Shown here piece after piece: positions 1 through 64,000 of a DNA stretch of 64,000 bases (within the stretch, counting starts at the first letter, position 1; every line of letters begins with the position of its first letter). The notes beneath the pieces were generated by a model. It was not told the origin of the DNA. It saw only the letters and a program-made list of their open reading frames with translations, and did no database searches. Source of the stretch: Acidobacteriota bacterium (GTDB lineage: Bacteria > Acidobacteriota > Terriglobia > Bryobacterales > UBA6623); assembly GCA_016125275.1 (NCBI GenBank), contig WGMB01000017.1:186001-250000 (forward strand), written 5' to 3'. Made by a program: the position numbers and the translations under genes.

Positions 1-1750
1 ACTGCATCAGGTTCGGCGTCGTGCTGGCGCCCCAGGAGTGCCGGAAAGCGCCGCCGTACTTCATCTGGTGCTTGCCGAGGTACTTGGAGATCGAGCCCTG
101 GAAGGAGGTCTTTCGCGGACGGTAGAACCAGGTGCTGCTCTTGCCGAAGGTTCCCTTGCCGGAAACGTTCATGTTCGGGTAGTAGATCGCCGGGATGTCC
201 TGGGTGTAGCTCTTGTACCACTCGTTGCCGCCCCACAGGCGCTGCAACCCCTCCTCGCCGACCTTCGCCCACTCGGAGTTGTAGTCGTCCTCGAGGTAGC
301 TGGTGGAGAAGCGGAAGTTCACCACCGTGGTGGCGTTCATCGTCCAAACGATGTCGGCCGCCGCGTTGACCGAGTCCATCAGGCCGCCGTTGTCCGACGG
401 CACCGCCGGCGAGTCGGCGTAGCGCTCGTTGTCCAAGCGCGTGTTGAACATGCTGTAGCGGAAGTAGGTCTTGAGCTTGTCGGAGATGTTCCAGTCGGTG
501 CGGCTGGAGATGTTCCAGTACTTCTGCCACCAGGGGTAGGTGAGCTTGAAGTTGTTCGCCCGGGTGATGTTGTCGCCCGCGTTGTTGGGCTGCCACACGT
601 CGCTCATGAACATGCTGGCGGTCGGATCGATGCGCGAGCCCGGAATGGTGTTGTTCGGGAACGGGTCGCGGCTGGACGTGTTGGCCGCCGCGTTGAACTG
701 CGTGGTGAGCGGGTCGTAGATGGTCCGCAGGCCGCCCAGCGTATTGAAGGTGTCGGAGAAGTCGCCGTTCCGCTCCAGGTCGGTCGGCAGCGTATTCACG
801 CGCTGCCGCGGCTGGGTGTTCTTCCAGCCCTCGTAGGAGAAGAACGTAAACAGGCGATTCTTGATGATCGGGCCGCCCACGGTGCCGCCCCAAACGTGGT
901 TGCGCACGACGTTCTCACTGCGCGTGTAACGGTTCGAGAGAGCGTTCAGCGCCGGGTTGCGCCCGAAGTAGTAAGCCGTGCCGTGGACTTCGTTGGTGCC
1001 GGACTTGATCGACAGGCTCATCGTGCCGCCCGCGCTGAAGCCGAACTCGGCGTCCACGCTGTTCTGCTCGACGGTCACTTCCTGGACCGCGTCCATCGGC
1101 GGAGCGTAGGAGCCGCGTGAGTCGACGCCGATCGGGGCGCCGTCGAGCAGCAGCTCGTTCTTGCCGCCCGTGCTGCCGCCGATATCGACGCCGGTGGACG
1201 ACTGCATGAAGAACGGATTGCGGTGCGCCACGTCGGAATAGCGATTCACAACGGCCGGATTCAGCAGCGTCAACGTGAACGGGTTGCGCGCCAGAACCGG
1301 CAGATCGGCCAGCATGCGGCTGGTCACGGTCTGGGCCATCGTGGTGGTGTTGAACTCCACTTGCACGGGGTTCTCTTCCACCGTGATCGATTCCGTGACG
1401 TCGCCCAGCGTCAACACGGCGTTCACCGTGATGTCGCCGCGGGTCAGCACGGTCACGTTCTCCTGCACGAAGCGGTTGAACCCAGCCGCTTCGACGATCA
1501 CTTGGTAGGAGCCCGGCTCGACGAAGTCGATACGGTAGTTGCCGTAGGCGTCGCTCTCGCGCGAGACATCAATGCCGGTGTTGATGTTGCGGAGCGTGAT
1601 CTGCGCGCCGGGGATGGCGGCGGCCGTCGGGTCCGTGATGGACCCTTGCACCCTGCCTCGATAGTCCTGAGCTCTAGTGTCAATAGGAACGACAAACAGC
1701 AGGCTGAACACAAGAAGACTCAGGGATGTCCAGTGGACATAGCGATACAT
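1..1750 (-). CDS. TonB-dependent receptor with carboxypeptidase-regulatory-like domain (3' part outside window)
   Basis: The protein is an outer-membrane active-transport receptor of the Oar-like type. The first 583 codons are visible and the C-terminal part of the barrel lies beyond base 1. The ATG at 1750 is preceded by AAAGGAG at a suitable distance and begins a Sec signal peptide ending near TRAQ. It is followed by a regulatory-like fold (ITDPTAAAIPGAQITL, residues ~35-110), then a plug domain (ELLLDGAPIGVDSRG region) and the first barrel strands, including the usual GGTVGGPIIKN segment. The substrate cannot be told. It lies downstream of the lactonase gene on the same strand, with a 361-base gap, so it may have its own promoter. 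Family assignment is firm. Confidence 0.9.
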   Translation of the reverse strand, partial: MYRYVHWTSLSLLVFSLLFVVPIDTRAQDYRGRVQGSITDPTAAAIPGAQITLRNINTGIDVSRESDAYGNYRIDFVEPGSYQVIVEAAGFNRFVQENVTVLTRGDITVNAVLTLGDVTESITVEENPVQVEFNTTTMAQTVTSRMLADLPVLARNPFTLTLLNPAVVNRYSDVAHRNPFFMQSSTGVDIGGSTGGKNELLLDGAPIGVDSRGSYAPPMDAVQEVTVEQNSVDAEFGFSAGGTMSLSIKSGTNEVHGTAYYFGRNPALNALSNRYTRSENVVRNHVWGGTVGGPIIKNRLFTFFSYEGWKNTQPRQRVNTLPTDLERNGDFSDTFNTLGGLRTIYDPLTTQFNAAANTSSRDPFPNNTIPGSRIDPTASMFMSDVWQPNNAGDNITRANNFKLTYPWWQKYWNISSRTDWNISDKLKTYFRYSMFNTRLDNERYADSPAVPSDNGGLMDSVNAAADIVWTMNATTVVNFRFSTSYLEDDYNSEWAKVGEEGLQRLWGGNEWYKSYTQDIPAIYYPNMNVSGKGTFGKSSTWFYRPRKTSFQGSISKYLGKHQMKYGGAFRHSWGASTTPNLMQ

Positions 1751-2111
1751 CTCTCTCTCCTTTGAACCCTTCTCGAGCACGGAAGGGAGCGCGTTTTGTT
1801 GTGATCTGACCCGATATGCGACAGCAGCTCCTAGCCCTGCATGCCAATTCTGCATGCGGGTTGCGAGCGTGGGCGCTAGGGTGAGCGGCGTTGATCGATC
1901 GATCCAACGCCAATTCGGCCCGCCGGGGGGCTTATCGCGGGGCCTTCAAGAGCCGTCCGACCCTGCCCCAGGGTAAATGATTTGCAGATGTAACGCAATC
2001 GCCGCGATCATATTTCGCGACAGTTTTTCGGAATGTAGCGCAGCATTCCCCGCAATTGGCGACAAGCCGACACGAAAACTCAAGGAATCAAACGATACCT
2101 TGCGGTCGGAA
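1751..2111. other. Intergenic region upstream of the first TonB receptor
   Basis: No convincing gene is present. The stretch holds a direct repeat CTGCATGC at 1837-1844 and 1850-1857, and a GATC-rich near-palindrome around 1890-1908. It presumably carries the promoter of the receptor transcribed leftward. No clear -35/-10 pair was found. Confidence 0.4.
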
Positions 2112-3350
2112 CTACGGCAACCGGCGGAAGCCGATGAAGCTGGGGATTCTCACGGGCGTATAGCCGGCGAACTCGAGCCGCTGTCCCCCGCCCTGGATGC
2201 GGAAGCGGGTGATGCTGTCCCCTCGGTCGTTGCACACGTAGAGGAACTTGCCGGTAGGCTCGATCGCGGCGTGCCGCGGGTAGTCGGCGCGCGTCCACTC
2301 TTCGCCCAGGAAGGTCAGCCGGCCGTCTCCCCCCACGCGGAAGATCGCGATGGTGTCGTGCAGCCGATTGAGCCCGTACACGTGGCGTCCATCGGCCGCG
2401 ATCACGACCTCGGAGGTATAGGTGGTGCCGACGAAGTCGGGCGGCAGCGTCGGCAGAGTCTGCCGCGGCGTGAGAACCCCTTTCGCGGCGTCGTAGGTCA
2501 TGAACGTCATCGTCGAGGCCTCCTCATTGATGACGTAGAAGTACTTGCCGTTGGGATGGAAGGCGAAGTGCCGCGGGCCCGCGCCCTCCGCCTCTTTGAC
2601 GGCGGGCGGCGTGTTGGGAGTGAGCTTGCCGGCCTTGGAGTCGAAGGCAAAAACCAGCGTCCGGTCCGTCGCCAAGTCCGTCAGGAAGACGAAGTTGCCG
2701 GCCGGATCGCAGCCGATCTGGTGCGCGTGCGCGCTGTCGTGCCCGCTGATGGCGTAGCTCCCGGCAGGAGCATCCGCGGCCGGCTGCTTGCCCAACGCCG
2801 GAGGGTCCACCGGGATGCTCGCCACGTCGGTCGCCTCGCCCAGCGTCCGGTCCGGGCGAATCGGCAGCACGGCGGCGTTACCGGCGCCGTAGTTGGCGAC
2901 GAAGAGCCAGTCGCCCGAGGGGTGTACGCTGCAGTGCGTCGACCCGGAGCCCTTCGCGTCGACCGTATTGAGCAGCTTCAGCCCTCCGCTGGACGCATCG
3001 ATGGCGAAGGCGCTGACGGAGCCGTTGTGGCCGTTGACGGTCGAGACCGAGTTCGCCGCATACAGGTGCGTACCGGCGGGGTGGAAGGCAAGCCAGCTCG
3101 GATTGCGATCCCCGCTGACGTAGGACTCCAGCGGCTCGAGCGCGCCGCTCTCCAAATCCACTTTGAAGGTGTAGATCCCCTTGCCGTTGAGGGTGTCCGT
3201 GATGGCCCCGACGTAGGCCAGCAGCTCGCCGCCGGAACGCTTCTGGGCCTTGGCGCCGGCCGCGGCGGCCAATACGCCTGCACCGGCAAGGATCTCGCGC
3301 CGGCTCAGGCGGCTGGAGAGACGGAAGAAGCGTTCGCGATTCACAGCCAT
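2112..3350 (-). CDS. Exported lactonase-family seven-bladed beta-propeller
   Basis: The product (412 aa) belongs to the lactonase family related to 6-phosphogluconolactonase (Pgl), which hydrolyses sugar lactones. It has a Tat signal (SRREILAGAGVLAAAAGAKA) and so probably acts in the periplasm. Propeller signatures are visible: GPRHFAFHPNGKYFYVINE near residue 270 and AAIEPTGKFLYVCNDR near the end. The ATG at 3350 is preferred because it places the twin-arginine region near the N-terminus; the frame is open for another 59 codons upstream, without signal-like character. AAGGGG lies about 12 bases before the ATG. It sits between two TonB receptors on the same strand. Many exported homologues are uncharacterised, so the substrate is uncertain. 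Confidence 0.85.
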   Translation of the reverse strand: MAVNRERFFRLSSRLSRREILAGAGVLAAAAGAKAQKRSGGELLAYVGAITDTLNGKGIYTFKVDLESGALEPLESYVSGDRNPSWLAFHPAGTHLYAANSVSTVNGHNGSVSAFAIDASSGGLKLLNTVDAKGSGSTHCSVHPSGDWLFVANYGAGNAAVLPIRPDRTLGEATDVASIPVDPPALGKQPAADAPAGSYAISGHDSAHAHQIGCDPAGNFVFLTDLATDRTLVFAFDSKAGKLTPNTPPAVKEAEGAGPRHFAFHPNGKYFYVINEEASTMTFMTYDAAKGVLTPRQTLPTLPPDFVGTTYTSEVVIAADGRHVYGLNRLHDTIAIFRVGGDGRLTFLGEEWTRADYPRHAAIEPTGKFLYVCNDRGDSITRFRIQGGGQRLEFAGYTPVRIPSFIGFRRLP

Positions 3351-3601
3351 GGGAAGGGACCCCTTGCGCGGACCAAGGCTTCGCCGCGGAGGGCTGCGTT
3401 GGAAGGGGCGCCGAAACCATTTCGCGTGGCCCGCTTCAGAAAAACGCTCGCCCGGGCTGCGGCAACCGCCCCAGAGGGCGGCCGGTCCGGCTGGCCCAGG
3501 ATAGCCAACCGGAGAATCGCCCGGCAAATGCCGAGAAATGCGACGGGCCGGAAGACGACTGCTCGCCCCCCCGGCCCGCCGTCCAGTCGATCTAGGTCGC
3601 C

Positions 3602-6600
3602 TTACCAGCGCAGGTTCAGGCCGAGCTTGATGAAGCGCGGCAGGTTGTCCTGCGTCGGCTGCAGCGTGCCGAACTGCGCGCTGCTGACATTGGTGGCGCT
3701 ACCGCTCGGGTTGGAGAACCAGGGATGGTTGAGCGCGTTCACCATCTCAAAGCGGAATTGCAGACGAACCCGCTCGTTGATCTCGAAGAACTTCGCCAGC
3801 GATGCATCCCAGTTCTGGTAGCCGGGCGTCCGAACGTCCCCGAAACGGCTTTGGAACGTGCGCAGCTCAAACGGAGACAGCGCGCTGACCCTTTTGCCGT
3901 CCGGACCATTCCACAACGACGTGTCCCAGATCTCGTAGTTCGGACCAAGACCATCGAGCTTGGCGCTACCCGTCACCGCTTGGAGAGCGTTCGGGTAGTT
4001 GACCGTCCAGCCCTTCGAGTAGGTGACGTTCCAGTTGAGCTGCCATCCGCCGAGCAGCAAGTCCGCGGCTCGGTTCATGTCGCCCCCGAACGCCTTGCCC
4101 TTGCCCACGGGCAACTCCCACACGCCCGTGAGGCTGAACTTCTGAGGGATGTCGATCTCCGCGGCTGAGCGCCGCTCCAGCCGCGTCGCAGCCGCGTCGC
4201 CAATCACGAAATCCTGGTTGTTGTAGACGTTGGCTTGCTCGAGCGTTTTGCCGATCACGTAGCTGGCGAGGAACGTCAACCCGTTGGCGTAGCGCTTGGT
4301 CAGCTTGAACTGCGCGCTATCGTAGCGTTGCCGCCCGATCGGCGCATTCTGGAGTTGGATATTCCCGTACTGCGGGTAGGGCCGCAGCAAGAACTGCCTC
4401 GCGATTGTGTTGCCATTGAGCGAGGCGTTGTTCGGGATGAGGCCGGCCATCGGGTTCGGGATCTGCTCGTTGTAGTACGCGGTGTCGATGGCGCCGGTCG
4501 CCGTCCGCCGTCCCATCTCCGCGGACGGAATGACGTTGACGTTGCTGATCGACACAGGGAACTTGCGGGTGAGGTTCGCGACGTAGGCGACCTCCGCCAG
4601 CAGACCGCCCGGCAATTCGCGCTCGATGTCGAACGAGAACTGATGCGAGTACGGCAACGGCCGATCCAGGTAGTTCACCGTCACGTTCTGGCCGATGAAG
4701 CTGCCGAAACCTTCGCTCGAGCCGATCGGAGCGATCAGCCGCCCGCCAGGCAGGTTGGCGAATGCATTTTGGAGGTGCACGGCCGGCGTGAAGTTACCGT
4801 CCTGGCTGACGATGGCGTTGGTCCGTTGGCTAAAGCCTTGGTTCGAGCCGCTCTCGTCCTGGCCCAAGTAGTAGAGACCGTAGCCGCCCCGGACGACCCA
4901 CTTGTTGGTGACGCGGTAGGCGGCGCCGATGCGTGGCTGGAAGTTGTTCTTGTCCGGATTGAACGCCGTGACCGGCTGGCCGTCGACGCCGGCGAAGTAG
5001 ATGCCGCCCATCAAGTTGAGCCCTGATACGGAGTTGTTGAGCGGGCTGGGCTGATCAAAGCCGAATCCGCGCAGCATCCGGTTGTAGCGCTCCCGCAGCG
5101 GGGCCTCGTAGTCCCAGCGCACGCCGGCGTTGATGGTCAGCCGCGAGCTGACTTTCCAGTCATCCTGGACGAACGTGGCGTAGTAGTTGTTCGTGAGCGA
5201 AGGATTGATGTTCTGGTCCACGTAGGCGGCGGTCGGAAAGCCCAGCAGGAACGTCGCGATCTCGTTGCCCGAGTTCGCCGTGGCTTGCGTCGCCAAAGCT
5301 TGCGTCCAGTCTCGATCGAACTGGTAGAGACCGCTGGCGAGTCCGGGGTTCTGCGTATTGCGGTTGTACCGGCGCAGTTCCACGCCCGTCTTGATGAAGT
5401 GACGCCCGTGGACAAGGCTCAGGTTGGGCTGAATCGTGTACGTATCGTAGGCGCCCGAGTTGCGCAGGCTGCTCGAACCGATCGCCTGATAGGTTCCCAG
5501 CTCGAACCGCGGAAACTGGTACTGCGTGAACTGAGAGACCAGCGCGTCAGCAAATCCAAGTTGGCGCGGGTCGTAGTTGGCGCCGAAGCTATTGCCGCTC
5601 GACTCTTCCCAACGCGCCAGACCGGTGCGCAGGTTGAACGTCGCCGAGGGCGACAGCGTCGAGGTCCAGTCGAAAGTCAACGTGCGTCCGTTGCGATTCA
5701 GCGGCGCGTTGCCGGTCGGCTCAGCCACGTTGGACCCGCCCCAGACCAGGGCCCGGTACTCCGAGAACGGATTCTGGCCGTATCGGAAGTAGAAGCGATT
5801 CTTGTCAGTCGGCTGAAAGTCCATGCGGCCGCTCCACTGGTCCATGTCGGCGACCCAGCGGGACGGATAGATGTAGTTGTTGAAGTGCGCGGGGCCGGAA
5901 CCAGGGGAGTTCGGACCAGGCATGTAGCTGAGGGCCTGAATCGAGATCGGGTCCATCCGGCTCTGCGGCAGTTGATTGTTGAGGAAGGGGGTGCGGGTAC
6001 CGTCCGCGGCGGTGGTCAGCGGATCGTAGATCGTCACCGGCAACCCAGCCGTGTTCTGAAGCGTCGAGAAGTCGCCTTGCCGCCACTCCTGCAACGGGAA
6101 CGTCGCCGCCCCGGGATCGGCCGACCGCTGCTTCATGGCCTCGTAGGAGATCAGCCAGAACAGCTTATTGCGGCCGTCGAAGACTTTCGGAATCACGACC
6201 GGACCACTGGCGGTAAACCCATAGGTGTTGATGTTCATCGGCGGTTTGGGCGTACCGACGCGGTTGAGCTCGGACTGATTGGCGTTGAGCTCCTCGGACT
6301 GGAAGTACTCGAACAGGTTGCCGTGCAGTTGGTTGCTGCCGCCACGGGTGACGATGCTGACCACGCCGCCGCCGGTGCGGCCATACTGCGCGTCGTAGAT
6401 GTTCGTGATGATCTTGAACTCCTGCACGGTCTCCATCGTGGGCGACTGGATCACGTCCCGGTTGCCGCGCACGTTCGAGATGCCGTCGATGAGCACCTCG
6501 TTCTCCTTGTTACGACCGCCGTTGACGGAGAAGTTCGACATGCCCGCCCGGTCGAACGACCGCAGGTAGCGCCACCGCCCTTGCTTGATGACGCCGGGAG

Positions 6601-7078
6601 CCGACCACGCCAACTGAAAGGGGTTGCGGCCCTGGGTGGGGATGTTCTTCATCATTTCGCTGTTGATGACCTGCGAGCGGCTGGCCGTCTCGGTCTCGAG
6701 CTGCGAAACGGAATCGGTGACGGTGACCGAGTCGGTCACCTGTCCCAGTTCGAGCACAACGTCGACGCGCGTGCGGTCTTGCGCCTGCAACTCGATGTTC
6801 TCGCGGACGAAGCGCTTGAAGCCTTCGACCTCGGCCGTCAATGTGTACGTGCCGGGAACGAGATACGGCGTGACGTAGATGCCGCTGGCGTTGGTTTCCG
6901 TAGTGACCGAGGCGTTGCGTGAAACGTCGGTCACGGTAATCGTAGCGCCCAGGATCGGCGCGCCGGAGGGATCGGACACTTGTCCGGTGACTGTGGCGCG
7001 GACGTCCTGACCGTAGGACGCCACGCCGAAGCCCGACAACAAGGTCAGGGCGACTAGCCGAGTGAGTACGTTCTGCAT
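3602..7078 (-). CDS. TonB-dependent receptor with carboxypeptidase-regulatory-like domain
   Basis: This complete receptor has 1158 aa. It starts with a Sec signal (MQNVLTRLVALTLLSGFG, cleavage near SYGQD), followed by a regulatory-like domain (VSDPSGAPILGATITV, ~30-110), a plug (NGGRNKENEVLIDGISN, ~190) and a long 22-strand-type barrel ending FIKLGLNLRW. The aromatic last residue is typical of outer-membrane barrels. The ATG at 7078 is chosen because it begins the signal peptide; the frame continues 27 codons further without signal character. It lies downstream of the IclR gene on the same strand (243-base gap) and upstream of the lactonase. No SusD-like partner is encoded nearby. The substrate is unknown. 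Confidence 0.92.
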   Translation of the reverse strand: MQNVLTRLVALTLLSGFGVASYGQDVRATVTGQVSDPSGAPILGATITVTDVSRNASVTTETNASGIYVTPYLVPGTYTLTAEVEGFKRFVRENIELQAQDRTRVDVVLELGQVTDSVTVTDSVSQLETETASRSQVINSEMMKNIPTQGRNPFQLAWSAPGVIKQGRWRYLRSFDRAGMSNFSVNGGRNKENEVLIDGISNVRGNRDVIQSPTMETVQEFKIITNIYDAQYGRTGGGVVSIVTRGGSNQLHGNLFEYFQSEELNANQSELNRVGTPKPPMNINTYGFTASGPVVIPKVFDGRNKLFWLISYEAMKQRSADPGAATFPLQEWRQGDFSTLQNTAGLPVTIYDPLTTAADGTRTPFLNNQLPQSRMDPISIQALSYMPGPNSPGSGPAHFNNYIYPSRWVADMDQWSGRMDFQPTDKNRFYFRYGQNPFSEYRALVWGGSNVAEPTGNAPLNRNGRTLTFDWTSTLSPSATFNLRTGLARWEESSGNSFGANYDPRQLGFADALVSQFTQYQFPRFELGTYQAIGSSSLRNSGAYDTYTIQPNLSLVHGRHFIKTGVELRRYNRNTQNPGLASGLYQFDRDWTQALATQATANSGNEIATFLLGFPTAAYVDQNINPSLTNNYYATFVQDDWKVSSRLTINAGVRWDYEAPLRERYNRMLRGFGFDQPSPLNNSVSGLNLMGGIYFAGVDGQPVTAFNPDKNNFQPRIGAAYRVTNKWVVRGGYGLYYLGQDESGSNQGFSQRTNAIVSQDGNFTPAVHLQNAFANLPGGRLIAPIGSSEGFGSFIGQNVTVNYLDRPLPYSHQFSFDIERELPGGLLAEVAYVANLTRKFPVSISNVNVIPSAEMGRRTATGAIDTAYYNEQIPNPMAGLIPNNASLNGNTIARQFLLRPYPQYGNIQLQNAPIGRQRYDSAQFKLTKRYANGLTFLASYVIGKTLEQANVYNNQDFVIGDAAATRLERRSAAEIDIPQKFSLTGVWELPVGKGKAFGGDMNRAADLLLGGWQLNWNVTYSKGWTVNYPNALQAVTGSAKLDGLGPNYEIWDTSLWNGPDGKRVSALSPFELRTFQSRFGDVRTPGYQNWDASLAKFFEINERVRLQFRFEMVNALNHPWFSNPSGSATNVSSAQFGTLQPTQDNLPRFIKLGLNLRW

Positions 7079-7174
7079 GGGTAGAGGCTCTCCAAGCCAC
7101 CTGGTGGATGTGAGACGAGCGTATCTTTCGTGTGGGTCACGTAACGATTGCTCCGTCACGGACCCGACACAATC

Positions 7175-7190
7175 TGAAACTGATGTTTTG
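7175..7190. promoter_or_regulatory. Possible IclR-family operator upstream of TonB receptor
   Basis: TGAAACTGATGTTTTG is an imperfect inverted repeat (TGAAAC-N4-GTTTTG). It resembles the known KdgR-type IclR operator pattern TGAAAC-N4-GTTTCA. It lies about 100 bases upstream of the receptor start and just downstream of the IclR gene. The similarity could be chance. Confidence 0.25.
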
Positions 7191-7321
7191 TTTTTGGAAC
7201 CTTCCTTTCAGAATGCGGTCCAAAGCGTATCATCACCGCGAAGCCGTGTCAACGAACGCTCCCCTCCGCGCATGTAACATCCGCCGCCCCGGAACGAGGA
7301 GTCGCAGCCCCCTTGGCGCGG

Positions 7322-8134
7322 CTACAGAGAACGGCGGGAGGTCAAGGCCTTTCGGATGGTCTCCGCGGCCTGCTTCAGCCGCTCGACGATGTGGGCCTGA
7401 TGGGCCCCGTCCTGCAGCCGCAGCACGGGCATGGCCACGCTGATGGAGGCCTGGGCGTGGCCGTCCTCGCCCAGGATCGGGACGCCGAAGCAGCAGCCCT
7501 GGAGGTTGGTCTCTTCGAACTCGGCGGCGTACCCTCGCTCGCGAATCCGCTCGAACTCAGCCCGCAGCTCGAGCTCGTCGGTCATCGTCTTCGGCGTGTA
7601 CCTGTAGATGCCGTAGCTGCTGAGCAAATGGTCGCGCCGGTCCTCGGACTGGAAAGCTGTGATGCTGCGGCCCAAGGAGCTGGCGTGCGGCTGTATGATC
7701 CGGCCGACCGTATTGCCCATGCGCATCACCTGCGGGCTCTCGGCCACGGCGACGACCTCGATGTGGTTGTCGAACAGCGCCGCCACGCTGGCCGTTTCAC
7801 GCAGCTCGCGGGCCAAACGCTTGATCACCGGCTGCGAGACCCTCACCAGCGGTCGCACGAATTGCTTGGGGATCAGGGCGCGGATGTCCGACGAAAGGGT
7901 GTAGGCTCCACTTTCGTCCCGGGTCACGTATCCCACCGCCTCGAGCGTGTGCAGCAGCCGAAAGATGGAAGCCTTGGCCCCGCCCAACTGCGCCGTCAGC
8001 TCTTGCAGAGACAGCGGCTTGGACGAGCCCTTGATTAGCTCGAGCGCCTCGAACGCCCGGCCGACCGCTTGCGAGTAGTAGCGGTCGTTCGTCGTCCCAG
8101 CGGCCCCGCGGCCGTTAGAATCCGACGGCTCCAC
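7322..8134 (-). CDS. IclR-family transcriptional regulator
   Basis: The predicted protein (270 aa, the usual IclR length) has an N-terminal winged helix-turn-helix (ALELIKGSSKPLSLQELTAQ, with recognition region GGAKASIFRLLHTLEAVGYV, residues ~25-85) and a C-terminal effector-binding domain (residues ~100-265). The GTG at 8134 is chosen because AGGAG lies six bases upstream; the longer upstream open frame is low-complexity basic sequence. Divergent neighbours are two DUF362 genes, and a TonB receptor lies downstream, so these are candidate targets. Paired direct repeats in its own promoter suggest autoregulation. The ligand is unknown. Confidence 0.9.
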   Translation of the reverse strand: MEPSDSNGRGAAGTTNDRYYSQAVGRAFEALELIKGSSKPLSLQELTAQLGGAKASIFRLLHTLEAVGYVTRDESGAYTLSSDIRALIPKQFVRPLVRVSQPVIKRLARELRETASVAALFDNHIEVVAVAESPQVMRMGNTVGRIIQPHASSLGRSITAFQSEDRRDHLLSSYGIYRYTPKTMTDELELRAEFERIRERGYAAEFEETNLQGCCFGVPILGEDGHAQASISVAMPVLRLQDGAHQAHIVERLKQAAETIRKALTSRRSL

Positions 8135-8168
8135 GGCCTTCTCCTGGTTTCGCGTTCGAGTCGGGCTC

Positions 8169-8203
8169 CTTCGTTTCACAATCGGCCACTTCGTTTCGCA
8201 ATC
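8169..8203. promoter_or_regulatory. Paired direct repeats in the iclR promoter, candidate operator
   Basis: CTTCGTTTCACAATC (8169-8183) and CTTCGTTTCGCAATC (8189-8203) differ at one of 15 positions and start exactly 20 bases apart, about two helical turns. On the minus strand they lie just downstream of a -10-like TAGGAT (8205-8210) and before the GTG start of the IclR gene. A bound regulator there would block the gene's own transcription. Confidence 0.5.
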
Positions 8204-8280
8204 TATCCTAACCGAGAGCGATTTCGGCCGCCAGCGAATCTTCTGACCGCCGCCCATCCGGGCCGAGCCCGGAAGGGCAG

Positions 8281-8286
8281 TATAAT
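8281..8286 (+). promoter_or_regulatory. -10 element (TATAAT) of first DUF362 gene
   Basis: A perfect TATAAT lies 27 bases before the ATG at 8314, with GGAGG at 8303-8307. The expected leader is about 20 bases. No good -35 hexamer is visible at 16-18 bases. Confidence 0.55.
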
Positions 8287-8313
8287 GTGGGCCAAAGAGC
8301 CCGGAGGAACCCC

Positions 8314-9462
8314 ATGCCGATCGATCGTCGCGAGCTGCTCGCCGCTTCCCTGGCCGCCGCAGCCGCCGCTTGCTCGAACCGCCTCGCCGAGAACCCGCAG
8401 CCCGCTGCATCCGCCGATTCCGGATCGAAGTCCAAGCTGGGCATTCCCGGCCCTTATCCCGGCCGCGTCGTCGCGGTCCATCACCCCGGCAGCTATGCCG
8501 ACGACGCCTACCAGGCCGGCCCCGTGGGCGAGATGCTTGACCGCGGCATGATGGAGCTGACCCACGCGCCCTCGCCCGTCGAGGCCTGGCGCGAGTTCTT
8601 CGAGCCCGGCGACGTGGTCGGCATCAAGCTCAACCCGGTCGGCCAGCCGGCCGTCATCTCCGACCCGTCGATGTTCCATGCCATCATCGCCCGACTCGAG
8701 GCCGTCGGCATCCCACGCAAGGACATCATTGCCTACGACCGCTACGGCGAGGAGTTTCAGCGCGCCGGCTTCGTCGAATGGCTGCCCGAAGGCGTCCGCT
8801 GGACCTCCGGCTCGCCCGTCAGCCCCAAGATTCAGCTCGACATGGGCGGCTATGACGAAGACATTTATATGGAGCTGCCGCTGATCCACCCCAGCTACGT
8901 CGGCGAGTACCGCATCGACGATCCGCACCTGCGGCGCTCCTACGTCTGCAAGTTCCTCACCAAGGAGACCAACAAGGTCATCAACCTGCCGATCCTCAAG
9001 CATCACCAGTCGGCCGGCGTGACCCTGGCGCTCAAGAACCTCTCGCACGGGTTCACCAACAACGTCAGCCGCAGCCACGCCTCCACCACGGCCAACGCCT
9101 GCGGCCTCTTCATTCCGGCGGCGGTCGACCTGCCGATCTTCCGGGAGAAGATCGTGCTCAACATCCTCGACGGCATCAAGGGCGCCTATCACGGCGGCCC
9201 CGGCACCACCGTCAAGCACTACGCCTGGGCGCACAAGACACTCTATTTCGCCACCGACCCGGTCGCCATGGACAAGGTCGGCTGGAAGGTCATTGACGAG
9301 AAGCGCGCCGAGGTCGGCCGCGCCTCCATCGCGCTCATGAAACCCGACGAGCACTCGCGCTGGCTCAACGGCCAGGTCGAGCACATCGAGCTCGCCGGCA
9401 ACTTCGGGCTCGGCGTGTTTGACGACGACAAGATTCGCCTCAAGCGCGTCGACCTGGGCTGA
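8314..9462 (+). CDS. Exported DUF362-domain protein, first of tandem pair
   Basis: The 382-aa product carries a twin-arginine signal (DRRELLAAS) followed by an alanine-rich core ending in AAACSN, so it may be a Tat-exported lipoprotein. The mature part matches the DUF362 family, whose biochemical role is not established; some members are linked to iron-sulfur proteins. Conserved stretches include EFFEPGDVVGIKLNPVGQPA and LPILKHHQSAGVTLALKN. The ATG at 8314 has GGAGG six bases upstream. It is followed 50 bases later by a close paralogue. The divergent IclR gene is a likely regulator. No CxxC-type cluster motif is seen in the mature sequence. Confidence 0.82.
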   Translation: MPIDRRELLAASLAAAAAACSNRLAENPQPAASADSGSKSKLGIPGPYPGRVVAVHHPGSYADDAYQAGPVGEMLDRGMMELTHAPSPVEAWREFFEPGDVVGIKLNPVGQPAVISDPSMFHAIIARLEAVGIPRKDIIAYDRYGEEFQRAGFVEWLPEGVRWTSGSPVSPKIQLDMGGYDEDIYMELPLIHPSYVGEYRIDDPHLRRSYVCKFLTKETNKVINLPILKHHQSAGVTLALKNLSHGFTNNVSRSHASTTANACGLFIPAAVDLPIFREKIVLNILDGIKGAYHGGPGTTVKHYAWAHKTLYFATDPVAMDKVGWKVIDEKRAEVGRASIALMKPDEHSRWLNGQVEHIELAGNFGLGVFDDDKIRLKRVDLG

Positions 9463-9477
9463 AAACAGGGGCGGCGG

Positions 9478-9483
9478 TACAAT
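9478..9483 (+). promoter_or_regulatory. -10 element (TACAAT) of second DUF362 gene
   Basis: TACAAT sits 29 bases before the ATG at 9513, with GGGAGGG between them. This mirrors the promoter of the first paralogue, so each copy of the pair seems to have its own promoter. No -35 was recognised. Confidence 0.45.
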
Positions 9484-9512
9484 GAGACCGCCAACACCGG
9501 GAGGGTTTCGTC

Positions 9513-10667
9513 ATGCGTTTCGATCGTCGTGGATTTCTGGCCGCATCCGTGGCCGCGGCAGCCGTAGCCTGCTCGCAGAAAGCCGAGGAGGCCGCCAAGA
9601 CCGCTTCTTCGACCTCCTCGTCGGCGAGCAGCGGTCCGAAACTGGGCATTCCGGGGCTGTATCCCGGTCGCGTGGTCGCGGTGGAGCATCCCGGCTCGAT
9701 CATCGACAACGTCTTCCAGGCGGAGCCGATCCAGCAGATGGTCGACCGCGGCATGATGGAGCTGACACATGCGCCGTCGCCGGTCGAAGCCTGGCGCGAG
9801 TTCTTCGAGCCCGGCGACGTGGTGGGCATCAAGCTCAACCCCGTCGGTCAGCCGGCCGTCATCTCCTCCCCCGAGCTGACCCGCGCGATCATCGCGGGCC
9901 TCGAGTCGGCCGGAGTCAAGCGCCAGGACATCGTGGCCTATGACCGCTACCACGACCAGTTCGTGAACGCCGGCTTTGCGTCCTGGCTGCCCGAAGGCGT
10001 CCGCACCGCCTACGCCTCGGAGAAGTACCTCAACGTTCAGATGGACATGGACGGCTACGACCCGGACGTCTATATGAACATGCCGCTGGTGAATCCGGAG
10101 TACAAGGAAGACTTCTCGCTCGACGATCCCCACATCCGGCACTCCTACGTCTGCAAGTTCCTGACCAAGGACGTCAACAAGGTCGTCAACGTGCCGATCC
10201 TCAAGCACCACCAGTCGGCCGGCGTGACGCTGTCGCTCAAGAACCTCTCGCACGGCTTCACCAACAACGTCAATCGCAGCCACGTCACCACCACGGCCAA
10301 CGCCTGCGGTCTCTTCATTCCGGCCGTCGTCGACCTGCCGATCTTCCGCGAAAAGGTCGTGCTCAACATCCTGGACGGCGTGAAGGCGGCCTACCACGGC
10401 GGCCCCGGCACGACGGTGCAGCACTACGCCTGGGAGCACAAGACGATGTACTTCGCCACCGATCCGGTGGCGGTGGATCACATCGGCTGGAAGGCGATCG
10501 ACGCCAAGCGCGCCGAGGTCGGCCGGCTGCCCATCGCATTGATGAAGCCGGACGAGCACTCGCAGTGGCTCAACGGCCAAGTCGAGCACATCGAGCTCGC
10601 CGGCAACTTCGGCCTGGGCGTCTTCAAGGAAGAGGACATCCGCCTGAAGCGGATCGACCTGGCATAG
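9513..10667 (+). CDS. Exported DUF362-domain protein, second of tandem pair
   Basis: This 384-aa paralogue of the preceding gene shares the same architecture: a Tat signal (DRRGFLAASVAAAAVACSQ), probably with a lipobox cysteine, a short charged linker, and the DUF362 domain. Long stretches such as GMMELTHAPSPVEAWREFF are identical in both copies, and the C-termini align to the end. The differences are spread evenly, so this is an older tandem duplication and not a recent one. The function is unknown; keeping both copies suggests a heteromer or different substrates. It converges on the methyltransferase gene. Confidence 0.82.
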   Translation: MRFDRRGFLAASVAAAAVACSQKAEEAAKTASSTSSSASSGPKLGIPGLYPGRVVAVEHPGSIIDNVFQAEPIQQMVDRGMMELTHAPSPVEAWREFFEPGDVVGIKLNPVGQPAVISSPELTRAIIAGLESAGVKRQDIVAYDRYHDQFVNAGFASWLPEGVRTAYASEKYLNVQMDMDGYDPDVYMNMPLVNPEYKEDFSLDDPHIRHSYVCKFLTKDVNKVVNVPILKHHQSAGVTLSLKNLSHGFTNNVNRSHVTTTANACGLFIPAVVDLPIFREKVVLNILDGVKAAYHGGPGTTVQHYAWEHKTMYFATDPVAVDHIGWKAIDAKRAEVGRLPIALMKPDEHSQWLNGQVEHIELAGNFGLGVFKEEDIRLKRIDLA

Positions 10668-10674
10668 CGCCGGG

Positions 10675-11415
10675 TCAGCGCCGGCTGCAAGCCATGATCG
10701 TCACGCTGTAGCGGCGCAGCGCGTCGGTCTCGAGCAGACGCAGGATCAGGACCTCGGGCAGGCCCAGCAGGCCCAGACCCTGCAGCTCGCCCACCGATCC
10801 CCCCAGCCGCACCCAGTCTTCCTGCAGGCCGGCAGCGGCCAAGCTGCGCCGCACGTCCTCCGGCGTATTCGCGCGGTAGAGCGTCGGGAAGATGTCCTCG
10901 TCCTCGCGAGAGTCGAAAAGCCGCACGATCGGCTTCTTCACCGCTTCCGGAACCAGCGAGGCCGTTCGAATGACGTAGTAGCGCAGGTTGGGCGTATGGA
11001 ACAGGAATCGTCCGCCGGGCCGTAGGATGCGCCGCACTTCGCCAAAGACCAGCGCCGGATCGGGCAGGTGCTCGACGACCATGTTCGCGGTCACCAGATC
11101 GAAGCTGCCGTCGCGAAACGGTAGCGCCTCGCCGCTGCCGAAGACCCGATCGTCCAGCAACGGATGCTTGGCCATCCCCGGATCCAGGTCCGCCCCGACA
11201 AAGCGCCGGGCCCGCCGCGCCAACTCGGCCTGCCGCTCCAGCGAAGCCGCCCAGTCCTGGGTGATCTGCCAGCCGCAGCCCAAGTCCAGCCAGTCGACGC
11301 CGGGTCGCACCAGCTCCTCGAGAGCCTTCCAATAGCGTTGCTGGCTGTGCAGGAGCTCGAAACCGAGGAGACGGGCGAGGCGGACGCGCGCCTGGTACCA
11401 GTTAATCGACTTCAT
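10675..11415 (-). CDS. Class I SAM-dependent methyltransferase
   Basis: The 246-aa protein has the Rossmann-type methyltransferase fold. Motif I is DWLDLGCG (~residues 40-47), the acidic loop is VGADLDPG, motif IV is FDLVTANMVVEHLPDP, and a LRPGGRFLFHTPN strand follows. This matches the methyltransferase-11 (UbiE/Coq5-like) group; the substrate cannot be inferred. The ATG at 11415 is preferred over a TTG 33 bases further upstream. It stands alone, converging with the second DUF362 gene (7-base gap). Confidence 0.85.
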   Translation of the reverse strand: MKSINWYQARVRLARLLGFELLHSQQRYWKALEELVRPGVDWLDLGCGWQITQDWAASLERQAELARRARRFVGADLDPGMAKHPLLDDRVFGSGEALPFRDGSFDLVTANMVVEHLPDPALVFGEVRRILRPGGRFLFHTPNLRYYVIRTASLVPEAVKKPIVRLFDSREDEDIFPTLYRANTPEDVRRSLAAAGLQEDWVRLGGSVGELQGLGLLGLPEVLILRLLETDALRRYSVTIMACSRR

Positions 11416-11480
11416 TCCGGCGGGACGCGCTTTGGCCAAGTGTAGCAATCTAGGGCGATCCCCATGGCACGGCGGACGTT

Positions 11481-11511
11481 CCCTGGCGGCAGGCCTGGCC
11501 GACCGCCAGGG
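11481..11511. other. Perfect 9-bp hairpin
   Basis: CCCTGGCGG (11481-11489) pairs with CCGCCAGGG (11503-11511) across a 13-base loop. No T-run follows in either direction, so it is not a standard intrinsic terminator. Its role is unknown. Confidence 0.4.
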
Positions 11512-11655
11512 CGCACCGGCGCCTGATCACCCATATCGTCGAATTGAACCGAACTCCACAAGCCGGGCGGGCGGCTCGATCGACGAGTCCGCCTTGTCGC
11601 CCAGTCTGCAAATCTCCGTCGCCGACCTTTTCGCCAACCTGGACTGAGCCCCTGC

Positions 11656-11745
11656 TCAGCGGATGCAGTACAGCGTGTTCTTACCCCGCAGGTAGATCTC
11701 GCCGTCGGCGATCGCGATCACGACGGCCCCATCCTCTGACGTCTG
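11656..11745 (-). pseudogene. Relic of the 3' end of a PQQ-propeller gene
   Basis: Bases 11660-11715 match 13459-13514, the 3' end of the intact propeller gene, with two mismatches in 56. Bases 11716-11739 match 13587-13610. Read on the minus strand the relic encodes SEDGAVVIAIADGEIYLRGK and then NTLYCIR before a TGA. It lacks exactly 72 bases (24 codons) relative to the intact gene. Differences are mostly synonymous or conservative (GGT/GGC, CGC/CGA, GAC/GAA) and the stop differs (TGA/TAG). It therefore looks like a diverged former gene end, not a fresh duplication. Confidence 0.75.
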
Positions 11746-11815
11746 CCAAGAGGTCGAATAGGCGTTTCAAGCTGCCCTTTACGCATCCGACCCTTAGCGG
11801 ACCGAGTCGGGGGTA

Positions 11816-13288
11816 CTACTCCTCATCGAGAAACGGACCAAGCTGACAAAAGAATGGAGCAGGATCACCGGCAAGATCGATAAATCGAGGTACCGGCGCG
11901 CTTCCAGCAACAGTAACTGTGCTTAGCGGCGCTAGCGTACACGCCAACGTACTGGACCTTCCCTCGACATCGTCACCAGTCGCGGTTGATTCGAACGAGA
12001 TACCAAGGCAACCCTCTCTAGGATTCCGTCGAGGTCCTCCAGGAGCAATCCACTCCCAGACTGCGAACCCAAACCCACCCGACAAATGTACTTCCGCGAT
12101 TTCAGCCCGATCTCCCGCGACGACCAGCTCATCGATAACCCTGCCACCTGCTCCATTGCTATCCGCCCCTGATACAAGCGCTAACCATGGCGCTTCATCG
12201 CCTCCCCCGCGCGATTCTGATCCATCGGCTCTCGTTGCAGACTCACCGGGAACATCCGTAATCGAAACAAACAATCGAATATTCTGGGGAACTCCGAAGA
12301 AGCGAATAAGGACTCTGGTCCCTGAATCCACATGCGCCGACTCGACGCCACCACACTCCTCCTCGAGAGTTCTAAAAGCTCCAGAGTACCCCTCGGTAAT
12401 TCTGACAACTGCGGGAAATGTCTTCACTGGATCTTTGACACCGGCCCGACCACTCAGAACAAGACGCCCCTGGGCCGACGGAGAATAGACGTATGGACGA
12501 TGACGCGAGACAACGGAAGGCATCACAGGGCGAGCTAGCACAATCATGTCGTTCGTAACCGCTGGAGGCCTGCGCTCTAGACCCATTGACTCAAAAGCAC
12601 AGAAGGCGAAAACCGTACCTGAAAACGCACTCGCTCTCTTTTCAAACAATGAATGGCTTACCTGCGACGCATTGACCCTGACGTTCCTTATCTTGTACTG
12701 AGTCGACCGAGCCCCACCAGGTTCCTCGATCATAATATTATCAAACGAGATAGCTTGCCTGTGTAAGAGGCACCCCCGGACAACCGTTCCAGGCCGCCCG
12801 GCGGGCAGCCATTCGGCATCAAGCGCTCCCTCGCCATCCCTATAATTCGTGCAGTTTACATTCAGGGTAAGGGACACCTTAAAGGGCCCACGAAGATTAC
12901 CACTTTTTCCACCGGTAAAAGTAAATATAATATCGCCCATTCCATCCGATATACAAGAAGAACGAGCCGTCACCTGAACCGCCGAGATAACGCACGACAA
13001 GACCAGCTCACCGTCGGATTTCTGGAGAGGACCAAGGACTTGAACAATCCGCGACTCAATTGCATTCAAATTCTCCGGGTCTTGCCCTGACTCCCTTAGC
13101 AGCTTTCGATACTCAAAGGCCTTGATGCCGCGTTCGAGTTTAGTGACTTCCAGCGCTTCCCTGTCTCGTTCAAGCTGCAGCACGGTGGACTCGTGTTTTC
13201 GATCAAGTTTTCGCATGATCAGATCCACAAGCCACTTGACAACTATGCCACCCACCACGAGAGCGCCGCTTTTGATAAATTCGTCCAC
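11816..13288 (-). CDS. Unknown membrane-anchored protein, probably horizontally acquired
   Basis: This 490-aa protein is not recognised as a whole. The start is GTG at 13288 with GAGGA seven bases upstream. Residues ~5-25 form a hydrophobic anchor (SGALVVGGIVVKWLVDLIM), followed by a charged, coiled-coil-like helix to ~65. A segment near residue 195 (YKIRNVRVNASQV) resembles a motif I recall from secreted Acidobacteriota repeat proteins. The C-terminal half is beta-rich with several cysteines. Base composition is visibly more AT-rich and codon use less biased than in its neighbours. It lies between an intact propeller gene and a relic of that gene's 3' end, which suggests insertion. The function is unknown. 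Confidence 0.6.
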   Translation of the reverse strand: MDEFIKSGALVVGGIVVKWLVDLIMRKLDRKHESTVLQLERDREALEVTKLERGIKAFEYRKLLRESGQDPENLNAIESRIVQVLGPLQKSDGELVLSCVISAVQVTARSSCISDGMGDIIFTFTGGKSGNLRGPFKVSLTLNVNCTNYRDGEGALDAEWLPAGRPGTVVRGCLLHRQAISFDNIMIEEPGGARSTQYKIRNVRVNASQVSHSLFEKRASAFSGTVFAFCAFESMGLERRPPAVTNDMIVLARPVMPSVVSRHRPYVYSPSAQGRLVLSGRAGVKDPVKTFPAVVRITEGYSGAFRTLEEECGGVESAHVDSGTRVLIRFFGVPQNIRLFVSITDVPGESATRADGSESRGGGDEAPWLALVSGADSNGAGGRVIDELVVAGDRAEIAEVHLSGGFGFAVWEWIAPGGPRRNPREGCLGISFESTATGDDVEGRSSTLACTLAPLSTVTVAGSAPVPRFIDLAGDPAPFFCQLGPFLDEE

Positions 13289-13454
13289 TGTGGGTCCTCA
13301 GAGGTCGATCTAGCCCAGCGAATCGAGTCTATCAGGGAGCTCGAGCCGCCACCACGCTCATCAGGTGGTTCGAATACTTGGGCGGACTTGAGGCTACTGG
13401 ACACACGGGCGGTGAACCCAAGCGGATCACGATCAATAGCCGATTCCTGTCACT

Positions 13455-14723
13455 CTATCGGATGCAGTACAGCGTGTTCTTGCCCCGCAGGTAGATCTCG
13501 CCTTCGGCGATCGCCGGCGTGGCGATGAAGAACTCGTCCGCGATCGTGTTGGTGGCGATCACTTCGTACTCCTTGCCCATCTTCACGATCACCACGTCCC
13601 CATCCTCTGAGGCCATGTAGAGCTTGCCATTGGCGGCCACCAGCGAGGACTTGAAGCGGTACGGCTTGGGCAGCCGCTGTTGCGCGTAGTACGGCTCGCC
13701 CGTCTCGGCGTTGAGCGCGCTGAGCATCCCGCTGTCGGTCAGCATGTACAGAATGCCGTCCTGCAGCACCGGGGACGGCGTGTAGGAGTTGCCGCGCTGG
13801 TTGGTCCACAGCACGGCCGCGCTCCCCGTGATGTCTCCTTCGGCCTTGTCCAGGTCGATCGCCAGCAGGTTGGGGTTGCGGAATCCGCTCATCACGAACA
13901 CGCGGCGCCCGTCATACACCGGCGCAGGGATCGTGTTGAGGCCCAGCCCCGAGCACTGCCACAGAATCTTACCCGTCGCGAGCTCATAGCTGATCACTGT
14001 GGACGGCGCCGCCACGATGGCTTGCGTCTTGCCTCCGTGCTCGATCACCAACGGCGCGGCCCAGCCGCTGGGCTGATCGCGGTCCACCCGCCAAATCTGC
14101 TCGCCGGTGGACTTGTCCAGCGCCACCATGTAGTCCTCGCCCTCGTGGTCGAACGTCAGCAGCAGCGTGGAGCCATGCAGCACCGGCGCGGTCCCTTCGC
14201 CGAACCCCATGCGCATCCGCATCGGAGGAAAATCCTTCTTCCACAGCAGCTTGCCGTCGAGATCGTAGGCGTACACGCCGCGCGAGCCGAAGAACGCAAT
14301 CAGCGTCTCGCCGTCGGTCACCGGTGAGTTCGAAGCGAAGCTGCCGTAAGAGTCGTGGTAGCCCTCATGCGGCGCCTCTTGCGCGGCCGTCCGCTCCCAC
14401 AGCTTCTTGCCCGTCTTGCGGTCGAAGGCCATCACCAGAAAGGCCTGCTCCGGCTGGGTTTCCCCGCCCTCGGCGGCCTTCCCGGTCGCGACCGCGGTGG
14501 TCAAAAACAGCCGATCGCCCCAGATCACGGGCGAGGAGTGGCCTCGGCCGGGCACGTCCGCCTTCCAGGCGATGTTTTCCGTATCGCTCCAGCGGGTGGG
14601 AGCGTCGCCGCGTGCGACTCCGTTGTCAAAAGGACCGCGCCAGCGCGGCCACTCCCCTTCAACGGCGGGCGCGGCGGCCAGCGAGGATACAGCGACGAGA
14701 AACAGCGTCCAGCGCAGCAGCAT
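13455..14723 (-). CDS. Exported PQQ-type beta-propeller repeat protein
   Basis: The 422-aa product has a Sec signal (MLLRWTLFLVAVSSLAAAPA) and WD/PQQ-like blades throughout, with tryptophan-docking motifs such as ATGKILWQCSG, STGEQIWRVD and RKTGKKLWERT. The opening WPRWRGPFDNGVA is typical of secreted 'outer membrane protein assembly factor BamB-like' propellers common in Acidobacteriota and Planctomycetes. No dehydrogenase active-site signature was noted, so a structural or binding role is more likely than enzymatic. The ATG at 14723 is chosen because it begins the signal peptide. A relic of its 3' end lies 1.7 kb downstream, beyond an unrelated gene. Confidence 0.85.
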   Translation of the reverse strand: MLLRWTLFLVAVSSLAAAPAVEGEWPRWRGPFDNGVARGDAPTRWSDTENIAWKADVPGRGHSSPVIWGDRLFLTTAVATGKAAEGGETQPEQAFLVMAFDRKTGKKLWERTAAQEAPHEGYHDSYGSFASNSPVTDGETLIAFFGSRGVYAYDLDGKLLWKKDFPPMRMRMGFGEGTAPVLHGSTLLLTFDHEGEDYMVALDKSTGEQIWRVDRDQPSGWAAPLVIEHGGKTQAIVAAPSTVISYELATGKILWQCSGLGLNTIPAPVYDGRRVFVMSGFRNPNLLAIDLDKAEGDITGSAAVLWTNQRGNSYTPSPVLQDGILYMLTDSGMLSALNAETGEPYYAQQRLPKPYRFKSSLVAANGKLYMASEDGDVVIVKMGKEYEVIATNTIADEFFIATPAIAEGEIYLRGKNTLYCIR

Positions 14724-14836
14724 TGTGATGGTCCATCCCCCTCCCTGTCTCAGACGCAGTCCCCCGCCCCAGGGTAACGGCCGTTTGACGCCGCCGGGGA
14801 GCGCGAACCCCTCTTCGCTGGGACACGCCAAGTGAC

Positions 14837-14865
14837 TTTACTTTGCAAAGTACTTGTCGTAGGAT
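14837..14865 (+). promoter_or_regulatory. Promoter of creD-like gene with overlapping 14-bp palindrome
   Basis: TTTACT (14837-14842) and TAGGAT (14860-14865) are separated by 17 bases. The perfect palindrome TACTTTGCAAAGTA occupies 14839-14852 and overlaps the -35 box, a position suited to repression by a dimeric regulator. Only seven bases separate the -10 from the ATG at 14873, so the transcript is probably leaderless. Confidence 0.55.
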
Positions 14866-14872
14866 CTGATTC

Positions 14873-16219
14873 ATGACGGAACCCACTTCCACCCTCTCCT
14901 CGCTGCGCCGCTCGCCGCTGGTGCAGATCGTCGTGATCGGCCTCCTGCTGCTCGTCTTGCAGGTCCCTGTCCTGCTGATCGCCAACCTCGTCTGGGAACG
15001 GGAAAACACCCGCCGCGAGGCCGTCGGAGAGATCAGCCGCGGCTGGGGGGGAGCCCAGGACGCCATCGGCCCTTTCCTGGTGGTGCCCTACCGCTACAAG
15101 AGGGTGGAGAGGAACAAGGAAGGCAACCTCGAAGAGGTGATCGCCGAGAGCCACGCGACCTTCCTGCCCCGGGCGCTCGACATCAAGGCCAACCTGGCCA
15201 CGGAAACCCGCTACCGAGGCATTTTCGAGGCGCCGGTCTACCGGGCCGAGGTGACCTTCTCCGGGTCATTCGACCGCCCGGACGTCTCCGGCTGGGAGCT
15301 CGAGCCCGAGTCACTCGACTGGAGCCGCGCCGAGATCGCCTTCGAGATCAGCGACGTCCGCGCCATACAGAACGAGGCCGGCCTCTCCTGGGGCGGACGG
15401 ACGGTTCCGTTCGAGCCCGGCCTCGGGCTCCGGGCCTCCGAACGCGCCGGCATCCATGCCCCTGTCGGCTCGTTCGACGGCGAGACGAGCGACTTCCGTG
15501 TGGACCTGCAGCTCAACGGCAGCGGTTCCCTGCACTTTGCGCCGCTGGGCCGCCAGACCATCACCCAGGTCTCCGCCGACTGGCCGGACCCCAGCTTCCA
15601 GGGCGCCTGGCTGCCCGGCGAGCGGCAGATCGACGCCGGCGCGTTCTCCGCGGAGTGGAACATCCCTTACCTGGGCCGCAACTACCCCCAGAGCTGGCGC
15701 AACGGAGAAGCGAAGGCCCCAGAAGTGGTCCAGTCGCTGTTCGGCTTCGACCTGCTGACTCCCACTGACGGCTACCGCCGCACCGAGCGCAGCCTCAAGT
15801 ACGAAGTGCTCTTCGTCGGGCTGACCTTCCTGACCATCTGGCTGTTCGAGGTGCTGGCCGGCGCGCGCATCCACATCATCCAGTACGGGCTGATCGGAGC
15901 CGCGCTCTGCCTCTTCTACCTGTTGGAGCTGAGCCTGAGCGAGCATCTGGGCTTCGGTTCGGCCTACTTGCTGGCGGCGGTTTCGGTGGTAGCGCTGGTG
16001 GCCTTCTACGCCAAATCGGTCCTGCCGGAGGCCCGCCAGGGGCTGACCGTCACCGCCACGACGGCCGGCCTGTACGCCTACCTCTACGTCTTGATCCAGC
16101 TCCAGGACTACGCCCTGCTGGTCGGGTCTCTGGGGCTGCTGCTGATCCTGGCCGCGGTCATGTACGCCACCCGGGGCGTGAACTGGTACGCTCCCCGCGA
16201 AGAGAAGACGCTGGCCTAA
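14873..16219 (+). CDS. creD: CreD-family inner-membrane protein
   Basis: The 448-aa protein matches the CreD (cell envelope integrity) family. It has one N-terminal transmembrane helix (IVVIGLLLLVLQVPVLLIAN, ~19-38), a large periplasmic domain containing GPFLVVPYRYK and an EVLFVGLTFLTIWLFEVL segment, and a cluster of C-terminal helices (~310-435). In Escherichia coli, CreD is induced by the CreBC system and affects colicin tolerance and envelope properties; its exact activity is unresolved. Length and topology are complete. No creBC genes are nearby. The upstream palindrome suggests local control by an unlinked regulator. The 3' end overlaps the convergent flavodoxin gene by four bases. Confidence 0.88.
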   Translation: MTEPTSTLSSLRRSPLVQIVVIGLLLLVLQVPVLLIANLVWERENTRREAVGEISRGWGGAQDAIGPFLVVPYRYKRVERNKEGNLEEVIAESHATFLPRALDIKANLATETRYRGIFEAPVYRAEVTFSGSFDRPDVSGWELEPESLDWSRAEIAFEISDVRAIQNEAGLSWGGRTVPFEPGLGLRASERAGIHAPVGSFDGETSDFRVDLQLNGSGSLHFAPLGRQTITQVSADWPDPSFQGAWLPGERQIDAGAFSAEWNIPYLGRNYPQSWRNGEAKAPEVVQSLFGFDLLTPTDGYRRTERSLKYEVLFVGLTFLTIWLFEVLAGARIHIIQYGLIGAALCLFYLLELSLSEHLGFGSAYLLAAVSVVALVAFYAKSVLPEARQGLTVTATTAGLYAYLYVLIQLQDYALLVGSLGLLLILAAVMYATRGVNWYAPREEKTLA

Positions 16220-16809
16220 GGCGCCGCCGCGCCCGCGCCGCGTTTCATGCGTCCCGCGACCTCGGCCAACCGGCGGCCCAGGTCGCGGGCGACCTTCTTC
16301 TCCGCCTCGTCCACGCCCGGGTCGGGCTTGTACGTCGTCGCCGAAGCGCCCAGGCTGCCGTACGGACTCACCAGCACGACCCCGAACTGCAGCAGCCCGG
16401 TCGCCAGGCTCATCATCGTCAGCTCCTTGCCGTTGGAGGGCAAGGCCCCTGTGGCGAACACGGCGCCCACCTTGTTCTCCAGCCCGCGGCTCTCCCAAAA
16501 TCCGAAATCGCCGCTCCAGCGCACCAGCGCCGCCCGCACCTCGGCGGCGGCGTCGCCCATGTGCACCGGCGAGCCCAGAGCGATGGCGTCGGCGGCCTCC
16601 AGATCGGCGCGGCTCACCTCCGCCACGCTCTTCACCGTCGCTTCCACGCCTTCCACGTCGCGCGCGCCCTCGGCCAAAGCCTCCGCCAGAGCCATCGTGT
16701 TGCCGGTCTGCGAGTGGGCCGTCACCAGCACCCGCAAGGGCTCCGCGGAGGCCGTCGCCAGGCACGCCCAGGCCGCCAGGGCCGCGAAGATCCTCATTCG
16801 CATCGACAT
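16216..16809 (-). CDS. Exported flavodoxin-like protein
   Basis: The protein (about 197 aa) has a flavodoxin fold. The FMN phosphate loop is visible as AHSQTGNTMALAEAL (~25-40) and the second loop as ALGSPVHMGD (~75), as in WrbA/NAD(P)H-quinone oxidoreductase relatives. Unusually it begins with a Sec signal peptide (MRIFAALAAWACLATASAEP), which predicts a periplasmic location; most flavodoxins are cytoplasmic. The exact start is uncertain: in-frame ATGs lie at 16821, 16809, 16803 and 16797, and none has a clear ribosome-binding site. It converges on creD and diverges from the NYN gene. The redox partner is unknown. Confidence 0.75.
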   Translation of the reverse strand: MSMRMRIFAALAAWACLATASAEPLRVLVTAHSQTGNTMALAEALAEGARDVEGVEATVKSVAEVSRADLEAADAIALGSPVHMGDAAAEVRAALVRWSGDFGFWESRGLENKVGAVFATGALPSNGKELTMMSLATGLLQFGVVLVSPYGSLGASATTYKPDPGVDEAEKKVARDLGRRLAEVAGRMKRGAGAAAP

Positions 16810-16882
16810 CCGCCGCATCATCGCACAAACAAGACAGTCCTCTTGAAAACAGATTCGAGAGCTAACGTTCTCAAAACCGGGA

Positions 16883-16888
16883 TATAAT
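16883..16888 (+). promoter_or_regulatory. -10 element (TATAAT) nine bases before NYN-gene GTG
   Basis: A perfect TATAAT ends nine bases before the GTG at 16898 and no Shine-Dalgarno site is present. A leader of at most two or three bases is expected. Confidence 0.55.
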
Positions 16889-16897
16889 CGTTCCAAC

Positions 16898-18370
16898 GTG
16901 GAAGAAAAGCTGAAGTTCGCAATCTTCATCGATTACGACAACATCGAGATCGGCGTGAAGAGCACGCTGAACCGAGAGCTCGACATCGCCTGCATCCTCG
17001 AAGGAGTCAATCAGCGCGGTGAGATTGTCTCCAAGGTCGCCTACGGCAACTGGGGGCACCACCCCGAGGCCACCCGCGCCTTCGCCGAGTACGGCGTGCA
17101 GATGACACAGCGGGACTCGACGCCGCGCGGGGACAAGAACGGCGGCGACATCAACCTGGCGCTCGACGCGCTGGAGATGGCCTTCACCCGCGACCACATC
17201 AACGCCTTCGCGATCGTCTCGGGCGACAGCGACTTCATGCCGCTGGTCAATAAGCTCAAGGAGTACAACAAGCGCGTCTACGTCGTCGGCGGCCGGCAGT
17301 TCACTTCCACGATCCTGCAACGCAACTGCCACGAGTTCATCAGCTACGAGTCGCTGCTCGACTTGCTGCCTCGCAGCCGCCGCGGCTCGGGCCAGCGCGG
17401 CGCGCGTCCGCAGGTGACGCCGCGGGCTGCCCTGCCGCTGACCCAGGCGCTGTCGCTGCTCGATCGAGCACTCAGCGCCCTCGAGATTCGCGGCGTCCAG
17501 GCGCAGTTGGGCCTGATCAAGAGCACCATGCTGCAGCTCGACCCGGCCTTCGCCGAGCGGGACTACGGCGTCACGTCGTTCTCGGGCCTGATGGAGAAGC
17601 TCGAGGAGCAGCAGCACATCGTCGTCAAGACGGTGGACAGCCACCTGGTGGTCGAACGGGTGATCTCCGGCGAGACCGAGCAGAAAGCGGAAGCGCCGCG
17701 GGGTCCGGAACGCGAGGACGCCCTGCCGATCCTGCAGGAAGTGCTGTCCGACAACGTGCACCTGCTGGAGATGGGCATCCCCGAAAAGGAAGTCGAGGCG
17801 CTGATGCGGGCTGCCGAGCCGGACTTTGCCGAGGCCGAGTTCGGCTTCCACGAGTTCGGCGAGCTCGTCAATCTGGCCTGCGACAAGGGCTTGCTGAAGG
17901 TCGAGGCCGACGGCAAGGACATTTTGCGCTACTACCCCGGCCCGGATCTGCACCAACCCCTCGCCAGCGCCAAGGCCAGTGAAGAGCCGGTGAGCGATGA
18001 CAAGGAACCGGCCGCCAAGGACGGCGACCATTCCGAGTCCGACCCGCGCCGTCGTCGCCGCCGCCGTCGTCGCGGCGGCCGAGGCCGCGGCCCGGAAGGC
18101 GAAAAGGACCGCGAGCGCGCCCCCATCGAAGTCGGCCCGAAGCGTTCCGAGCGCACCGAAGCGAAGCCGGAGCCAGAGACCAAGCCCGCCGCTGAGCCCA
18201 AGCGCTCCGAGCCCGAACCGGCCGCTGAGAAGCCGGCCCCGGCCAAGGCGGCCGAGACCGCCGAGGCCCCCAAGGCTGCCAAGAAGGCTGTGAAGAAGAA
18301 GGCCGCCCGCAAGAAGGCGACCAAGAAGAAAGCCGCCAAGAAGAAGGCGGCTGCAAAGTCGGACGACTAG
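16898..18370 (+). CDS. NYN-domain ribonuclease-like protein with two LOTUS (OST-HTH) domains and basic tail
   Basis: The 490-aa protein starts with an NYN (LabA/DUF88, PIN-like) domain. Acidic active-site positions are visible: D12 and D14 in FIDYDN, D84 in GGDINLALD, and D110/D112 in SGDSDF. Two LOTUS/OST-HTH RNA-binding modules follow (~185-265 and ~270-345), both with a conserved YGVTSFSGLMEKL- or FGFHEFGELVNL-type core. The last ~130 residues are low complexity: a run of nine arginines then RGG-like residues, and a lysine/alanine tail resembling histone H1. This order is known for bacterial LabA-like/MARF1-like proteins, which are suspected to act on RNA. The start is GTG and appears leaderless. 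Confidence 0.88.
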   Translation: MEEKLKFAIFIDYDNIEIGVKSTLNRELDIACILEGVNQRGEIVSKVAYGNWGHHPEATRAFAEYGVQMTQRDSTPRGDKNGGDINLALDALEMAFTRDHINAFAIVSGDSDFMPLVNKLKEYNKRVYVVGGRQFTSTILQRNCHEFISYESLLDLLPRSRRGSGQRGARPQVTPRAALPLTQALSLLDRALSALEIRGVQAQLGLIKSTMLQLDPAFAERDYGVTSFSGLMEKLEEQQHIVVKTVDSHLVVERVISGETEQKAEAPRGPEREDALPILQEVLSDNVHLLEMGIPEKEVEALMRAAEPDFAEAEFGFHEFGELVNLACDKGLLKVEADGKDILRYYPGPDLHQPLASAKASEEPVSDDKEPAAKDGDHSESDPRRRRRRRRRGGRGRGPEGEKDRERAPIEVGPKRSERTEAKPEPETKPAAEPKRSEPEPAAEKPAPAKAAETAEAPKAAKKAVKKKAARKKATKKKAAKKKAAAKSDD

Positions 18371-18391
18371 GCGAAGCTGTCGAGCGGCGCG

Positions 18392-18667
18392 CTAGTCGTC
18401 GCTCGAAGTGATCTTGAGGGCCTTGAGGAAGGCCTGGTCCTGCTCGGAGAACGAGAACTCGCCGTCCTGGTCGTCGTCGGCCCTGCCGTCCCCATCCTCG
18501 TTGGTTTCGCGGCGATTGAAGCCGATCGTGGCTTCCAGAACGAGGTACACGTCGTACCCCTCGCGCTTGATCTCGCCGATGACTTCGGCGATCGTCTCCG
18601 ACTCGGACAACGATTCGTTGATCGCGTGGCCAAGCTGCTGCATCAGCTGCTTGAGATGTTCTTCCAC
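18392..18667 (-). CDS. Small acidic EF-hand-like protein
   Basis: The 91-aa acidic protein has an all-helical N-terminal half (HLKQLMQQLGHAINESL) and a C-terminal loop DDDQDGEFSFSE. That loop fits the canonical 12-residue EF-hand pattern (D1, D3, D5, G6, hydrophobic 8, S9, E12) and is followed by a helix; a weaker NEDGDGRADD loop precedes it. Calcium binding is therefore plausible. The GTG at 18667 is chosen because AGGAG lies five bases upstream; a TTG at 18724 would add 19 low-complexity residues. No signal peptide is present. It lies between the NYN gene (convergent) and the pseudokinase gene (same strand, downstream of it). Family not recognised. Confidence 0.65.
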   Translation of the reverse strand: MEEHLKQLMQQLGHAINESLSESETIAEVIGEIKREGYDVYLVLEATIGFNRRETNEDGDGRADDDQDGEFSFSEQDQAFLKALKITSSDD

Positions 18668-18792
18668 GTCAGCTCCTGGCTCGCCGGACGGATCGGGCGG
18701 TCCCCCGTCACCGTTCTCATTCAATCAGATGCCCCGCAACAGACGCAAACACAAACGACCTCGCCCGCAAACCGGCAAACCGGTCGCGCTGC

Positions 18793-20019
18793 CTAGCCGT
18801 TGAGCAGAACCAGCGCCGCCATCACCAAGGCGATCACCATCACGAAGGTCAGCACGCCGACCACCACGAGGTCGCGCGTCTTCCAGCCCTCCGGGTCCCC
18901 ATCCCAGGTGGCGGCGGCAGCGCCGGCTGCGCCCGCCGGAGGCAACGGCGCCGGCGCGGACGCGGCCTTGGCCTCGGTTTGCGCCCCCGTTGTCTGTGCG
19001 GCGTTCAACTGCGCCGCGGCGGGCTGAGCCTGCGCGAAGGCGCCCTTTCGCCCCTCCGGCGTCGTCGCCTTGCCTGCGCCCCGCCGGGACGGCACCACCA
19101 ACGCAGGCGCGCCCTTCTCCGCCCGGATGGAATCCTCGAGATCCTCCATCGGCGGACGCACCTTCAGCGGCTTGGGCTCGGCGTCCTGCAATCGAATCTG
19201 CTTCCGAACGCCCTGCAACGCCTCCCGAAACCCTTCAGCAGAATCGAAGCGGTCCCCGGGAAACTTCTCGAGCGACTTCATCACCGCAGCGCACAGCGCC
19301 TCCGGCAGGTCCTCCCGCAGGTCCTCCAGCGGAGGCGGCGGCTTCATCACGTGCGCCTGGATGATGTCGAACTGGCTGCGCGACTCGAACGGTCGGGAAC
19401 CGGCGACCATCTCATACAGGACCACGCCGAGCGAGTAGATGTCCGAACGGCCGTCCAGCTCGCCCAAGCCCTTCACCTGCTCGGGAGACATGTAGTAGAT
19501 CGAGCCGAGCATCGTCCCCGGCGCAGTCAGCCGCGGATCGGCCGCCTGCCGCGCCAATCCAAAACCGGAGATCTTCACGCCGCCGTCCGGCATCAGCCGA
19601 ATCGTGGCCGGCGTCACCTCCCGATGCACCACGTCGTGCCGATGCGCATAGGCCAGCGCGTCCAAAGTCTCGATGGCGATGTCGAGCGCTTCCAGCAGGT
19701 CCACCGGCCCCTCGGCCAAGCGATCTTCGAGGGCTCGCCCTTCGACCGCTTCGGTGGTCATCACGTACTGACCGTCAAGTTCGAAGGCTCGGTAGAACTC
19801 GGCGATTCCCGGGTGGTCGAGCCGCGAGTGGATGGCCGCCTCGCGTTGGAAGCGATCGACCAAGTGGGGATCGTCGTTCAGCTCGGCCGGCAGGAGCTTC
19901 AGCACTTCGCGGCGGCCGGCCTTCAGGTTCTCCACCTCATAGACCATCGCCGACCCGTCCGCGCTCAACACGCGCAGAAATCGATACCCTTCCGCCTCTT
20001 GCCCAACCCGAAACGCCAT
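18793..20019 (-). CDS. Membrane-anchored Ser/Thr protein pseudokinase
   Basis: The 408-aa protein has a PknB-like kinase fold (residues ~10-270), a proline/alanine-rich linker, and one C-terminal transmembrane helix (VVVGVLTFVMVIALVMAALV). The beta3 lysine (K41), the alphaC glutamate (E60), SPE of the activation segment and SDIYSLGVVLYEM are retained. Catalytic residues are lost: HRD is HRE (132-134), the usual K and N of the loop are T136 and T139, and DFG is GFG (152-154). The glycine loop is degenerate (SADGSA). It should fold but is unlikely to transfer phosphate. The ATG at 20019 has AAAGGA five bases upstream. The kinase domain is cytoplasmic by topology. Confidence 0.88.
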   Translation of the reverse strand: MAFRVGQEAEGYRFLRVLSADGSAMVYEVENLKAGRREVLKLLPAELNDDPHLVDRFQREAAIHSRLDHPGIAEFYRAFELDGQYVMTTEAVEGRALEDRLAEGPVDLLEALDIAIETLDALAYAHRHDVVHREVTPATIRLMPDGGVKISGFGLARQAADPRLTAPGTMLGSIYYMSPEQVKGLGELDGRSDIYSLGVVLYEMVAGSRPFESRSQFDIIQAHVMKPPPPLEDLREDLPEALCAAVMKSLEKFPGDRFDSAEGFREALQGVRKQIRLQDAEPKPLKVRPPMEDLEDSIRAEKGAPALVVPSRRGAGKATTPEGRKGAFAQAQPAAAQLNAAQTTGAQTEAKAASAPAPLPPAGAAGAAAATWDGDPEGWKTRDLVVVGVLTFVMVIALVMAALVLLNG

Positions 20020-20123
20020 TCCCGTCCTTTCTCCGAAGCCTGGAACTCCTATCGAGAATTCTAAGGCCTGCTTTTCTGGTACGCACCACGGCGAAAGGCT
20101 GAGACCTAGTGGGCGACCTCCTG

Positions 20124-20129
20124 TAGGAT
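20124..20129 (+). promoter_or_regulatory. -10-like element (TAGGAT) six bases before zinc-ribbon gene
   Basis: TAGGAT ends six bases before the ATG at 20136 with no Shine-Dalgarno site, as expected for a leaderless transcript. Confidence 0.45.
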
Positions 20130-20135
20130 GAAGCG

Positions 20136-20435
20136 ATGAAAGACAGCATCCTGCGGGTGACCTGCCCTTGCTGCCGCGCCGAGCTGGAGGTCGACGTGCA
20201 CACGCAAACAGCCGTCTCCATGGCCCCCGGCAAGCCCGCCGCAGGCCCCAAGAGCCTCGACGAGGAGCTGGCGCGGCTGAAGGGGCGCGAGGCCGAACGC
20301 GAGGAGGTCTTTCAGAAAACCATCGAGCAAAATCGGCGCAAAGAGGCCGCAATGGACCGCCGTTTTGCCGACTTGCTGAAGAAACAGAAGGGCCAGAAGA
20401 TCGACCGGCCCGTGCGGGAATTCGACCTGGACTAG
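20136..20435 (+). CDS. Small zinc-ribbon-like protein with helical tail
   Basis: The 99-aa protein begins with RVTCPCCRAELEVDV (residues ~7-21), a single CPCC knuckle flanked by beta strands, as in half zinc-ribbons. Next come a short proline/glycine linker and a charged helix (~45-85) likely to form a coiled coil. With only one knuckle, metal binding would require dimerisation. The family is not recognised. It is divergent from the pseudokinase gene (116 bases apart) and convergent with the NAD-binding protein gene. Confidence 0.65.
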   Translation: MKDSILRVTCPCCRAELEVDVHTQTAVSMAPGKPAAGPKSLDEELARLKGREAEREEVFQKTIEQNRRKEAAMDRRFADLLKKQKGQKIDRPVREFDLD

Positions 20436-20454
20436 ACGACCCGGCCCCGGGCCC

Positions 20455-21477
20455 TTAGAACTTGCCGTCGCGCTGCTCGAAGTGCGTCGGCTTTCCCAGA
20501 GTGGCGCCGCCGGCCTGAATCCAGCCCGCCACCTGCTCGATCATCCAGTCGAGCGTCACCGTCTCCGCTGAAAACATCGTGTCGCACAGCGTGGCGTCGC
20601 TCAGCAGCGCCGTCGGCGCCTCCGAGCCCGTAAAGCGCGGAGCCTTGCCCAACAGCTCGCCAAAACGCTCGGCCACGTCGCGAACGCGAATCGTCTCCAC
20701 GCCGGTCAAATTCAGCACGAACGGCGGCGTGGCTGCGTGAGCGAACGATCGCAAGGCGACCGAGTTCGCGTCGCGCTGCCAGATCACGTTGGCATAGCCC
20801 ATCGACAGGTCGATCGGTCGCTCTTCGAAGACCTGATCCGCGATGTCGCGCAGCACGCCGTAGCGCAGGTCGATGGCGTAGTTCAGCCGCAGGATCGTCA
20901 GCGGAAAGCCGTATCGGTCGCTCGAATACGACAAGATCCGCTCCCGCCCCAGCGCCGACCAGGCGTACTCGCCGATCGGAGACGTCGCCGCCGACTCCAC
21001 CGGTCCGCGTGAGCCCACCGGCGCCAGCGGATAGACGTTTCCGCTCGAGAAGGCCACCATCCGCGACGTCCGGAAGCGCGCCGCGGCAAACGCCGGGGCC
21101 GCGGTGTTCGCCGCCCAAGTGGGCCCCTGGTTGACGCTGGTGCCGAACTTCTGGCCCACCATGTAGAGCACGTTGCGCGAGTCCGGCAGGGCCTGCACGG
21201 CGTCCGGGTCGAGCAGATCGCAGGCGATCGTCTCCACGCCCATGGCTTCCAGCTCTTGCCGCGCGGCGGGGTCCGAGAAGCGGGCTGCGCCGCGGACGCG
21301 CAAGCTCACCCCGGCCTGCTGCGCCGCTCTCAGCGCCAGCCGCGCCATGCTGGGCCCCATCTTGCCCGACACGCCCAGAATCAGCAGCTCGTCGCCGAGC
21401 TCCCGCACCGCCGCAAGGTCCGCCTCGGTCGGGCGCGACAACGCCTCTTCGAGCTGATCGTCCGTCTGAATTTGCAT
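20455..21477 (-). CDS. NAD-dependent epimerase/dehydratase-family protein, atypical active site
   Basis: The 340-aa protein has the extended short-chain dehydrogenase fold. A Rossmann loop GVSGKMGPSMARLALR is near residue 35, an acidic residue follows at ACDLLDPD, and the catalytic strand is FSSGNVYPL. The expected YxxxK appears as EYAWSALGRE, so the tyrosine is present but the lysine is not. It may bind NAD(P) without the usual chemistry, or use another mechanism. The ATG at 21477 follows the stop of the upstream gene (21493) by 15 bases, so the two are probably co-transcribed. The substrate is unknown. Confidence 0.75.
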   Translation of the reverse strand: MQIQTDDQLEEALSRPTEADLAAVRELGDELLILGVSGKMGPSMARLALRAAQQAGVSLRVRGAARFSDPAARQELEAMGVETIACDLLDPDAVQALPDSRNVLYMVGQKFGTSVNQGPTWAANTAAPAFAAARFRTSRMVAFSSGNVYPLAPVGSRGPVESAATSPIGEYAWSALGRERILSYSSDRYGFPLTILRLNYAIDLRYGVLRDIADQVFEERPIDLSMGYANVIWQRDANSVALRSFAHAATPPFVLNLTGVETIRVRDVAERFGELLGKAPRFTGSEAPTALLSDATLCDTMFSAETVTLDWMIEQVAGWIQAGGATLGKPTHFEQRDGKF

Positions 21478-21492
21478 GAGTTGGCTGAAAGG

Positions 21493-22275
21493 CTACAGGG
21501 GCTGCTTGAGCTCTTCGGGAAACAGCGCCACGCCGGCCGGAGGACTCAGCATGTCGCGCAACGTCTCGAGCCGCCGCCGAATCGTGCGGCTCGGCAACTG
21601 CAGCGGGCCGGCGTCGACGTCGATGTCGCAGCACAGCCCGTGGAAGTAGAGGCTCAGCGTATCGATCAGAGCCTGATCGGCGTAGGCCCGGAAGAGCTTC
21701 GTGTCGCGCGTGGCGTCCGCCTGGCGGCGCAGCAATTGCTCTTTGAGCTTCCAGCCGCGCTCCTCCAGCTCGCCGCGCACCTGCTCGCCCAGCTCCTCGC
21801 GCAGCAGGTCGTGGAAAGGCCGCAAGAACTCGTCGCCGGCGTGCTCCACCAGCAGCGCCGAGAGCTCGTCATAGAGCGTATCGTGGCTGTCAGCGATGTC
21901 GCCGTCCTTCACGGCCAGAAACACGTACTCCGCGCCCTCGTGCTCGTACGAAGCCGAGTACAGCCGCCGCGCTTCCGCCGGCGCCTGGAAGGCCATCAGC
22001 GGGCCCTCCGCCTCGGAGCCCTTCCGGGGCTTCTCCAGGTAGCCGACCAGGATGATCCGCAGATCCCGCAGGATTTCCAACAACTTCGGGGGAGCCGCAG
22101 CCGCCGGATCGTAGATCAGACGCTGCAGGTCGGGCCCCTCCATCGGGATCACCGAGAAATAGCTGACCGATTTGTTGACAGGGATCATCTGCCCGTTGAG
22201 ATGACGGACAAACTCTCCCACCGAGACTTTCGTACCAGACGTATCCGAAACCATGAGACCGCGCGCAAGTTCCAA
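21493..22275 (-). CDS. Conserved-looking protein of unknown function
   Basis: This 260-aa protein is soluble and mixed alpha/beta, with no recognised domain, signal or membrane segment. Features seen: an N-terminal beta-rich half (SYFSVIPMEGPDLQRLIYDP), a central AEYVFLAVKDGD strand, and a highly charged helical region (LREELGEQVRGELEERGWKL). The start is TTG at 22275, supported by TACAAT six bases upstream; an ATG at 22254 is the alternative and has no ribosome-binding site. It probably forms an operon with the NAD-binding protein 15 bases downstream, and diverges from the M16 peptidase operon. Confidence 0.55.
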   Translation of the reverse strand: MELARGLMVSDTSGTKVSVGEFVRHLNGQMIPVNKSVSYFSVIPMEGPDLQRLIYDPAAAAPPKLLEILRDLRIILVGYLEKPRKGSEAEGPLMAFQAPAEARRLYSASYEHEGAEYVFLAVKDGDIADSHDTLYDELSALLVEHAGDEFLRPFHDLLREELGEQVRGELEERGWKLKEQLLRRQADATRDTKLFRAYADQALIDTLSLYFHGLCCDIDVDAGPLQLPSRTIRRRLETLRDMLSPPAGVALFPEELKQPL

Positions 22276-22281
22276 TTCCTG

Positions 22282-22287
22282 ATTGTA
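22282..22287 (-). promoter_or_regulatory. -10 element (TACAAT) before the unknown gene at 22275
   Basis: Read on the minus strand, TACAAT ends six bases before the TTG at 22275, in a 74-base divergent promoter region shared with the M16 operon. Confidence 0.4.
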
Positions 22288-22336
22288 GCAACCAATTCCG
22301 CCCCGATCGGCGCTGACCGTGCCGCGATAAATCGTC

Positions 22337-22342
22337 TACGAT
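22337..22342 (+). promoter_or_regulatory. -10-like element (TACGAT) of M16 operon
   Basis: TACGAT ends seven bases before the ATG at 22350. CTGACC (22313-22318) lies 18 bases upstream as a possible -35. The in-frame ATG at 22341 overlaps the -10 and is therefore unlikely to be used. Confidence 0.45.
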
Positions 22343-22349
22343 GAGCCTC

Positions 22350-23704
<1,355 letters not shown>

Positions 23705-23708
<4 letters not shown>

Positions 23709-25183
23709 AAATCGCAACCCTCGCGACGCTGGCCGCGCTGGCCGCCGCCACCGCTTCGGCCCAAACCGTCCAGACTCTCGCGCTGCCGGGCGACTCCCCC
23801 TTGGTCAGCTTCCGCATCCTGTTCAACACCGGCGCCGCCTCGGACCCGGCCGGCAAGGAAGGCGCGGCCGCCCTGACAGCCGCCATGCTGAGCCGCGGCG
23901 GCTCGGCCGAGAAGACCTACGACCAGATCATCGAGGCCATGTTTCCCATGGCGACCTCCGTCGGCGCGCAGGTCGACAAGGAGATGACGGTCTTCACCGG
24001 CGAGACGCACCGCGACAACCTCGACGCCTACTACGCCATCCTGCGCGGCATGTTGCTCGAACCCGGCTGGCGTCCCGAGGACTTCCAGCGGCTGAAGGAC
24101 GAGCAGCTCAACGGCTTGCGCCTGGAGCTGCGCAGCAGCAACGAAGAGGAGCTGGGCAAGGAGCTGTTGCAGACCGAGATCTACGGCCCCAAGCATCCCT
24201 ACGGCCACCCCGACATCGGGACCGGCTCCGGCATCGAGTCGCTCACGCTCGACGACGTGAAGGCCTTCTACGCCGCCAACTACCGCCGCGGCAACGTGAC
24301 CGTGGCGCTCGCCGGCGGCTACCCGCAGGAGTTCCTGGACAAGGTCGCGGCGGACTTCGCCGTGCTGCCGGAAGGCGCGCCGTCCGCCGTCGAGATCCCT
24401 GCCCCGGCCCGCGTCAAGAAGCTCAACGTCCGTATCGTCCAGAAGGAGACCCGCTCCACACTGATCTCGCTGGGCTTTCCGATCGACGTCAACCGCGCCA
24501 AGCCGGACTGGCCGGCCCTCAAGGTCGCCCAAAGCTACTTCGGACAGCACCGCTCCTCCAAGGGACGGCTGTTCCAGCGCATCCGAGCCATCCGCGGCAT
24601 GAACTACGGCGACTACGCCTACATCGAGTACTTTCCGCACGGCATGTTCCAATTCCAGCCGGACCCGAACCTCGGCCGGCAGCGCCAGATCTTCGAAATG
24701 TGGATTCGACCCGTGACCCCGGAGAACGGCCTGTTCGCGCTGAAGCTGGCGCTGTTCGAGCTGCACGGGCTGGTCGAGCAGGGGCTCAGCGAAGAGGACT
24801 TCGACTCCACCAAGCTGTTCCTGTCGAAATTCGTCAACCTGCTCACCCAAACCCAAACGCTGGAGCTGGGCTACGCGCTGGACAGCAAGTACTACGGCCT
24901 GCCGCCGTTCAACGGCTGGTTCAAGGAGAAGCTCGCCGGCCTGACGACCGAGCAGGTCAACGAAGCCATCCGCAAGCACCTTCGCTCGACCGACCTGAAC
25001 GTGGTCGTCATCACGGCCGACGCCCAGGGCTTCGCCAAAGCCCTGCGATCGGGCGCAGCCGCCAAGCCGGTCTACGCTTCCCCGCCCCCCGCCGACGTGC
25101 TGGAGGAAGACAAGGCCGTAGCCGCCTACAAGCTCGAGCTGGGCTCGGTCGAGATCGTCCCCGCGGACAAGGTGTTCGAGTAG
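23705..25183 (+). CDS. M16 family peptidase-like protein, non-catalytic chain
   Basis: The 492-aa paralogue has a Sec signal (MKIATLATLAALAAATASAQ) and the M16 fold, with typical middle-domain sequences (YGHPDIGTGSGIESLTLDDV, FYAANYRRGNVTVALAGGY). The HxxEH zinc site is absent: the equivalent region reads GAAALTAAMLSRGG. It is expected to form a heterodimer with the upstream catalytic chain, as in other M16B pairs. The start overlaps the preceding stop (ATGA), indicating translational coupling. Its last codons are repeated as a relic at 26019-26080, beyond the membrane/XRE pair. Confidence 0.9.
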
Positions 25184-25217
25184 CAGCAGCCGCTGACGGC
25201 GGCCTTGGGGCCGTTCC

Positions 25218-25424
25218 TCAGTCGCTCAGCGAGAAAATCTCCTCGACGGGGACGTTGAAGTATCGCGCGATCTTCAGCGCGACCACCGTCGAGGGGATGA
25301 ACCGACCGACTTCGATCGTGCTGATCGTCTTCCGCGAGACCCCTATGCCGTCGGCAAGCTCGGCCTGACTGATGCGACGTTCGGCCCGAAACACACGAAT
25401 GCGGTTCTCGAGCTCGTCGCTCAT
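25218..25424 (-). CDS. XRE-family helix-turn-helix regulator
   Basis: The 68-aa protein consists almost entirely of one Cro/CI-type HTH (ISQAELADGIGVSRKTISTI, recognition helix VSRKTISTIE). The tail YFNVPVEEIFSLSD is typical of YozG-like small regulators. Its ATG overlaps the stop of the upstream membrane-protein gene (ATGA at 25421-25424), so both are made from one transcript starting near 25900. Such two-gene units with a small membrane protein are common, and the regulator usually represses its own operon. The paired palindromes at 25910-25946 are the likely operators. Confidence 0.88.
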   Translation of the reverse strand: MSDELENRIRVFRAERRISQAELADGIGVSRKTISTIEVGRFIPSTVVALKIARYFNVPVEEIFSLSD

Positions 25425-25885
25425 GCCGCCGGCTCGTGATCGTTCGACCGGCCAGCCACAAAGCTCAGGGCGAAGTAGCAGAGACTGAACACCGCCGTCA
25501 GTGAGATTCCCGGCAGTTTGATGAAGAAGTCGGCCGGGAGATCGGTATGGTTCGCCGCGCCGTCGAGGAACGCGACGAAGCAGAGGGTGGTCAGGAAGGC
25601 GATCGACGCCGACCGTTTGAGCGCGTCAGTGACGAAGTCATCCTGAAAGGCCCGACGCCCCGCCTCCCTCCGGCGCTGCTTGAGAGGGCGGGCCAGAATC
25701 ATCGCCACGACAAGGAGGACCAGGCCGGCGCGGGCGGGCCACTGCGCCCAAGCGCGCAGGCGGTCGCCGGCTCCCTCATCGAGGAGATAGGCTCCGGCCT
25801 CCATGGTCAGATTGACCGAAAACAGAAACAAGATCAGGACGATCCAGTTCGTGTACCGCTCGAAAGCACTCGCAAGAGAAGCCAT
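25421..25885 (-). CDS. Small four-helix membrane protein, partner of XRE regulator
   Basis: The 154-aa protein has four predicted transmembrane helices: NWIVLILFLFSVNLTMEAGA, ARAGLVLLVVAMILARP, SIAFLTTLCFVAFL and LTAVFSLCYFALSFVAG. A basic cytoplasmic loop (KQRRREAGRR) lies between helices two and three. It resembles membrane proteins that accompany small XRE regulators (DUF2178-like), whose function is unknown. Of two adjacent ATGs, the one at 25885 has GGAGG six bases upstream and is preferred. It is the first gene of the operon. The pair interrupts the space between the M16 gene and its relic, so it may be an acquired module. Confidence 0.7.
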   Translation of the reverse strand: MASLASAFERYTNWIVLILFLFSVNLTMEAGAYLLDEGAGDRLRAWAQWPARAGLVLLVVAMILARPLKQRRREAGRRAFQDDFVTDALKRSASIAFLTTLCFVAFLDGAANHTDLPADFFIKLPGISLTAVFSLCYFALSFVAGRSNDHEPAA

Positions 25886-25909
25886 CATTCGCCTCCAGGA
25901 CTCTCAAAC

Positions 25910-25950
25910 GACACCCTAGGGTGTCCATGTGATACCCAAAGGTATCACAT
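25910..25950. promoter_or_regulatory. Two tandem palindromic operators, GAYACC-N4-GGTRTC
   Basis: GACACCCTAGGGTGTC (25910-25925) is a perfect 16-base palindrome. A second copy, GATACC-CAAA-GGTATC (25931-25946), has perfect arms that extend two bases further on each side. Both fit GAYACC-N4-GGTRTC and their centres are 21 bases apart, two turns of the helix. They lie just upstream of the membrane-protein/XRE operon, in the normal position for autoregulation by an XRE dimer binding cooperatively. Confidence 0.75.
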
Positions 25951-26018
25951 CAGCAGGGCTTGCGCGATGTAAAACTTCGGCTTCTAGCCCTCGACTCAGT
26001 CAGCACGAGCCCTCCGTC

Positions 26019-26080
26019 CTCGAATTCGAGCCAGGCTGGGTAGAGATCGTCCCCGCGGACAAGGTTTTGAGTACCATCAG
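26019..26080 (+). pseudogene. Relic of the 3' end of the M16 partner gene
   Basis: Bases 26043-26065 are identical to 25151-25173 near the 3' end of the intact M16 partner gene, and similarity extends to about 26019 and 26080. Translated, it reads LEFEPGWVEIVPADKVL against LELGSVEIVPADKVFE in the intact gene. Synonymous changes (GTA/GTC, GTT/GTG), a one-base deletion and loss of the TAG stop show it is diverged and non-functional. No other part of the gene is present here. Confidence 0.7.
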
Positions 26081-26132
26081 TTCTCCGCCGGGCTGCCGCA
26101 ACTGTCATTGAGAATCCGCGGCCTGGGTCAAC

Positions 26133-29100
26133 ATGCAATTTTCCATGCGCCCGCGTTCATGCCTAGCCGCCGCCTTCTGGCTGATCCTCACCTGCGGCCA
26201 ACCACTAGCCGCGCAGTCGCCGATCACCCAGGTCTCCGTAGGCGCGTCTCATGTTCTCGCGCTCCGGGAGGATGGATCCGTCCTCAGTTGGGGCGCCAAC
26301 CAGTTCGGCCAACTAGGCGACGGCACAAGGGTCAACCGCACGGGCGCCGTTCTCGTGCCGGGGTTGACGGACGTTCTCGCGGTGTCCGCGGGCTCCACCA
26401 GCGTGGCCGTCCGCCGGGACGGTTCCGTGTGGCAGTGGGGACGCCCCTCGGCCGATCCATCGCTCATCGACAATGCGCCGGTTCAGATCGAAGGTCTCAA
26501 CGGCATCGTGGCCGTGGAAACCGGCGACCTCGGCTCGATCGCGTTAGGAGCTGACGGCGCCGTCTGGACTTGGCCCCATTTCGGAACGCCCGAGGCAAAG
26601 CCGAGCTTGGCCGGGGTCGTAAAGATCAACCTGTTCGCCCGCATCGCGCTCGCGCTCGCGAGCGATGGGACAGTCTGGCGATTCGGGAACGGACAGGGCG
26701 GGTTCGACGGCCCTGCATTGATCATCGATGGTCTGACTGACGTTGCGGACATCGCAGCCGGGACCAATCACTTCCTTGCGCGAACGCGGGATGGCTCCGT
26801 CTGGACGTGGACCAGTCCCGATTTCGGAGCAACCATGAGCGTTCCCGTGCCAGTCCCAGACCTCGGGGACGTCTCTGCTTTGTCAGCCGGCGACGACTTT
26901 AGTGCGGCGTTGCGAAGCGACGGAACCGTGCTCACCTGGGGTGACAATCTTTTCGGACGGCTGGGCGCGGGTCTACCGCCGGGCGACTACGGGGACTCCG
27001 CGCGCTATCCCCCGGCGCCGGTCGTCGGACTGACGGGCGTATCTTCGCTCGACCTTGGCCGCTACCAGGGAATTGCGGTGCTCCCGGGAGGGAGCGTCCG
27101 AGTGTGGGGATCCGGGGCTTTCGGCCATTTCGGCGACGGCACGACAGCATCCCGCACCCTGCCCGTCCGAGTTGGCGGCCTGCACGGAATTACGCGCCTT
27201 GCCGCCGGACCGACCTTCGCGCTCGCCCTCGGCGACGATCGCCGAGTTTGGTCGTGGGGAGTCAACCGTTCGGGAGAAGTCGGGGATGGCACGACGACGC
27301 CCCGGCTCGCGCCGGCCCCGGTCAGCTCTCTGATGGGAATCGCCGACATAGCAGCCGCGGCAGCCTCGAGCTTGGCCGTGACGACAAGTGGCGACCTCTA
27401 CGGCTGGGGTGAAAACAGCTTCGGCCAACTCGGCGGCGGCGCAAGCTCCGTGGCGTCGGTTCTCATCCCGTCAGCCTCCACTGCTCTTCCTGCGCTATCC
27501 CAGGCAAAAATCGGCTACTGGCACGGTCTCGGCCTCGATCGCGACGGCGCCGTCTGGACCTGGGGCTACAACCGATGGGGTCAACTCGGCAACGGAACCA
27601 CAATAGACACAGCGACCCCGGCCCCTGTCGCGGGACTCGCCTCGGTAACGGCGATAGCAGCAAGCCCCGCCGGGAGCGCCGCCCTTCGATCCGATGGCTC
27701 GCTTTGGACTTGGGGGCGTGATCCTTCCGGAGGACCGGATCTCACGGTTCCCACGATGGTCGCCGGTCTGACCAACGTGGTCGCAATGGCGTCATCCGGC
27801 AGCCACATCCTGGCGCTGAAAGATGACGGGAGCCTGTGGGCTTGGGGCGACAATACATATGGGCAGTTGGGCAATGGCCATACCGGAGCGAGCCCGGTTC
27901 CCAGTCCTGTCATCGGGTTGGCTAGGCCGGTTCTAGGGATTTCGGCCGGCGAGGGCCATAGTCTGGCCGTGCGTGAGGACGGTACGGTTTGGGCCTGGGG
28001 CTTTGGTGAATACGGCGCGCTCGGCAACGGCGGCAGCGACAATCGACCGCAACCGACCCTCGTGCCCGGCCTCGCAGGCGCAGTGGCCGTAGAAGCGGGA
28101 CCCAACTTCAGCTTCGCGCAGATGGAAGATGGAACGGTCTGGGCTTGGGGCGACGATTCAACCGGCCAACTCGGCCAGAACGAGAGCTACGTCGAGAACA
28201 CTCCGATCCCCGGCGGGAAATACCTGACCCAGACGGCCATCAAGATGCTGACGCCGGCCGCAGGCGCCCCCGGCAAGCCGTACCTGGTCTCTTTCAGCGT
28301 CACATCATGGGCCGGTGACCCGACCGGCAACGTCACGATCAACGACGGGGCTCACTCCTGCTTGGCAACCGTTCAGGCCGGCGCATGCGAGCCGATTGCC
28401 CCGTCCACGCCCCATCCGATCGTGACCGCGCACTACGAGGGCGACAGCAGGTTCGCATCCAGCTATGACCTGGCGCCCTATCCCACGGAGGCCGCCGGCC
28501 TCCCCGGAGCCTCCAAGCCCGGCTTCTATCGCGAGGGCCTCTGGAGCCTCGACGTCAATGCCGACGGAGTCTTCGAAACAGGCACGGACCGAAGCTTCTT
28601 CCTCGGTTTTCCCGGAGCCCAGCCGGTCCGTGGAGACTGGGACGGCGACGGCCGTACCGATGTCGGGGTGTTCGCCGCAGGCTATTGGTTTCTTGACTAC
28701 GACGGCGACGGCCATTGGGACGGAGGAACCAATGACAAGCAGTTCGCCTTCGGTTGGGCCGGCGTAACGCCCGTCGTCGGAGACTGGAACGGCGACGGCC
28801 GCGATTCCGTCGGCGTCCATTCCAACGGGTTCTGGTTCCTGGACTACGACGGCGACGCGCTCTGGGATGGCGGAACGACCGACAAGGTTTTCGGTTTCGG
28901 CGGTTGGGACGGCGTCGAGATCCAGATCGGCGACTGGAATGGCGACGGGCGCGACAAGCTCGGCCTGTACGCAAATGGGTTCTGGTTTCTCGACTACGAC
29001 GGCGACTACGTCTGGGATGGCGGAACCGTCGACAAGATCTTCCCGTTCGGCTGGGCCGGTGCGAAGCCCTTGGTCGGGAACTGGAACGGCGATGGTCGCG

Positions 29101-29378
29101 ACGCAGTCGCCGTCTACGCCAATGGCTTCTGGTTCTTCGACTACGACGGCGACTCCCTCTGGAACCCCTCCGGAGCTGACCGCACCTTCGGCCTGGGATG
29201 GCCCGGCGCCCAAGTCGTCGTGGGCGACTGGAATGGAGACGGCCACGACAAAGCCGGCGTCTTCGGCGCCGGCAACTGGTTTCTCGACTACGACGGCAGC
29301 GGAACCTGGAACCCGCTCATCGACGTCGTGACAGCCTGGGGCCGGCTCGGAGACATCCCGTTTCCCGGGGTCTGGTAG
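26133..29378 (+). CDS. Secreted RCC1-repeat giant propeller protein, first of four paralogues
   Basis: The 1081-aa protein has a Sec signal (RPRSCLAAAFWLILTCGQ, ending PLAAQ). Fourteen RCC1 repeats follow, counted by their W-G positions from VLSWGANQF to VWAWGDDST, enough for two seven-bladed propellers. Next comes a bacterial Ig-like domain with two cysteines (SFSVTSWAGDPTGNVTINDG). The end is six ~47-residue blades of the type GNGFWFLDYDGD...WDGG...VGDWNGDGRD. Each blade carries DxDxDG- or DxNxDG-like loops suited to calcium. No anchor or sorting domain is seen. The role is unknown; binding or adhesion outside the cell is plausible. An in-frame ATG at 26145 is an alternative start. Confidence 0.88.
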   Translation: MQFSMRPRSCLAAAFWLILTCGQPLAAQSPITQVSVGASHVLALREDGSVLSWGANQFGQLGDGTRVNRTGAVLVPGLTDVLAVSAGSTSVAVRRDGSVWQWGRPSADPSLIDNAPVQIEGLNGIVAVETGDLGSIALGADGAVWTWPHFGTPEAKPSLAGVVKINLFARIALALASDGTVWRFGNGQGGFDGPALIIDGLTDVADIAAGTNHFLARTRDGSVWTWTSPDFGATMSVPVPVPDLGDVSALSAGDDFSAALRSDGTVLTWGDNLFGRLGAGLPPGDYGDSARYPPAPVVGLTGVSSLDLGRYQGIAVLPGGSVRVWGSGAFGHFGDGTTASRTLPVRVGGLHGITRLAAGPTFALALGDDRRVWSWGVNRSGEVGDGTTTPRLAPAPVSSLMGIADIAAAAASSLAVTTSGDLYGWGENSFGQLGGGASSVASVLIPSASTALPALSQAKIGYWHGLGLDRDGAVWTWGYNRWGQLGNGTTIDTATPAPVAGLASVTAIAASPAGSAALRSDGSLWTWGRDPSGGPDLTVPTMVAGLTNVVAMASSGSHILALKDDGSLWAWGDNTYGQLGNGHTGASPVPSPVIGLARPVLGISAGEGHSLAVREDGTVWAWGFGEYGALGNGGSDNRPQPTLVPGLAGAVAVEAGPNFSFAQMEDGTVWAWGDDSTGQLGQNESYVENTPIPGGKYLTQTAIKMLTPAAGAPGKPYLVSFSVTSWAGDPTGNVTINDGAHSCLATVQAGACEPIAPSTPHPIVTAHYEGDSRFASSYDLAPYPTEAAGLPGASKPGFYREGLWSLDVNADGVFETGTDRSFFLGFPGAQPVRGDWDGDGRTDVGVFAAGYWFLDYDGDGHWDGGTNDKQFAFGWAGVTPVVGDWNGDGRDSVGVHSNGFWFLDYDGDALWDGGTTDKVFGFGGWDGVEIQIGDWNGDGRDKLGLYANGFWFLDYDGDYVWDGGTVDKIFPFGWAGAKPLVGNWNGDGRDAVAVYANGFWFFDYDGDSLWNPSGADRTFGLGWPGAQVVVGDWNGDGHDKAGVFGAGNWFLDYDGSGTWNPLIDVVTAWGRLGDIPFPGVW

Positions 29379-29410
29379 CGAAACATGGCCGTTGGCCGCC
29401 CGGAAATCGA

Positions 29411-29416
29411 TATTAT
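29411..29416 (+). promoter_or_regulatory. -10-like element (TATTAT) of second RCC1 gene
   Basis: TATTAT ends eight bases before an in-frame GTG at 29425, which begins a good signal peptide with the same MRL opening as the third and fourth paralogues. A leaderless transcript is inferred. Confidence 0.45.
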
Positions 29417-29424
29417 TGGCTTGC

Positions 29425-32400
29425 GTGCGCCTGATCCACTTCGCCCAACCCTTCTTTCTCGTCGCGCTGCTGCTGGCAAATTTCCATGCCCATGCCGGCG
29501 CCGCCCAACCCGTCTTCACAAAGCTGTCCGCCGGGCCATACCACACCCTGGCCGTGCGGCAGGACAACTCGCTGGTCAGTTGGGGAGACAATGACTTCGG
29601 CCAGCTTGGCGACGGCACCCGGATCAGCCGAACCGGAGCGGTCCTGGTCAGCGGACTGACCAACGTCAGCTCGGTTTCCGCCGGTCGCTCAGTCAGCCTG
29701 GCTCTCAAGGGCGACAGCACCGTCTGGCAATGGGGCGCGATCTATTCCGGCGACCCCTACACCAACAACGCCGCCTCTCCGGTGCAGGTGACGGGTTTGG
29801 GCGGCGTCCCGACGGCGGTCGCGGCCGGCGATGACCACCGCTTTGCGCTGATGACCGACGGCTCCGTGTGGATGTGGACGAATACGCAGGCTCCGGCGCC
29901 GATCGCCGGCCTGACCAATATCTCCCGCATCAGCATCTACAGCCGCATCCTGCTCGCGCGCAAGACCGACGGGACGGTTTGGAAGTGGGGCTCGGACTCG
30001 CAGAACACTCCCGTCGGCGCCCCGACGCAGGTCAGCGGCATCACAGCCGCGTCCGACGTCGCCGCCGGCGCGGACCACTACCTCGTCCTGCTCTCGAACA
30101 ACACCGTCGTCGGTTGGGGCAATGACAGCCGCGGCCAGATCACCGGCTCCACCGGAGGCCCCATCAACATCACCATCCCCACGGCCGTACCGAACCTCAA
30201 CAGCGTGCAGAGCCTTACGGCCGGCCTGCTCTACAGCGCCGCGCTGCGGTCGGACAACAGCGTGTGGGCCTGGGGCGACAACCGCGCCAAGCAGCTCGGC
30301 GCGGGCGTGGCGGGTTCCGTCTCTCCCCCTGTCGCCGTCACGGGTCTCACCGGCGTCTCCGCCGTCGACATCGGCGAGAGCCATGCGGTTGCGCTGGTTT
30401 CCGGCGCGGTCAAGGCCTGGGGATCGAATCACCAAGGCCAGCTCGGCGACGGCTCCACCGGCGAATACGACAAGCCCATGCGGGTCGGCGGCCTGTCCAA
30501 CATCGCCGAGATCGCCGCGCGCTCGCACCACACCTTGGCCCGCGGCGCGGGCGGCGGCCTGTCTTCCTGGGGAGACAACGAGAACGGCCAGCTCGGCGAC
30601 GGCACGACGACCGATCGCCTCGCCCCCGTCTCCGTTGTCGGGCTCAGCGGCGTAACCGGCATGGCGACCGGCGGCGAGTTCAGCCTGGCCACCAAGAACA
30701 ACAACACATCCGCCGGCTGGGGCGGCAACTTCTGGGGACAGGTCGCCGACGGCACCACGACCCGCCGGCTCAGCCCCGTCAACGCGAGTAGCATCATCGG
30801 CGTCACGAAGGTGTCGGCCGGCGAAGGACACGGCCTGGCCATCAAACCCGCGGGCAACAACACCGTCGTAGCTTGGGGCGAGAACCTCGACGGCCAGCTC
30901 GGCGACGGAACCGTCGTCAGCCGCAAGACCCCTGCAACGATTCCCGGCCTGTCCAACATCTCCGAGATTTCCGCCGGCTGGTGGTACAGCATGGCCCGCC
31001 AGTCCAACGGAGCGGTCTGGGCCTGGGGCGAGAATTCGGCCGGCCAAGTCGGCAATGGAGGAACCACTGACGTGCTCTCGCCCGTGCAAGTGCTCTCCAA
31101 CGCCAAGACCATCGCCGCCGGCGTGGATCACACCTTGGCTGTGACCAACGACGGCGCGGTGTGGGCTTGGGGTGACAACTCCTTCGGCCAACTCGGCGAC
31201 GGCACGACCACGCAGCGTCTGTTTCCGGTGAAGCTCCCCGCATTCCCGGAAGGCGCCGTGGGCGTCGCCGCGGGCGAGCGGCACAGCTTGGCGGTGCTCG
31301 AAGACGGTACGGTCTGGGCCTGGGGCTCCGACATCACGGGCCAGCTCGGCGACGGCGCGGCGCCGAAGCAACTGACCCCGGCGCAGCTCGCGGGCCTGTC
31401 GGGCGTCGCATCGGTCAAGGCCGGCCTGTACCACAGCGTGGCGCTGCGCAACGACGGCACGGTTTGGAGCTGGGGCGCCGATCCTGACGGAGAGGTCGGC
31501 CAGAACGCCACCCACCTCGAGCCGACGATCATCACCGGCGGTAAATACTGGACCGACACCGCCATCACGATGGTCACGCCCATGACGGGACTGCCCGGGG
31601 CCCCCTATCTTGTGTCGTTCAGCGTCACTTCCTGGGCCGGCCAGCCCACCGGCAACGTCACGATCAGCGACGGCGTACAGTCCTGCGTAGCCTCGGTGCA
31701 AACGGGCTCCTGCGTTATCACCGCCGGGTTTACGGCGGAACCGATCCTGACGGCCCTTTACCAGGGCGACAACGACTTCGCGTCCAGTTACGATCTGGCG
31801 CCCTACACGGTGGACACGACCGGCGCCACGAATACGGCTGACAAGCCCGGCATCTATCGCTCCGGCCTCTGGCAATTGGACGTGAACGGCAGCGGAGCCT
31901 TCGAAAACGGTACGGACTTGAGCTTCTTCCTCGGTTTCGGAGGCGCACAGCCCCTCGTCGGCGACTGGGACGGCGACGGCCGCAAAGAAGCCGGCGTGTT
32001 CTCCAACGGCTTCTGGTTCCTCGACTATGACGGCGACGGCTTCTGGGACGGCGGAACCGTCGACAAGCTCTACGGCTTCGGTTGGGCCGGAGCGACCCCT
32101 CTGGTGGGCGATTGGGACGGCGACGGCCGCGATTCCGTCGGGGTCTACTCCAACGGCTTCTGGTTCCTGGAGTACAACGGCGACTATCAGTGGGATGGCG
32201 GCGTCAACGACAAGATCTTCGGTCTCGGCTGGCCCTCGGCTCAGCTCGTGATCGGCGACTGGAACGGCGATGGCCGCGATAAGGTCGGCGTCTTCTCGGC
32301 GGGTTTCTGGTTCCTCGACTATGACGGCAGCTACAGCTGGGACGGCGGCGTCAACGACAAACAGTTCGGCTTCGGCCAGGCCGGCGTCCTGCCCCTGGTG

Positions 32401-32706
32401 GCGGACTGGAACGGCGACGGTCGGGATTCCGTCGGGTTCTATTCGCAAGGTTTCTGGTTCCTCGACTACGACGGAAACACCCTTTGGACCCCCGGCGCCC
32501 CGGACCGCGTTCTCGGGCTCGGCGGCTGGAACGGAGCCATTCCCGTCATCGGGGATTGGAACGGCGACGGCCGCAAGAAGGCAGGGGTGTTCAGCTCTGG
32601 GACGTGGTTCCTGGACTTCGATGGAAGCGGTTCTTGGAACGCGAGCATTGATCGCGTGTTGAATTGGGGAACGGCCGGCGATCAGCCTTTCGTTGGACGT
32701 TGGTAG
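29425..32706 (+). CDS. Secreted RCC1-repeat giant propeller protein, second of four paralogues
   Basis: The 1093-aa protein has a Sec signal (MRLIHFAQPFFLVALLLANF, cleavage near HAGAAQ). It carries fourteen RCC1 repeats, from LVSWGDNDF to VWSWGADPD, then an Ig-like domain (SFSVTSWAGQPTGNVTISDG) and six calcium-loop blades ending in LNWGTAGDQPFVGRW. The GTG at 29425 is chosen over the TTG at 29392 because it follows a -10-like TATTAT by eight bases and gives the MRL start shared with its paralogues. It begins 46 bases after the stop of the first paralogue. The function is unknown; export and extracellular binding are inferred. Confidence 0.86.
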   Translation: MRLIHFAQPFFLVALLLANFHAHAGAAQPVFTKLSAGPYHTLAVRQDNSLVSWGDNDFGQLGDGTRISRTGAVLVSGLTNVSSVSAGRSVSLALKGDSTVWQWGAIYSGDPYTNNAASPVQVTGLGGVPTAVAAGDDHRFALMTDGSVWMWTNTQAPAPIAGLTNISRISIYSRILLARKTDGTVWKWGSDSQNTPVGAPTQVSGITAASDVAAGADHYLVLLSNNTVVGWGNDSRGQITGSTGGPINITIPTAVPNLNSVQSLTAGLLYSAALRSDNSVWAWGDNRAKQLGAGVAGSVSPPVAVTGLTGVSAVDIGESHAVALVSGAVKAWGSNHQGQLGDGSTGEYDKPMRVGGLSNIAEIAARSHHTLARGAGGGLSSWGDNENGQLGDGTTTDRLAPVSVVGLSGVTGMATGGEFSLATKNNNTSAGWGGNFWGQVADGTTTRRLSPVNASSIIGVTKVSAGEGHGLAIKPAGNNTVVAWGENLDGQLGDGTVVSRKTPATIPGLSNISEISAGWWYSMARQSNGAVWAWGENSAGQVGNGGTTDVLSPVQVLSNAKTIAAGVDHTLAVTNDGAVWAWGDNSFGQLGDGTTTQRLFPVKLPAFPEGAVGVAAGERHSLAVLEDGTVWAWGSDITGQLGDGAAPKQLTPAQLAGLSGVASVKAGLYHSVALRNDGTVWSWGADPDGEVGQNATHLEPTIITGGKYWTDTAITMVTPMTGLPGAPYLVSFSVTSWAGQPTGNVTISDGVQSCVASVQTGSCVITAGFTAEPILTALYQGDNDFASSYDLAPYTVDTTGATNTADKPGIYRSGLWQLDVNGSGAFENGTDLSFFLGFGGAQPLVGDWDGDGRKEAGVFSNGFWFLDYDGDGFWDGGTVDKLYGFGWAGATPLVGDWDGDGRDSVGVYSNGFWFLEYNGDYQWDGGVNDKIFGLGWPSAQLVIGDWNGDGRDKVGVFSAGFWFLDYDGSYSWDGGVNDKQFGFGQAGVLPLVADWNGDGRDSVGFYSQGFWFLDYDGNTLWTPGAPDRVLGLGGWNGAIPVIGDWNGDGRKKAGVFSSGTWFLDFDGSGSWNASIDRVLNWGTAGDQPFVGRW

Positions 32707-32795
32707 CGGCAGAGCCCGCCTCACGGCCGGCTCTCCGTCAATTCGTTCGCTCTGTAGTTTAGAGAGAATTTATCGATATATGAGTTGGCAGGTGG

Positions 32796-32801
32796 GATAA
32801 T
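32796..32801 (+). promoter_or_regulatory. -10-like element (GATAAT) of third RCC1 gene
   Basis: GATAAT ends nine bases before the TTG at 32811, which gives an MRL-type signal peptide. A second TTG at 32805 is closer and less likely. Confidence 0.35.
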
Positions 32802-32810
32802 TCATTGACA

Positions 32811-35030
32811 TTGAGACTGCTGGTTTTCTTCTGCATCGTCTTTGCCGGACAACTCGCCATTGGGGCCCAGCCTCAAGTCACACAGGTGGATGCCGGCGGC
32901 TTTCACACCTTGGCTCGAAGGTCGGATGGCGCCGTATTGAGTTGGGGCGCCAATGAGAGCGGCCAACTCGGCGATGGAACCGTCATCGATAGGCCCGCGG
33001 CCGTCCAAGTCCAGGGCCTCTCCAGTGTGCTGGCTGTCGCAGCAGGCGGAAGTCACAGTCTGTCTCTCCAGCAGGATCGGACGGTCAAGAGCTGGGGGAG
33101 CAACGTCTCCGGACAACTCGGTGACGGCACGAACGCCGGCCGCCCCCTACCCGCAACCGTCCCCGGCCTCACGAACATAGCGGCGATCGCGGCGGGGGGC
33201 AGCCATAGTCTGGCCCTCGCGCTCGACGGCAGTGTCTGGACCTGGGGCTCCCTCGTTCTGTCTCCGCAGCGAGTCACCGGCCTGCCGATGATTTCCGCCA
33301 TTGCCGCCGGTTCGGACCACAGCCTCGCCATCGATGCCGCGGGCAACGTCTGGACCTGGCGAGCCAACCCGATCTTCGGCGGCGAATTGCCGCAACTGAT
33401 CGGCGCCCCGACTCCCGTGCAAGTCACCGGACTGAGCAACATCAAGGAAGTCGCCGCCGGCTTCCAATACAGCCTGGCCCTCGGGCAGGACGGCCGCGTT
33501 TGGGCCTGGGGAATGAACTTCTACGGCCAACTCGGCGATGGGACCACCAACGCCGCCGGAGCGCCCGTGCAGGTCACGGGTTTGACCGGGATTCAGGATG
33601 TGGCGGCCGGATGGTTCCACGGCCTCGCCCGAGACGGCAACGGCGAGATTTGGGCCTGGGGCGACAACAGCGACGGCCAACTCGGCGACGGCTCCACGAC
33701 TCGTCGCTCAACACCCGTGAAGATTCAGGGCTTGCAGGGCGTTGGAACCATTGACGCCGGGGCCGCCCACAGCGTCGCTCTGTGGTCCGACGGCGCCATC
33801 CAAAGCTGGGGCCTGGACCTCGACGGCCAACTCGGCGTGGGCGGCTCCGCCGGCCACTCGACGCCTGTCTCGGCCGGTGGATACCTCACGCAAACCACGA
33901 TCTCGCTGCTGACTCCCGTCCAGGGGGTTCTCGGGCAGCCTTATGTCGTGTCCTATGGAGTGTCATCCTGGGCCGGAACGCCCACGGGCAGCGTAACCGT
34001 CTCCGACGGCGGCCAACAATGCAGCGCCACGGTCCAAGCGGGTTCCTGCACACTGACGGCCGGCACGAGCGGACCGCGGCAAGTGAAGGCGGCCTATTCC
34101 GGCGACGGGGTCTTTGCCGCCAGCGCCGCCACAGCAAGCTATTTCGTTGACGCCTCGTCGACGTCGGCCGACAAGCCCGGTTTCTACCGCGGCGGCATCT
34201 GGCGCTTCGATGTCGACGGCAGCGGCTCCTTCGAGCCGGGAACCGACCGCAGCTTCGCCCTTGGCTTTCCGGGAGCAACCCCGCTTTCGGGCGACTGGAA
34301 CGGCGACGGCCGCGACCAGGCCGGCGTCTACGCCAACGGCTTCTGGTTCCTCGACTACGACGGCAACGGCGTCTGGGACGGCGGCGCGGCCGACAAGCTC
34401 TACGGCTTCGGATGGAGCGGGGCGACGCCGGTTGTCGGCGACTGGGACGGCGACGGCCGCGATTCGGTCGGAGTCCATTCCAACGGCTTCTGGTTCCTGG
34501 ACTACAACGGCGACTTCACGTGGGACGGCGGCTCGTCCGACAAGGTGTTCGGCCTGGGTTGGCCGGGGGCGACGCTGATCGTCGGCGATTGGAACGGCGA
34601 CGGCAGGGACAAGGTCGGGGTCTTCGCCACCGGCTTCTGGTTCCTCGACTACGACGGCAGTTACAGTTGGGACGGCGGGGTCAACGACAAACAGTTCGGC
34701 CTCGGCTGGGCGGGCGTGCAGCCTGTAATCGGCGACTGGAACGGCGATGGCCGCGACTCGGCCGGAGTCTACGCCGGCGGCAACTGGTTCCTGGACTACG
34801 ACGGCGACCGCGTTTGGACCGCCCAGCAAGACCGCACGATCTCGCTCGGATGGACCGGCGCCGTACCGGTCATCGGAGACTGGAACGCGGACGGCCGCGC
34901 CAAGGTGGGGCTGTTCTCCGCCGGCTCCTGGTTCCTGGACTTCGACGGCAGCGGAGCCTGGGAGGCCGCCAAGGATCGCATTGTGGACTGGGGACTACCG
35001 GGAGATATTCCGGTCGTGGGCGCTTGGTAA
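32811..35030 (+). CDS. Secreted RCC1-repeat protein with one propeller, third of four paralogues
   Basis: This 739-aa paralogue has a Sec signal (MRLLVFFCIVFAGQLAIGAQ) and only seven RCC1 repeats, from VLSWGANES to IQSWGLDLD: exactly one propeller, where its neighbours have two. The Ig-like domain (SYGVSSWAGTPTGSVTVSDG) and six C-terminal blades are complete, ending in VDWGLPGDIPVVGAW. The reading frame is intact, so the shorter length reflects loss (or lack of duplication) of a whole seven-blade unit. The start is a TTG; 32811 is preferred to 32805. The function is unknown. Confidence 0.86.
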   Translation: MRLLVFFCIVFAGQLAIGAQPQVTQVDAGGFHTLARRSDGAVLSWGANESGQLGDGTVIDRPAAVQVQGLSSVLAVAAGGSHSLSLQQDRTVKSWGSNVSGQLGDGTNAGRPLPATVPGLTNIAAIAAGGSHSLALALDGSVWTWGSLVLSPQRVTGLPMISAIAAGSDHSLAIDAAGNVWTWRANPIFGGELPQLIGAPTPVQVTGLSNIKEVAAGFQYSLALGQDGRVWAWGMNFYGQLGDGTTNAAGAPVQVTGLTGIQDVAAGWFHGLARDGNGEIWAWGDNSDGQLGDGSTTRRSTPVKIQGLQGVGTIDAGAAHSVALWSDGAIQSWGLDLDGQLGVGGSAGHSTPVSAGGYLTQTTISLLTPVQGVLGQPYVVSYGVSSWAGTPTGSVTVSDGGQQCSATVQAGSCTLTAGTSGPRQVKAAYSGDGVFAASAATASYFVDASSTSADKPGFYRGGIWRFDVDGSGSFEPGTDRSFALGFPGATPLSGDWNGDGRDQAGVYANGFWFLDYDGNGVWDGGAADKLYGFGWSGATPVVGDWDGDGRDSVGVHSNGFWFLDYNGDFTWDGGSSDKVFGLGWPGATLIVGDWNGDGRDKVGVFATGFWFLDYDGSYSWDGGVNDKQFGLGWAGVQPVIGDWNGDGRDSAGVYAGGNWFLDYDGDRVWTAQQDRTISLGWTGAVPVIGDWNADGRAKVGLFSAGSWFLDFDGSGAWEAAKDRIVDWGLPGDIPVVGAW

Positions 35031-35180
35031 GGGTTGGCCCGCCTCGGCCCGAAACATTTCTTACACAAAATGTTCGATGGCCGACGATTTCAGACGCGCC
35101 GCTAGCTTAGACTATCCTTGCTGATTCCAACGTCGCATTTTGCATTCCCGCAAAGGCGATTCAATCAGCTTGTGATATTG

Positions 35181-38100
35181 ATGCGCCTACCATTGCTTGC
35201 AGCCTCCCTTTGCTTTGCTTTATTGGAAGGAGGCGGCCCGGCCTGGGCCGCCCAACCCAAGATCGTCAAAATCGACGCCGGTGGATTCCACACCCTGGCT
35301 CTTCGCGAAGACGGCTCCGTCGTCAGTTGGGGCCACAACGAGTTTGGCCAACTAGGCGACGGAACCACGGACTTCCGCACCGGGGCCGTTCTGGTCTCGG
35401 GATTGTCGGATGTCGTCGAAATCGCAGGCGGATGGGGCCATAGTCTGGCCGTCCGGCAAGATGGCAGCGTCTGGGCATGGGGCGCCAATTACCAAGGTCA
35501 ACTTGGCGATGGCACGACAATCAACCGGCTAACGCCCGTCCGAGTGCCGGGTTTGACCGGTGTGGTTGCGGTTGCAGCAGGTCGTGACCACAGCCTTGTC
35601 GCCACAGCATCCGGGGCCGTTTGGGCCTGGGGGCTGAACAACAATCAACAAGTCAGCGACGGCTCGTATCAGGCTTCGAACGGGCCGATCCTCGTGCCGG
35701 GGCCCGGAAACGCCATCGCCGTGGCCGCCACCCTCATGTCCAGCTATCTCCTGACAAGCTCAGGGGAAATTTGGGCATGGGGCGCCCCGGACAATGCAGC
35801 TCCACACTCCTTGCCGGCCCGATTCTCCGACTTGACGAACGTGGTCGCTATCAGCGCCGGATTCAATCACGCGATTGCCTTACGCGCCGATGAAACCGTC
35901 TGGGCCTGGGGCGGCAATTCACACGGACAGATCGGAGACGGCAGTGTGAGTGTGTACAGCAGCCCGGTTCAAGTCCCCGGCTTTCAGGACTGCAAAGCGG
36001 TCGCCGCGGGCCATTGGTTCAGCGTCGCGTTGACCAAGGGCGGCGAGATCTGGGCCTGGGGCTGGAACAGCCTCCAACAGATCGGAGAGGCGCAGCCCAT
36101 GGACGTACTCACTCCCGTTCGGATTCCCATCCCAGGATCGGTCGCGTCCGTAGCTGCCGGCGCCGCCCATACCTTGGCAGTGACCCAAAGCGGCGCCGTC
36201 AGCGGGTGGGGTTGGAATGCTTATGGTCAGATTGGCGCGGGGACCGCCGCCGTCCACCGGCTTCCGATCCAAGTCGATACGACTCAAAGGTTTTCGGCGC
36301 TCGCCGGGCCAGGCGGACAGGGCAGATTCAGCTTGGCGCTGGACACCGCCGGAAACGCTTGGGCTTGGGGTGACAACAAAGAGGGACAACTCGGAGACGG
36401 GACGCACACATCGCGCGCAACACCGAAAGCGGTCCCCGGAGCTCAGGGGCTCACGGCGCTCGCCGCAGGCGGAGGTCACGGCCTCGGGTTGACCGACGCC
36501 GGCGGAATCTTGGGCTGGGGCCGCAATTTCAACAGGCAACTCGCCGACGGGACGCAGGATGAACGCGATGCTCCCGTGGAGGCGATCATTCCGATCAGCG
36601 CGATCGCCATTGGCGCCGGGCAAGATGACAGCTTTGCCATTACCGCCGACGGAGCCCTCTGGGCCTGGGGCAACAACAGCTACGGCGCCCTTGGCAACGG
36701 ATCCAACACCCAGGTCGCGACTCCCCTCGAGGTCCCTGGACTCACTGAAGTCCTCGGTGTACATGGAGGCTACAGTCATAGCCTTGCAGTCACGAAGAAT
36801 GGCGTTGCCTGGAGTTGGGGCTACAACGAGTACGGCCAACTCGGCCAAGGCTCCATGGTCGACCTCTACTCTCCGGGCCCGGTGAGCTCCCTCGGCGAAA
36901 CCAAGGCCGTAGCGGCAGGGAACCTGCACAGTCTCGCGCTGGGCAGCGATGGGACCGTCTGGGGATGGGGCTACAATGGCCGCTCCCAGCTCGGCGTAAG
37001 CGGAATCGACCGGAGCAAGACCCCCATCCCGATCCCTGGTCCGGCCGGCGTCACGTTCATCGCCGCTCCGGGGGAACAGAGCGTAGCGGTCACCGACAGC
37101 GGCGAAGTGTGGACCTGGGGCGGTTCTGCCTTTGCCCTTCTCTCCGAACAAGTCTCTCTGGGCCCCGACATCCCAAGTCCCATTCCGGGCATGAACGGCG
37201 TGGTCGCCGCCTCCGGCGGTCTGTACCACGCCCTGGCTCTCCGAGAGGACGGCTCTATCTGGAGTTGGGGCGCGGACTTCGAGGGCCAGTTGGGAATTGG
37301 CGGCAATCAAGGAAGGGAAGGCGCCCCCGTCCCCGGCGGCAAATACCTCACCGAAGTCGCCATCACCATGACCACTCCGCAGACCGGCGTCTTTGGCGCG
37401 CCCGTCCTGGTCTCCTACGAAGTGAAATCCTGGGCCGGCGCGCCGACGGGCAAGGTCACCGTCGCCGACGGCGATCACGTCTGCGTGGACTCCGGGCCGA
37501 AGGGCTCTTGCGAGATCACCCCTGCCCTGCCCGGCCATCGCGTCCTCACCGTGCGCTACGAAGGGGATGACACCTTCGCTCCCAGCTACAACATCGCCGG
37601 CTACAAGGTCGAACCCGGCGCCGTCTCCCCCGGCGGCGACGCCGTCGCCTACTATCGCGCCGGCCTGTGGCGCGCCGACGTCAACGCCAGCGGAGTCTTC
37701 GATCCGGGCATTGACCGCAGCTTCGCACTCGGTTTCCCCGGAGCCACCCCCGTCAGCGGCGACTGGAACGGCGACGGACGCCGCGATGTGGGAGTCTTCG
37801 CCAACGGATTCTGGTTCCTCGACTACGACGGCAACGGCCAATGGGACGGCGGCGTCGCCGACAAGCAGTTCCCCTTTGGCTGGACAGGCGTGACGCCCCT
37901 GGTCGGCGACTGGGACGGCGACGGCCGCGACTCCGTCGGCATCCATGCCAACGGCTTCTGGTTCCTCGACTACGACGGCGACACGCTTTGGGACGGCGGA
38001 ACCGTCGACAAGTCCTTCGGCTTCGGCGGCTGGCCGAGCGCACAGCTCGTCATCGGCGACTGGAACGGCGACGGCCGCGACAAAGCCGGCCTCTACTCCG

Positions 38101-38504
38101 AGGGATCGTGGTTCCTCGACTACGACGGCGACTACGTCTGGGACGGCGGAACTGTCGACAAGCTCTTCGGCTTCGGCTGGACCGGCGCCCAACCCGTGGT
38201 CGGCGACTGGGATGGCGACGGCCGCGACTCCGTCGCGGTCTATTCCGAAGGAAACTGGTTCCTGGACTACGACGGCGACGCCGTCTGGAATCTCAGCGGC
38301 GCGGACCGCGTCTTCGGCCTCGGCTGGACCGGCGCGGAGACCGTCGTCGGCGACTGGAACGGCGATGGCCGCGACAAGCCCGGCGTCTTCAGCTCCGGGA
38401 CCTGGTATCTCGATTTCGACGGCAGCGGCACGTGGAACCCGATGCTCGACCGCGTCTTCACCTGGGGGCAGGCCGGCGATACGCCGTTCGTGGGAGCTTG
38501 GTAA
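35181..38504 (+). CDS. Secreted RCC1-repeat giant propeller protein, fourth of four paralogues
   Basis: The 1107-aa protein has a Sec signal (MRLPLLAASLCFALLEGGGP, cleavage near AWAAQ), fourteen RCC1 repeats from VVSWGHNEF to IWSWGADFE, an Ig-like domain (SYEVKSWAGAPTGKVTVADG) and six blades ending in FTWGQAGDTPFVGAW. The ATG at 35181 is preferred to the TTG at 35118 because it begins the signal peptide and matches the MRL start of the other paralogues. The ceramidase-like gene begins 16 bases after its stop and may be co-transcribed. The function is unknown. Confidence 0.87.
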   Translation: MRLPLLAASLCFALLEGGGPAWAAQPKIVKIDAGGFHTLALREDGSVVSWGHNEFGQLGDGTTDFRTGAVLVSGLSDVVEIAGGWGHSLAVRQDGSVWAWGANYQGQLGDGTTINRLTPVRVPGLTGVVAVAAGRDHSLVATASGAVWAWGLNNNQQVSDGSYQASNGPILVPGPGNAIAVAATLMSSYLLTSSGEIWAWGAPDNAAPHSLPARFSDLTNVVAISAGFNHAIALRADETVWAWGGNSHGQIGDGSVSVYSSPVQVPGFQDCKAVAAGHWFSVALTKGGEIWAWGWNSLQQIGEAQPMDVLTPVRIPIPGSVASVAAGAAHTLAVTQSGAVSGWGWNAYGQIGAGTAAVHRLPIQVDTTQRFSALAGPGGQGRFSLALDTAGNAWAWGDNKEGQLGDGTHTSRATPKAVPGAQGLTALAAGGGHGLGLTDAGGILGWGRNFNRQLADGTQDERDAPVEAIIPISAIAIGAGQDDSFAITADGALWAWGNNSYGALGNGSNTQVATPLEVPGLTEVLGVHGGYSHSLAVTKNGVAWSWGYNEYGQLGQGSMVDLYSPGPVSSLGETKAVAAGNLHSLALGSDGTVWGWGYNGRSQLGVSGIDRSKTPIPIPGPAGVTFIAAPGEQSVAVTDSGEVWTWGGSAFALLSEQVSLGPDIPSPIPGMNGVVAASGGLYHALALREDGSIWSWGADFEGQLGIGGNQGREGAPVPGGKYLTEVAITMTTPQTGVFGAPVLVSYEVKSWAGAPTGKVTVADGDHVCVDSGPKGSCEITPALPGHRVLTVRYEGDDTFAPSYNIAGYKVEPGAVSPGGDAVAYYRAGLWRADVNASGVFDPGIDRSFALGFPGATPVSGDWNGDGRRDVGVFANGFWFLDYDGNGQWDGGVADKQFPFGWTGVTPLVGDWDGDGRDSVGIHANGFWFLDYDGDTLWDGGTVDKSFGFGGWPSAQLVIGDWNGDGRDKAGLYSEGSWFLDYDGDYVWDGGTVDKLFGFGWTGAQPVVGDWDGDGRDSVAVYSEGNWFLDYDGDAVWNLSGADRVFGLGWTGAETVVGDWNGDGRDKPGVFSSGTWYLDFDGSGTWNPMLDRVFTWGQAGDTPFVGAW

Positions 38505-38520
38505 ACTTCAGGACGCCGCC

Positions 38521-39852
38521 ATGCGTCACGCGTTCCTCGCCCTCCTTCTGCTGCCTTCGCTCTGCGCCGCCGGCTGGAAGGCCGGCGCGGCGTCAACGTC
38601 CATCACGCCCCGGGAATCGGTGTGGATGTCCGGCTACGGCAACCGCACCGAACCCGCCAAAGGCGTGCTGATGCCTTTGCGAGCCAAGGCTCTGGCGATC
38701 GAGGACGAGGACGGACGCCGCCTGGTGATCGTCACCACGGATCTCATCGGCTTCTCGCGCGGCGTCGCCGAAAACATCGCCGCCCGCGCTCACTCGCAGT
38801 ATCAGCTCAGCCGCGACCGGCTGCTGCTCAACTCCTCCCACACGCACACCGGCCCCGCCGTCGGCGACAACCTGCCGCTCATGCAGCCGCCAACGCCCGA
38901 GCTCGAGCAGCGCACGGCCCGCTACACGGCGTACCTCGAGAACCAGATCGTGGACCTCATCGGAGCGGCTCTCGACAAGCTGGCGCCGGCCAAGCTGAGC
39001 TACCACGTCGGCCAAGCCGGCTTTTCGCAGAACCGCCGCCAGAAGGCCTCCGACGGAGCCGTCAAGCTGGGCGACAACCCCGGCGGTCCGACCGACCATT
39101 CGGTGCCCGCGCTCGAGGTGACCGACGCCGACGGGCGACTGATCGCGGCGCTGTTCTCCTACGTGTCCCACAACACCACCTTGACCGGGCAGCACATGGA
39201 GCTGCATGGCGACTACGCCGGCGTGGCGCAGCAGCTCTTCGAGGCCGAGCACCCCGGGGCGGTCGCGCTGTTCGCGCTCGGCTGCGCCGGCGACCAGAAC
39301 CCCAAGGAGCGCGGCACAATCGAGTTCGCCGAGCAGCACGGCCGTGAGCTGGCCTCAGCCGTAGACCAAGCGTTCCGCAACAAGGGCCTCGCACTGAGCG
39401 GCCCGCTACGCACCCATTTCGAACGTTTCGACATCGAGCTCGAACCCGTCCCCTCCGCCGAGGAGTGGCGCCGGCGAGCCGCTGAGTTGGAGGGCCCTGA
39501 GCAGCAGTTGGCGCAGTACTACGTCGAGCGCGGCGTCACCCCCACCGACTACGAGTACCCTGTGCAGACGATCGGCCTCGGCGACCAGTTGACCCTCATC
39601 GCCCTCGGCGGAGAGGTCACCGTGGAGTACGCCATCCAGCTCAAGCAGCGCTTGGGCGAGAGCTCCACCTGGGTCCTGGCTTACTCCAACGACGTCATGT
39701 CGTACATCCCCACGGCCAAAATCCTGGCCGAGGGCGGGTATGAAGCCGAGCGCTCGCAGGCCTACTACGGCATGCCCGGCAAGTGGAGCCCCAGCATCGA
39801 AGCCGTCATCCTCGATCACGCCGAGACGGCCGCGCGCGAGCTGCGCCGATAG
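38521..39852 (+). CDS. Exported neutral/alkaline ceramidase-like protein
   Basis: The 443-aa product has a Sec signal (MRHAFLALLLLPSLCAAG) and matches the N-terminal catalytic domain of neutral/alkaline ceramidases. It has the opening GAASTSITPRESVWMSGYG, the zinc-ligand region LLNSSHTHTGP and FSYVSHNTTL, and a C-terminal LAYSNDVMSYIPT. Ceramidases hydrolyse the amide bond of ceramide, but many short bacterial homologues of this length lack the C-terminal domain and have untested substrates. The ATG at 38521 is the start of the signal. It closely follows the fourth RCC1 gene (16 bases) and converges with the Gfo/Idh/MocA gene. Confidence 0.85.
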   Translation: MRHAFLALLLLPSLCAAGWKAGAASTSITPRESVWMSGYGNRTEPAKGVLMPLRAKALAIEDEDGRRLVIVTTDLIGFSRGVAENIAARAHSQYQLSRDRLLLNSSHTHTGPAVGDNLPLMQPPTPELEQRTARYTAYLENQIVDLIGAALDKLAPAKLSYHVGQAGFSQNRRQKASDGAVKLGDNPGGPTDHSVPALEVTDADGRLIAALFSYVSHNTTLTGQHMELHGDYAGVAQQLFEAEHPGAVALFALGCAGDQNPKERGTIEFAEQHGRELASAVDQAFRNKGLALSGPLRTHFERFDIELEPVPSAEEWRRRAAELEGPEQQLAQYYVERGVTPTDYEYPVQTIGLGDQLTLIALGGEVTVEYAIQLKQRLGESSTWVLAYSNDVMSYIPTAKILAEGGYEAERSQAYYGMPGKWSPSIEAVILDHAETAARELRR

Positions 39853-39856
39853 GCGC

Positions 39857-41200
39857 CTACACGTCCGGCAGCGCCCAGGGCTTGCGGTACTCGTAGTGCA
39901 GCAGAGCGTTGGCTTCGCGGTGGTTGGTGAACTCTTCCTTCTCGGCGTCCCATTCCAGGGCTTCGCCGGTCTTCAGCGCGATGTTCGCCAACAGCGTCGC
40001 CGAGGTCGACCGGTGGCCGGTCTCGATGTCTGCGTTGCACTGCGCGCGGCTCTTCACGCAGTCCAAGAAGTTTCGCGTGTGGTGCTCCGTCCCGCGGGGG
40101 CCTTTCTCCACCAGCTTCGGCTCGATCAGAGTCTTGGCGTCCTTGCGCCAGCCCTTCTCGGTCTCGCGATCGAGCGGCGTGCGGGCGAAGCGATTCTTCT
40201 CCTGAATCACCTCCGGCACGATTTCGTACCCGGCTGAGTAGGCGTAGAGCGTCCCCTTGGCGCCGCGAAAGTCGAACTCCTGACCCTTGCCCGGCTGCGC
40301 GCCGTTGGCGTTGATCTGGTCAAAGCTCACCAGCGCCTTGTCGTACTCCCAGATCACCTTGGCCGTATCGGGAATCTCTCGGTTGTCCTGCACCGCGTAG
40401 ACTCCGCCGAAGGCCGCCACCCGCTTCGGCACCCGCTGCCCCAAGCTCCACTGGATCATGTCCAGGTAGTGCACGCCCATGTTCGTGATCTGGCCGCCCG
40501 AGTAAGGGAAGAACCAGCGGAACCGGTAGAACGTCTTGTTGACGTTGTACGGCTCCTCCGGCGCCGGCCCCATCCACAGATTCCAGTCCACGTCGGCCGG
40601 CGGAGCCGAGTCGGCCGGGTTGCCGATGCCGTTGGGCCAGTCGTTGGCGATGTAGTAGGCCTCCGCCGCGCTGATGGGGCCGAGCCCTCCCTCGCGGCAG
40701 GTCCGGGCGATCTCCGCGCACCAAGGCAGCGACCGTCGGTGAGTGCCCACCTGCACCACGCGCTTGTAGCGCTCCGCTGCTTGGACCATCCGCCGGCCTT
40801 CCACCACGGTCAGCGACAGCGGCTTCTCCACGTAGACGTCCAGGCCCTTCTGGCACGCCTCGATCATCATGATCCCGTGCCAGTGGTCCGGCGTACAGAT
40901 CACCGCCGCGTCGAGCCCCTTCCTGTCCAACAGCTTGCGAAAGTCTTGATAGCGCGTCCGCTCGCCGCGCTTCGCCGTGCGCTCATAGTGATAGTCCATG
41001 TAGTCGCGGCGCAGGTCGCACAGCGCGTCGATCTGGCTGTCGGAGTGCTCCAGGAAGGCGTCGAGCACCTGGTCGCCGCGATTGCCCAAGCCGATGAAGC
41101 CCAGGCTCACGCGGTCGTTCGCGCCCAGCACGCGGGAGTAGCTCAGGGCGGTCAACCCGGCCGCCGTGGCGGAGGAGCGGAGGAAGTCTCGGCGGCGCAT
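39857..41200 (-). CDS. Tat-exported Gfo/Idh/MocA-family oxidoreductase
   Basis: The 447-aa protein has a Tat signal (MRRRDFLRSSATAAGLTALS). The N-terminal Rossmann domain shows GFIGLGNRG (~33-41), followed by CTPDHWHG and the family EKP motif in VEKPLSLTVVEG; the C-terminal domain carries the usual GVHYLDMIQWSLG. Exported members probably keep a tightly bound NAD(P), as glucose-fructose oxidoreductase does, and often act on sugars or sugar acids. The ATG at 41200 lies seven bases after a -10-like element. It is divergent from the sulfatase gene. Confidence 0.9.
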   Translation of the reverse strand: MRRRDFLRSSATAAGLTALSYSRVLGANDRVSLGFIGLGNRGDQVLDAFLEHSDSQIDALCDLRRDYMDYHYERTAKRGERTRYQDFRKLLDRKGLDAAVICTPDHWHGIMMIEACQKGLDVYVEKPLSLTVVEGRRMVQAAERYKRVVQVGTHRRSLPWCAEIARTCREGGLGPISAAEAYYIANDWPNGIGNPADSAPPADVDWNLWMGPAPEEPYNVNKTFYRFRWFFPYSGGQITNMGVHYLDMIQWSLGQRVPKRVAAFGGVYAVQDNREIPDTAKVIWEYDKALVSFDQINANGAQPGKGQEFDFRGAKGTLYAYSAGYEIVPEVIQEKNRFARTPLDRETEKGWRKDAKTLIEPKLVEKGPRGTEHHTRNFLDCVKSRAQCNADIETGHRSTSATLLANIALKTGEALEWDAEKEEFTNHREANALLHYEYRKPWALPDV

Positions 41201-41207
41201 CGGGGGT

Positions 41208-41213
41208 ATCGTA
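41208..41213 (-). promoter_or_regulatory. -10-like element (TACGAT) of Gfo/Idh/MocA gene
   Basis: On the minus strand TACGAT ends seven bases before the ATG at 41200, without a Shine-Dalgarno site, fitting a leaderless transcript. Confidence 0.45.
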
Positions 41214-41291
41214 GCACTGCGCGGGGCTCCCCCCGCGCCCCACGCCGCCGGCGGCGCGCCCCCTTCGTGGTCGCAAGCTACAGCCGCAAGC

Positions 41292-41297
41292 TATAGT
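41292..41297 (+). promoter_or_regulatory. -10 element (TATAGT) of sulfatase gene
   Basis: TATAGT ends seven bases before the ATG at 41305. The CGCAAGCTA sequence is repeated at 41272-41280 and 41285-41293, 13 bases apart, the second copy overlapping the -10. The transcript is probably leaderless. Confidence 0.5.
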
Positions 41298-41304
41298 GGA
41301 GCCG

Positions 41305-42639
41305 ATGTTGCTGCGTATCGCCCTCGTGGCCGCCCTGTTCACGCTCTCTCTGCCGGCCCAGAAGCCGAATGTGCTGATCCTGCTCGCCGACGACCTGGGG
41401 ACGGTCGATGTCAACGTCTTCGGCGCCAAGGACCTCCACACGCCGAACCTCAATCGCCTGGCTCGCCGCGGCGTACGCTTCACGCAGTTCTACGTCGGGG
41501 CGCCGGTCTGCTCTCCGTCCCGCGCCTCTCTGCTCACCGGGCGCGTCCCGCAGCGCGCCGGCGTCCCCGGCAACGTCGGCATCGACGCCGTCGGCATGCC
41601 CTCCGAGCAGATCACCATGGCCGAAATGCTTGGCGACGCCGGCTACCAAACCGGGTTGATCGGCAAGTGGCACCTCGGCCACGTCAACGGAGACGGGCCG
41701 CTCGACCAGGGCTTCCGCTACTTCTACGGCTTCAAGCGCGGCTGCATCGACAACTACTCGCACTTCTTCTACTGGGTCGGCCCCAACGTCCACGACCTCT
41801 GGCAGGGGAACCGCGAGATCTACCACGAGGGCGAGTACTTTCCCGATCAGATGGTGCACGAGATCAAGGAGTTCCTGCTGCAGAGCCGCGACAAGCCCTT
41901 CTTCCTCTACGCGCCCTTCAACATTCCGCACTATCCCGTGCAGGGCACGGCCGCCTGGCGCGACTACTACAAGCAGGCCTTCGAGCAGAAGGAGATGCCG
42001 GAGAACCGCTACCACTACGCGGCCCTGGTCTCGACGCTCGACGAGAAGATCGGCGAGGTGCTGGACTTCCTCGACGAGCTGCACTTGACCGAGAACACGC
42101 TCATCGTCTTCCTCTCCGACCACGGGCACTCCACCGAAGAGCGCGCCATGTTCGGCGGCGGCAGCGCCGGCCCCTACCGCGGCGCCAAGTTCAGCCTGTT
42201 CGAAGGCGGCATCCGCGTGCCGGCCATCGTGAGCTGGCCGGGCGAGTTCCCGGCCGACGAATCGCGAGACCAGTTCGCCACCTCCCTGGACATCCTGCCG
42301 ATGGTCGCCGAGCTCACCGGCGCTTCCCTGCCCGCCGACCATTCCATCGACGGCAAGAGCCTGCTGCCCCTCGTCAAGGACAAGCAGGCCGCTTCCCAGC
42401 ACCAAGCCTTCCACTGGCAGCAGGGCGACCAATGGGCCGTGCGCGAGGGCGACTGGAAGCTGGTCGTCAACGCCCGCGACACCGACCGCACGCCCGTCGA
42501 AGGCGCGGACAAGACCTTCCTGAGCAACATGGCGCAGGACGCCACCGAGCGCCGCAACATCGCCTCCGACCACCCCGACGTCGTCGAGCGCCTCACCAAG
42601 CTGCACGAAGTCTGGCAGCGCGATGCGAACGCCCACTGA
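41305..42639 (+). CDS. Exported type I sulfatase
   Basis: The 444-aa enzyme has a Sec signal (MLLRIALVAALFTLSLPAQ) followed by PNVLILLADDLG with metal-binding aspartates. The formylglycine motif CxPxR is present as CSPSR (C69), with the downstream LLTGR. Further conserved sites are IGKWHLG and FLSDHGHS near residue 270. It should hydrolyse sulfate esters in the periplasm or outside the cell; an anaerobic or FGE-type maturase would be needed and none is in the window. The ATG at 41305 is preferred to a GTG nine bases earlier, which overlaps the -10. The glutathione peroxidase gene follows 21 bases later with its own -10. Confidence 0.92.
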   Translation: MLLRIALVAALFTLSLPAQKPNVLILLADDLGTVDVNVFGAKDLHTPNLNRLARRGVRFTQFYVGAPVCSPSRASLLTGRVPQRAGVPGNVGIDAVGMPSEQITMAEMLGDAGYQTGLIGKWHLGHVNGDGPLDQGFRYFYGFKRGCIDNYSHFFYWVGPNVHDLWQGNREIYHEGEYFPDQMVHEIKEFLLQSRDKPFFLYAPFNIPHYPVQGTAAWRDYYKQAFEQKEMPENRYHYAALVSTLDEKIGEVLDFLDELHLTENTLIVFLSDHGHSTEERAMFGGGSAGPYRGAKFSLFEGGIRVPAIVSWPGEFPADESRDQFATSLDILPMVAELTGASLPADHSIDGKSLLPLVKDKQAASQHQAFHWQQGDQWAVREGDWKLVVNARDTDRTPVEGADKTFLSNMAQDATERRNIASDHPDVVERLTKLHEVWQRDANAH

Positions 42640-42647
42640 GCGGTCGC

Positions 42648-42653
42648 TATACT
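42648..42653 (+). promoter_or_regulatory. -10 element (TATACT) of glutathione peroxidase gene
   Basis: TATACT ends seven bases before the ATG at 42661. There is no Shine-Dalgarno site, so the operon transcript is probably leaderless. Confidence 0.5.
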
Positions 42654-42660
42654 AGGCCGC

Positions 42661-43188
42661 ATGCGGAACTCGATTCTCACCTCGAGCTTGGGAGCCCTGA
42701 TCGCCATGAGCGCACTGGCAGCCTCTTCGATTCACGACTTTACGATGAAGTCCATCGACGGCAAGGAGACCTCGTTGGGCTCCTACGACGGCAAGGTCGT
42801 CCTGGTGGTCAACGTGGCCAGCCGCTGCGGCTACACGCCCCAGTACGAAGGCCTCGAAGCGCTCTACGAGAAGTACAAGGACAAGGGCGTGGTCGTGCTC
42901 GGCTTTCCGGCCAACAACTTCGGCTCCCAGGAGCCCGGGTCGGACGCCGAGATCAAGACCTTCTGCTCGCGCACCTACGGCGTGACGTTTCCGATGTTCT
43001 CGAAGATCTCCGTCAAGGGCTCGGACAAGCACCCGCTCTACCAGTACCTGACCGGCGGCGGCGAGGAAGTGCCGTGGAACTTCACGAAGTTCCTCGTCGG
43101 CAAGGACGGTAAGGTCATCCGGCGCTTCGAGCCCGGCGTGGAACCGATGTCGGCCGAGCTGACCGCCGCCATCGATAAGGCCCTCTAG
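42661..43188 (+). CDS. Glutathione peroxidase (cysteine type), probably exported
   Basis: The 175-aa protein is a thiol peroxidase of the glutathione peroxidase family that reduces peroxides, usually with thioredoxin in bacteria. The peroxidatic cysteine is in NVASRCGYTPQY. The partner residues Gln, Trp and Asn are in FPANNFGSQEPG and WNFTKFLVGKDG. The N-terminus (SLGALIAMSALAASS) looks like a short signal peptide, suggesting a periplasmic location. The resolving cysteine is probably that of IKTFCSRTYGV. It is the first gene of a likely three-gene operon. Confidence 0.92.
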   Translation: MRNSILTSSLGALIAMSALAASSIHDFTMKSIDGKETSLGSYDGKVVLVVNVASRCGYTPQYEGLEALYEKYKDKGVVVLGFPANNFGSQEPGSDAEIKTFCSRTYGVTFPMFSKISVKGSDKHPLYQYLTGGGEEVPWNFTKFLVGKDGKVIRRFEPGVEPMSAELTAAIDKAL

Positions 43189-43203
43189 CCACGAGACGGC
43201 CCG

Positions 43204-43311
43204 ATGCCGCCTCGCAAAAAAGGCAGATACACGCCGCTGCAAGCGGCCGCGGCATTCCTGTTCGCGGCCTGCTTCGTCTTCTACCTCTTCTACCTGGTTT
43301 GGACGCGATGA
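43204..43311 (+). CDS. Small single-helix membrane protein (35 aa)
   Basis: The 35-residue product begins MPPRKKGRYTPLQ and has one hydrophobic helix (AAAFLFAACFVFYLFYLVW), with positive charges before it and so a cytoplasmic N-terminus. It begins 15 bases after the glutathione peroxidase stop, and its TGA overlaps the ATG of the next gene (ATGA at 43308-43311), strong evidence that it is translated. No family is recognised. A role as a small subunit or regulator of a membrane protein is possible. Confidence 0.6.
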   Translation: MPPRKKGRYTPLQAAAAFLFAACFVFYLFYLVWTR

Positions 43312-43754
43312 GCGAAGCCCCCGATCCGGCCGCAGCCATGGCGGCCTGCGCCGAGGAGGCGGTCGCTACGGCGCGCAGTCGTTTCGACGTCGAGCTCGAC
43401 TACTCCCTCGAGAGCGTCAAGGCCCTGGATCGGCTCATGGACCGCCAGCATCGGCAGATTCCGCAGGGCCTGAGCCGCCTCATCCGCAAGGGACCTACCG
43501 ACGAGACCCTCCGCATCTATTCCCAACTCTGGGGAGCCTATCTTGGTGAAGTCATCCGGCGGCTTTGGGGCGGCGAGTGGAGCCGTCCGGACGACGGAAT
43601 CTTTGCCGGGCTCTACGTCCTGACCGTCCGCGACAATCAGCTCGCCCCGGCCGCCAAGGCTCACAAAAGGCTCACCAACGGCGCTGAGGACAATGTCTGG
43701 AGCTACTTGGCTGTGTTGCACGAATTACTGAATCCGCCCGAAAGCCCCACTTGA
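43308..43754 (+). CDS. Hypothetical soluble protein, DUF3806-like
   Basis: The 148-aa protein has no signal peptide. It is largely helical, with a conserved-looking core (YSQLWGAYLGEVIRRLWGGE) that resembles DUF3806-type proteins as I recall them; their function is unknown. The ATG at 43308 overlaps the stop of the small membrane protein gene and so is preferred to a TTG nine bases upstream. It is the third gene of the peroxidase operon. The assignment to a family is tentative. Confidence 0.6.
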   Translation: MSEAPDPAAAMAACAEEAVATARSRFDVELDYSLESVKALDRLMDRQHRQIPQGLSRLIRKGPTDETLRIYSQLWGAYLGEVIRRLWGGEWSRPDDGIFAGLYVLTVRDNQLAPAAKAHKRLTNGAEDNVWSYLAVLHELLNPPESPT

Positions 43755-43780
43755 TTCGGGAGGCCAAACACCCCACATCA

Positions 43781-43794
43781 CCGGTATCTACCGG
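43781..43794. promoter_or_regulatory. Inverted repeat upstream of TonB receptor
   Basis: CCGGTATCTACCGG has perfect six-base arms. It lies 27 bases after the preceding stop and about 100 bases before the receptor ATG, so it could be an operator or a weak terminator without a T-run. Confidence 0.3.
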
Positions 43795-43842
43795 CATCCC
43801 CTACGCGGTACCCTACCCCCCGCTTTCTGCTTTCCCGCGACC

Positions 43843-43870
43843 GATCTCGATCGAGATCTGCAAAGCAGAT
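43843..43870. promoter_or_regulatory. Two adjacent palindromes just ahead of TonB receptor
   Basis: GATCTCGATCGAGATC (43843-43858) is a perfect 16-base palindrome. ATCTGC-AAA-GCAGAT (43856-43870) is an inverted repeat overlapping its edge. Both lie within 50 bases of the ATG at 43893, where they could act as operator or form leader structure. Confidence 0.4.
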
Positions 43871-43892
43871 TCCTGATTTCAGGGGGTATTCC

Positions 43893-46800
43893 ATGTTTGA
43901 ACCATCCACTTCCACCAGACCGAGGCGTCGACTCGCCCTCGTTCTGGCGGCGACCGGCTTGCTTCCGGCCGCTCTGTTCGGCCAAGGGTCCACGGGCTCC
44001 ATCACCGGCCTCGTCACCGACTCCAGCCAAGCCCGCCTGCCGGGCGTCACCATCGAAGCGCGCAACGCCGACACCGGCGTCGTGCTGACCGCCGAGACCG
44101 GCGCCGCCGGCGAATACACCGTCCCGCTGCTGCAACCCGGCCACTACTCGCTCACCGCCCGGTTGACCGGCTTCCGCGCCTTCACCCAGTCCGGCATCAC
44201 CATCGAGCTCGGACGCGTCACCCGCCTCGACATCTCGCTCGAGGTCGGCGAAGTCACCGAGACCGTTGAGGTCACCGGCTCCGCTCCTTTGCTCGAATCC
44301 GAAACCTCTACCGTCGGCCAGTTCATCGAGAACAAGACCGTCACTGACATGCCGCTCAACGGACGCCGCGCCGGAGAGCTCGTCGCCCTGATGGGCAACG
44401 CCGTCACCGTCTCCAAGGGCGTCATCCGCCCCCGCATCGCCGTGGCCGGCGGTCGCGGCGACCAGCAGAACTGGATGATCGACGGCGTCAACTCCGCCAA
44501 CGTCGCCCTCGAGAACCCGCAAGCCCTGTTCAACCCGCCGGTGGAATCGGTACAGGAGCTGCGCGTGCAGCAGAACGGCTACTCGGCCGAGTTCGGCAAC
44601 TCCTCCGGCGGCGTCATCACCATCTCCACGCGCTCGGGCACCAATCAGTTGCACGGCTCGCTCTATGAGTTCCTGCGCAACTCCGCCGTCGACGCCCGCA
44701 ACTTCTTCGCGGCCGACAAAGCGCCTCTGCGCTGGAACGTCTTCGGCTTCGCCGTGGGCGGCCCCATCATCAAGAACAAGACGTTCTTCTTCGTCAACAA
44801 CGAGTGGCAGAAGCAGCGCATCGGCGTCACCAACCTGCTGACCACGCCCACCGCCCTGCAGCGCATCGGCGACTTCTCGCAAACCACCAACGCCGCCGGC
44901 GCGCTCACCCGCATCTTCGACCCCTTCAGCGGCGCCACCCGCCAGCAGTACGCCAACAACATCATCCCCGGCTCCCAGCAGGACCCGGTCGGCCTGGCGC
45001 TGATGGACTACTACCCCGAAGCCAACCGCGCGCCGTCGAACCAGGCCGGCGCCAACAACTTCGTCGGCAACCGCACCAACGCCCTCAATCTTTCCACGCT
45101 GACTCTGAAGGTCGATCACGTCTTCAGCGAGCGGGACCGGCTGAGCTTCCGCTACATCCTGCACGACTTCCCCACCAACAACACGCCGGTCTTCTCGCGG
45201 CCCGAAGCCGACCCGTTCGGCAACTTCTCCGACCGCCGGGCCTACAGCTACCTGTTCAACCACCTCCACAACTTCGCGCCGACGGTCATCAATGACCTGC
45301 GCGTGAACATCCAGCCGCGCTACTTCATCACCGGACCGCTCGAGATCGACGGCGGCTGGCCCGCCAAACTCGGCCTCAAGGGCGTGCCCGGCGAAGCCTT
45401 TCCGCGCGTCAACGTCTCCGGCTTCACCGCCATGGGCGCCACCAACCAGGGCCGCACGCAGACCCCCATCTGGGACCACCACGTCGTCGACATCGTCTCC
45501 TGGTTCAAGGGCTCGCACTCGGTCAAGATGGGCGGCGAGTTCCGCTATTCCCGCAACGCCGAGAACTTCAACCAGTGGGAGTCCGGCGTGCTCACCTTCC
45601 AGCCGCAGGGCACCAACCTGCCCGGAACCGGCAACACTGGCAACGCCATGGCCAGCATGCTGGCCGGCTACCTGCACCGCGGCCAGGTCCGCACGCTCGA
45701 CCGCATCGACCGCCGGGCCAAATACTGGGCCGGCTTCGTGCAGGACGACTGGAAGGTGCGCTCCAACTTCACCCTCAACATCGGCGTCCGTTGGGAAACC
45801 CACACGCCCCGCATCGACGCGCTCGACCGCCAGAACGGCTTCGACCTGACCGCCACCAACCCGGTCTGCAACTGCCCCGGCGTCATCACCTTCGCCGGCC
45901 TCAACGGACAGGGCCGTACCGTCTACCAGGGCGACTACAACAACTTCACGCCCCGCGTCGGCTTCGCTTGGCAGCCCTTCGGCGACAACAAGACCGTCGT
46001 GCGCTCCGGCTACGGCATCTTCTACGGACCTCCCCTGCCGGGCTCCAACAACATGGCCGCCGGCTTCTCGCTCGACGGCGACTTCCTGACGCCCGACAAC
46101 GGCGTGACGGCCCCCTTCCTGCTGCGTGACGGCTTCCCGACGGTCCAGCGGCCCGAGCTCGGCCCCGGTTTCGGCGCGGTGGCCCCGGGCCAAGCCGCCG
46201 TCTACTCGCCGCAGCTCATTGATCAGCAACGCCAGCTCGGCTATTCCCAGATGTGGAACATGTCGATCCAGCGCACCCTGGGCTTCAACACCGTCTTCGA
46301 GGCCAGCTATCTCGGCAATGTGGGCCACAAGCTGCCCGGGCCGTCCGTCAGCCTCAACCAGGTCGATCCGAGCCTCTGGCGCAGCGGCAACATGCAGGCG
46401 CTGCGGCCCTACCCGCAGTTCAACGCCGTCACGCGCGTTTCGCCCATGTGGGGCAACTCGAGCTACCACGGCATGAACCTCAAGCTGGAGAAGCGCTTCT
46501 CCCACGGCTTGAACTTCCTGATGAACTACACCTGGGCGAAGTTCATCGACGACGTCTACTCCGGCCAGGAAGCCGGCGAGTCCGACCTCGGCATGCAGAA
46601 CTACTACGACCGCCACAACGAGAAGGCCTTGTCGGGCAACGACGTCCGCCACCGCCTCGTGTGGAGCTCGGTCTACGAGCTGCCGCTGGGCAAGGACCGC
46701 AAGTTCCTGCATGACGGCGTGCTGGCGACGGTCCTCGGCGGCTGGAACTTCGGCACGATCATCACCCTGCAGCAAGGCAGCCCGATGGGCCTGACGACGC

Positions 46801-47183
46801 AGACCAACGGCCTGGGCTCGGCCTTCACGCCGGGGCCGCAAAGGGTCAACGTCGAAAGCAACCCCGCCCTGCCGAAGTCCGAGCAGACCGTCGAGCGGTA
46901 CTTCGACACCACCGCCGTGTCGGCGCCGGGAACCCTGCAGTTCGGCAACTCCAGCCGCGCTCTGCTCAAGGGCCCCGGCATCGTCAACTTCGACGTCTCC
47001 CTGTTGAAGAACCATCGCTGGGGCGAGCACTACAACGTGCAGTTCCGCTTCGAGGCCTTCAACTTCTTCAACCACGCCAACTTCAACGAGCCGGGCCGGG
47101 CCCTGGGCTCGCCTCAGTTCGGCGTCATCTCGAGCGCCGCCGATCCGCGCAGCCTGCAGTTCGGCTTGAAGTTCGCGTTCTGA
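43893..47183 (+). CDS. TonB-dependent receptor with carboxypeptidase-regulatory-like domain
   Basis: The complete 1096-aa receptor has a Sec signal (LALVLAATGLLPAALFGQG), a regulatory-like domain (VTDSSQARLPGVTIEARN, ~40-120), a plug (VAGGRGDQQNWMIDGVNSAN, ~185-205) and a barrel that ends LQFGLKFAF with the usual terminal phenylalanine. AGGGGG lies six bases before the ATG at 43893. The gene is followed by a strong hairpin terminator and then by a CocE/NonD-type hydrolase gene, which may act on the imported substrate. No SusD-like gene is nearby. Confidence 0.93.
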   Translation: MFEPSTSTRPRRRLALVLAATGLLPAALFGQGSTGSITGLVTDSSQARLPGVTIEARNADTGVVLTAETGAAGEYTVPLLQPGHYSLTARLTGFRAFTQSGITIELGRVTRLDISLEVGEVTETVEVTGSAPLLESETSTVGQFIENKTVTDMPLNGRRAGELVALMGNAVTVSKGVIRPRIAVAGGRGDQQNWMIDGVNSANVALENPQALFNPPVESVQELRVQQNGYSAEFGNSSGGVITISTRSGTNQLHGSLYEFLRNSAVDARNFFAADKAPLRWNVFGFAVGGPIIKNKTFFFVNNEWQKQRIGVTNLLTTPTALQRIGDFSQTTNAAGALTRIFDPFSGATRQQYANNIIPGSQQDPVGLALMDYYPEANRAPSNQAGANNFVGNRTNALNLSTLTLKVDHVFSERDRLSFRYILHDFPTNNTPVFSRPEADPFGNFSDRRAYSYLFNHLHNFAPTVINDLRVNIQPRYFITGPLEIDGGWPAKLGLKGVPGEAFPRVNVSGFTAMGATNQGRTQTPIWDHHVVDIVSWFKGSHSVKMGGEFRYSRNAENFNQWESGVLTFQPQGTNLPGTGNTGNAMASMLAGYLHRGQVRTLDRIDRRAKYWAGFVQDDWKVRSNFTLNIGVRWETHTPRIDALDRQNGFDLTATNPVCNCPGVITFAGLNGQGRTVYQGDYNNFTPRVGFAWQPFGDNKTVVRSGYGIFYGPPLPGSNNMAAGFSLDGDFLTPDNGVTAPFLLRDGFPTVQRPELGPGFGAVAPGQAAVYSPQLIDQQRQLGYSQMWNMSIQRTLGFNTVFEASYLGNVGHKLPGPSVSLNQVDPSLWRSGNMQALRPYPQFNAVTRVSPMWGNSSYHGMNLKLEKRFSHGLNFLMNYTWAKFIDDVYSGQEAGESDLGMQNYYDRHNEKALSGNDVRHRLVWSSVYELPLGKDRKFLHDGVLATVLGGWNFGTIITLQQGSPMGLTTQTNGLGSAFTPGPQRVNVESNPALPKSEQTVERYFDTTAVSAPGTLQFGNSSRALLKGPGIVNFDVSLLKNHRWGEHYNVQFRFEAFNFFNHANFNEPGRALGSPQFGVISSAADPRSLQFGLKFAF

Positions 47184-47194
47184 GTCCGGGCAAC

Positions 47195-47226
47195 GGGCCG
47201 GCGTCCTCGATCCGGGACGCCGGCCC
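47195..47226 (+). terminator. Hairpin terminator after TonB receptor
   Basis: GGGCCGGCGTCC (47195-47206) pairs perfectly with GGACGCCGGCCC (47215-47226) across an eight-base loop, 12 bases after the receptor stop. The following TCTCTCCC is pyrimidine-rich but not a T-run, so termination may be partly factor-assisted. Confidence 0.65.
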
Positions 47227-47269
47227 TCTCTCCCAGCCGCCGCGGCGAGCCCCCATCCCGCGAATGTGC

Positions 47270-47275
47270 TACCTT
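47270..47275 (+). promoter_or_regulatory. -10-like element (TACCTT) of CocE/NonD hydrolase gene
   Basis: TACCTT ends nine bases before the ATG at 47285, and no Shine-Dalgarno site is present. Confidence 0.35.
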
Positions 47276-47284
47276 CCCAATTCC

Positions 47285-48928
47285 ATGCTCCGCCGAACCT
47301 TTCTCGCCCTTCCCGCCGCAGCCGCGGTCTCCTCCGCTCGGCCGAAGAAGCTCAACCTGGGCGGCGTCAAAGAGAAGCACGCCTGGGTCCCCATGTCCGA
47401 CGGCGTCAAGCTCTCCACTTGGCTCTATATCCCGGAAGGCGAAGGCCCCTGGCCCGTGATCTACGAGCAGCGCTACGCCCCCATCCGCGCCGACCGCACC
47501 CGGATCGAGTCCGCTGAGTTCGCCGCCAAGGGCTACGTCGTAGCGACCCAGAACTTCCGCGGAGCCCAGGATTCCAAGGGCCATTTCCTGGCCTACCGGG
47601 CCCTCGGGCTCGGCGAGCAGCGCGACGGCGCGGACACCATTGACTGGTTTCTCCAGCAGCCCTGGTGCAACGGCAAGGTCGGTTCTTACGGCGCCTCCCA
47701 AGGCGGCTACGCCCAGAACTTCCTGGCCGCCTCTAAGCCCAAGGCCCTGCACGCCCAATACATGGTGGACTTCGGCGCCAGCCTCTTCCACCACGGCTAC
47801 CGCATCGGCGGCGCCGCTCGGCCCTTGCGCCTCCGCGGCATGTACAAGACGGCGGGCGCCACCGTCAAAGACGGCGAAGCCCTGCTCGCCGACCAGCTCG
47901 CCCACCCCGTCTACGACGACTGGTGGAAGGTCGAGGACACGACCCTCCATTGGGACGCCATGTCCGCCCCGTCGTTCCTGATCGGCAGTTGGTTCGACCG
48001 CGTCTCGCTCGGCGTGGTCGAAACCTTCCAGGGCCGCCACAAGGCCCACCCCGGCAAGCAGCAGCTCATCCTCGGCCCCTGGGTGCACGGCCGTTACAAC
48101 AAAGACGCCGCCGAGGTCGGTGAGCTGAAGTTCCCCGATGTCGCCAAGTTCTCCGTCGTCGACCACCAGATGCGCTGGTTCGACCACTACCTCAAGGGCG
48201 AATCCAACGGCGTGGACCAGCCGGCCCCCATCCGCTACTACGTCATGGGCGCCTGCGGCGAGCCCGGCGCACCCGGTCACCAATGGCGCGACGCCCAGAG
48301 CTGGCCGCCGCCGTCCAAGGAGACGCCCTACTTGCTGCTCGACCAAGGCCGGCTGGCGACCGGCTCCGCGAGCTCCTCGGCTGAATCGACCGAATGGGTC
48401 AGCGACCCCTACAACCCGCCGGTCCTCGAAGGCGCTCAACCGCAGTCCGGCCTCGACCAGCGGCAGCTCGAGATGCATTCCGGCGCCCGCACCTTCACCA
48501 GCGAGACCCTCAGCAAGCCGGTCGAGTGGACCGGCATGATTCGCGCCCGCCTCTTCTTCTCCTCCTCCGCGCGGGACGCCGACGCCATCGTCCGCGTCAC
48601 CGACGTCTACCCCGACGGCCGCTCGATCCTGCTCACGGACATGGTGCGCCGTCTCCGCTTCCGCAACGGCTTCGAGCGCGAAGAGTTCCTGGAGCCCGGC
48701 CAAGTCTACGAGGCGACCTTCGACGTCGCCTGGCTGAGCCATATTTTCAACAAGGGCCACAAAATTCGCGTGACGATCTGCTCCGCCGCCGCTCCCTATT
48801 GGGAAATCAACCCCCAAACCGGAGACCGGATCACGGCGGATCTCCCCAAGCAAATGCAGGTGGCCCGCAATGCGATATGGCACACAACGCAGCGGCCTTC
48901 GGCTTTGCTGGCGCCGGTCGCCGGTTGA
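47285..48928 (+). CDS. CocE/NonD-family serine hydrolase
   Basis: The 547-aa protein matches the CocE/NonD (X-Pro dipeptidyl-peptidase-like) family, which hydrolyses esters or peptides with an alpha/beta-hydrolase core and a C-terminal jelly-roll. The N-terminus (MLRRTFLALPAAAAVSSA) is a Tat-like or Sec signal. The nucleophile elbow is GSYGASQGGY, and likely acid and base sites are in IGSWFDR and LGPWVHGRYN. The C-terminal jelly-roll starts near residue 370, with ARLFFSSSARDADAIVRVTD. The ATG at 47285 is chosen over one seven codons upstream because it begins the signal. The substrate is unknown. Confidence 0.85.
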   Translation: MLRRTFLALPAAAAVSSARPKKLNLGGVKEKHAWVPMSDGVKLSTWLYIPEGEGPWPVIYEQRYAPIRADRTRIESAEFAAKGYVVATQNFRGAQDSKGHFLAYRALGLGEQRDGADTIDWFLQQPWCNGKVGSYGASQGGYAQNFLAASKPKALHAQYMVDFGASLFHHGYRIGGAARPLRLRGMYKTAGATVKDGEALLADQLAHPVYDDWWKVEDTTLHWDAMSAPSFLIGSWFDRVSLGVVETFQGRHKAHPGKQQLILGPWVHGRYNKDAAEVGELKFPDVAKFSVVDHQMRWFDHYLKGESNGVDQPAPIRYYVMGACGEPGAPGHQWRDAQSWPPPSKETPYLLLDQGRLATGSASSSAESTEWVSDPYNPPVLEGAQPQSGLDQRQLEMHSGARTFTSETLSKPVEWTGMIRARLFFSSSARDADAIVRVTDVYPDGRSILLTDMVRRLRFRNGFEREEFLEPGQVYEATFDVAWLSHIFNKGHKIRVTICSAAAPYWEINPQTGDRITADLPKQMQVARNAIWHTTQRPSALLAPVAG

Positions 48929-49017
48929 CGCTGCGGTACAATCAAGCGATTTCTCGCGCCCGCGAGCGATCAGCGGCATTTTGGCCGCGGCATTTGATCG
49001 TAAGGAGTAGCAATCCC

Positions 49018-50154
49018 GTGTTTCGTTTCGCCCTATTTGCGCTCAGCGCCCTCGCTGTAGCGGCGAATCCGCTCGCCGCTCAGACCAAATCGGTCTTCTC
49101 CTCCGGCCTCATCGCCCCCCAGAAGATCGTCCGAACCGAAGGCGGCAAGTTCGTCGTCTCGGAGTCGGGCCCGGGCATCAACCAAGGCCGCGTCTCCATC
49201 GTCAGCTCCACCGGCATGCGCTCGACCCTGCTCGACGGCCTGCCCGCGGGCCTCTCCGGCGAAGGCGAAGCCTCCGGCCCCACCGGCGTCGCCGTGGACG
49301 GCGCCACCCTGTACCTGGCCATCGGCGAAGGCGACGCTGTTCGCTCGGACTCCGAGGGCGCCGGCATCCCGAACCCCGCCGGCAATGCCTCGCCCATCTT
49401 CAGCTCCGTCCTGCGCATCGACTTCTCGACCGACGTCGACAACCTGATGTCGCCCTTCGTGATGCGCCCCGAGGACCAGATGGTGCTGGCGGACGGCTAC
49501 TCGGTGGAGCTCGGCAACGCCGACGGCGCCACGGCCACCGTCGAGGTGCTGGCGGACTTCCCGTCCTTCATCCCGGATCCCAACATCCCCTACCGCCCCT
49601 CCAACCCTTGGGGCGTGACGCTGAGCCCGCGCTTCCCCGGCGTGCTGTTCCTCAATGACGCCTCGCTCGACGCCCTGGTCCGTATCGACACCGAGACCGG
49701 CCGCTCGCAGCGCTTCCTGCACTTCCCCAAGCTCGCCAACCCTCTGCCGTTCGGCCCTCCGGTCAGCGACTTCGTGCCCACCTCCGTGCGCGCCTACTCC
49801 CGCGGCCTGCTGGTAACCCGTCTCACGGGCTTCCCGTTTGCGCAGGGCATGGCCGCCGTCTCCTTCGTGGACGTCGAAGCGCGTGAGTTCGAGCCCTTCA
49901 TCGGCAGCCTCACCACCGCCGTGGACGTGGCCGTGCAGGAGCGCGCCGGTGAGCGCACCCGGTTCTACACCCTCGAGTTCAGCAACGACTTCTTGCAGAA
50001 CGGCCCCGGCCGCCTCATGAAGTACGACTCACCCAACGGCGAAGCGGTGGTGTCGGATCTGGTCACCCCCACCTCCATGGCTCTCGACCCGGACACCGGC
50101 GACATCTACGTCACCGAGCTGGCCACCGGCAACCTCATCAAGGTCGTCCCCTAA
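49018..50154 (+). CDS. Secreted ScyD/ScyE-family beta-propeller protein
   Basis: The 378-aa product has a Sec signal (MFRFALFALSALAVAANPLA) and a six- or seven-bladed propeller with repeated segments such as GPTGVAVDGATLYLAIGEGD and PTSMALDPDTGDIYVTELA. It resembles the ScyD/ScyE family, named from the cyanobacterial scytonemin cluster, where the role is not enzymatically defined. No scytonemin genes are here, so a different function is expected. The GTG at 49018 has AAGGAG upstream; a long in-frame extension to 48394 overlaps the hydrolase gene and is not credible. A possible -10 (TACAAT) lies at 48937-48942. A strong terminator follows. Confidence 0.78.
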   Translation: MFRFALFALSALAVAANPLAAQTKSVFSSGLIAPQKIVRTEGGKFVVSESGPGINQGRVSIVSSTGMRSTLLDGLPAGLSGEGEASGPTGVAVDGATLYLAIGEGDAVRSDSEGAGIPNPAGNASPIFSSVLRIDFSTDVDNLMSPFVMRPEDQMVLADGYSVELGNADGATATVEVLADFPSFIPDPNIPYRPSNPWGVTLSPRFPGVLFLNDASLDALVRIDTETGRSQRFLHFPKLANPLPFGPPVSDFVPTSVRAYSRGLLVTRLTGFPFAQGMAAVSFVDVEAREFEPFIGSLTTAVDVAVQERAGERTRFYTLEFSNDFLQNGPGRLMKYDSPNGEAVVSDLVTPTSMALDPDTGDIYVTELATGNLIKVVP

Positions 50155-50177
50155 CCTGGCCGACTCCTGATGAACCC

Positions 50178-50217
50178 AACGGGGGACGCGCCGATTGCGA
50201 GCGCCGTCCCCCGTTTT
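50178..50217 (+). terminator. Intrinsic terminator after ScyD/ScyE-like gene
   Basis: AACGGGGGACG (50178-50188) pairs with CGTCCCCCGTT (50205-50215), followed by TT. The 11-base stem has a 16-base loop. The T-run is short. Confidence 0.65.
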
Positions 50218-50312
50218 CCGTTCGTCCCCCGAATCCGCGATTGCCGAGTCTGACGCTCCGGAAATAGACTGGCTGCTGGAGGGCGCCGTCGAGCGAGCCT
50301 TCCCCACCATCC

Positions 50313-51308
50313 ATGCCCGTCCTGGCGTCCCTTCGTGTCGGCGTCGTCCTCGCGGCTGCGGTCGCCTGCGCCTGTTCGCCCGCGGTTCCCCAGCAGCCCG
50401 CCGCTTCTTCCGCTCCGGTCGAGGACCCCATGAGCAAATTGCATCCGGTCGTACCCGTTACGCGCACAGCGGCGCCCCCGGGCGGAACGGCGCCGCCGGC
50501 CGCAGCGAAGCCCGCGGAGCTTCAGATCGGCGCCGGCTCCTTCTTCTCCTACGCCCTTCCTCCCGGCTGGCGCGTCGGCGAGAACGGCCAGTTCGCCCTC
50601 ACCCTGCACGCCCCGGACAACAAGGCCGTCACCGTGATGGTCGGCAACGCGGGCTATCCCATCAACTACCCGCCCGCCCAGTTCATCTACGAGAAGATGA
50701 TGGCCCTGCAGCCGCAGGGCTTGCAGCTCAGCCCGCTGCGCCCGTCCACGCCCGTCACGGGCTTCCAGCAAGCCTACGAGGTCGATGTCGTCTACCAGGT
50801 GGGCGGCGTCCCCTGCCGCGGAGTCGCCAAGTGCCACATCGCCCCGGCCTACGATTCCGCCGTGATGGCCATGACGGCTGCACTGTCCGAAGCTTCGCAG
50901 TGGCCCGGCTACGCCTCCTGGCTGCCGGCCGTCGCCGAGCAGGTGTCCGCGACGAATGGAGGCGCCTTCGGCATGCGCGGCGTGATGGCGCAGAACCTGC
51001 AAAACTCGACCGCTTTCGCCAAGGCCGCCGGCGAGTACCGCGCCTGGTCGCAGCGCAACTGGCAGGAGACCACCGACGCCCGCAACGCCTCGCAGGACCG
51101 CATCAACTTCTACAACCGCGAGAACCTCGGCGGCGTGCAGACCTACACCAACCCCTTCGACAACCGCGTCCCCGTGGAGCTGCCCGGGACCTACCAGCAC
51201 TACTGGGTGGACAGCCAAGGCAAAGTCCTCGGCACGGACGATCCCGGCGTCGACCCCAACGTGGGCTCGACCGGCGAGTGGCGGCGGATGCCCCGCTACC
51301 AGCCCTGA
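50313..51308 (+). CDS. Lipoprotein of unknown function
   Basis: The 331-aa protein has a lipoprotein-type signal (VGVVLAAAVACACSP, with two candidate lipid cysteines), a proline/alanine-rich linker to about residue 70, and a folded domain starting FFSYALPPGWRVGENGQFAL. The C-terminal ~90 residues (INFYNRENLGGVQTYTNPFD, then GTYQHYWVDSQGKVLGTDDP and WRRM) form a pattern I recall from uncharacterised bacterial proteins, with a conserved closing WxRM. No catalytic motif is recognised. It converges closely on the alpha/beta-hydrolase gene (4-base gap). Confidence 0.65.
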   Translation: MPVLASLRVGVVLAAAVACACSPAVPQQPAASSAPVEDPMSKLHPVVPVTRTAAPPGGTAPPAAAKPAELQIGAGSFFSYALPPGWRVGENGQFALTLHAPDNKAVTVMVGNAGYPINYPPAQFIYEKMMALQPQGLQLSPLRPSTPVTGFQQAYEVDVVYQVGGVPCRGVAKCHIAPAYDSAVMAMTAALSEASQWPGYASWLPAVAEQVSATNGGAFGMRGVMAQNLQNSTAFAKAAGEYRAWSQRNWQETTDARNASQDRINFYNRENLGGVQTYTNPFDNRVPVELPGTYQHYWVDSQGKVLGTDDPGVDPNVGSTGEWRRMPRYQP

Positions 51309-51312
51309 CCGG

Positions 51313-52311
51313 CTACTCGTCCAAGAAGGCCAGCAGCTCGTCGCGGAAGCGCTCGAACGCCTCCAAGTGCGGCGCGTGCCCGACGCCGTCGAGCTCCACC
51401 AGCTTCGCGTCCGGAATCGCCCGAGCCGTCGCGCGGCCCAGCTCGGGGTACCGCCCCATCGTCGCCGCCTCCTCCTTGGACACCAGGTTCTTCCCAAGCG
51501 CCGTGCGGTCGAGCTGGCCGATCATCACCAGCGTCCGCGCCCGCACCTGCGGAAACTCGTACACCACCGGCTGCGTGAAGATCATGTCGTAGGTCAGCGC
51601 GTTGTTCCAGGCCAGGCGCCGGAAGTCCGGGCTCAGCGTCCAGCGGTACAGCAGCTCCGCCCAAGGCTCATAGGACTCCTTCCAGGTCCCGTGGTAGTAG
51701 CTCTTGCTCTGGTACTCGCGAATGTTCTCCAGGCTCTTGCCCAACTCCCGCTCGTACCACCACTCCACCGGCTGGTAGGGGACCTTGAGCTTCCAGTCCT
51801 CTAGCCCGATCGGGTTCACCAGGGCCAAGTTTTCGGTGGTTTCGGGGTACATCAGCGCGAAGCGCGTCGCCAGCATCCCGCCCATGGAGTGGCCCAGCAC
51901 GGTCGTCCGCATCACGCCGATGTGGTCCAGCACGGCCTTGGTGTTGCGAGCCAGCAGTTGGAACGTATAGTGCAGCGTGTCCGGCTTGCTGGACTTGCCG
52001 AACCCGATCTGGTCCGGAACGACCACCCGGAAGCCGGCCTTGGTCAGCGCCTCGATCGTCGTCCCCCAGTAGGCGCCGCAGAAGTTCTTGCCGTGCAACA
52101 GCAGCACCGTCCGGCCGTTGGGGCTGGCCGGCTTCACGTCCATGTAGGCCATCGTCAGCGTCTGCCGCTGCATCTCGATCTCCAGGTACTCCACCGGATA
52201 CGGATACTCGTAGCCTTCCAGGGACAGTCCCAGCGGTTCGAGGGGGGCCGCCGCCGCCGGCAAGGCCGGTACGACGGTCGCAAACAGGAGCGCGATCGAG
52301 AGCAAACGCAT
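51313..52311 (-). CDS. Exported alpha/beta-fold hydrolase
   Basis: The 332-aa enzyme has a Sec signal (MRLLSIALLFATVVPALPA). The oxyanion region is LLLHGKNFCGAYW, the nucleophile elbow GHSMGG, the acid probably the aspartate in MIGQLDRTALGK, and the histidine in VGHAPH near the end. This is the full Ser-Asp-His triad. The substrate is unknown; esters or lactones are typical. The ATG at 52311 is preferred to one 12 bases upstream because GGAGG lies five bases before it. It diverges from the amidase gene, and the 35-base space between them holds overlapping TATA-like -10 elements for both directions. Confidence 0.88.
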   Translation of the reverse strand: MRLLSIALLFATVVPALPAAAAPLEPLGLSLEGYEYPYPVEYLEIEMQRQTLTMAYMDVKPASPNGRTVLLLHGKNFCGAYWGTTIEALTKAGFRVVVPDQIGFGKSSKPDTLHYTFQLLARNTKAVLDHIGVMRTTVLGHSMGGMLATRFALMYPETTENLALVNPIGLEDWKLKVPYQPVEWWYERELGKSLENIREYQSKSYYHGTWKESYEPWAELLYRWTLSPDFRRLAWNNALTYDMIFTQPVVYEFPQVRARTLVMIGQLDRTALGKNLVSKEEAATMGRYPELGRATARAIPDAKLVELDGVGHAPHLEAFERFRDELLAFLDE

Positions 52312-52335
52312 GTCGTCCTCCATGCTCGCACACGG

Positions 52336-52341
52336 TATAAA
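52336..52341 (+). promoter_or_regulatory. -10 element (TATAAA) of amidase gene
   Basis: TATAAA ends five bases before the ATG at 52347. The overlapping reverse-strand TATACC may serve the divergent hydrolase gene. Confidence 0.4.
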
Positions 52342-52346
52342 AGAGC

Positions 52347-54068
52347 ATGCCGGACGCCCCCAGCCCCTCCCCGTCAGCCCTCGCCCACAACCGTCGCCGC
52401 TTCACCTTCGGCCTCGGCGCGCTCGGCCTGGGCGCCTCCCTGCTGCCCGGGGCGCTCACGGCCGTCGCCGGCGAGGCCCAAACCCTCACCGCCGAGCACG
52501 TTCGCGGCGCAGCCCGCATCGCCGGGCTCGACTTCAGCGACGAGGAGATCGAGAAGATCGTCGTGGAGCTCAACAAGCCCGACGGCTTGCCGGCGGACTT
52601 CGCCGCCCTGACCGCCGAAAACCTGCCCAACCACGCGCCGCCGGCCTTCGTCTTCAACCCCTTGCCGGTGGGCTTCCAGCCGCCTCAGGGCAAACCCGTC
52701 TGGAAGCCTTCCAAGATCCGCGCCCCCAAGCCCGCCGGCGACGAGGACTTGGCCTTCCTGCCGGTCACCCATCTGGCGCGTTTGATCGAGAAGCGCGAGA
52801 TCACCTCCACCGAGCTCACCAAGCTCTACCTCTCGCGCTTGAAGAAGTACGGCCCGGAGCTGTTCTGCGTGGTCACGCTGACCGAGGAGCTGGCCCTGCA
52901 CCAAGCCCGCCAGGCCGACGAGGAGATCCGCCGCGGACGCTACCGGGGGCCTCTGCACGGCATCCCCTGGGGCGCCAAGGATCTACTGGCCGTGCGCGGC
53001 TACCCCACCACCTGGGGCGCCTCTCCCTACAAGGACCAGCGGCTGGATTTCGACGCGGCCGTCTACGAACGCCTCACCGCCGCCGGCGCGGTCCTGCTGG
53101 CCAAGCTCTCGATGGGCTCTCTGGCCCAGGGCGACCGCTGGTTCGGCGGCCGCACGCGCAGCCCCTGGAACCGCGAAAACGGCTCCAGCGGCTCCTCTGC
53201 GGGCTCCGGCGCCGCCACCGCCGCGGGCCTGGTGGGCTTCGCCATCGGCACCGAAACCCGCGGGTCCATCATCTCGCCGTCGCGCCGCTGCGGCGTCACC
53301 GGCCTGCGGCCCACCTACGGCCGGGTCAGCCGTTTCGGCGCCATGACGCTCTCCTGGACCATGGACAAGATCGGCCCCATGTGTCGCTCGGCCGAAGACT
53401 GTGCGCTGGTCTTCGACGTCCTCAACGGCGCGGACCCGCGGGACCCGTCGCCCTACCCCGAGGTTCCTTTCTCGTGGGACGCCGGCCGCGACCCTCGCAC
53501 CTTGCGCGTCGGCTATCTGCGATCGCTCGTCGAGGGGGAAGCCGACGAGGACCGGCTGGAGCAGCGCCGCGCCGACGAGGCCTCTTTGGCTCTGCTACGC
53601 ACTCTCGGTATCGACCCCAAGCCCATCGACCTGCCGTCTCTGCCCGACGATCCCCTCGGCTTCATCCTCACCGTCGAAGCCGTCGCGGCCTTCGACGGCC
53701 TGCACCGCGGCGACCGCGACGCCTCCATGCGCGCCGCCCCCGAGGAGAGCCGCCGGCCGGACTCCTCCCGCCTGCATCGCTTCGTCCCGGCCTTCGAGTG
53801 GATTCAGGCCAACCGCGTCCGGCGGCGGATCATCGATCGCCTCCAGCAGGAGGTCTTCGCCGACCTCGACCTCTTCCTCGGCAGCGACCTCGGCTTGACG
53901 AACCTCACCGGCCACCCGGAAATCTCTCTCCCCAACGGATTCGCCTCCAACGGCGAACCCCTCGGATTGAGTCTGACGGGCAAGCTGTTTGGGGAGCCTG
54001 AGATCCTGCTGCTGGCGCATACCCTGCAAAAGGGGTCGGACTATCACCAAAAGATACCGTATCTTTAG
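52347..54068 (+). CDS. Tat-exported amidase-signature-family amidase
   Basis: The 573-aa enzyme has a Tat signal (NRRRFTFGLGALGLGASLLP) and belongs to the amidase signature (GatA-like) family. Its Ser-cisSer-Lys triad is visible: K211 in WGAKDLLAV, the cis-serine in GSSAGSGAA (~282-290) and S307 in ETRGSIISPS. It hydrolyses carboxamides or peptides in the periplasm; a role in Gln-tRNA amidation is excluded by export. A helical leader domain (~50-135) precedes the catalytic core, as in peptide amidase-like members. A TonB receptor gene follows on the same strand, 165 bases downstream. Confidence 0.9.
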   Translation: MPDAPSPSPSALAHNRRRFTFGLGALGLGASLLPGALTAVAGEAQTLTAEHVRGAARIAGLDFSDEEIEKIVVELNKPDGLPADFAALTAENLPNHAPPAFVFNPLPVGFQPPQGKPVWKPSKIRAPKPAGDEDLAFLPVTHLARLIEKREITSTELTKLYLSRLKKYGPELFCVVTLTEELALHQARQADEEIRRGRYRGPLHGIPWGAKDLLAVRGYPTTWGASPYKDQRLDFDAAVYERLTAAGAVLLAKLSMGSLAQGDRWFGGRTRSPWNRENGSSGSSAGSGAATAAGLVGFAIGTETRGSIISPSRRCGVTGLRPTYGRVSRFGAMTLSWTMDKIGPMCRSAEDCALVFDVLNGADPRDPSPYPEVPFSWDAGRDPRTLRVGYLRSLVEGEADEDRLEQRRADEASLALLRTLGIDPKPIDLPSLPDDPLGFILTVEAVAAFDGLHRGDRDASMRAAPEESRRPDSSRLHRFVPAFEWIQANRVRRRIIDRLQQEVFADLDLFLGSDLGLTNLTGHPEISLPNGFASNGEPLGLSLTGKLFGEPEILLLAHTLQKGSDYHQKIPYL

Positions 54069-54083
54069 GTTTCTTCAAGAAAC
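54069..54083. other. Perfect inverted repeat directly after amidase stop
   Basis: GTTTCTT-C-AAGAAAC has perfect seven-base arms around one base and begins right after the amidase stop. It lies just upstream of the receptor promoter, so an operator is as likely as a weak terminator. Confidence 0.35.
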
Positions 54084-54100
54084 AATTCTCGATAATTTCC

Positions 54101-54129
54101 TTGACCCCGATCCAAAACCAAGGTACCTT
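54101..54129 (+). promoter_or_regulatory. Sigma-70 promoter of TonB receptor
   Basis: TTGACC (54101-54106) and TACCTT (54124-54129) are separated by exactly 17 bases. This is the best housekeeping-type promoter seen in the window. The leader before the GTG at 54234 would be about 98 bases. Confidence 0.5.
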
Positions 54130-54233
54130 TCCAGAAAGCGCTGGCCGCCGATCAAGCAGTTCGGACGGTCTGAATTCCGCCACGAAGCCGGTCGCTCACG
54201 ATTTTTTCGATCGTTCCTTTTTGGAGGGTCCCT

Positions 54234-57200
54234 GTGACTCGCTTAGGCTTCCGCGCCGGACGCGTTCCGGCGCTTGTGCGTCTCCCCTTCCTCCTGTCGA
54301 TCGCTGCTTGCGTGACCCCGGTCATGCTCGTTGCACAATCGGCCGACACGGCCATTCTGGGCCTTGTCACCGATGCCACCGGCGCCGCCGTCCCTGGCGC
54401 GGCCGTCACCATCCGCCAACCGGAAACGGGGTTCGAGCGGATTCTGGAAACCAACGCGGAAGGCTCCTATGAGCTGCGTTATCTGCGCCCCGCAACCTAT
54501 ACCGTGGACGCCGGCGCGGCCGGTTTCCGCACCTCGCACACGCCCAACGTCGTCGTGCAAGTCGGCCAGCAGGTGCGCCTGGACTTCCGGCTCGAAATCG
54601 GCGACGTGGTCGAGACCGTCGAGGTCACCTCGGCCTCCCCTCTGCTCGAAACCGAGTCCGCCACCCTGGGCGAAGTCGTCAGCCGCGAGCGCATCGTCAA
54701 CCTACCGCTCAACGGCCGCAACTTCCTGCAATTGGCGACCATGACGCCCGGCGTCATCATCAAGGAAGAGTCCAACGGCGAGCGCACCCGCATCGTCGCC
54801 GCCGGCAATCGCGACGTCTGGGCGCAGGTCAATATCAACGGCATTACGGCCGTCAACAACCGTTCTCCGTTCGTCAATTTCTACCCCTCGATTGACGCTG
54901 TGCAGGAGTTCAAGGTCCAAAGCGGCAACTATTCCGCCGAGTACGGCGGCCAATCCGGCGCCAACGTCAATGTCCAGTTGCGCTCCGGCTCCAACGACTT
55001 CCACGGCAGCCTATTCGACTTTCTGCGTAACGACAACCTCGACGCCCGCGGCTACTTCCGGCCCAAACCGCTCGAGAAGGACGTGCTGCGCCGCAACCAG
55101 TTCGGCGCCATCATCGCCGGCCCGGTCATCAAGAACAAGACCTTCTTCATGGGCGGCTACGAAGGCGTGCGTGACACCAAGCAGCACGCCCAAACCTCCA
55201 TCGTGGTCCCTGAAGCTCAGCGCCGCGGCGACTTCTCCGGCGTCTCCACGGCCGTCATCGACCCCTTCAGCGGCCAGCAGTTCGCCAACAACGTGATTCC
55301 GCAGAGCCGCCTCAACCCCGTCTCGGTCAACCTCATCAACAACTGGATGCCCTTGCCGAACTCCCCCGGCGTGCAGAACTACGCCGGCCTCACCGGCGAC
55401 AAGGTCATCATCGACCAGTACCTGACGCGGTTGGACCACAACTTCACGGACACCGACCAGTTCACCTTCCACTACATCTACTCCAGCCGAGACTTCCCGG
55501 CCGTCTCCCTGAACCCCTACTTCTCGTCGGACAACCGCACCTTCCCCAACCAGAGCCTCGGCGCGCAGTACGTCAAGACCATCTCGGCGTCCATGGTCAA
55601 CGAGCTCCGGTTCGGCTTCCACAAGGGCAACATCCGCCGGCTCAACCCGCGCAGCAACACCGACTTCCGCATCGAGGACCTCGGCATCTACAACTTCCTG
55701 CAGGGCGGCCCCAACGGGCGTCCGCTGCGGCCGGACGAGCAGGGCTTCCCCACGCTCAACATCACCGGCTACCTCGGCATGCAGGAGCTGGCAGCGTCCT
55801 CCAACCTCGACAACAGCCGCACCTACCAGTGGGTGGACAACCTGAGCATCTTCCGCGGCAAGCACTCCATCAAGATTGGCGGCGACGTGCGCCTGCACAA
55901 GGATGAGGCGACCACCAACAACTGGCCCTTCGGCAGCATGACGTTCACGTCTGACATCGCCAACAACGCCGCCGCGGCCTACATGCTGGGCTTCCCGCGC
56001 GAAGTGCTCACGCCCGAGGGCGTGCCGCTGTCGAACGTCTCCCAGTGGCGCACGGGCCTCTACTTCCAGGACGACTGGAAGGCCACCCAGAAGCTGACCC
56101 TCAACATGGGCCTGCGGTACGACCTGTTCGGCCTGCCCAAGGAGACCAACGGCGTCACCCGCACCCTGCGCTTCGATGTGCCCGGGCCGCTGCGGCTCTT
56201 CCCGGAGACCCCCGGAACCTTCGAGCAGCCCTACGTCAACCAGTACAACTACCTCGGGCCGCGCTTCGGCTTCGCCTATCGCTTCGACGAGAAGACCGTC
56301 ATTCGCGGCGGCTACGGCATCTTCCGCACGGCGGGACAGTTCGACAACATGAACATCTTGCAGCTCAACCCGCCCGCCGGCGGCAGCGTCACGGTTCTCA
56401 ACACCGCCACCAACCCGGTCGCCACCATCGACAACCCGGCCCCGGCGGAGATCTTCCCCGAGAACCCCTTCTTCAACGTCGTCAGCGTGCCGCCGGACCG
56501 CAAGCGCCGCAACGCCTACATCCAGAACATGAGCTTCCAGGTGCAGCGCCAGCTCACCCGCAACGACGTGCTCGAGGTCGGCTGGGTGGCCAACAAGGGC
56601 ACGGATATCGACACCAGTGTCCGCAACTTCAACCAGCCCGACCCCGGCCCCGGCGCGGTGCAGGACCGTCGCCCCTACCCCGAGTTCGCCACCATCCGCA
56701 TGATGCTGTCCGACGGTCTCAGCACCTACCACTCGTTGCAGTCCCGCTACGAGCGCCGGCTGACCAACGGCCTCAGCCTCACGGCGGCCTACACCTGGGG
56801 CCACATGATCGACGACATCCACGAGACGATCAACCGCGGCGGCTGCGGCTGCCAGTCGGCCCGCAATCGCGGCACGGCCGAGCGCGCCAACAGCGTCGAG
56901 GACATCCGGCATCGCGCCGTCATCGGCTATGTCTGGGAGATCCTGCCCAACAAGCAGTGGAGCGGCATTTCCAAGGCCGTACTGGGCGGCTGGCAGTTCG
57001 GCGGCCTGCTCACTCTGTCGAGCGGACAGCCGTTCCCCGTCAACCAGTCCGGCGACAGCCAGAACAAGGGCGGCCAGGAAGCGTCCCGGCCGCACAACTT
57101 CGGCGTCAACCCGACGCTCGACAATCCGGACCCGGCCCTCTGGTTCGATACCACGGCCTTCGTGCGCTCGTCGTACGAGGGAGGCCCCGGCCTCTACGTT

Positions 57201-57473
57201 CCCGGCAGCGGCGGCTACGGCACCGCGCCCCGCAACCCCGTCGTCGGCCCCGGCGTCCACACCTGGGACCTCCAGCTCGGCAAGAACTTCGCGATGCCCT
57301 ACAACGAGAATCACCGCATCCAGTTCCGCACCGAGATGTTCAACACCTTCAACACCCCTCAGTTCGCCAACCCGGGCGGAACGCTGGGCACCGGCTCGTT
57401 CGGCCGCGTCACCTCGATGCGCGAGGTCAACGCCAACCGCCAAATCCAGTTCGGCCTCAAGTACCTGTTTTAG
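54234..57473 (+). CDS. TonB-dependent receptor with carboxypeptidase-regulatory-like domain
   Basis: The complete 1079-aa receptor starts at GTG 54234, with GGAGG five to six bases upstream. It has a Sec signal (FLLSIAACVTPVMLVAQS), a regulatory-like domain (VTDATGAAVPGAAVTIRQ, ~40-120), a plug containing NINGITAVNNRSPFV, and a long barrel ending IQFGLKYLF. A CGC motif (NRGGCGCQSARNRG) in an extracellular-type loop may form a disulfide. The upstream amidase could process its substrate. It is followed by a strong intrinsic terminator. The substrate is unknown. Confidence 0.93.
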   Translation: MTRLGFRAGRVPALVRLPFLLSIAACVTPVMLVAQSADTAILGLVTDATGAAVPGAAVTIRQPETGFERILETNAEGSYELRYLRPATYTVDAGAAGFRTSHTPNVVVQVGQQVRLDFRLEIGDVVETVEVTSASPLLETESATLGEVVSRERIVNLPLNGRNFLQLATMTPGVIIKEESNGERTRIVAAGNRDVWAQVNINGITAVNNRSPFVNFYPSIDAVQEFKVQSGNYSAEYGGQSGANVNVQLRSGSNDFHGSLFDFLRNDNLDARGYFRPKPLEKDVLRRNQFGAIIAGPVIKNKTFFMGGYEGVRDTKQHAQTSIVVPEAQRRGDFSGVSTAVIDPFSGQQFANNVIPQSRLNPVSVNLINNWMPLPNSPGVQNYAGLTGDKVIIDQYLTRLDHNFTDTDQFTFHYIYSSRDFPAVSLNPYFSSDNRTFPNQSLGAQYVKTISASMVNELRFGFHKGNIRRLNPRSNTDFRIEDLGIYNFLQGGPNGRPLRPDEQGFPTLNITGYLGMQELAASSNLDNSRTYQWVDNLSIFRGKHSIKIGGDVRLHKDEATTNNWPFGSMTFTSDIANNAAAAYMLGFPREVLTPEGVPLSNVSQWRTGLYFQDDWKATQKLTLNMGLRYDLFGLPKETNGVTRTLRFDVPGPLRLFPETPGTFEQPYVNQYNYLGPRFGFAYRFDEKTVIRGGYGIFRTAGQFDNMNILQLNPPAGGSVTVLNTATNPVATIDNPAPAEIFPENPFFNVVSVPPDRKRRNAYIQNMSFQVQRQLTRNDVLEVGWVANKGTDIDTSVRNFNQPDPGPGAVQDRRPYPEFATIRMMLSDGLSTYHSLQSRYERRLTNGLSLTAAYTWGHMIDDIHETINRGGCGCQSARNRGTAERANSVEDIRHRAVIGYVWEILPNKQWSGISKAVLGGWQFGGLLTLSSGQPFPVNQSGDSQNKGGQEASRPHNFGVNPTLDNPDPALWFDTTAFVRSSYEGGPGLYVPGSGGYGTAPRNPVVGPGVHTWDLQLGKNFAMPYNENHRIQFRTEMFNTFNTPQFANPGGTLGTGSFGRVTSMREVNANRQIQFGLKYLF

Positions 57474-57521
57474 AGGCTGAACCCAACCGTCAACCGCCGG
57501 GGCCCCGCGCCTCCGGCAAGG

Positions 57522-57553
57522 GGGGCCGGACGAAATTCGTCCGGCCCCTTTTT
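57522..57553 (+). terminator. Strong intrinsic terminator after TonB receptor
   Basis: GGGGCCGGACGAA (57522-57534) pairs with TTCGTCCGGCCCC (57536-57548), followed directly by TTTTT. This is a textbook Rho-independent terminator with a 13-base arm. Confidence 0.9.
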
Positions 57554-57611
57554 GTGATTTGGCGGGCCGCCGCTCGATACGCTAAGATCAACGCCTTCTC
57601 CCCCCGGTCCC

Positions 57612-58289
57612 ATGTCCAAGAAGAAAGCCGTCCAGCGCCCTCAAACCGAGGCCGAGCGCAAGAGCCGCGTCTCCAAGATCCTCCGCCGCCTCAACCAGGA
57701 CTACCCTGACGTCGAGTGCGAGCTCGTCCACACCAGCGCCTGGGAGCTGCTGGTCGCCACGATCCTTTCCGCGCAATGCACTGACAAGCGCGTGAACATG
57801 GTCACGCCGGAGCTCTTCCTGGCCTACCCCACCCCGCACGATCTGGCCGTGGCCGATCAGTCCGAAATCGAAGAGCTGGTCAAGACCACCGGCTTCTTCC
57901 GCAACAAGGCCAAGTCCATCATCGGGGCCGCCAAGGGCGTCACCGAGCGCTTCGGCGGCGAGGTGCCTTCCAACATGGACGACCTGCTGAGCCTGCCGGG
58001 CGTCGCCCGCAAGACCGCCAACGTCGTGCTCGGCACTTGGTACGGCAAGGCGACCGGCGTGGTCGTGGACACCCACGTCGCCCGCATCAGCGCGCGCCTC
58101 GACCTGACGCAGGCCACCGACCCCAAAAAGATTGAGCAGGACCTCATGGCGATCCTGCCCAAGAACCGTTGGATCCTCTTCTCGCACCAGATCATCTGGC
58201 ACGGCCGCAAGGTCTGCTTGGCCCGCAAGCCCCGCTGCGTCGAATGCAGTCTGCTGGACCTGTGCTACGCGCCGGACAAGACCGCCTGA
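57612..58289 (+). CDS. nth: Endonuclease III
   Basis: The 225-aa enzyme is the base-excision-repair DNA glycosylase/AP lyase that removes oxidised pyrimidines. The helix-hairpin-helix is LPGVARKTANVVLG, with the catalytic lysine, followed by the catalytic aspartate in VVVDTHVAR. The C-terminal 4Fe-4S cluster ligands are present with the family spacing C-x6-C-x2-C-x5-C (CLARKPRCVECSLLDLC). Length is normal for the family. The N-terminus carries a short basic extension (MSKKKAVQRP). A TAAGAT at 57583-57588 may be the -10. It converges with the AAA ATPase gene (12-base gap). Confidence 0.96.
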   Translation: MSKKKAVQRPQTEAERKSRVSKILRRLNQDYPDVECELVHTSAWELLVATILSAQCTDKRVNMVTPELFLAYPTPHDLAVADQSEIEELVKTTGFFRNKAKSIIGAAKGVTERFGGEVPSNMDDLLSLPGVARKTANVVLGTWYGKATGVVVDTHVARISARLDLTQATDPKKIEQDLMAILPKNRWILFSHQIIWHGRKVCLARKPRCVECSLLDLCYAPDKTA

Positions 58290-58301
58290 GGCTCGGCGCC
58301 G

Positions 58302-59816
58302 TCAGTTGAACGTCGGGCCGAAGTCGTCCACGTCCAAGCTGGCGCGGCGTCCGCCCTGGGGCTTCTTCGGCTTCTCGCGCTGCGCCGCGTAGCCCACTTC
58401 TTCCGACCGCGTCAGCCGGCGGTGGGCGTACAGCCCGTCCAACACGAACTCGCCCGCCGACGCCAAGGCCTCGGGCTCGTCGCGCCCCTCCGGCAGCAGC
58501 CCCTCGGTCGCCTCGAAGACGCCTTGGATGCCCTGCAACTGTTCCACCACCTGCGCCGCCGGGGCGTCCACGGCCAGCTTCAGCGTGCCGCCCATCTCGA
58601 ACCACTGCACGATCTGGCGCCCGGCTCCCTTGCGGCCCGTCTCGTCATAAGCTCTCGCCACGGCGGCTCGAATCATCTCGTGCGCCACCCTCTCGGCGCC
58701 CCGCAGCTCGCCTTCATACTCGAGCTCGAACTTGCCGGTAATCGACGGCATCGCGGCGTACACGTCCGCCACTCGCGGCACGACCAAGGCCTCGCCGTTG
58801 AGCAGCGCCCGCCGCTCCGCGTTCGACACCACGTTCTCCATGCACGAGATCGGCAGCCGCTGGCTGACGCCGGAACGCTTGTCGATCTTCGAGTCCTCGC
58901 GCGCCACGAACGCAATCTGCTCCACGATCGAGCGGATGTAGTCCGGCACCAGCAGCGGAAGCGTCGCCTCCCCGCGGTCGGTCCAGGCCTCCTGGCGCGT
59001 AATCTCCACCGCCTGGTCCACATCCAGCGGGTAGTGCGTGCGGATCTCGCTGCCGATGCGGTCCTTCAGCGGCGTGATGATCTTGCCGCGCGCGGTGTAG
59101 TCCTCCGGGTTGGCCGAGAACACCATCATCACGTCCAGCGCCAGGCGGATCGGATAGCCCTTGATCTGGACGTCGCCCTCCTGCAGGATGTTGAACAGTC
59201 CGACCTGGATCTTGCCCATCAGGTCCGGCAGCTCGTTGATCGCGAAGATCCCTCGATTGGCCCTCGGCAGCAAGCCGAAGTGGATCGTGATCTCGTCGGC
59301 CAGGTGGTGCGCTCCGCGCGCGGCCTTGATCGGGTCCAGGTCGCCGATCATGTCCGCGATCGTCACATCCGGCGTCGCCAGCTTCTCCACATAGCGCTCG
59401 TCCGGCGTCAGCCAGTCGATCGCCGTCGCGTCGCCCTGCTCGGCGATGGCGTCCCGCCCGAACTTCGACAATGGGCGGTAGGGGTTGTCGTGGATCTCCG
59501 ACCCGGCCACGAACGGCAGCCAAGGATCGAGCAGCGTGGTGAGCTGGCGCAGGATGCGGCTCTTGGCCTGGCCGCGAAGTCCCAGCAGGATGAAATCGTG
59601 CCGCGAAAGCAGCGCGTTCACGATCTGCGGAACGACGGTGTCGTCGTAGCCCACAATGCCCGGAAACAGCGGCTCGTCGGCGCGCAGCTTCCGGATCAAG
59701 TTGGCGCGGATCTCATCCTTCACGGATCGTCGCGCCACGCGGGCTTCGCTGTATGCCTCGCTCTTACGGAGTTGGCCCAGGGTGCGGGGAAGGTCGGCGG
59801 GGGGTGTCACTGCCAC
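58302..59816 (-). CDS. MoxR/magnesium-chelatase-like AAA+ ATPase
   Basis: The 504-aa ATPase belongs to the MoxR/ChlI-like AAA+ group. Walker A is GLRGQAKS (79-86), the Walker B-like site is GIFAINELPDL, and sensor 1 is VMMVFSANPEDYTARG. Proteins of this subgroup usually act with a von Willebrand factor A partner as a chaperone for metal or cofactor insertion; no such partner is in the window. The start is GTG at 59816, six bases after TAGAAT (59823-59828), hence probably leaderless. The C-terminal ~100 residues (YDETGRKGAGRQIVQWFEMG) are outside the AAA core. Confidence 0.85.
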   Translation of the reverse strand: MAVTPPADLPRTLGQLRKSEAYSEARVARRSVKDEIRANLIRKLRADEPLFPGIVGYDDTVVPQIVNALLSRHDFILLGLRGQAKSRILRQLTTLLDPWLPFVAGSEIHDNPYRPLSKFGRDAIAEQGDATAIDWLTPDERYVEKLATPDVTIADMIGDLDPIKAARGAHHLADEITIHFGLLPRANRGIFAINELPDLMGKIQVGLFNILQEGDVQIKGYPIRLALDVMMVFSANPEDYTARGKIITPLKDRIGSEIRTHYPLDVDQAVEITRQEAWTDRGEATLPLLVPDYIRSIVEQIAFVAREDSKIDKRSGVSQRLPISCMENVVSNAERRALLNGEALVVPRVADVYAAMPSITGKFELEYEGELRGAERVAHEMIRAAVARAYDETGRKGAGRQIVQWFEMGGTLKLAVDAPAAQVVEQLQGIQGVFEATEGLLPEGRDEPEALASAGEFVLDGLYAHRRLTRSEEVGYAAQREKPKKPQGGRRASLDVDDFGPTFN

Positions 59817-59822
59817 CGCCTC

Positions 59823-59828
59823 ATTCTA
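59823..59828 (-). promoter_or_regulatory. -10 element (TAGAAT) of AAA ATPase gene
   Basis: On the minus strand TAGAAT ends six bases before the GTG at 59816. Confidence 0.45.
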
Positions 59829-59849
59829 GCGTCCGGCCCGACGCTTCTC

Positions 59850-60944
59850 TTACAGCGGCAAGGCGCCGAGGTTCAGGCAGCAGGCGGCCAAGGCCACCCA
59901 GCCCGAGCGCGTCTCGCGCTCCAACCGCTTGATCTTCTCCACCAAGGTCGTTCGTTTCAGCCGAAGGGCCTCGGCCGCCTGCGACTTGTTCCCATTCGTA
60001 CGCGCCAACGTCGTCTCGATCAGTTTCCGCTCAAAGTTCGCAACCAATTCGTGATAATTCAGCCCCTGATCGTCGAGCTCCGCCGTCTCGCAGGTATCCG
60101 CCATCCGCGGCTCCTTGCGCGGGCTCGGAAAGTCCTCCAGGTACAGGGTCCGCCGCCGCTGCGCCCGGATCACCGCGAGCTCGGCCGCATTCTGCAGCTC
60201 CCGCACGTTCCCCGGCCAAGGCCGGCGGCACAGAGCCTCCAACGCATAGGAGTCCACGCTCATCGCCTCGAGACCGTCCCGCTCACAGAACGTTCGAACG
60301 AAGTGCCGCAGCAGATCGGGAATGTCCTCGGTCCGCTCCCGCAGCGAAGGCAGGCGGATAGGAAACACGCTCACGCGGTAGAACAGGTCCTCCCGGAAAC
60401 GGCCGGCGTCGATCTCGGACCAAAGGTCCCGGTTCGTCGCTGCGATCACCCGCACGTTGAGCTTGCGCACGGTGGCTCCGCCCAGCCGGCTCACCTCTCT
60501 CTCCTGCAACGCCCGCAACAGCTTCGGCTGCAAAGCCACGGGAAGCTCGCCGATCTCGTCCAGGAAGAGCGTGCCGCCGTCGGCCTGCTCGAAGTGACCC
60601 GGTCGGGCCTGCCCGGCGTCCGTGAAGGCGCCTTTCTCGTGCCCGAAGAACTCGCTCTCCAGCAACGTCGCCGGAACGCCCGCCGCGTTGACGGTCACCA
60701 GCGAGCGCCCGCTGCGCCGGCTGCGGCGGTGAATCTCACGCGCCACCACTTCCTTGCCGCACCCGGTCTCACCCTGCAGGAGCACCGAGGTATCGTGCGA
60801 GGCCACCAAATCGACCTGTTCGAGAACGCGCCGAAACGCGGCGCTCTTCCCCCAGACGACCTTCCCGCCGATCGGGGCGGGCGCTGGCCTGCGGCTGAGG
60901 GAGTCATGCGGCTGAATGCCAAAGTAGGGCGGCTCTGGGCTCAT
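59850..60944 (-). CDS. Sigma-54-dependent transcriptional activator (Fis-type HTH, no receiver domain)
   Basis: The 364-aa protein is an enhancer-binding AAA+ activator. Walker A is GETGCGKE (58-65), Walker B is GGTLFLDEIG, and the arginine-finger region is FREDLFYRVSVFPIRLPSLR. A Fis-type HTH lies near residues 320-350 (NKSQAAEALRLKRTTLVEKI). The sigma-54 contact loop reads GAFTDA (105-110) instead of GAFTGA. There is no N-terminal receiver or sensor domain, only ~30 residues, so control must come from elsewhere. The ATG at 60944 is used; the longer open frame upstream covers non-coding DNA. It is divergent from the sigma-factor gene. Confidence 0.9.
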   Translation of the reverse strand: MSPEPPYFGIQPHDSLSRRPAPAPIGGKVVWGKSAAFRRVLEQVDLVASHDTSVLLQGETGCGKEVVAREIHRRSRRSGRSLVTVNAAGVPATLLESEFFGHEKGAFTDAGQARPGHFEQADGGTLFLDEIGELPVALQPKLLRALQEREVSRLGGATVRKLNVRVIAATNRDLWSEIDAGRFREDLFYRVSVFPIRLPSLRERTEDIPDLLRHFVRTFCERDGLEAMSVDSYALEALCRRPWPGNVRELQNAAELAVIRAQRRRTLYLEDFPSPRKEPRMADTCETAELDDQGLNYHELVANFERKLIETTLARTNGNKSQAAEALRLKRTTLVEKIKRLERETRSGWVALAACCLNLGALPL

Positions 60945-61448
60945 GGATTGAAATCTCGCACATTTCAGACGAATTTGAGGCAAATCAACTGTAAAGAACA
61001 TATCAGGATTGACTTGCGCTGCAACGTCCTCTCTCCAACTCCCAAAGAAACGTACCGACCTGGGAATGCTCCGGCGGGCGAAAAGGCCCCAGAACGCCAC
61101 GGAACCGACATTCCCGGCATTTCCCGTTTTGAAAATCCCATTCCAAGATGAAATGAGCTGGGCGTCCGACGGACCGACTTCGCCGCGACGCCGGCTCGAC
61201 CGCTCGCGAGACTCCGCCCAAGGACCCCCTTCGCCCCTCCGGACCGCCACGATTTCGTCACCCTGCCAAAAATCTGACGCCCGCCGTCAATTCCTTGACC
61301 TTCGACCGGCCCGTGTCAGTCGCCTAAACCCATTGTCCGGCGGGGACTTACGGCTGTCCTATGGAAGTGGCCAGCGCCATGCATATTCCACCTTCAAGTC
61401 TCGGAAGAGGCGCCGATAAGTACGGAAGCAGGAGGGAACAATCCAACA
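60945..61448. other. Divergent regulatory region between sigma-54 activator and sigma factor
   Basis: No gene is supported in these 504 bases. The left part is AT-richer and presumably holds the activator promoter, although no clear box was found. The right part holds the possible sigma-54 site described at 61368-61382. A few antisense and sense frames stay open but have no start signal or recognisable product. Confidence 0.45.
61368..61382 (+). promoter_or_regulatory. Possible sigma-54 promoter of sigma-factor gene
   Basis: TGGCCAGCGCCATGC has the GG and GC dinucleotides separated by exactly 10 bases, as sigma-54 promoters require, and TGGC and TGC match the consensus TGGCACG-N4-TTGC. It lies about 67 bases before the ATG at 61449 and next to a sigma-54 activator gene. 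GG-N10-GC is common by chance in GC-rich DNA. Confidence 0.35.
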
Positions 61449-62255
61449 ATGACTACTGACAGCGCAGCTGCAGTCCAACGAGCGAGGAAGAGCGGCCCGC
61501 CGCCCCAGCCGCCGTCGTTGACCAGAGAAGAGAGGATTCTGAAGCATATGCCGCTGGTCCGGGCGATCGCGGCGCGCGTTCGCGAAAGCCTGCCGGTCCA
61601 GATCGAGCTCGACGATCTGGTCCATGCGGGGGTCCTGGGCCTGTTCGACGCCGTGGACAAGTACGACGCCAGCAAGAACGTCGTCTTCCATCTCTACGCC
61701 AAGCACCGCATTCGCGGCGCGATCCTTGACAGCCTGCGGCAGCTCGACTGGGCTTCCCGCGACCTGCGCAAGCGCTTCAAAGCGTTCGAGGTCGCCACCC
61801 AGCAAGAGGCTCAGCGCCTCGGCCGCTCGCCCAGCGAGGAAGAAGTCGCCCACGCCATCGGCATCTCGCCGAAGCTCTTCCACAAGCAGAAGACCGAGTT
61901 GCACTCGGCCGGCATGATTTCCACGCCCGCGCACCGGGTCGAGAAGCCCGAGGCCACGCATTTCGTCGAGGCGACCGAAGCCCCCGAACGTCAGCCCGAT
62001 CGCCTGCTCGCTCACCGGGAGCTCAAGGACGCCATCGACCGTTCGCTGCAAGACCTCCCGCCGCGATACCGCCGCGTCATCGTCCTCTACTACCGCAAGG
62101 AACGCACCATGAAGCAGATCGGCGCCGAGCTCGGCGTCAATGAGAGCCGCGTCTCACAAATTCACAAAGCGGCTCTGGAAAAGTTGGCCATCGCCATGCG
62201 GGCCGGGGGGTTCAGCGGCGTCGACGCCTTCGTCGAAGACCTCGGCAATTGCTGA
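61449..62255 (+). CDS. FliA/WhiG-type sigma-70 family sigma factor
   Basis: The 268-aa sigma factor has region 2 (LKHMPLVRAIAARVRESLP and DLVHAGVLGLFDAVDKYD), a region 3-like part (EEVAHAIGISPKLFHKQKT) and region 4 HTH (KQIGAELGVNESRVSQIHKA). This fits the sigma-28 (FliA/WhiG/SigB-like) group, which directs flagellar, developmental or stress genes. No flagellar genes are in the window, so the regulon is open. AGGAGGGA lies upstream at longer than usual spacing (~13 bases). The divergent sigma-54 activator and a GG-N10-GC site hint at sigma-54 control. It converges with ligA. Confidence 0.9.
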   Translation: MTTDSAAAVQRARKSGPPPQPPSLTREERILKHMPLVRAIAARVRESLPVQIELDDLVHAGVLGLFDAVDKYDASKNVVFHLYAKHRIRGAILDSLRQLDWASRDLRKRFKAFEVATQQEAQRLGRSPSEEEVAHAIGISPKLFHKQKTELHSAGMISTPAHRVEKPEATHFVEATEAPERQPDRLLAHRELKDAIDRSLQDLPPRYRRVIVLYYRKERTMKQIGAELGVNESRVSQIHKAALEKLAIAMRAGGFSGVDAFVEDLGNC

Positions 62256-62264
62256 GCCGCCGCG

Positions 62265-64000
<1,736 letters not shown>

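What the first reader, a model, noticed from the sequence alone, without database searches (positions are those of the whole stretch)
26133..38504. Array of four giant secreted RCC1 / Ig / calcium-blade proteins
Four adjacent same-strand paralogues (739-1107 aa) combine a signal peptide, RCC1 propellers, one Ig-like domain and six C-terminal blades. RCC1 is best known from eukaryotic chromatin regulators; exported bacterial multi-propeller versions are poorly described. They lie beside exported hydrolases and carry no anchor or known sorting signal, so how they leave the cell and what they bind are open questions.
Basis: partly seen in the sequence, partly recalled or inferred. Interest (0 to 1): 0.7.

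Follow-up and report, generated by a model that had tools for sequence, protein, structure and literature searches.

The report
RCC1 propellers on a lectin-like tail
Four neighbouring bacterial genes encode apparently exported proteins whose front halves are ring-shaped RCC1 propellers and whose shared tail is a second propeller related to a bacterial sugar-binding lectin; the same tail is reused on nine other proteins of the genome, which suggests, without proving it, a common way of attaching different proteins to a surface sugar.

Summary
Four same-strand ORFs (26133-38504) each have a signal-peptide-like N-terminus, RCC1 repeats (14, 14, 7, 14: two, two, one, two seven-bladed propellers), one Ig-like domain and a six-bladed C-terminal propeller. 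They are the only RCC1 proteins found in the genome. AlphaFold2 gives closed propellers for C (tail alone pLDDT 93.8, 24 strands). It occurs in 13 proteins of this genome, at the exact C-terminus in 10 and directly after the signal peptide in 3; elsewhere it is mostly C-terminal too, sometimes behind wall- or glycan-processing enzymes. Its nearest solved relative by sequence (E 1.3e-11) and structure (Z 20.3, rmsd 2.8 A, 265 aligned) is the UmbA4 lectin of Streptomyces umbrella toxins, solved with a teichuronic-acid-like glycan; the blade position of UmbA4's tested sugar-contact aromatics is Trp in 78 of 78 own-genome blades. RCC1 heads have diverged more than tails, and head and tail trees of the four genes conflict. 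Best reading: RCC1 recognition heads on a multivalent glycan-binding tail that retains them at a surface. Ligands are untested. New variant of a known kind.

The parts
26133..29378 (+). gene A, 1081 aa: signal peptide, 14 RCC1 repeats, Ig, six-bladed tail
26133..26213 (+). A: signal-peptide-like N-terminus, by eye (alternative start ATG 26145)
   Evidence: sequence
26223..27179 (+). A: RCC1 propeller 1 (repeats 1-7)
27180..28223 (+). A: RCC1 propeller 2 (repeats 8-14)
28224..28520 (+). A: Ig-like domain (Big_3_5, below Pfam cut-off)
28521..29375 (+). A: six-bladed C-terminal lectin-like propeller
29392..32706 (+). gene B, 1104 aa: same architecture, two RCC1 propellers (start uncertain)
29512..30492 (+). 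B: RCC1 propeller 1
30493..31545 (+). B: RCC1 propeller 2
31546..31845 (+). B: Ig-like domain (below Pfam cut-off)
31846..32703 (+). B: six-bladed tail
32805..35030 (+). gene C, 741 aa: one RCC1 propeller, Ig, tail; folded whole
32874..33881 (+). C: single RCC1 propeller, 7 repeats
33882..34175 (+). C: Ig-like domain (Big_3_5, over cut-off)
34176..35027 (+). C: six-bladed tail; folded alone as window:34116-35027, pLDDT 93.8
35118..38504 (+). gene D, 1128 aa (possible start ATG 35181): two RCC1 propellers, Ig, tail
35259..36284 (+). D: RCC1 propeller 1
36285..37343 (+). D: RCC1 propeller 2
37344..37646 (+). D: Ig-like domain (below Pfam cut-off)
37647..38501 (+). D: six-bladed tail

Best explanation
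Each protein crosses the inner membrane by the Sec pathway (inferred from the signal-peptide-like N-terminus) and reaches the cell surface or matrix, perhaps through the type II secretion system whose secretin the genome encodes. The tail folds into a six-bladed, probably calcium-stabilised VCBS-type propeller with lectin pockets between blades. Up to six similar pockets grip a repeating surface or matrix polysaccharide multivalently and hold the protein there. The Ig domain is a spacer. One or two seven-bladed RCC1 propellers face outward and bind a partner, protein or glycan, that differs between paralogues. The genome uses the same tail on 13 proteins found here, so the tail acts as a common address and the heads as variable specificities. 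Shown by computation: domain order, fold (for C), homology to a bacterial glycan lectin, reuse, terminal position, faster head divergence, head/tail tree conflict. Inferred: glycan binding, the ligand, surface retention, calcium, route of export, what the heads bind.
For: A 50-row profile of the tail finds one PDB sequence at E <= 0.1, UmbA4 (9oee_A), E 1.3e-11. VIA-align: 9oee_A Z 20.3, rmsd 2.8, 265 aligned, 20% identity; then GlcNAc lectins of the PVL type at Z 14.8-15.9; other propellers at or below 12.5. UmbA4 was solved with its teichuronic-acid-like receptor; W668A, Y551A and N633A lowered activity (PMC13274773, section 12). The position of Y551 (and, by equal spacing, W668) aligns to the Trp of the GxWFLDY motif, which is Trp in 78 of 78 blades of 13 own-genome tails; one UmbA4 blade has Ser there, so the fold does not demand an aromatic. 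The GW loop that forms sugar pockets in PVL and tachylectin-2 (PMC8023676, passages) is aromatic in 62 of 65 own loops scored, Trp in 39. Tail on 13 own-genome proteins with RCC1, FG-GAP_2, Big_5, DUF7948/SBBP or unrecognised heads. Elsewhere it ends within 30 residues of the C-terminus in 88 of 99 ORFs. Ten hand-picked relatives include heads GH25, SpoIID, NAGPA, polysaccharide deacetylase, Rv2525c-like and CAP; Amidase_2 in 3 of 42. dN between equivalent head propellers 0.52-0.72, between tails 0.18-0.26. A gspD over cut-off is present.
Against: No ligand is shown. Fold and homology do not prove sugar binding, and UmbA4 uses only two of six pockets. With the four window tails alone the UmbA4 hit was weak (E 0.0077), and Foldseek's 50 listed rows did not include it. 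The Trp may be kept for structure: the same motif is common in tails of other taxa. The GW loop is aromatic in only 37 of 151 loops of 37 other rows, so the pocket may not be family-wide. Other heads (metallophosphatase, reprolysin, MauE, SdrD_B) are not wall-specific. Synonymous divergence is also lower in tails (dS 0.71-1.05 against 1.07-1.97 in propeller 1), so their constancy may partly be gene conversion. No functional partner stood out among ten neighbours scanned at seven of the nine other loci.
Confidence: 0.5

Rival explanations
1. The tail is a folding cap or a secretion/sorting signal (for example for type II secretion), not a lectin; its terminal position reflects recognition by an export machine.
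For: Terminal position across phyla (88 of 99 ORFs within 30 residues; 29 of 29 ORFs of order relatives with a visible stop within 9 residues). Shared by unrelated heads. A gspD is present.
Against: In 3 of 13 own-genome proteins the module sits at the N-terminus after the signal peptide, and 11 of 99 ORFs elsewhere are not terminal. It also occurs in archaea and Actinobacteria, which lack a Gram-negative-type outer membrane (general knowledge). It is homologous to a lectin propeller with a shown ligand.
Confidence: 0.2
2. Soluble antagonism or defence: the tail targets foreign cells as UmbA does, while RCC1 heads are inhibitors or decoys in the manner of BLIP-II.
For: Closest solved tail relative is an interbacterial targeting lectin. 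BLIP-II is a secreted RCC1-type inhibitor (PMC9218822, passages). Heads are diversified.
Against: No toxin or immunity family was seen in the four proteins or in the 20 flanking genes scanned with Pfam; UmbB and UmbC were not searched for. Array tails are 65-74% identical to one another, unlike the diversified UmbA lectins. No trypsin-like domain.
Confidence: 0.15
3. Scavenging: the proteins hold hydrolases or substrates (sulfated or lipid-linked glycans) near the cell, working with the adjacent ceramidase, sulfatase and peptidase genes.
For: Neighbouring hydrolase genes. A Gfo/Idh/MocA gene lies near the array (39857-41200) and also upstream of one other tail gene, L127; the family is common, so this is weak.
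Against: In four same-family genomes the M16 pair was found with no match to the array or to the downstream genes in the DNA fetched (two of those stretches end at a contig edge, 3.7 and 8.1 kb in all). Ten neighbours at seven other tail loci are otherwise of different families.
Confidence: 0.1
4. Eukaryote-directed RCC1 effectors (Ran-pathway mimics) of a protist- or plant-associated bacterium.
For: RCC1 fold close to UVR8, HERC2, RPGR and RCC1. Legionella RCC1 effectors exist (PMC7157520, search listing only).
Against: Signal-peptide-like N-termini and extracellular-type Ig and tail domains do not fit injected effectors. UVR8 rather than RCC1 is the nearest fold.
Confidence: 0.03

Closest known systems
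UmbA4 of Streptomyces umbrella toxins (PDB 9oee), C-terminal six-bladed lectin propeller
   Same: Six blades, C-terminal, exported; tail profile hits it at E 1.3e-11; Z 20.3 over 265 residues; same aromatic position; conserved DxDxDG-type loops
   Different: UmbA has a trypsin-like N-terminal domain and joins UmbB/UmbC; here RCC1 heads and Ig. UmbA4 pocket positions diverge between blades (PMC13274773); here five blades per window tail are alike (median 59-65% identity over 34 aa) and keep the Trp
PVL / PAL / AAL2 fungal GlcNAc lectins
   Same: VCBS-type propeller with DxDxDG loops and GW pocket loop (PMC8023676, passages); Foldseek E from 9.6e-6, Z 14.8-15.9
   Different: Seven blades, fungal lectins, about 11-12% identity
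RCC1/BLIP-II propellers (UVR8, RCC1, HERC2, BLIP-II)
   Same: Seven-bladed RCC1 repeats; C head aligns to UVR8 at rmsd 2.1 with target-normalised TM 0.84
   Different: Apparently exported, one or two propellers in tandem, fused to Ig and lectin-like tail; BLIP-II itself was not compared here
VCBS-core prokaryotic multi-propeller proteins with Ig domains (PMC8023676)
   Same: Signal sequence, several propellers, Ig-like domains (passages)
   Different: 'RCC1' does not occur in that paper's main text; genome-wide reuse of one tail was not in the passages seen
RCC1 + same tail in Geomobilimonas luticola (L051) and in G125 (L149)
   Same: L051: 14 RCC1 repeats then the tail, 991 aa. L149: 20 RCC1 hits then the tail, 2187 aa
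   Different: Different lengths and linkers; L051 has hardly room for an Ig between repeats and tail

Membership tests
RCC1/BLIP-II propeller | RCC1 repeats over the curated Pfam cut-off | tested here: met
   All four proteins, 189 to 345.5 bits against 21.7
RCC1/BLIP-II propeller | Repeats in sevens forming a closed seven-bladed propeller | tested here: met
   14, 14, 7, 14 repeats; C modelled with a seven-bladed head matching UVR8; A, B, D not modelled
RCC1 (Ran exchange factor) | Guanine nucleotide exchange on Ran | not testable with these tools
   -
VCBS / FG-GAP propeller supercluster | DxDxDG-type loop in the blade | tested here: met
   GDWNGDG-type loop five times in each of 13 own-genome tails
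VCBS / FG-GAP propeller supercluster | Pfam FG-GAP_3 over its cut-off | tested here: not met
   19.4, 20.7, 19.8 bits in A, C, D against 26.9; none in B. In own-genome L134 it is over the cut-off (29.3), and in L046 (37.7)
Six-bladed glycan lectin (UmbA4-type propeller) | Sequence and fold homology to the UmbA4 propeller | tested here: met
   E 1.3e-11 with the 50-row profile (0.0077 with four rows); Z 20.3, rmsd 2.8, 265 aligned
Six-bladed glycan lectin (UmbA4-type propeller) | Sugar-contact aromatic at the inter-blade pocket | tested here: met
   Trp at the aligned position in 78 of 78 blades; by sequence alignment only, and it may be structural
Six-bladed glycan lectin (UmbA4-type propeller) | Glycan binding | not testable with these tools
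   No binding data
UmbA (umbrella toxin subunit) | N-terminal trypsin-like domain | tested here: not met
   No such Pfam match in the four proteins at E <= 0.1
PVL-type lectin | Seven blades | tested here: not met
   24 strands, six blades
T9SS cargo | NCBIfam C-terminal sorting domain (TIGR04183) | tested here: not met
   No NCBIfam match at E <= 0.1 in the four proteins
T9SS cargo | SprA translocon in the genome | tested here: inconclusive
   PF14349 gave nothing, but the control genomes did not ring either

The most novel reading that the evidence does not exclude
The genome runs a glycan-addressed display system: one interchangeable six-bladed lectin tail, usable at either end of the chain, places at least 13 different proteins (single or double RCC1 propellers, FG-GAP_2 propellers, Big_5 strings, others) on its own exopolysaccharide or envelope, and recombination swaps heads between tails. 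It would be a sugar-based analogue of LPXTG or T9SS sorting without a dedicated enzyme. Supporting hint: of the three possible trees for the four genes, propeller 1 supports AB|CD (the others rejected, AU p about 0.003) and the tail supports AD|BC (AB|CD rejected, AU p 0.005), and tails of A and D group with FG-GAP_2-headed proteins elsewhere in the genome.
Probability: 0.3. Interest if true: 0.7.

Novelty: new variant of a known kind. Interest (0 to 1): 0.48.

Why it matters
It gives a testable function to a widespread, poorly named tail of large bacterial and archaeal proteins, links it to a lectin whose ligand is now known, and proposes how proteins without a lipid or covalent anchor stay on a surface. 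If the tail binds one glycan, it would also be a handy affinity tag and would explain how extracellular RCC1 propellers are deployed.

Tried and rejected
Phage, plasmid and mobile origin: the tail has no match in 50,697 phage records and matches 3 of 72,556 plasmids, each at under 32% identity. Rejected as far as these collections go.

Conserved operon with the flanking genes: in four same-family genomes the upstream M16 pair is conserved (one also has the 260-aa upstream gene), but the array and downstream genes were not found beside it; two of those stretches end at a contig edge, so this is partial. Recurrent partner genes next to other tail genes: ten neighbours chosen from seven of nine loci were scanned. 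Only a Gfo/Idh/MocA gene recurs (beside L127 and near the array). One tail-first gene (L132) follows a glycosyltransferase and a methyltransferase gene.

Simple tandem duplication of whole genes: the propeller 1 and tail trees conflict. Propeller 2 (with C's single propeller standing in) and the Ig domain do not decide between trees. Patchy local identity in tails (up to 0.88 over 75 nt) points to old conversion tracts, so head swapping and conversion cannot be told apart. The tests use four sequences of a repeat protein, so misaligned repeats could mislead.

KICSTOR, BBSome and Tc-complex propellers: KICSTOR chains rank high in Foldseek by E-value but with TM 0.44-0.46 and rmsd over 6; VIA-align puts them at Z 10.3-10.7. 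Taken as generic propeller likeness. UV-B sensing by the UVR8-like head: not pursued.

Counts and rows dropped: one weak own-genome tail match (C14:496015, E 1e-4) gave no ORF with two strict motifs and was left out of the 13. Two spurious unit hits in the Ig domains of A and C were left out of the RCC1 counts. In one search only ORFs with a visible stop were counted, some loci giving more than one; one order-relative ORF (L042) open at its end was left out of the 29. 50 module rows went into the model and the tree, 42 proteins into the Pfam tally, of whose 69 families 25 were shown, and ten short proteins, mostly from Actinomycetota, picked by hand, into (eight of these are also among the 42). 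L131, L132 and L133 were fetched cut short. Relatives were found by motif patterns, so blade conservation in that set is biased upward. Signal peptides were judged by eye, and only in the 13 own-genome proteins. The phylum of the genome was not tested; Bryobacteraceae-like Acidobacteriota is a guess from named tail relatives and the type of neighbouring genes.

Literature searches behind statements on print.
Full report
What is there. Four same-strand ORFs fill 26133-38504: A (1081 aa), B (1104), C (741) and D (1128; 1107 from the ATG at 35181). Each starts with a signal-peptide-like stretch, continues with RCC1 repeats, has one Ig-like domain (Big_3_5, over the Pfam cut-off only in C) and ends with a six-bladed propeller. 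A profile of their own repeats counts 14, 14, 7 and 14 RCC1 units, i.e. two, two, one and two seven-bladed propellers. All 32 RCC1 matches at E <= 0.001 in the 7.55-Mb genome fall in these four ORFs. Among 150 genomes searched (own genome included) 25 have RCC1, and none of the 17 same-family relatives does. The array is therefore a real feature of this lineage, not chance.

Structure. The tail of C in an alignment of 50 sequences gave a model of pLDDT 93.8 and pTM 0.89 with 24 strands, six blades of four. Whole C gave pLDDT 87.5 and pTM 0.53: a seven-bladed head, an Ig sandwich, six blades, with domain orientation uncertain. The head matches UVR8 (Foldseek E 2.4e-31, rmsd 2.1, TM 0.84 by target length) and then HERC2, RPGR and RCC1.

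The tail is the informative part. A profile of the four tails finds 13 proteins in the genome (plus one weak match left out). In 10 (A-D, L126-L130, L134) the tail ends exactly at the stop codon; in L131, L132 and L133 it follows directly on the signal peptide and precedes Big_5 domains. Other heads are FG-GAP_2 repeats (L126, L127, L128), DUF7948/SBBP (L134) and unrecognised (L129, L130). All 13 show a signal-peptide-like N-terminus by eye. Among 150 genomes searched (own included) 52 have a tail match at E <= 0.001; 8 of 17 same-family relatives match only weakly, the best 6.4e-16 over a fragment. In a collection of 84,980 species genomes at least 414 stretches encode a relative; the best 80 came from Planctomycetota, Bryobacteraceae, Geobacteraceae, Anaerolineae, Actinomycetota, methanogenic archaea and others. 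In those loci the tail ends within 30 residues of the protein's end in 88 of 99 ORFs with a visible stop, and in 29 of 29 such ORFs of order relatives within 9. Whether these relatives are exported was not tested. RCC1 plus tail occurs also in Geomobilimonas luticola (L051) and in G125 (L149).

What the tail is. The 50-row profile finds one PDB sequence at E <= 0.1: 9oee_A, E 1.3e-11; the profile of the four window tails alone gave 0.0077. By structure 9oee_A stands clear at Z 20.3 (265 aligned, rmsd 2.8, 20% identity), then GlcNAc lectins of the PVL type at 14.8-15.9, then other propellers at 12.5 and below. Foldseek's own E-value list had put KICSTOR and PVL lectins first and did not show 9oee_A among its 50 rows. 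9oee_A is UmbA4, whose six-bladed propeller binds a teichuronic-acid-like polymer at pockets between blades; changing Trp668, Tyr551 or Asn633 lowers activity (PMC13274773, outline, passages and section 12). An offset of 31 is the only one from 0 to 44 that puts Tyr at 551 and Asn at 633 in the printed chain; Tyr551 then aligns with the Trp of our GxWFLDY motif, and Trp668 has the same spacing from its GD motif (the letter at 668 itself was not printed). That Trp is present in 78 of 78 blades of the 13 own tails, whereas one UmbA4 blade has Ser there. The VCBS supercluster motifs described in PMC8023676 (passages) are present: the DxDxDG-type loop, five strict copies per tail, and the GW pocket loop, aromatic in 62 of 65 own loops, Trp in 39, against an aromatic residue in 37 of 151 loops of the other 37 rows. 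Within each window tail five blades compared over 34 residues are 47-76% identical, median 59-65%.

Heads elsewhere. Ten hand-picked tail proteins carry GH25 muramidase, SpoIID, NAGPA phosphodiester glycosidase, polysaccharide deacetylase, CAP (twice), an Rv2525c-type glycoside-hydrolase-like domain, but also MauE, a metallophosphatase and a reprolysin-type protease. In 42 proteins the commonest families were SdrD_B (12) and other sandwich domains; CAP and Amidase_2 occur in 3 each. Enrichment of wall and glycan enzymes is an impression from a chosen set, not a tested result.

Constant tail, variable head. Between the four genes, equivalent RCC1 propellers differ at dN 0.52-0.72 and tails at 0.18-0.26; dS is 1.07-1.97 for propeller 1 and 0.71-1.05 for the tail, so lower tail divergence is partly lower synonymous change too. 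Quartet tests give AB|CD for propeller 1 (others AU p 0.003) and AD|BC for the tail (AB|CD AU p 0.005); Ig and propeller 2 are undecided. In the 50-row tree own tails are clustered (2 changes against a shuffled mean of 11.6, 0 of 500 shuffles as low), but not one clean clade; A and D group with the FG-GAP_2 proteins L126-L128. Head swapping or gene conversion can both give this.

How it most likely works. Export by Sec; further passage possibly by type II secretion (one gspD over cut-off; route untested). The tail grips a polysaccharide through several similar pockets and retains the protein at a surface or matrix; RCC1 heads provide changing binding faces, as RCC1-type BLIP-II does for its targets (PMC9218822, passages). 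Homology and fold are shown; ligand, calcium, location and head partners are inferred. Confidence 0.5.

Known or new. Secreted RCC1-type propellers are known: BLIP-II and a surfome RCC1 protein with a T9SS domain (PMC5682007, passages). Multi-propeller exported VCBS proteins with Ig domains are known in outline. I did not find the RCC1-Ig-tail design, the reuse of one lectin-like tail by 13 proteins or its likeness to UmbA4 described in the searches, which cover open-licence papers only and of which I saw listings and the passages named. Verdict: new variant of a known kind, interest 0.48.

Noticed in passing
L056, L058, L065, L067, L068, L069, L070, L075, L076, L077, L079, L093, L097, L101, L114 (planctomycete tails, alignment A3): All 15 planctomycete tails of one supported clade share an insertion of 26-46 residues (39 in most; typically with a GLPD and a KNxPP motif) after the second GDWNGDG loop aligned; role unknown.
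   Followed up: partly
L048:5470-9983: Three consecutive or overlapping tail-bearing ORFs in Bryobacteraceae MAG TGS_ACI2; the two placed in the tree are very close.
   Followed up: no
L132:3232-7986: A tail-first Big_5 protein gene follows same-strand genes for a methyltransferase protein and a 994-aa glycosyltransferase protein.
   Followed up: partly
L103:4159-9786: Two Nitriliruptoraceae ORFs with 9-10 blade motifs each, as if the tail were doubled.
   Followed up: no
G104 contig C1 (e.g. L137): A 9.5-Mb genome of the same order carries RCC1 repeats in open frames of up to 3891 codons at several loci.
   Followed up: no
L150 (G095 contig C8): Two neighbouring same-strand ORFs of 1190 and 1270 codons with 14 RCC1 repeats each but without the tail: RCC1 arrays occur elsewhere in the order.
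   Followed up: partly
window 25421-25888 (-): A 155-aa ORF without Pfam match at E <= 1e-5 lies divergently upstream of the array.
   Followed up: no
window 43893-47183: CarboxypepD_reg plus OMP_b-brl_4 outer-membrane barrel protein, of the Oar-like kind (label recalled).
   Followed up: no
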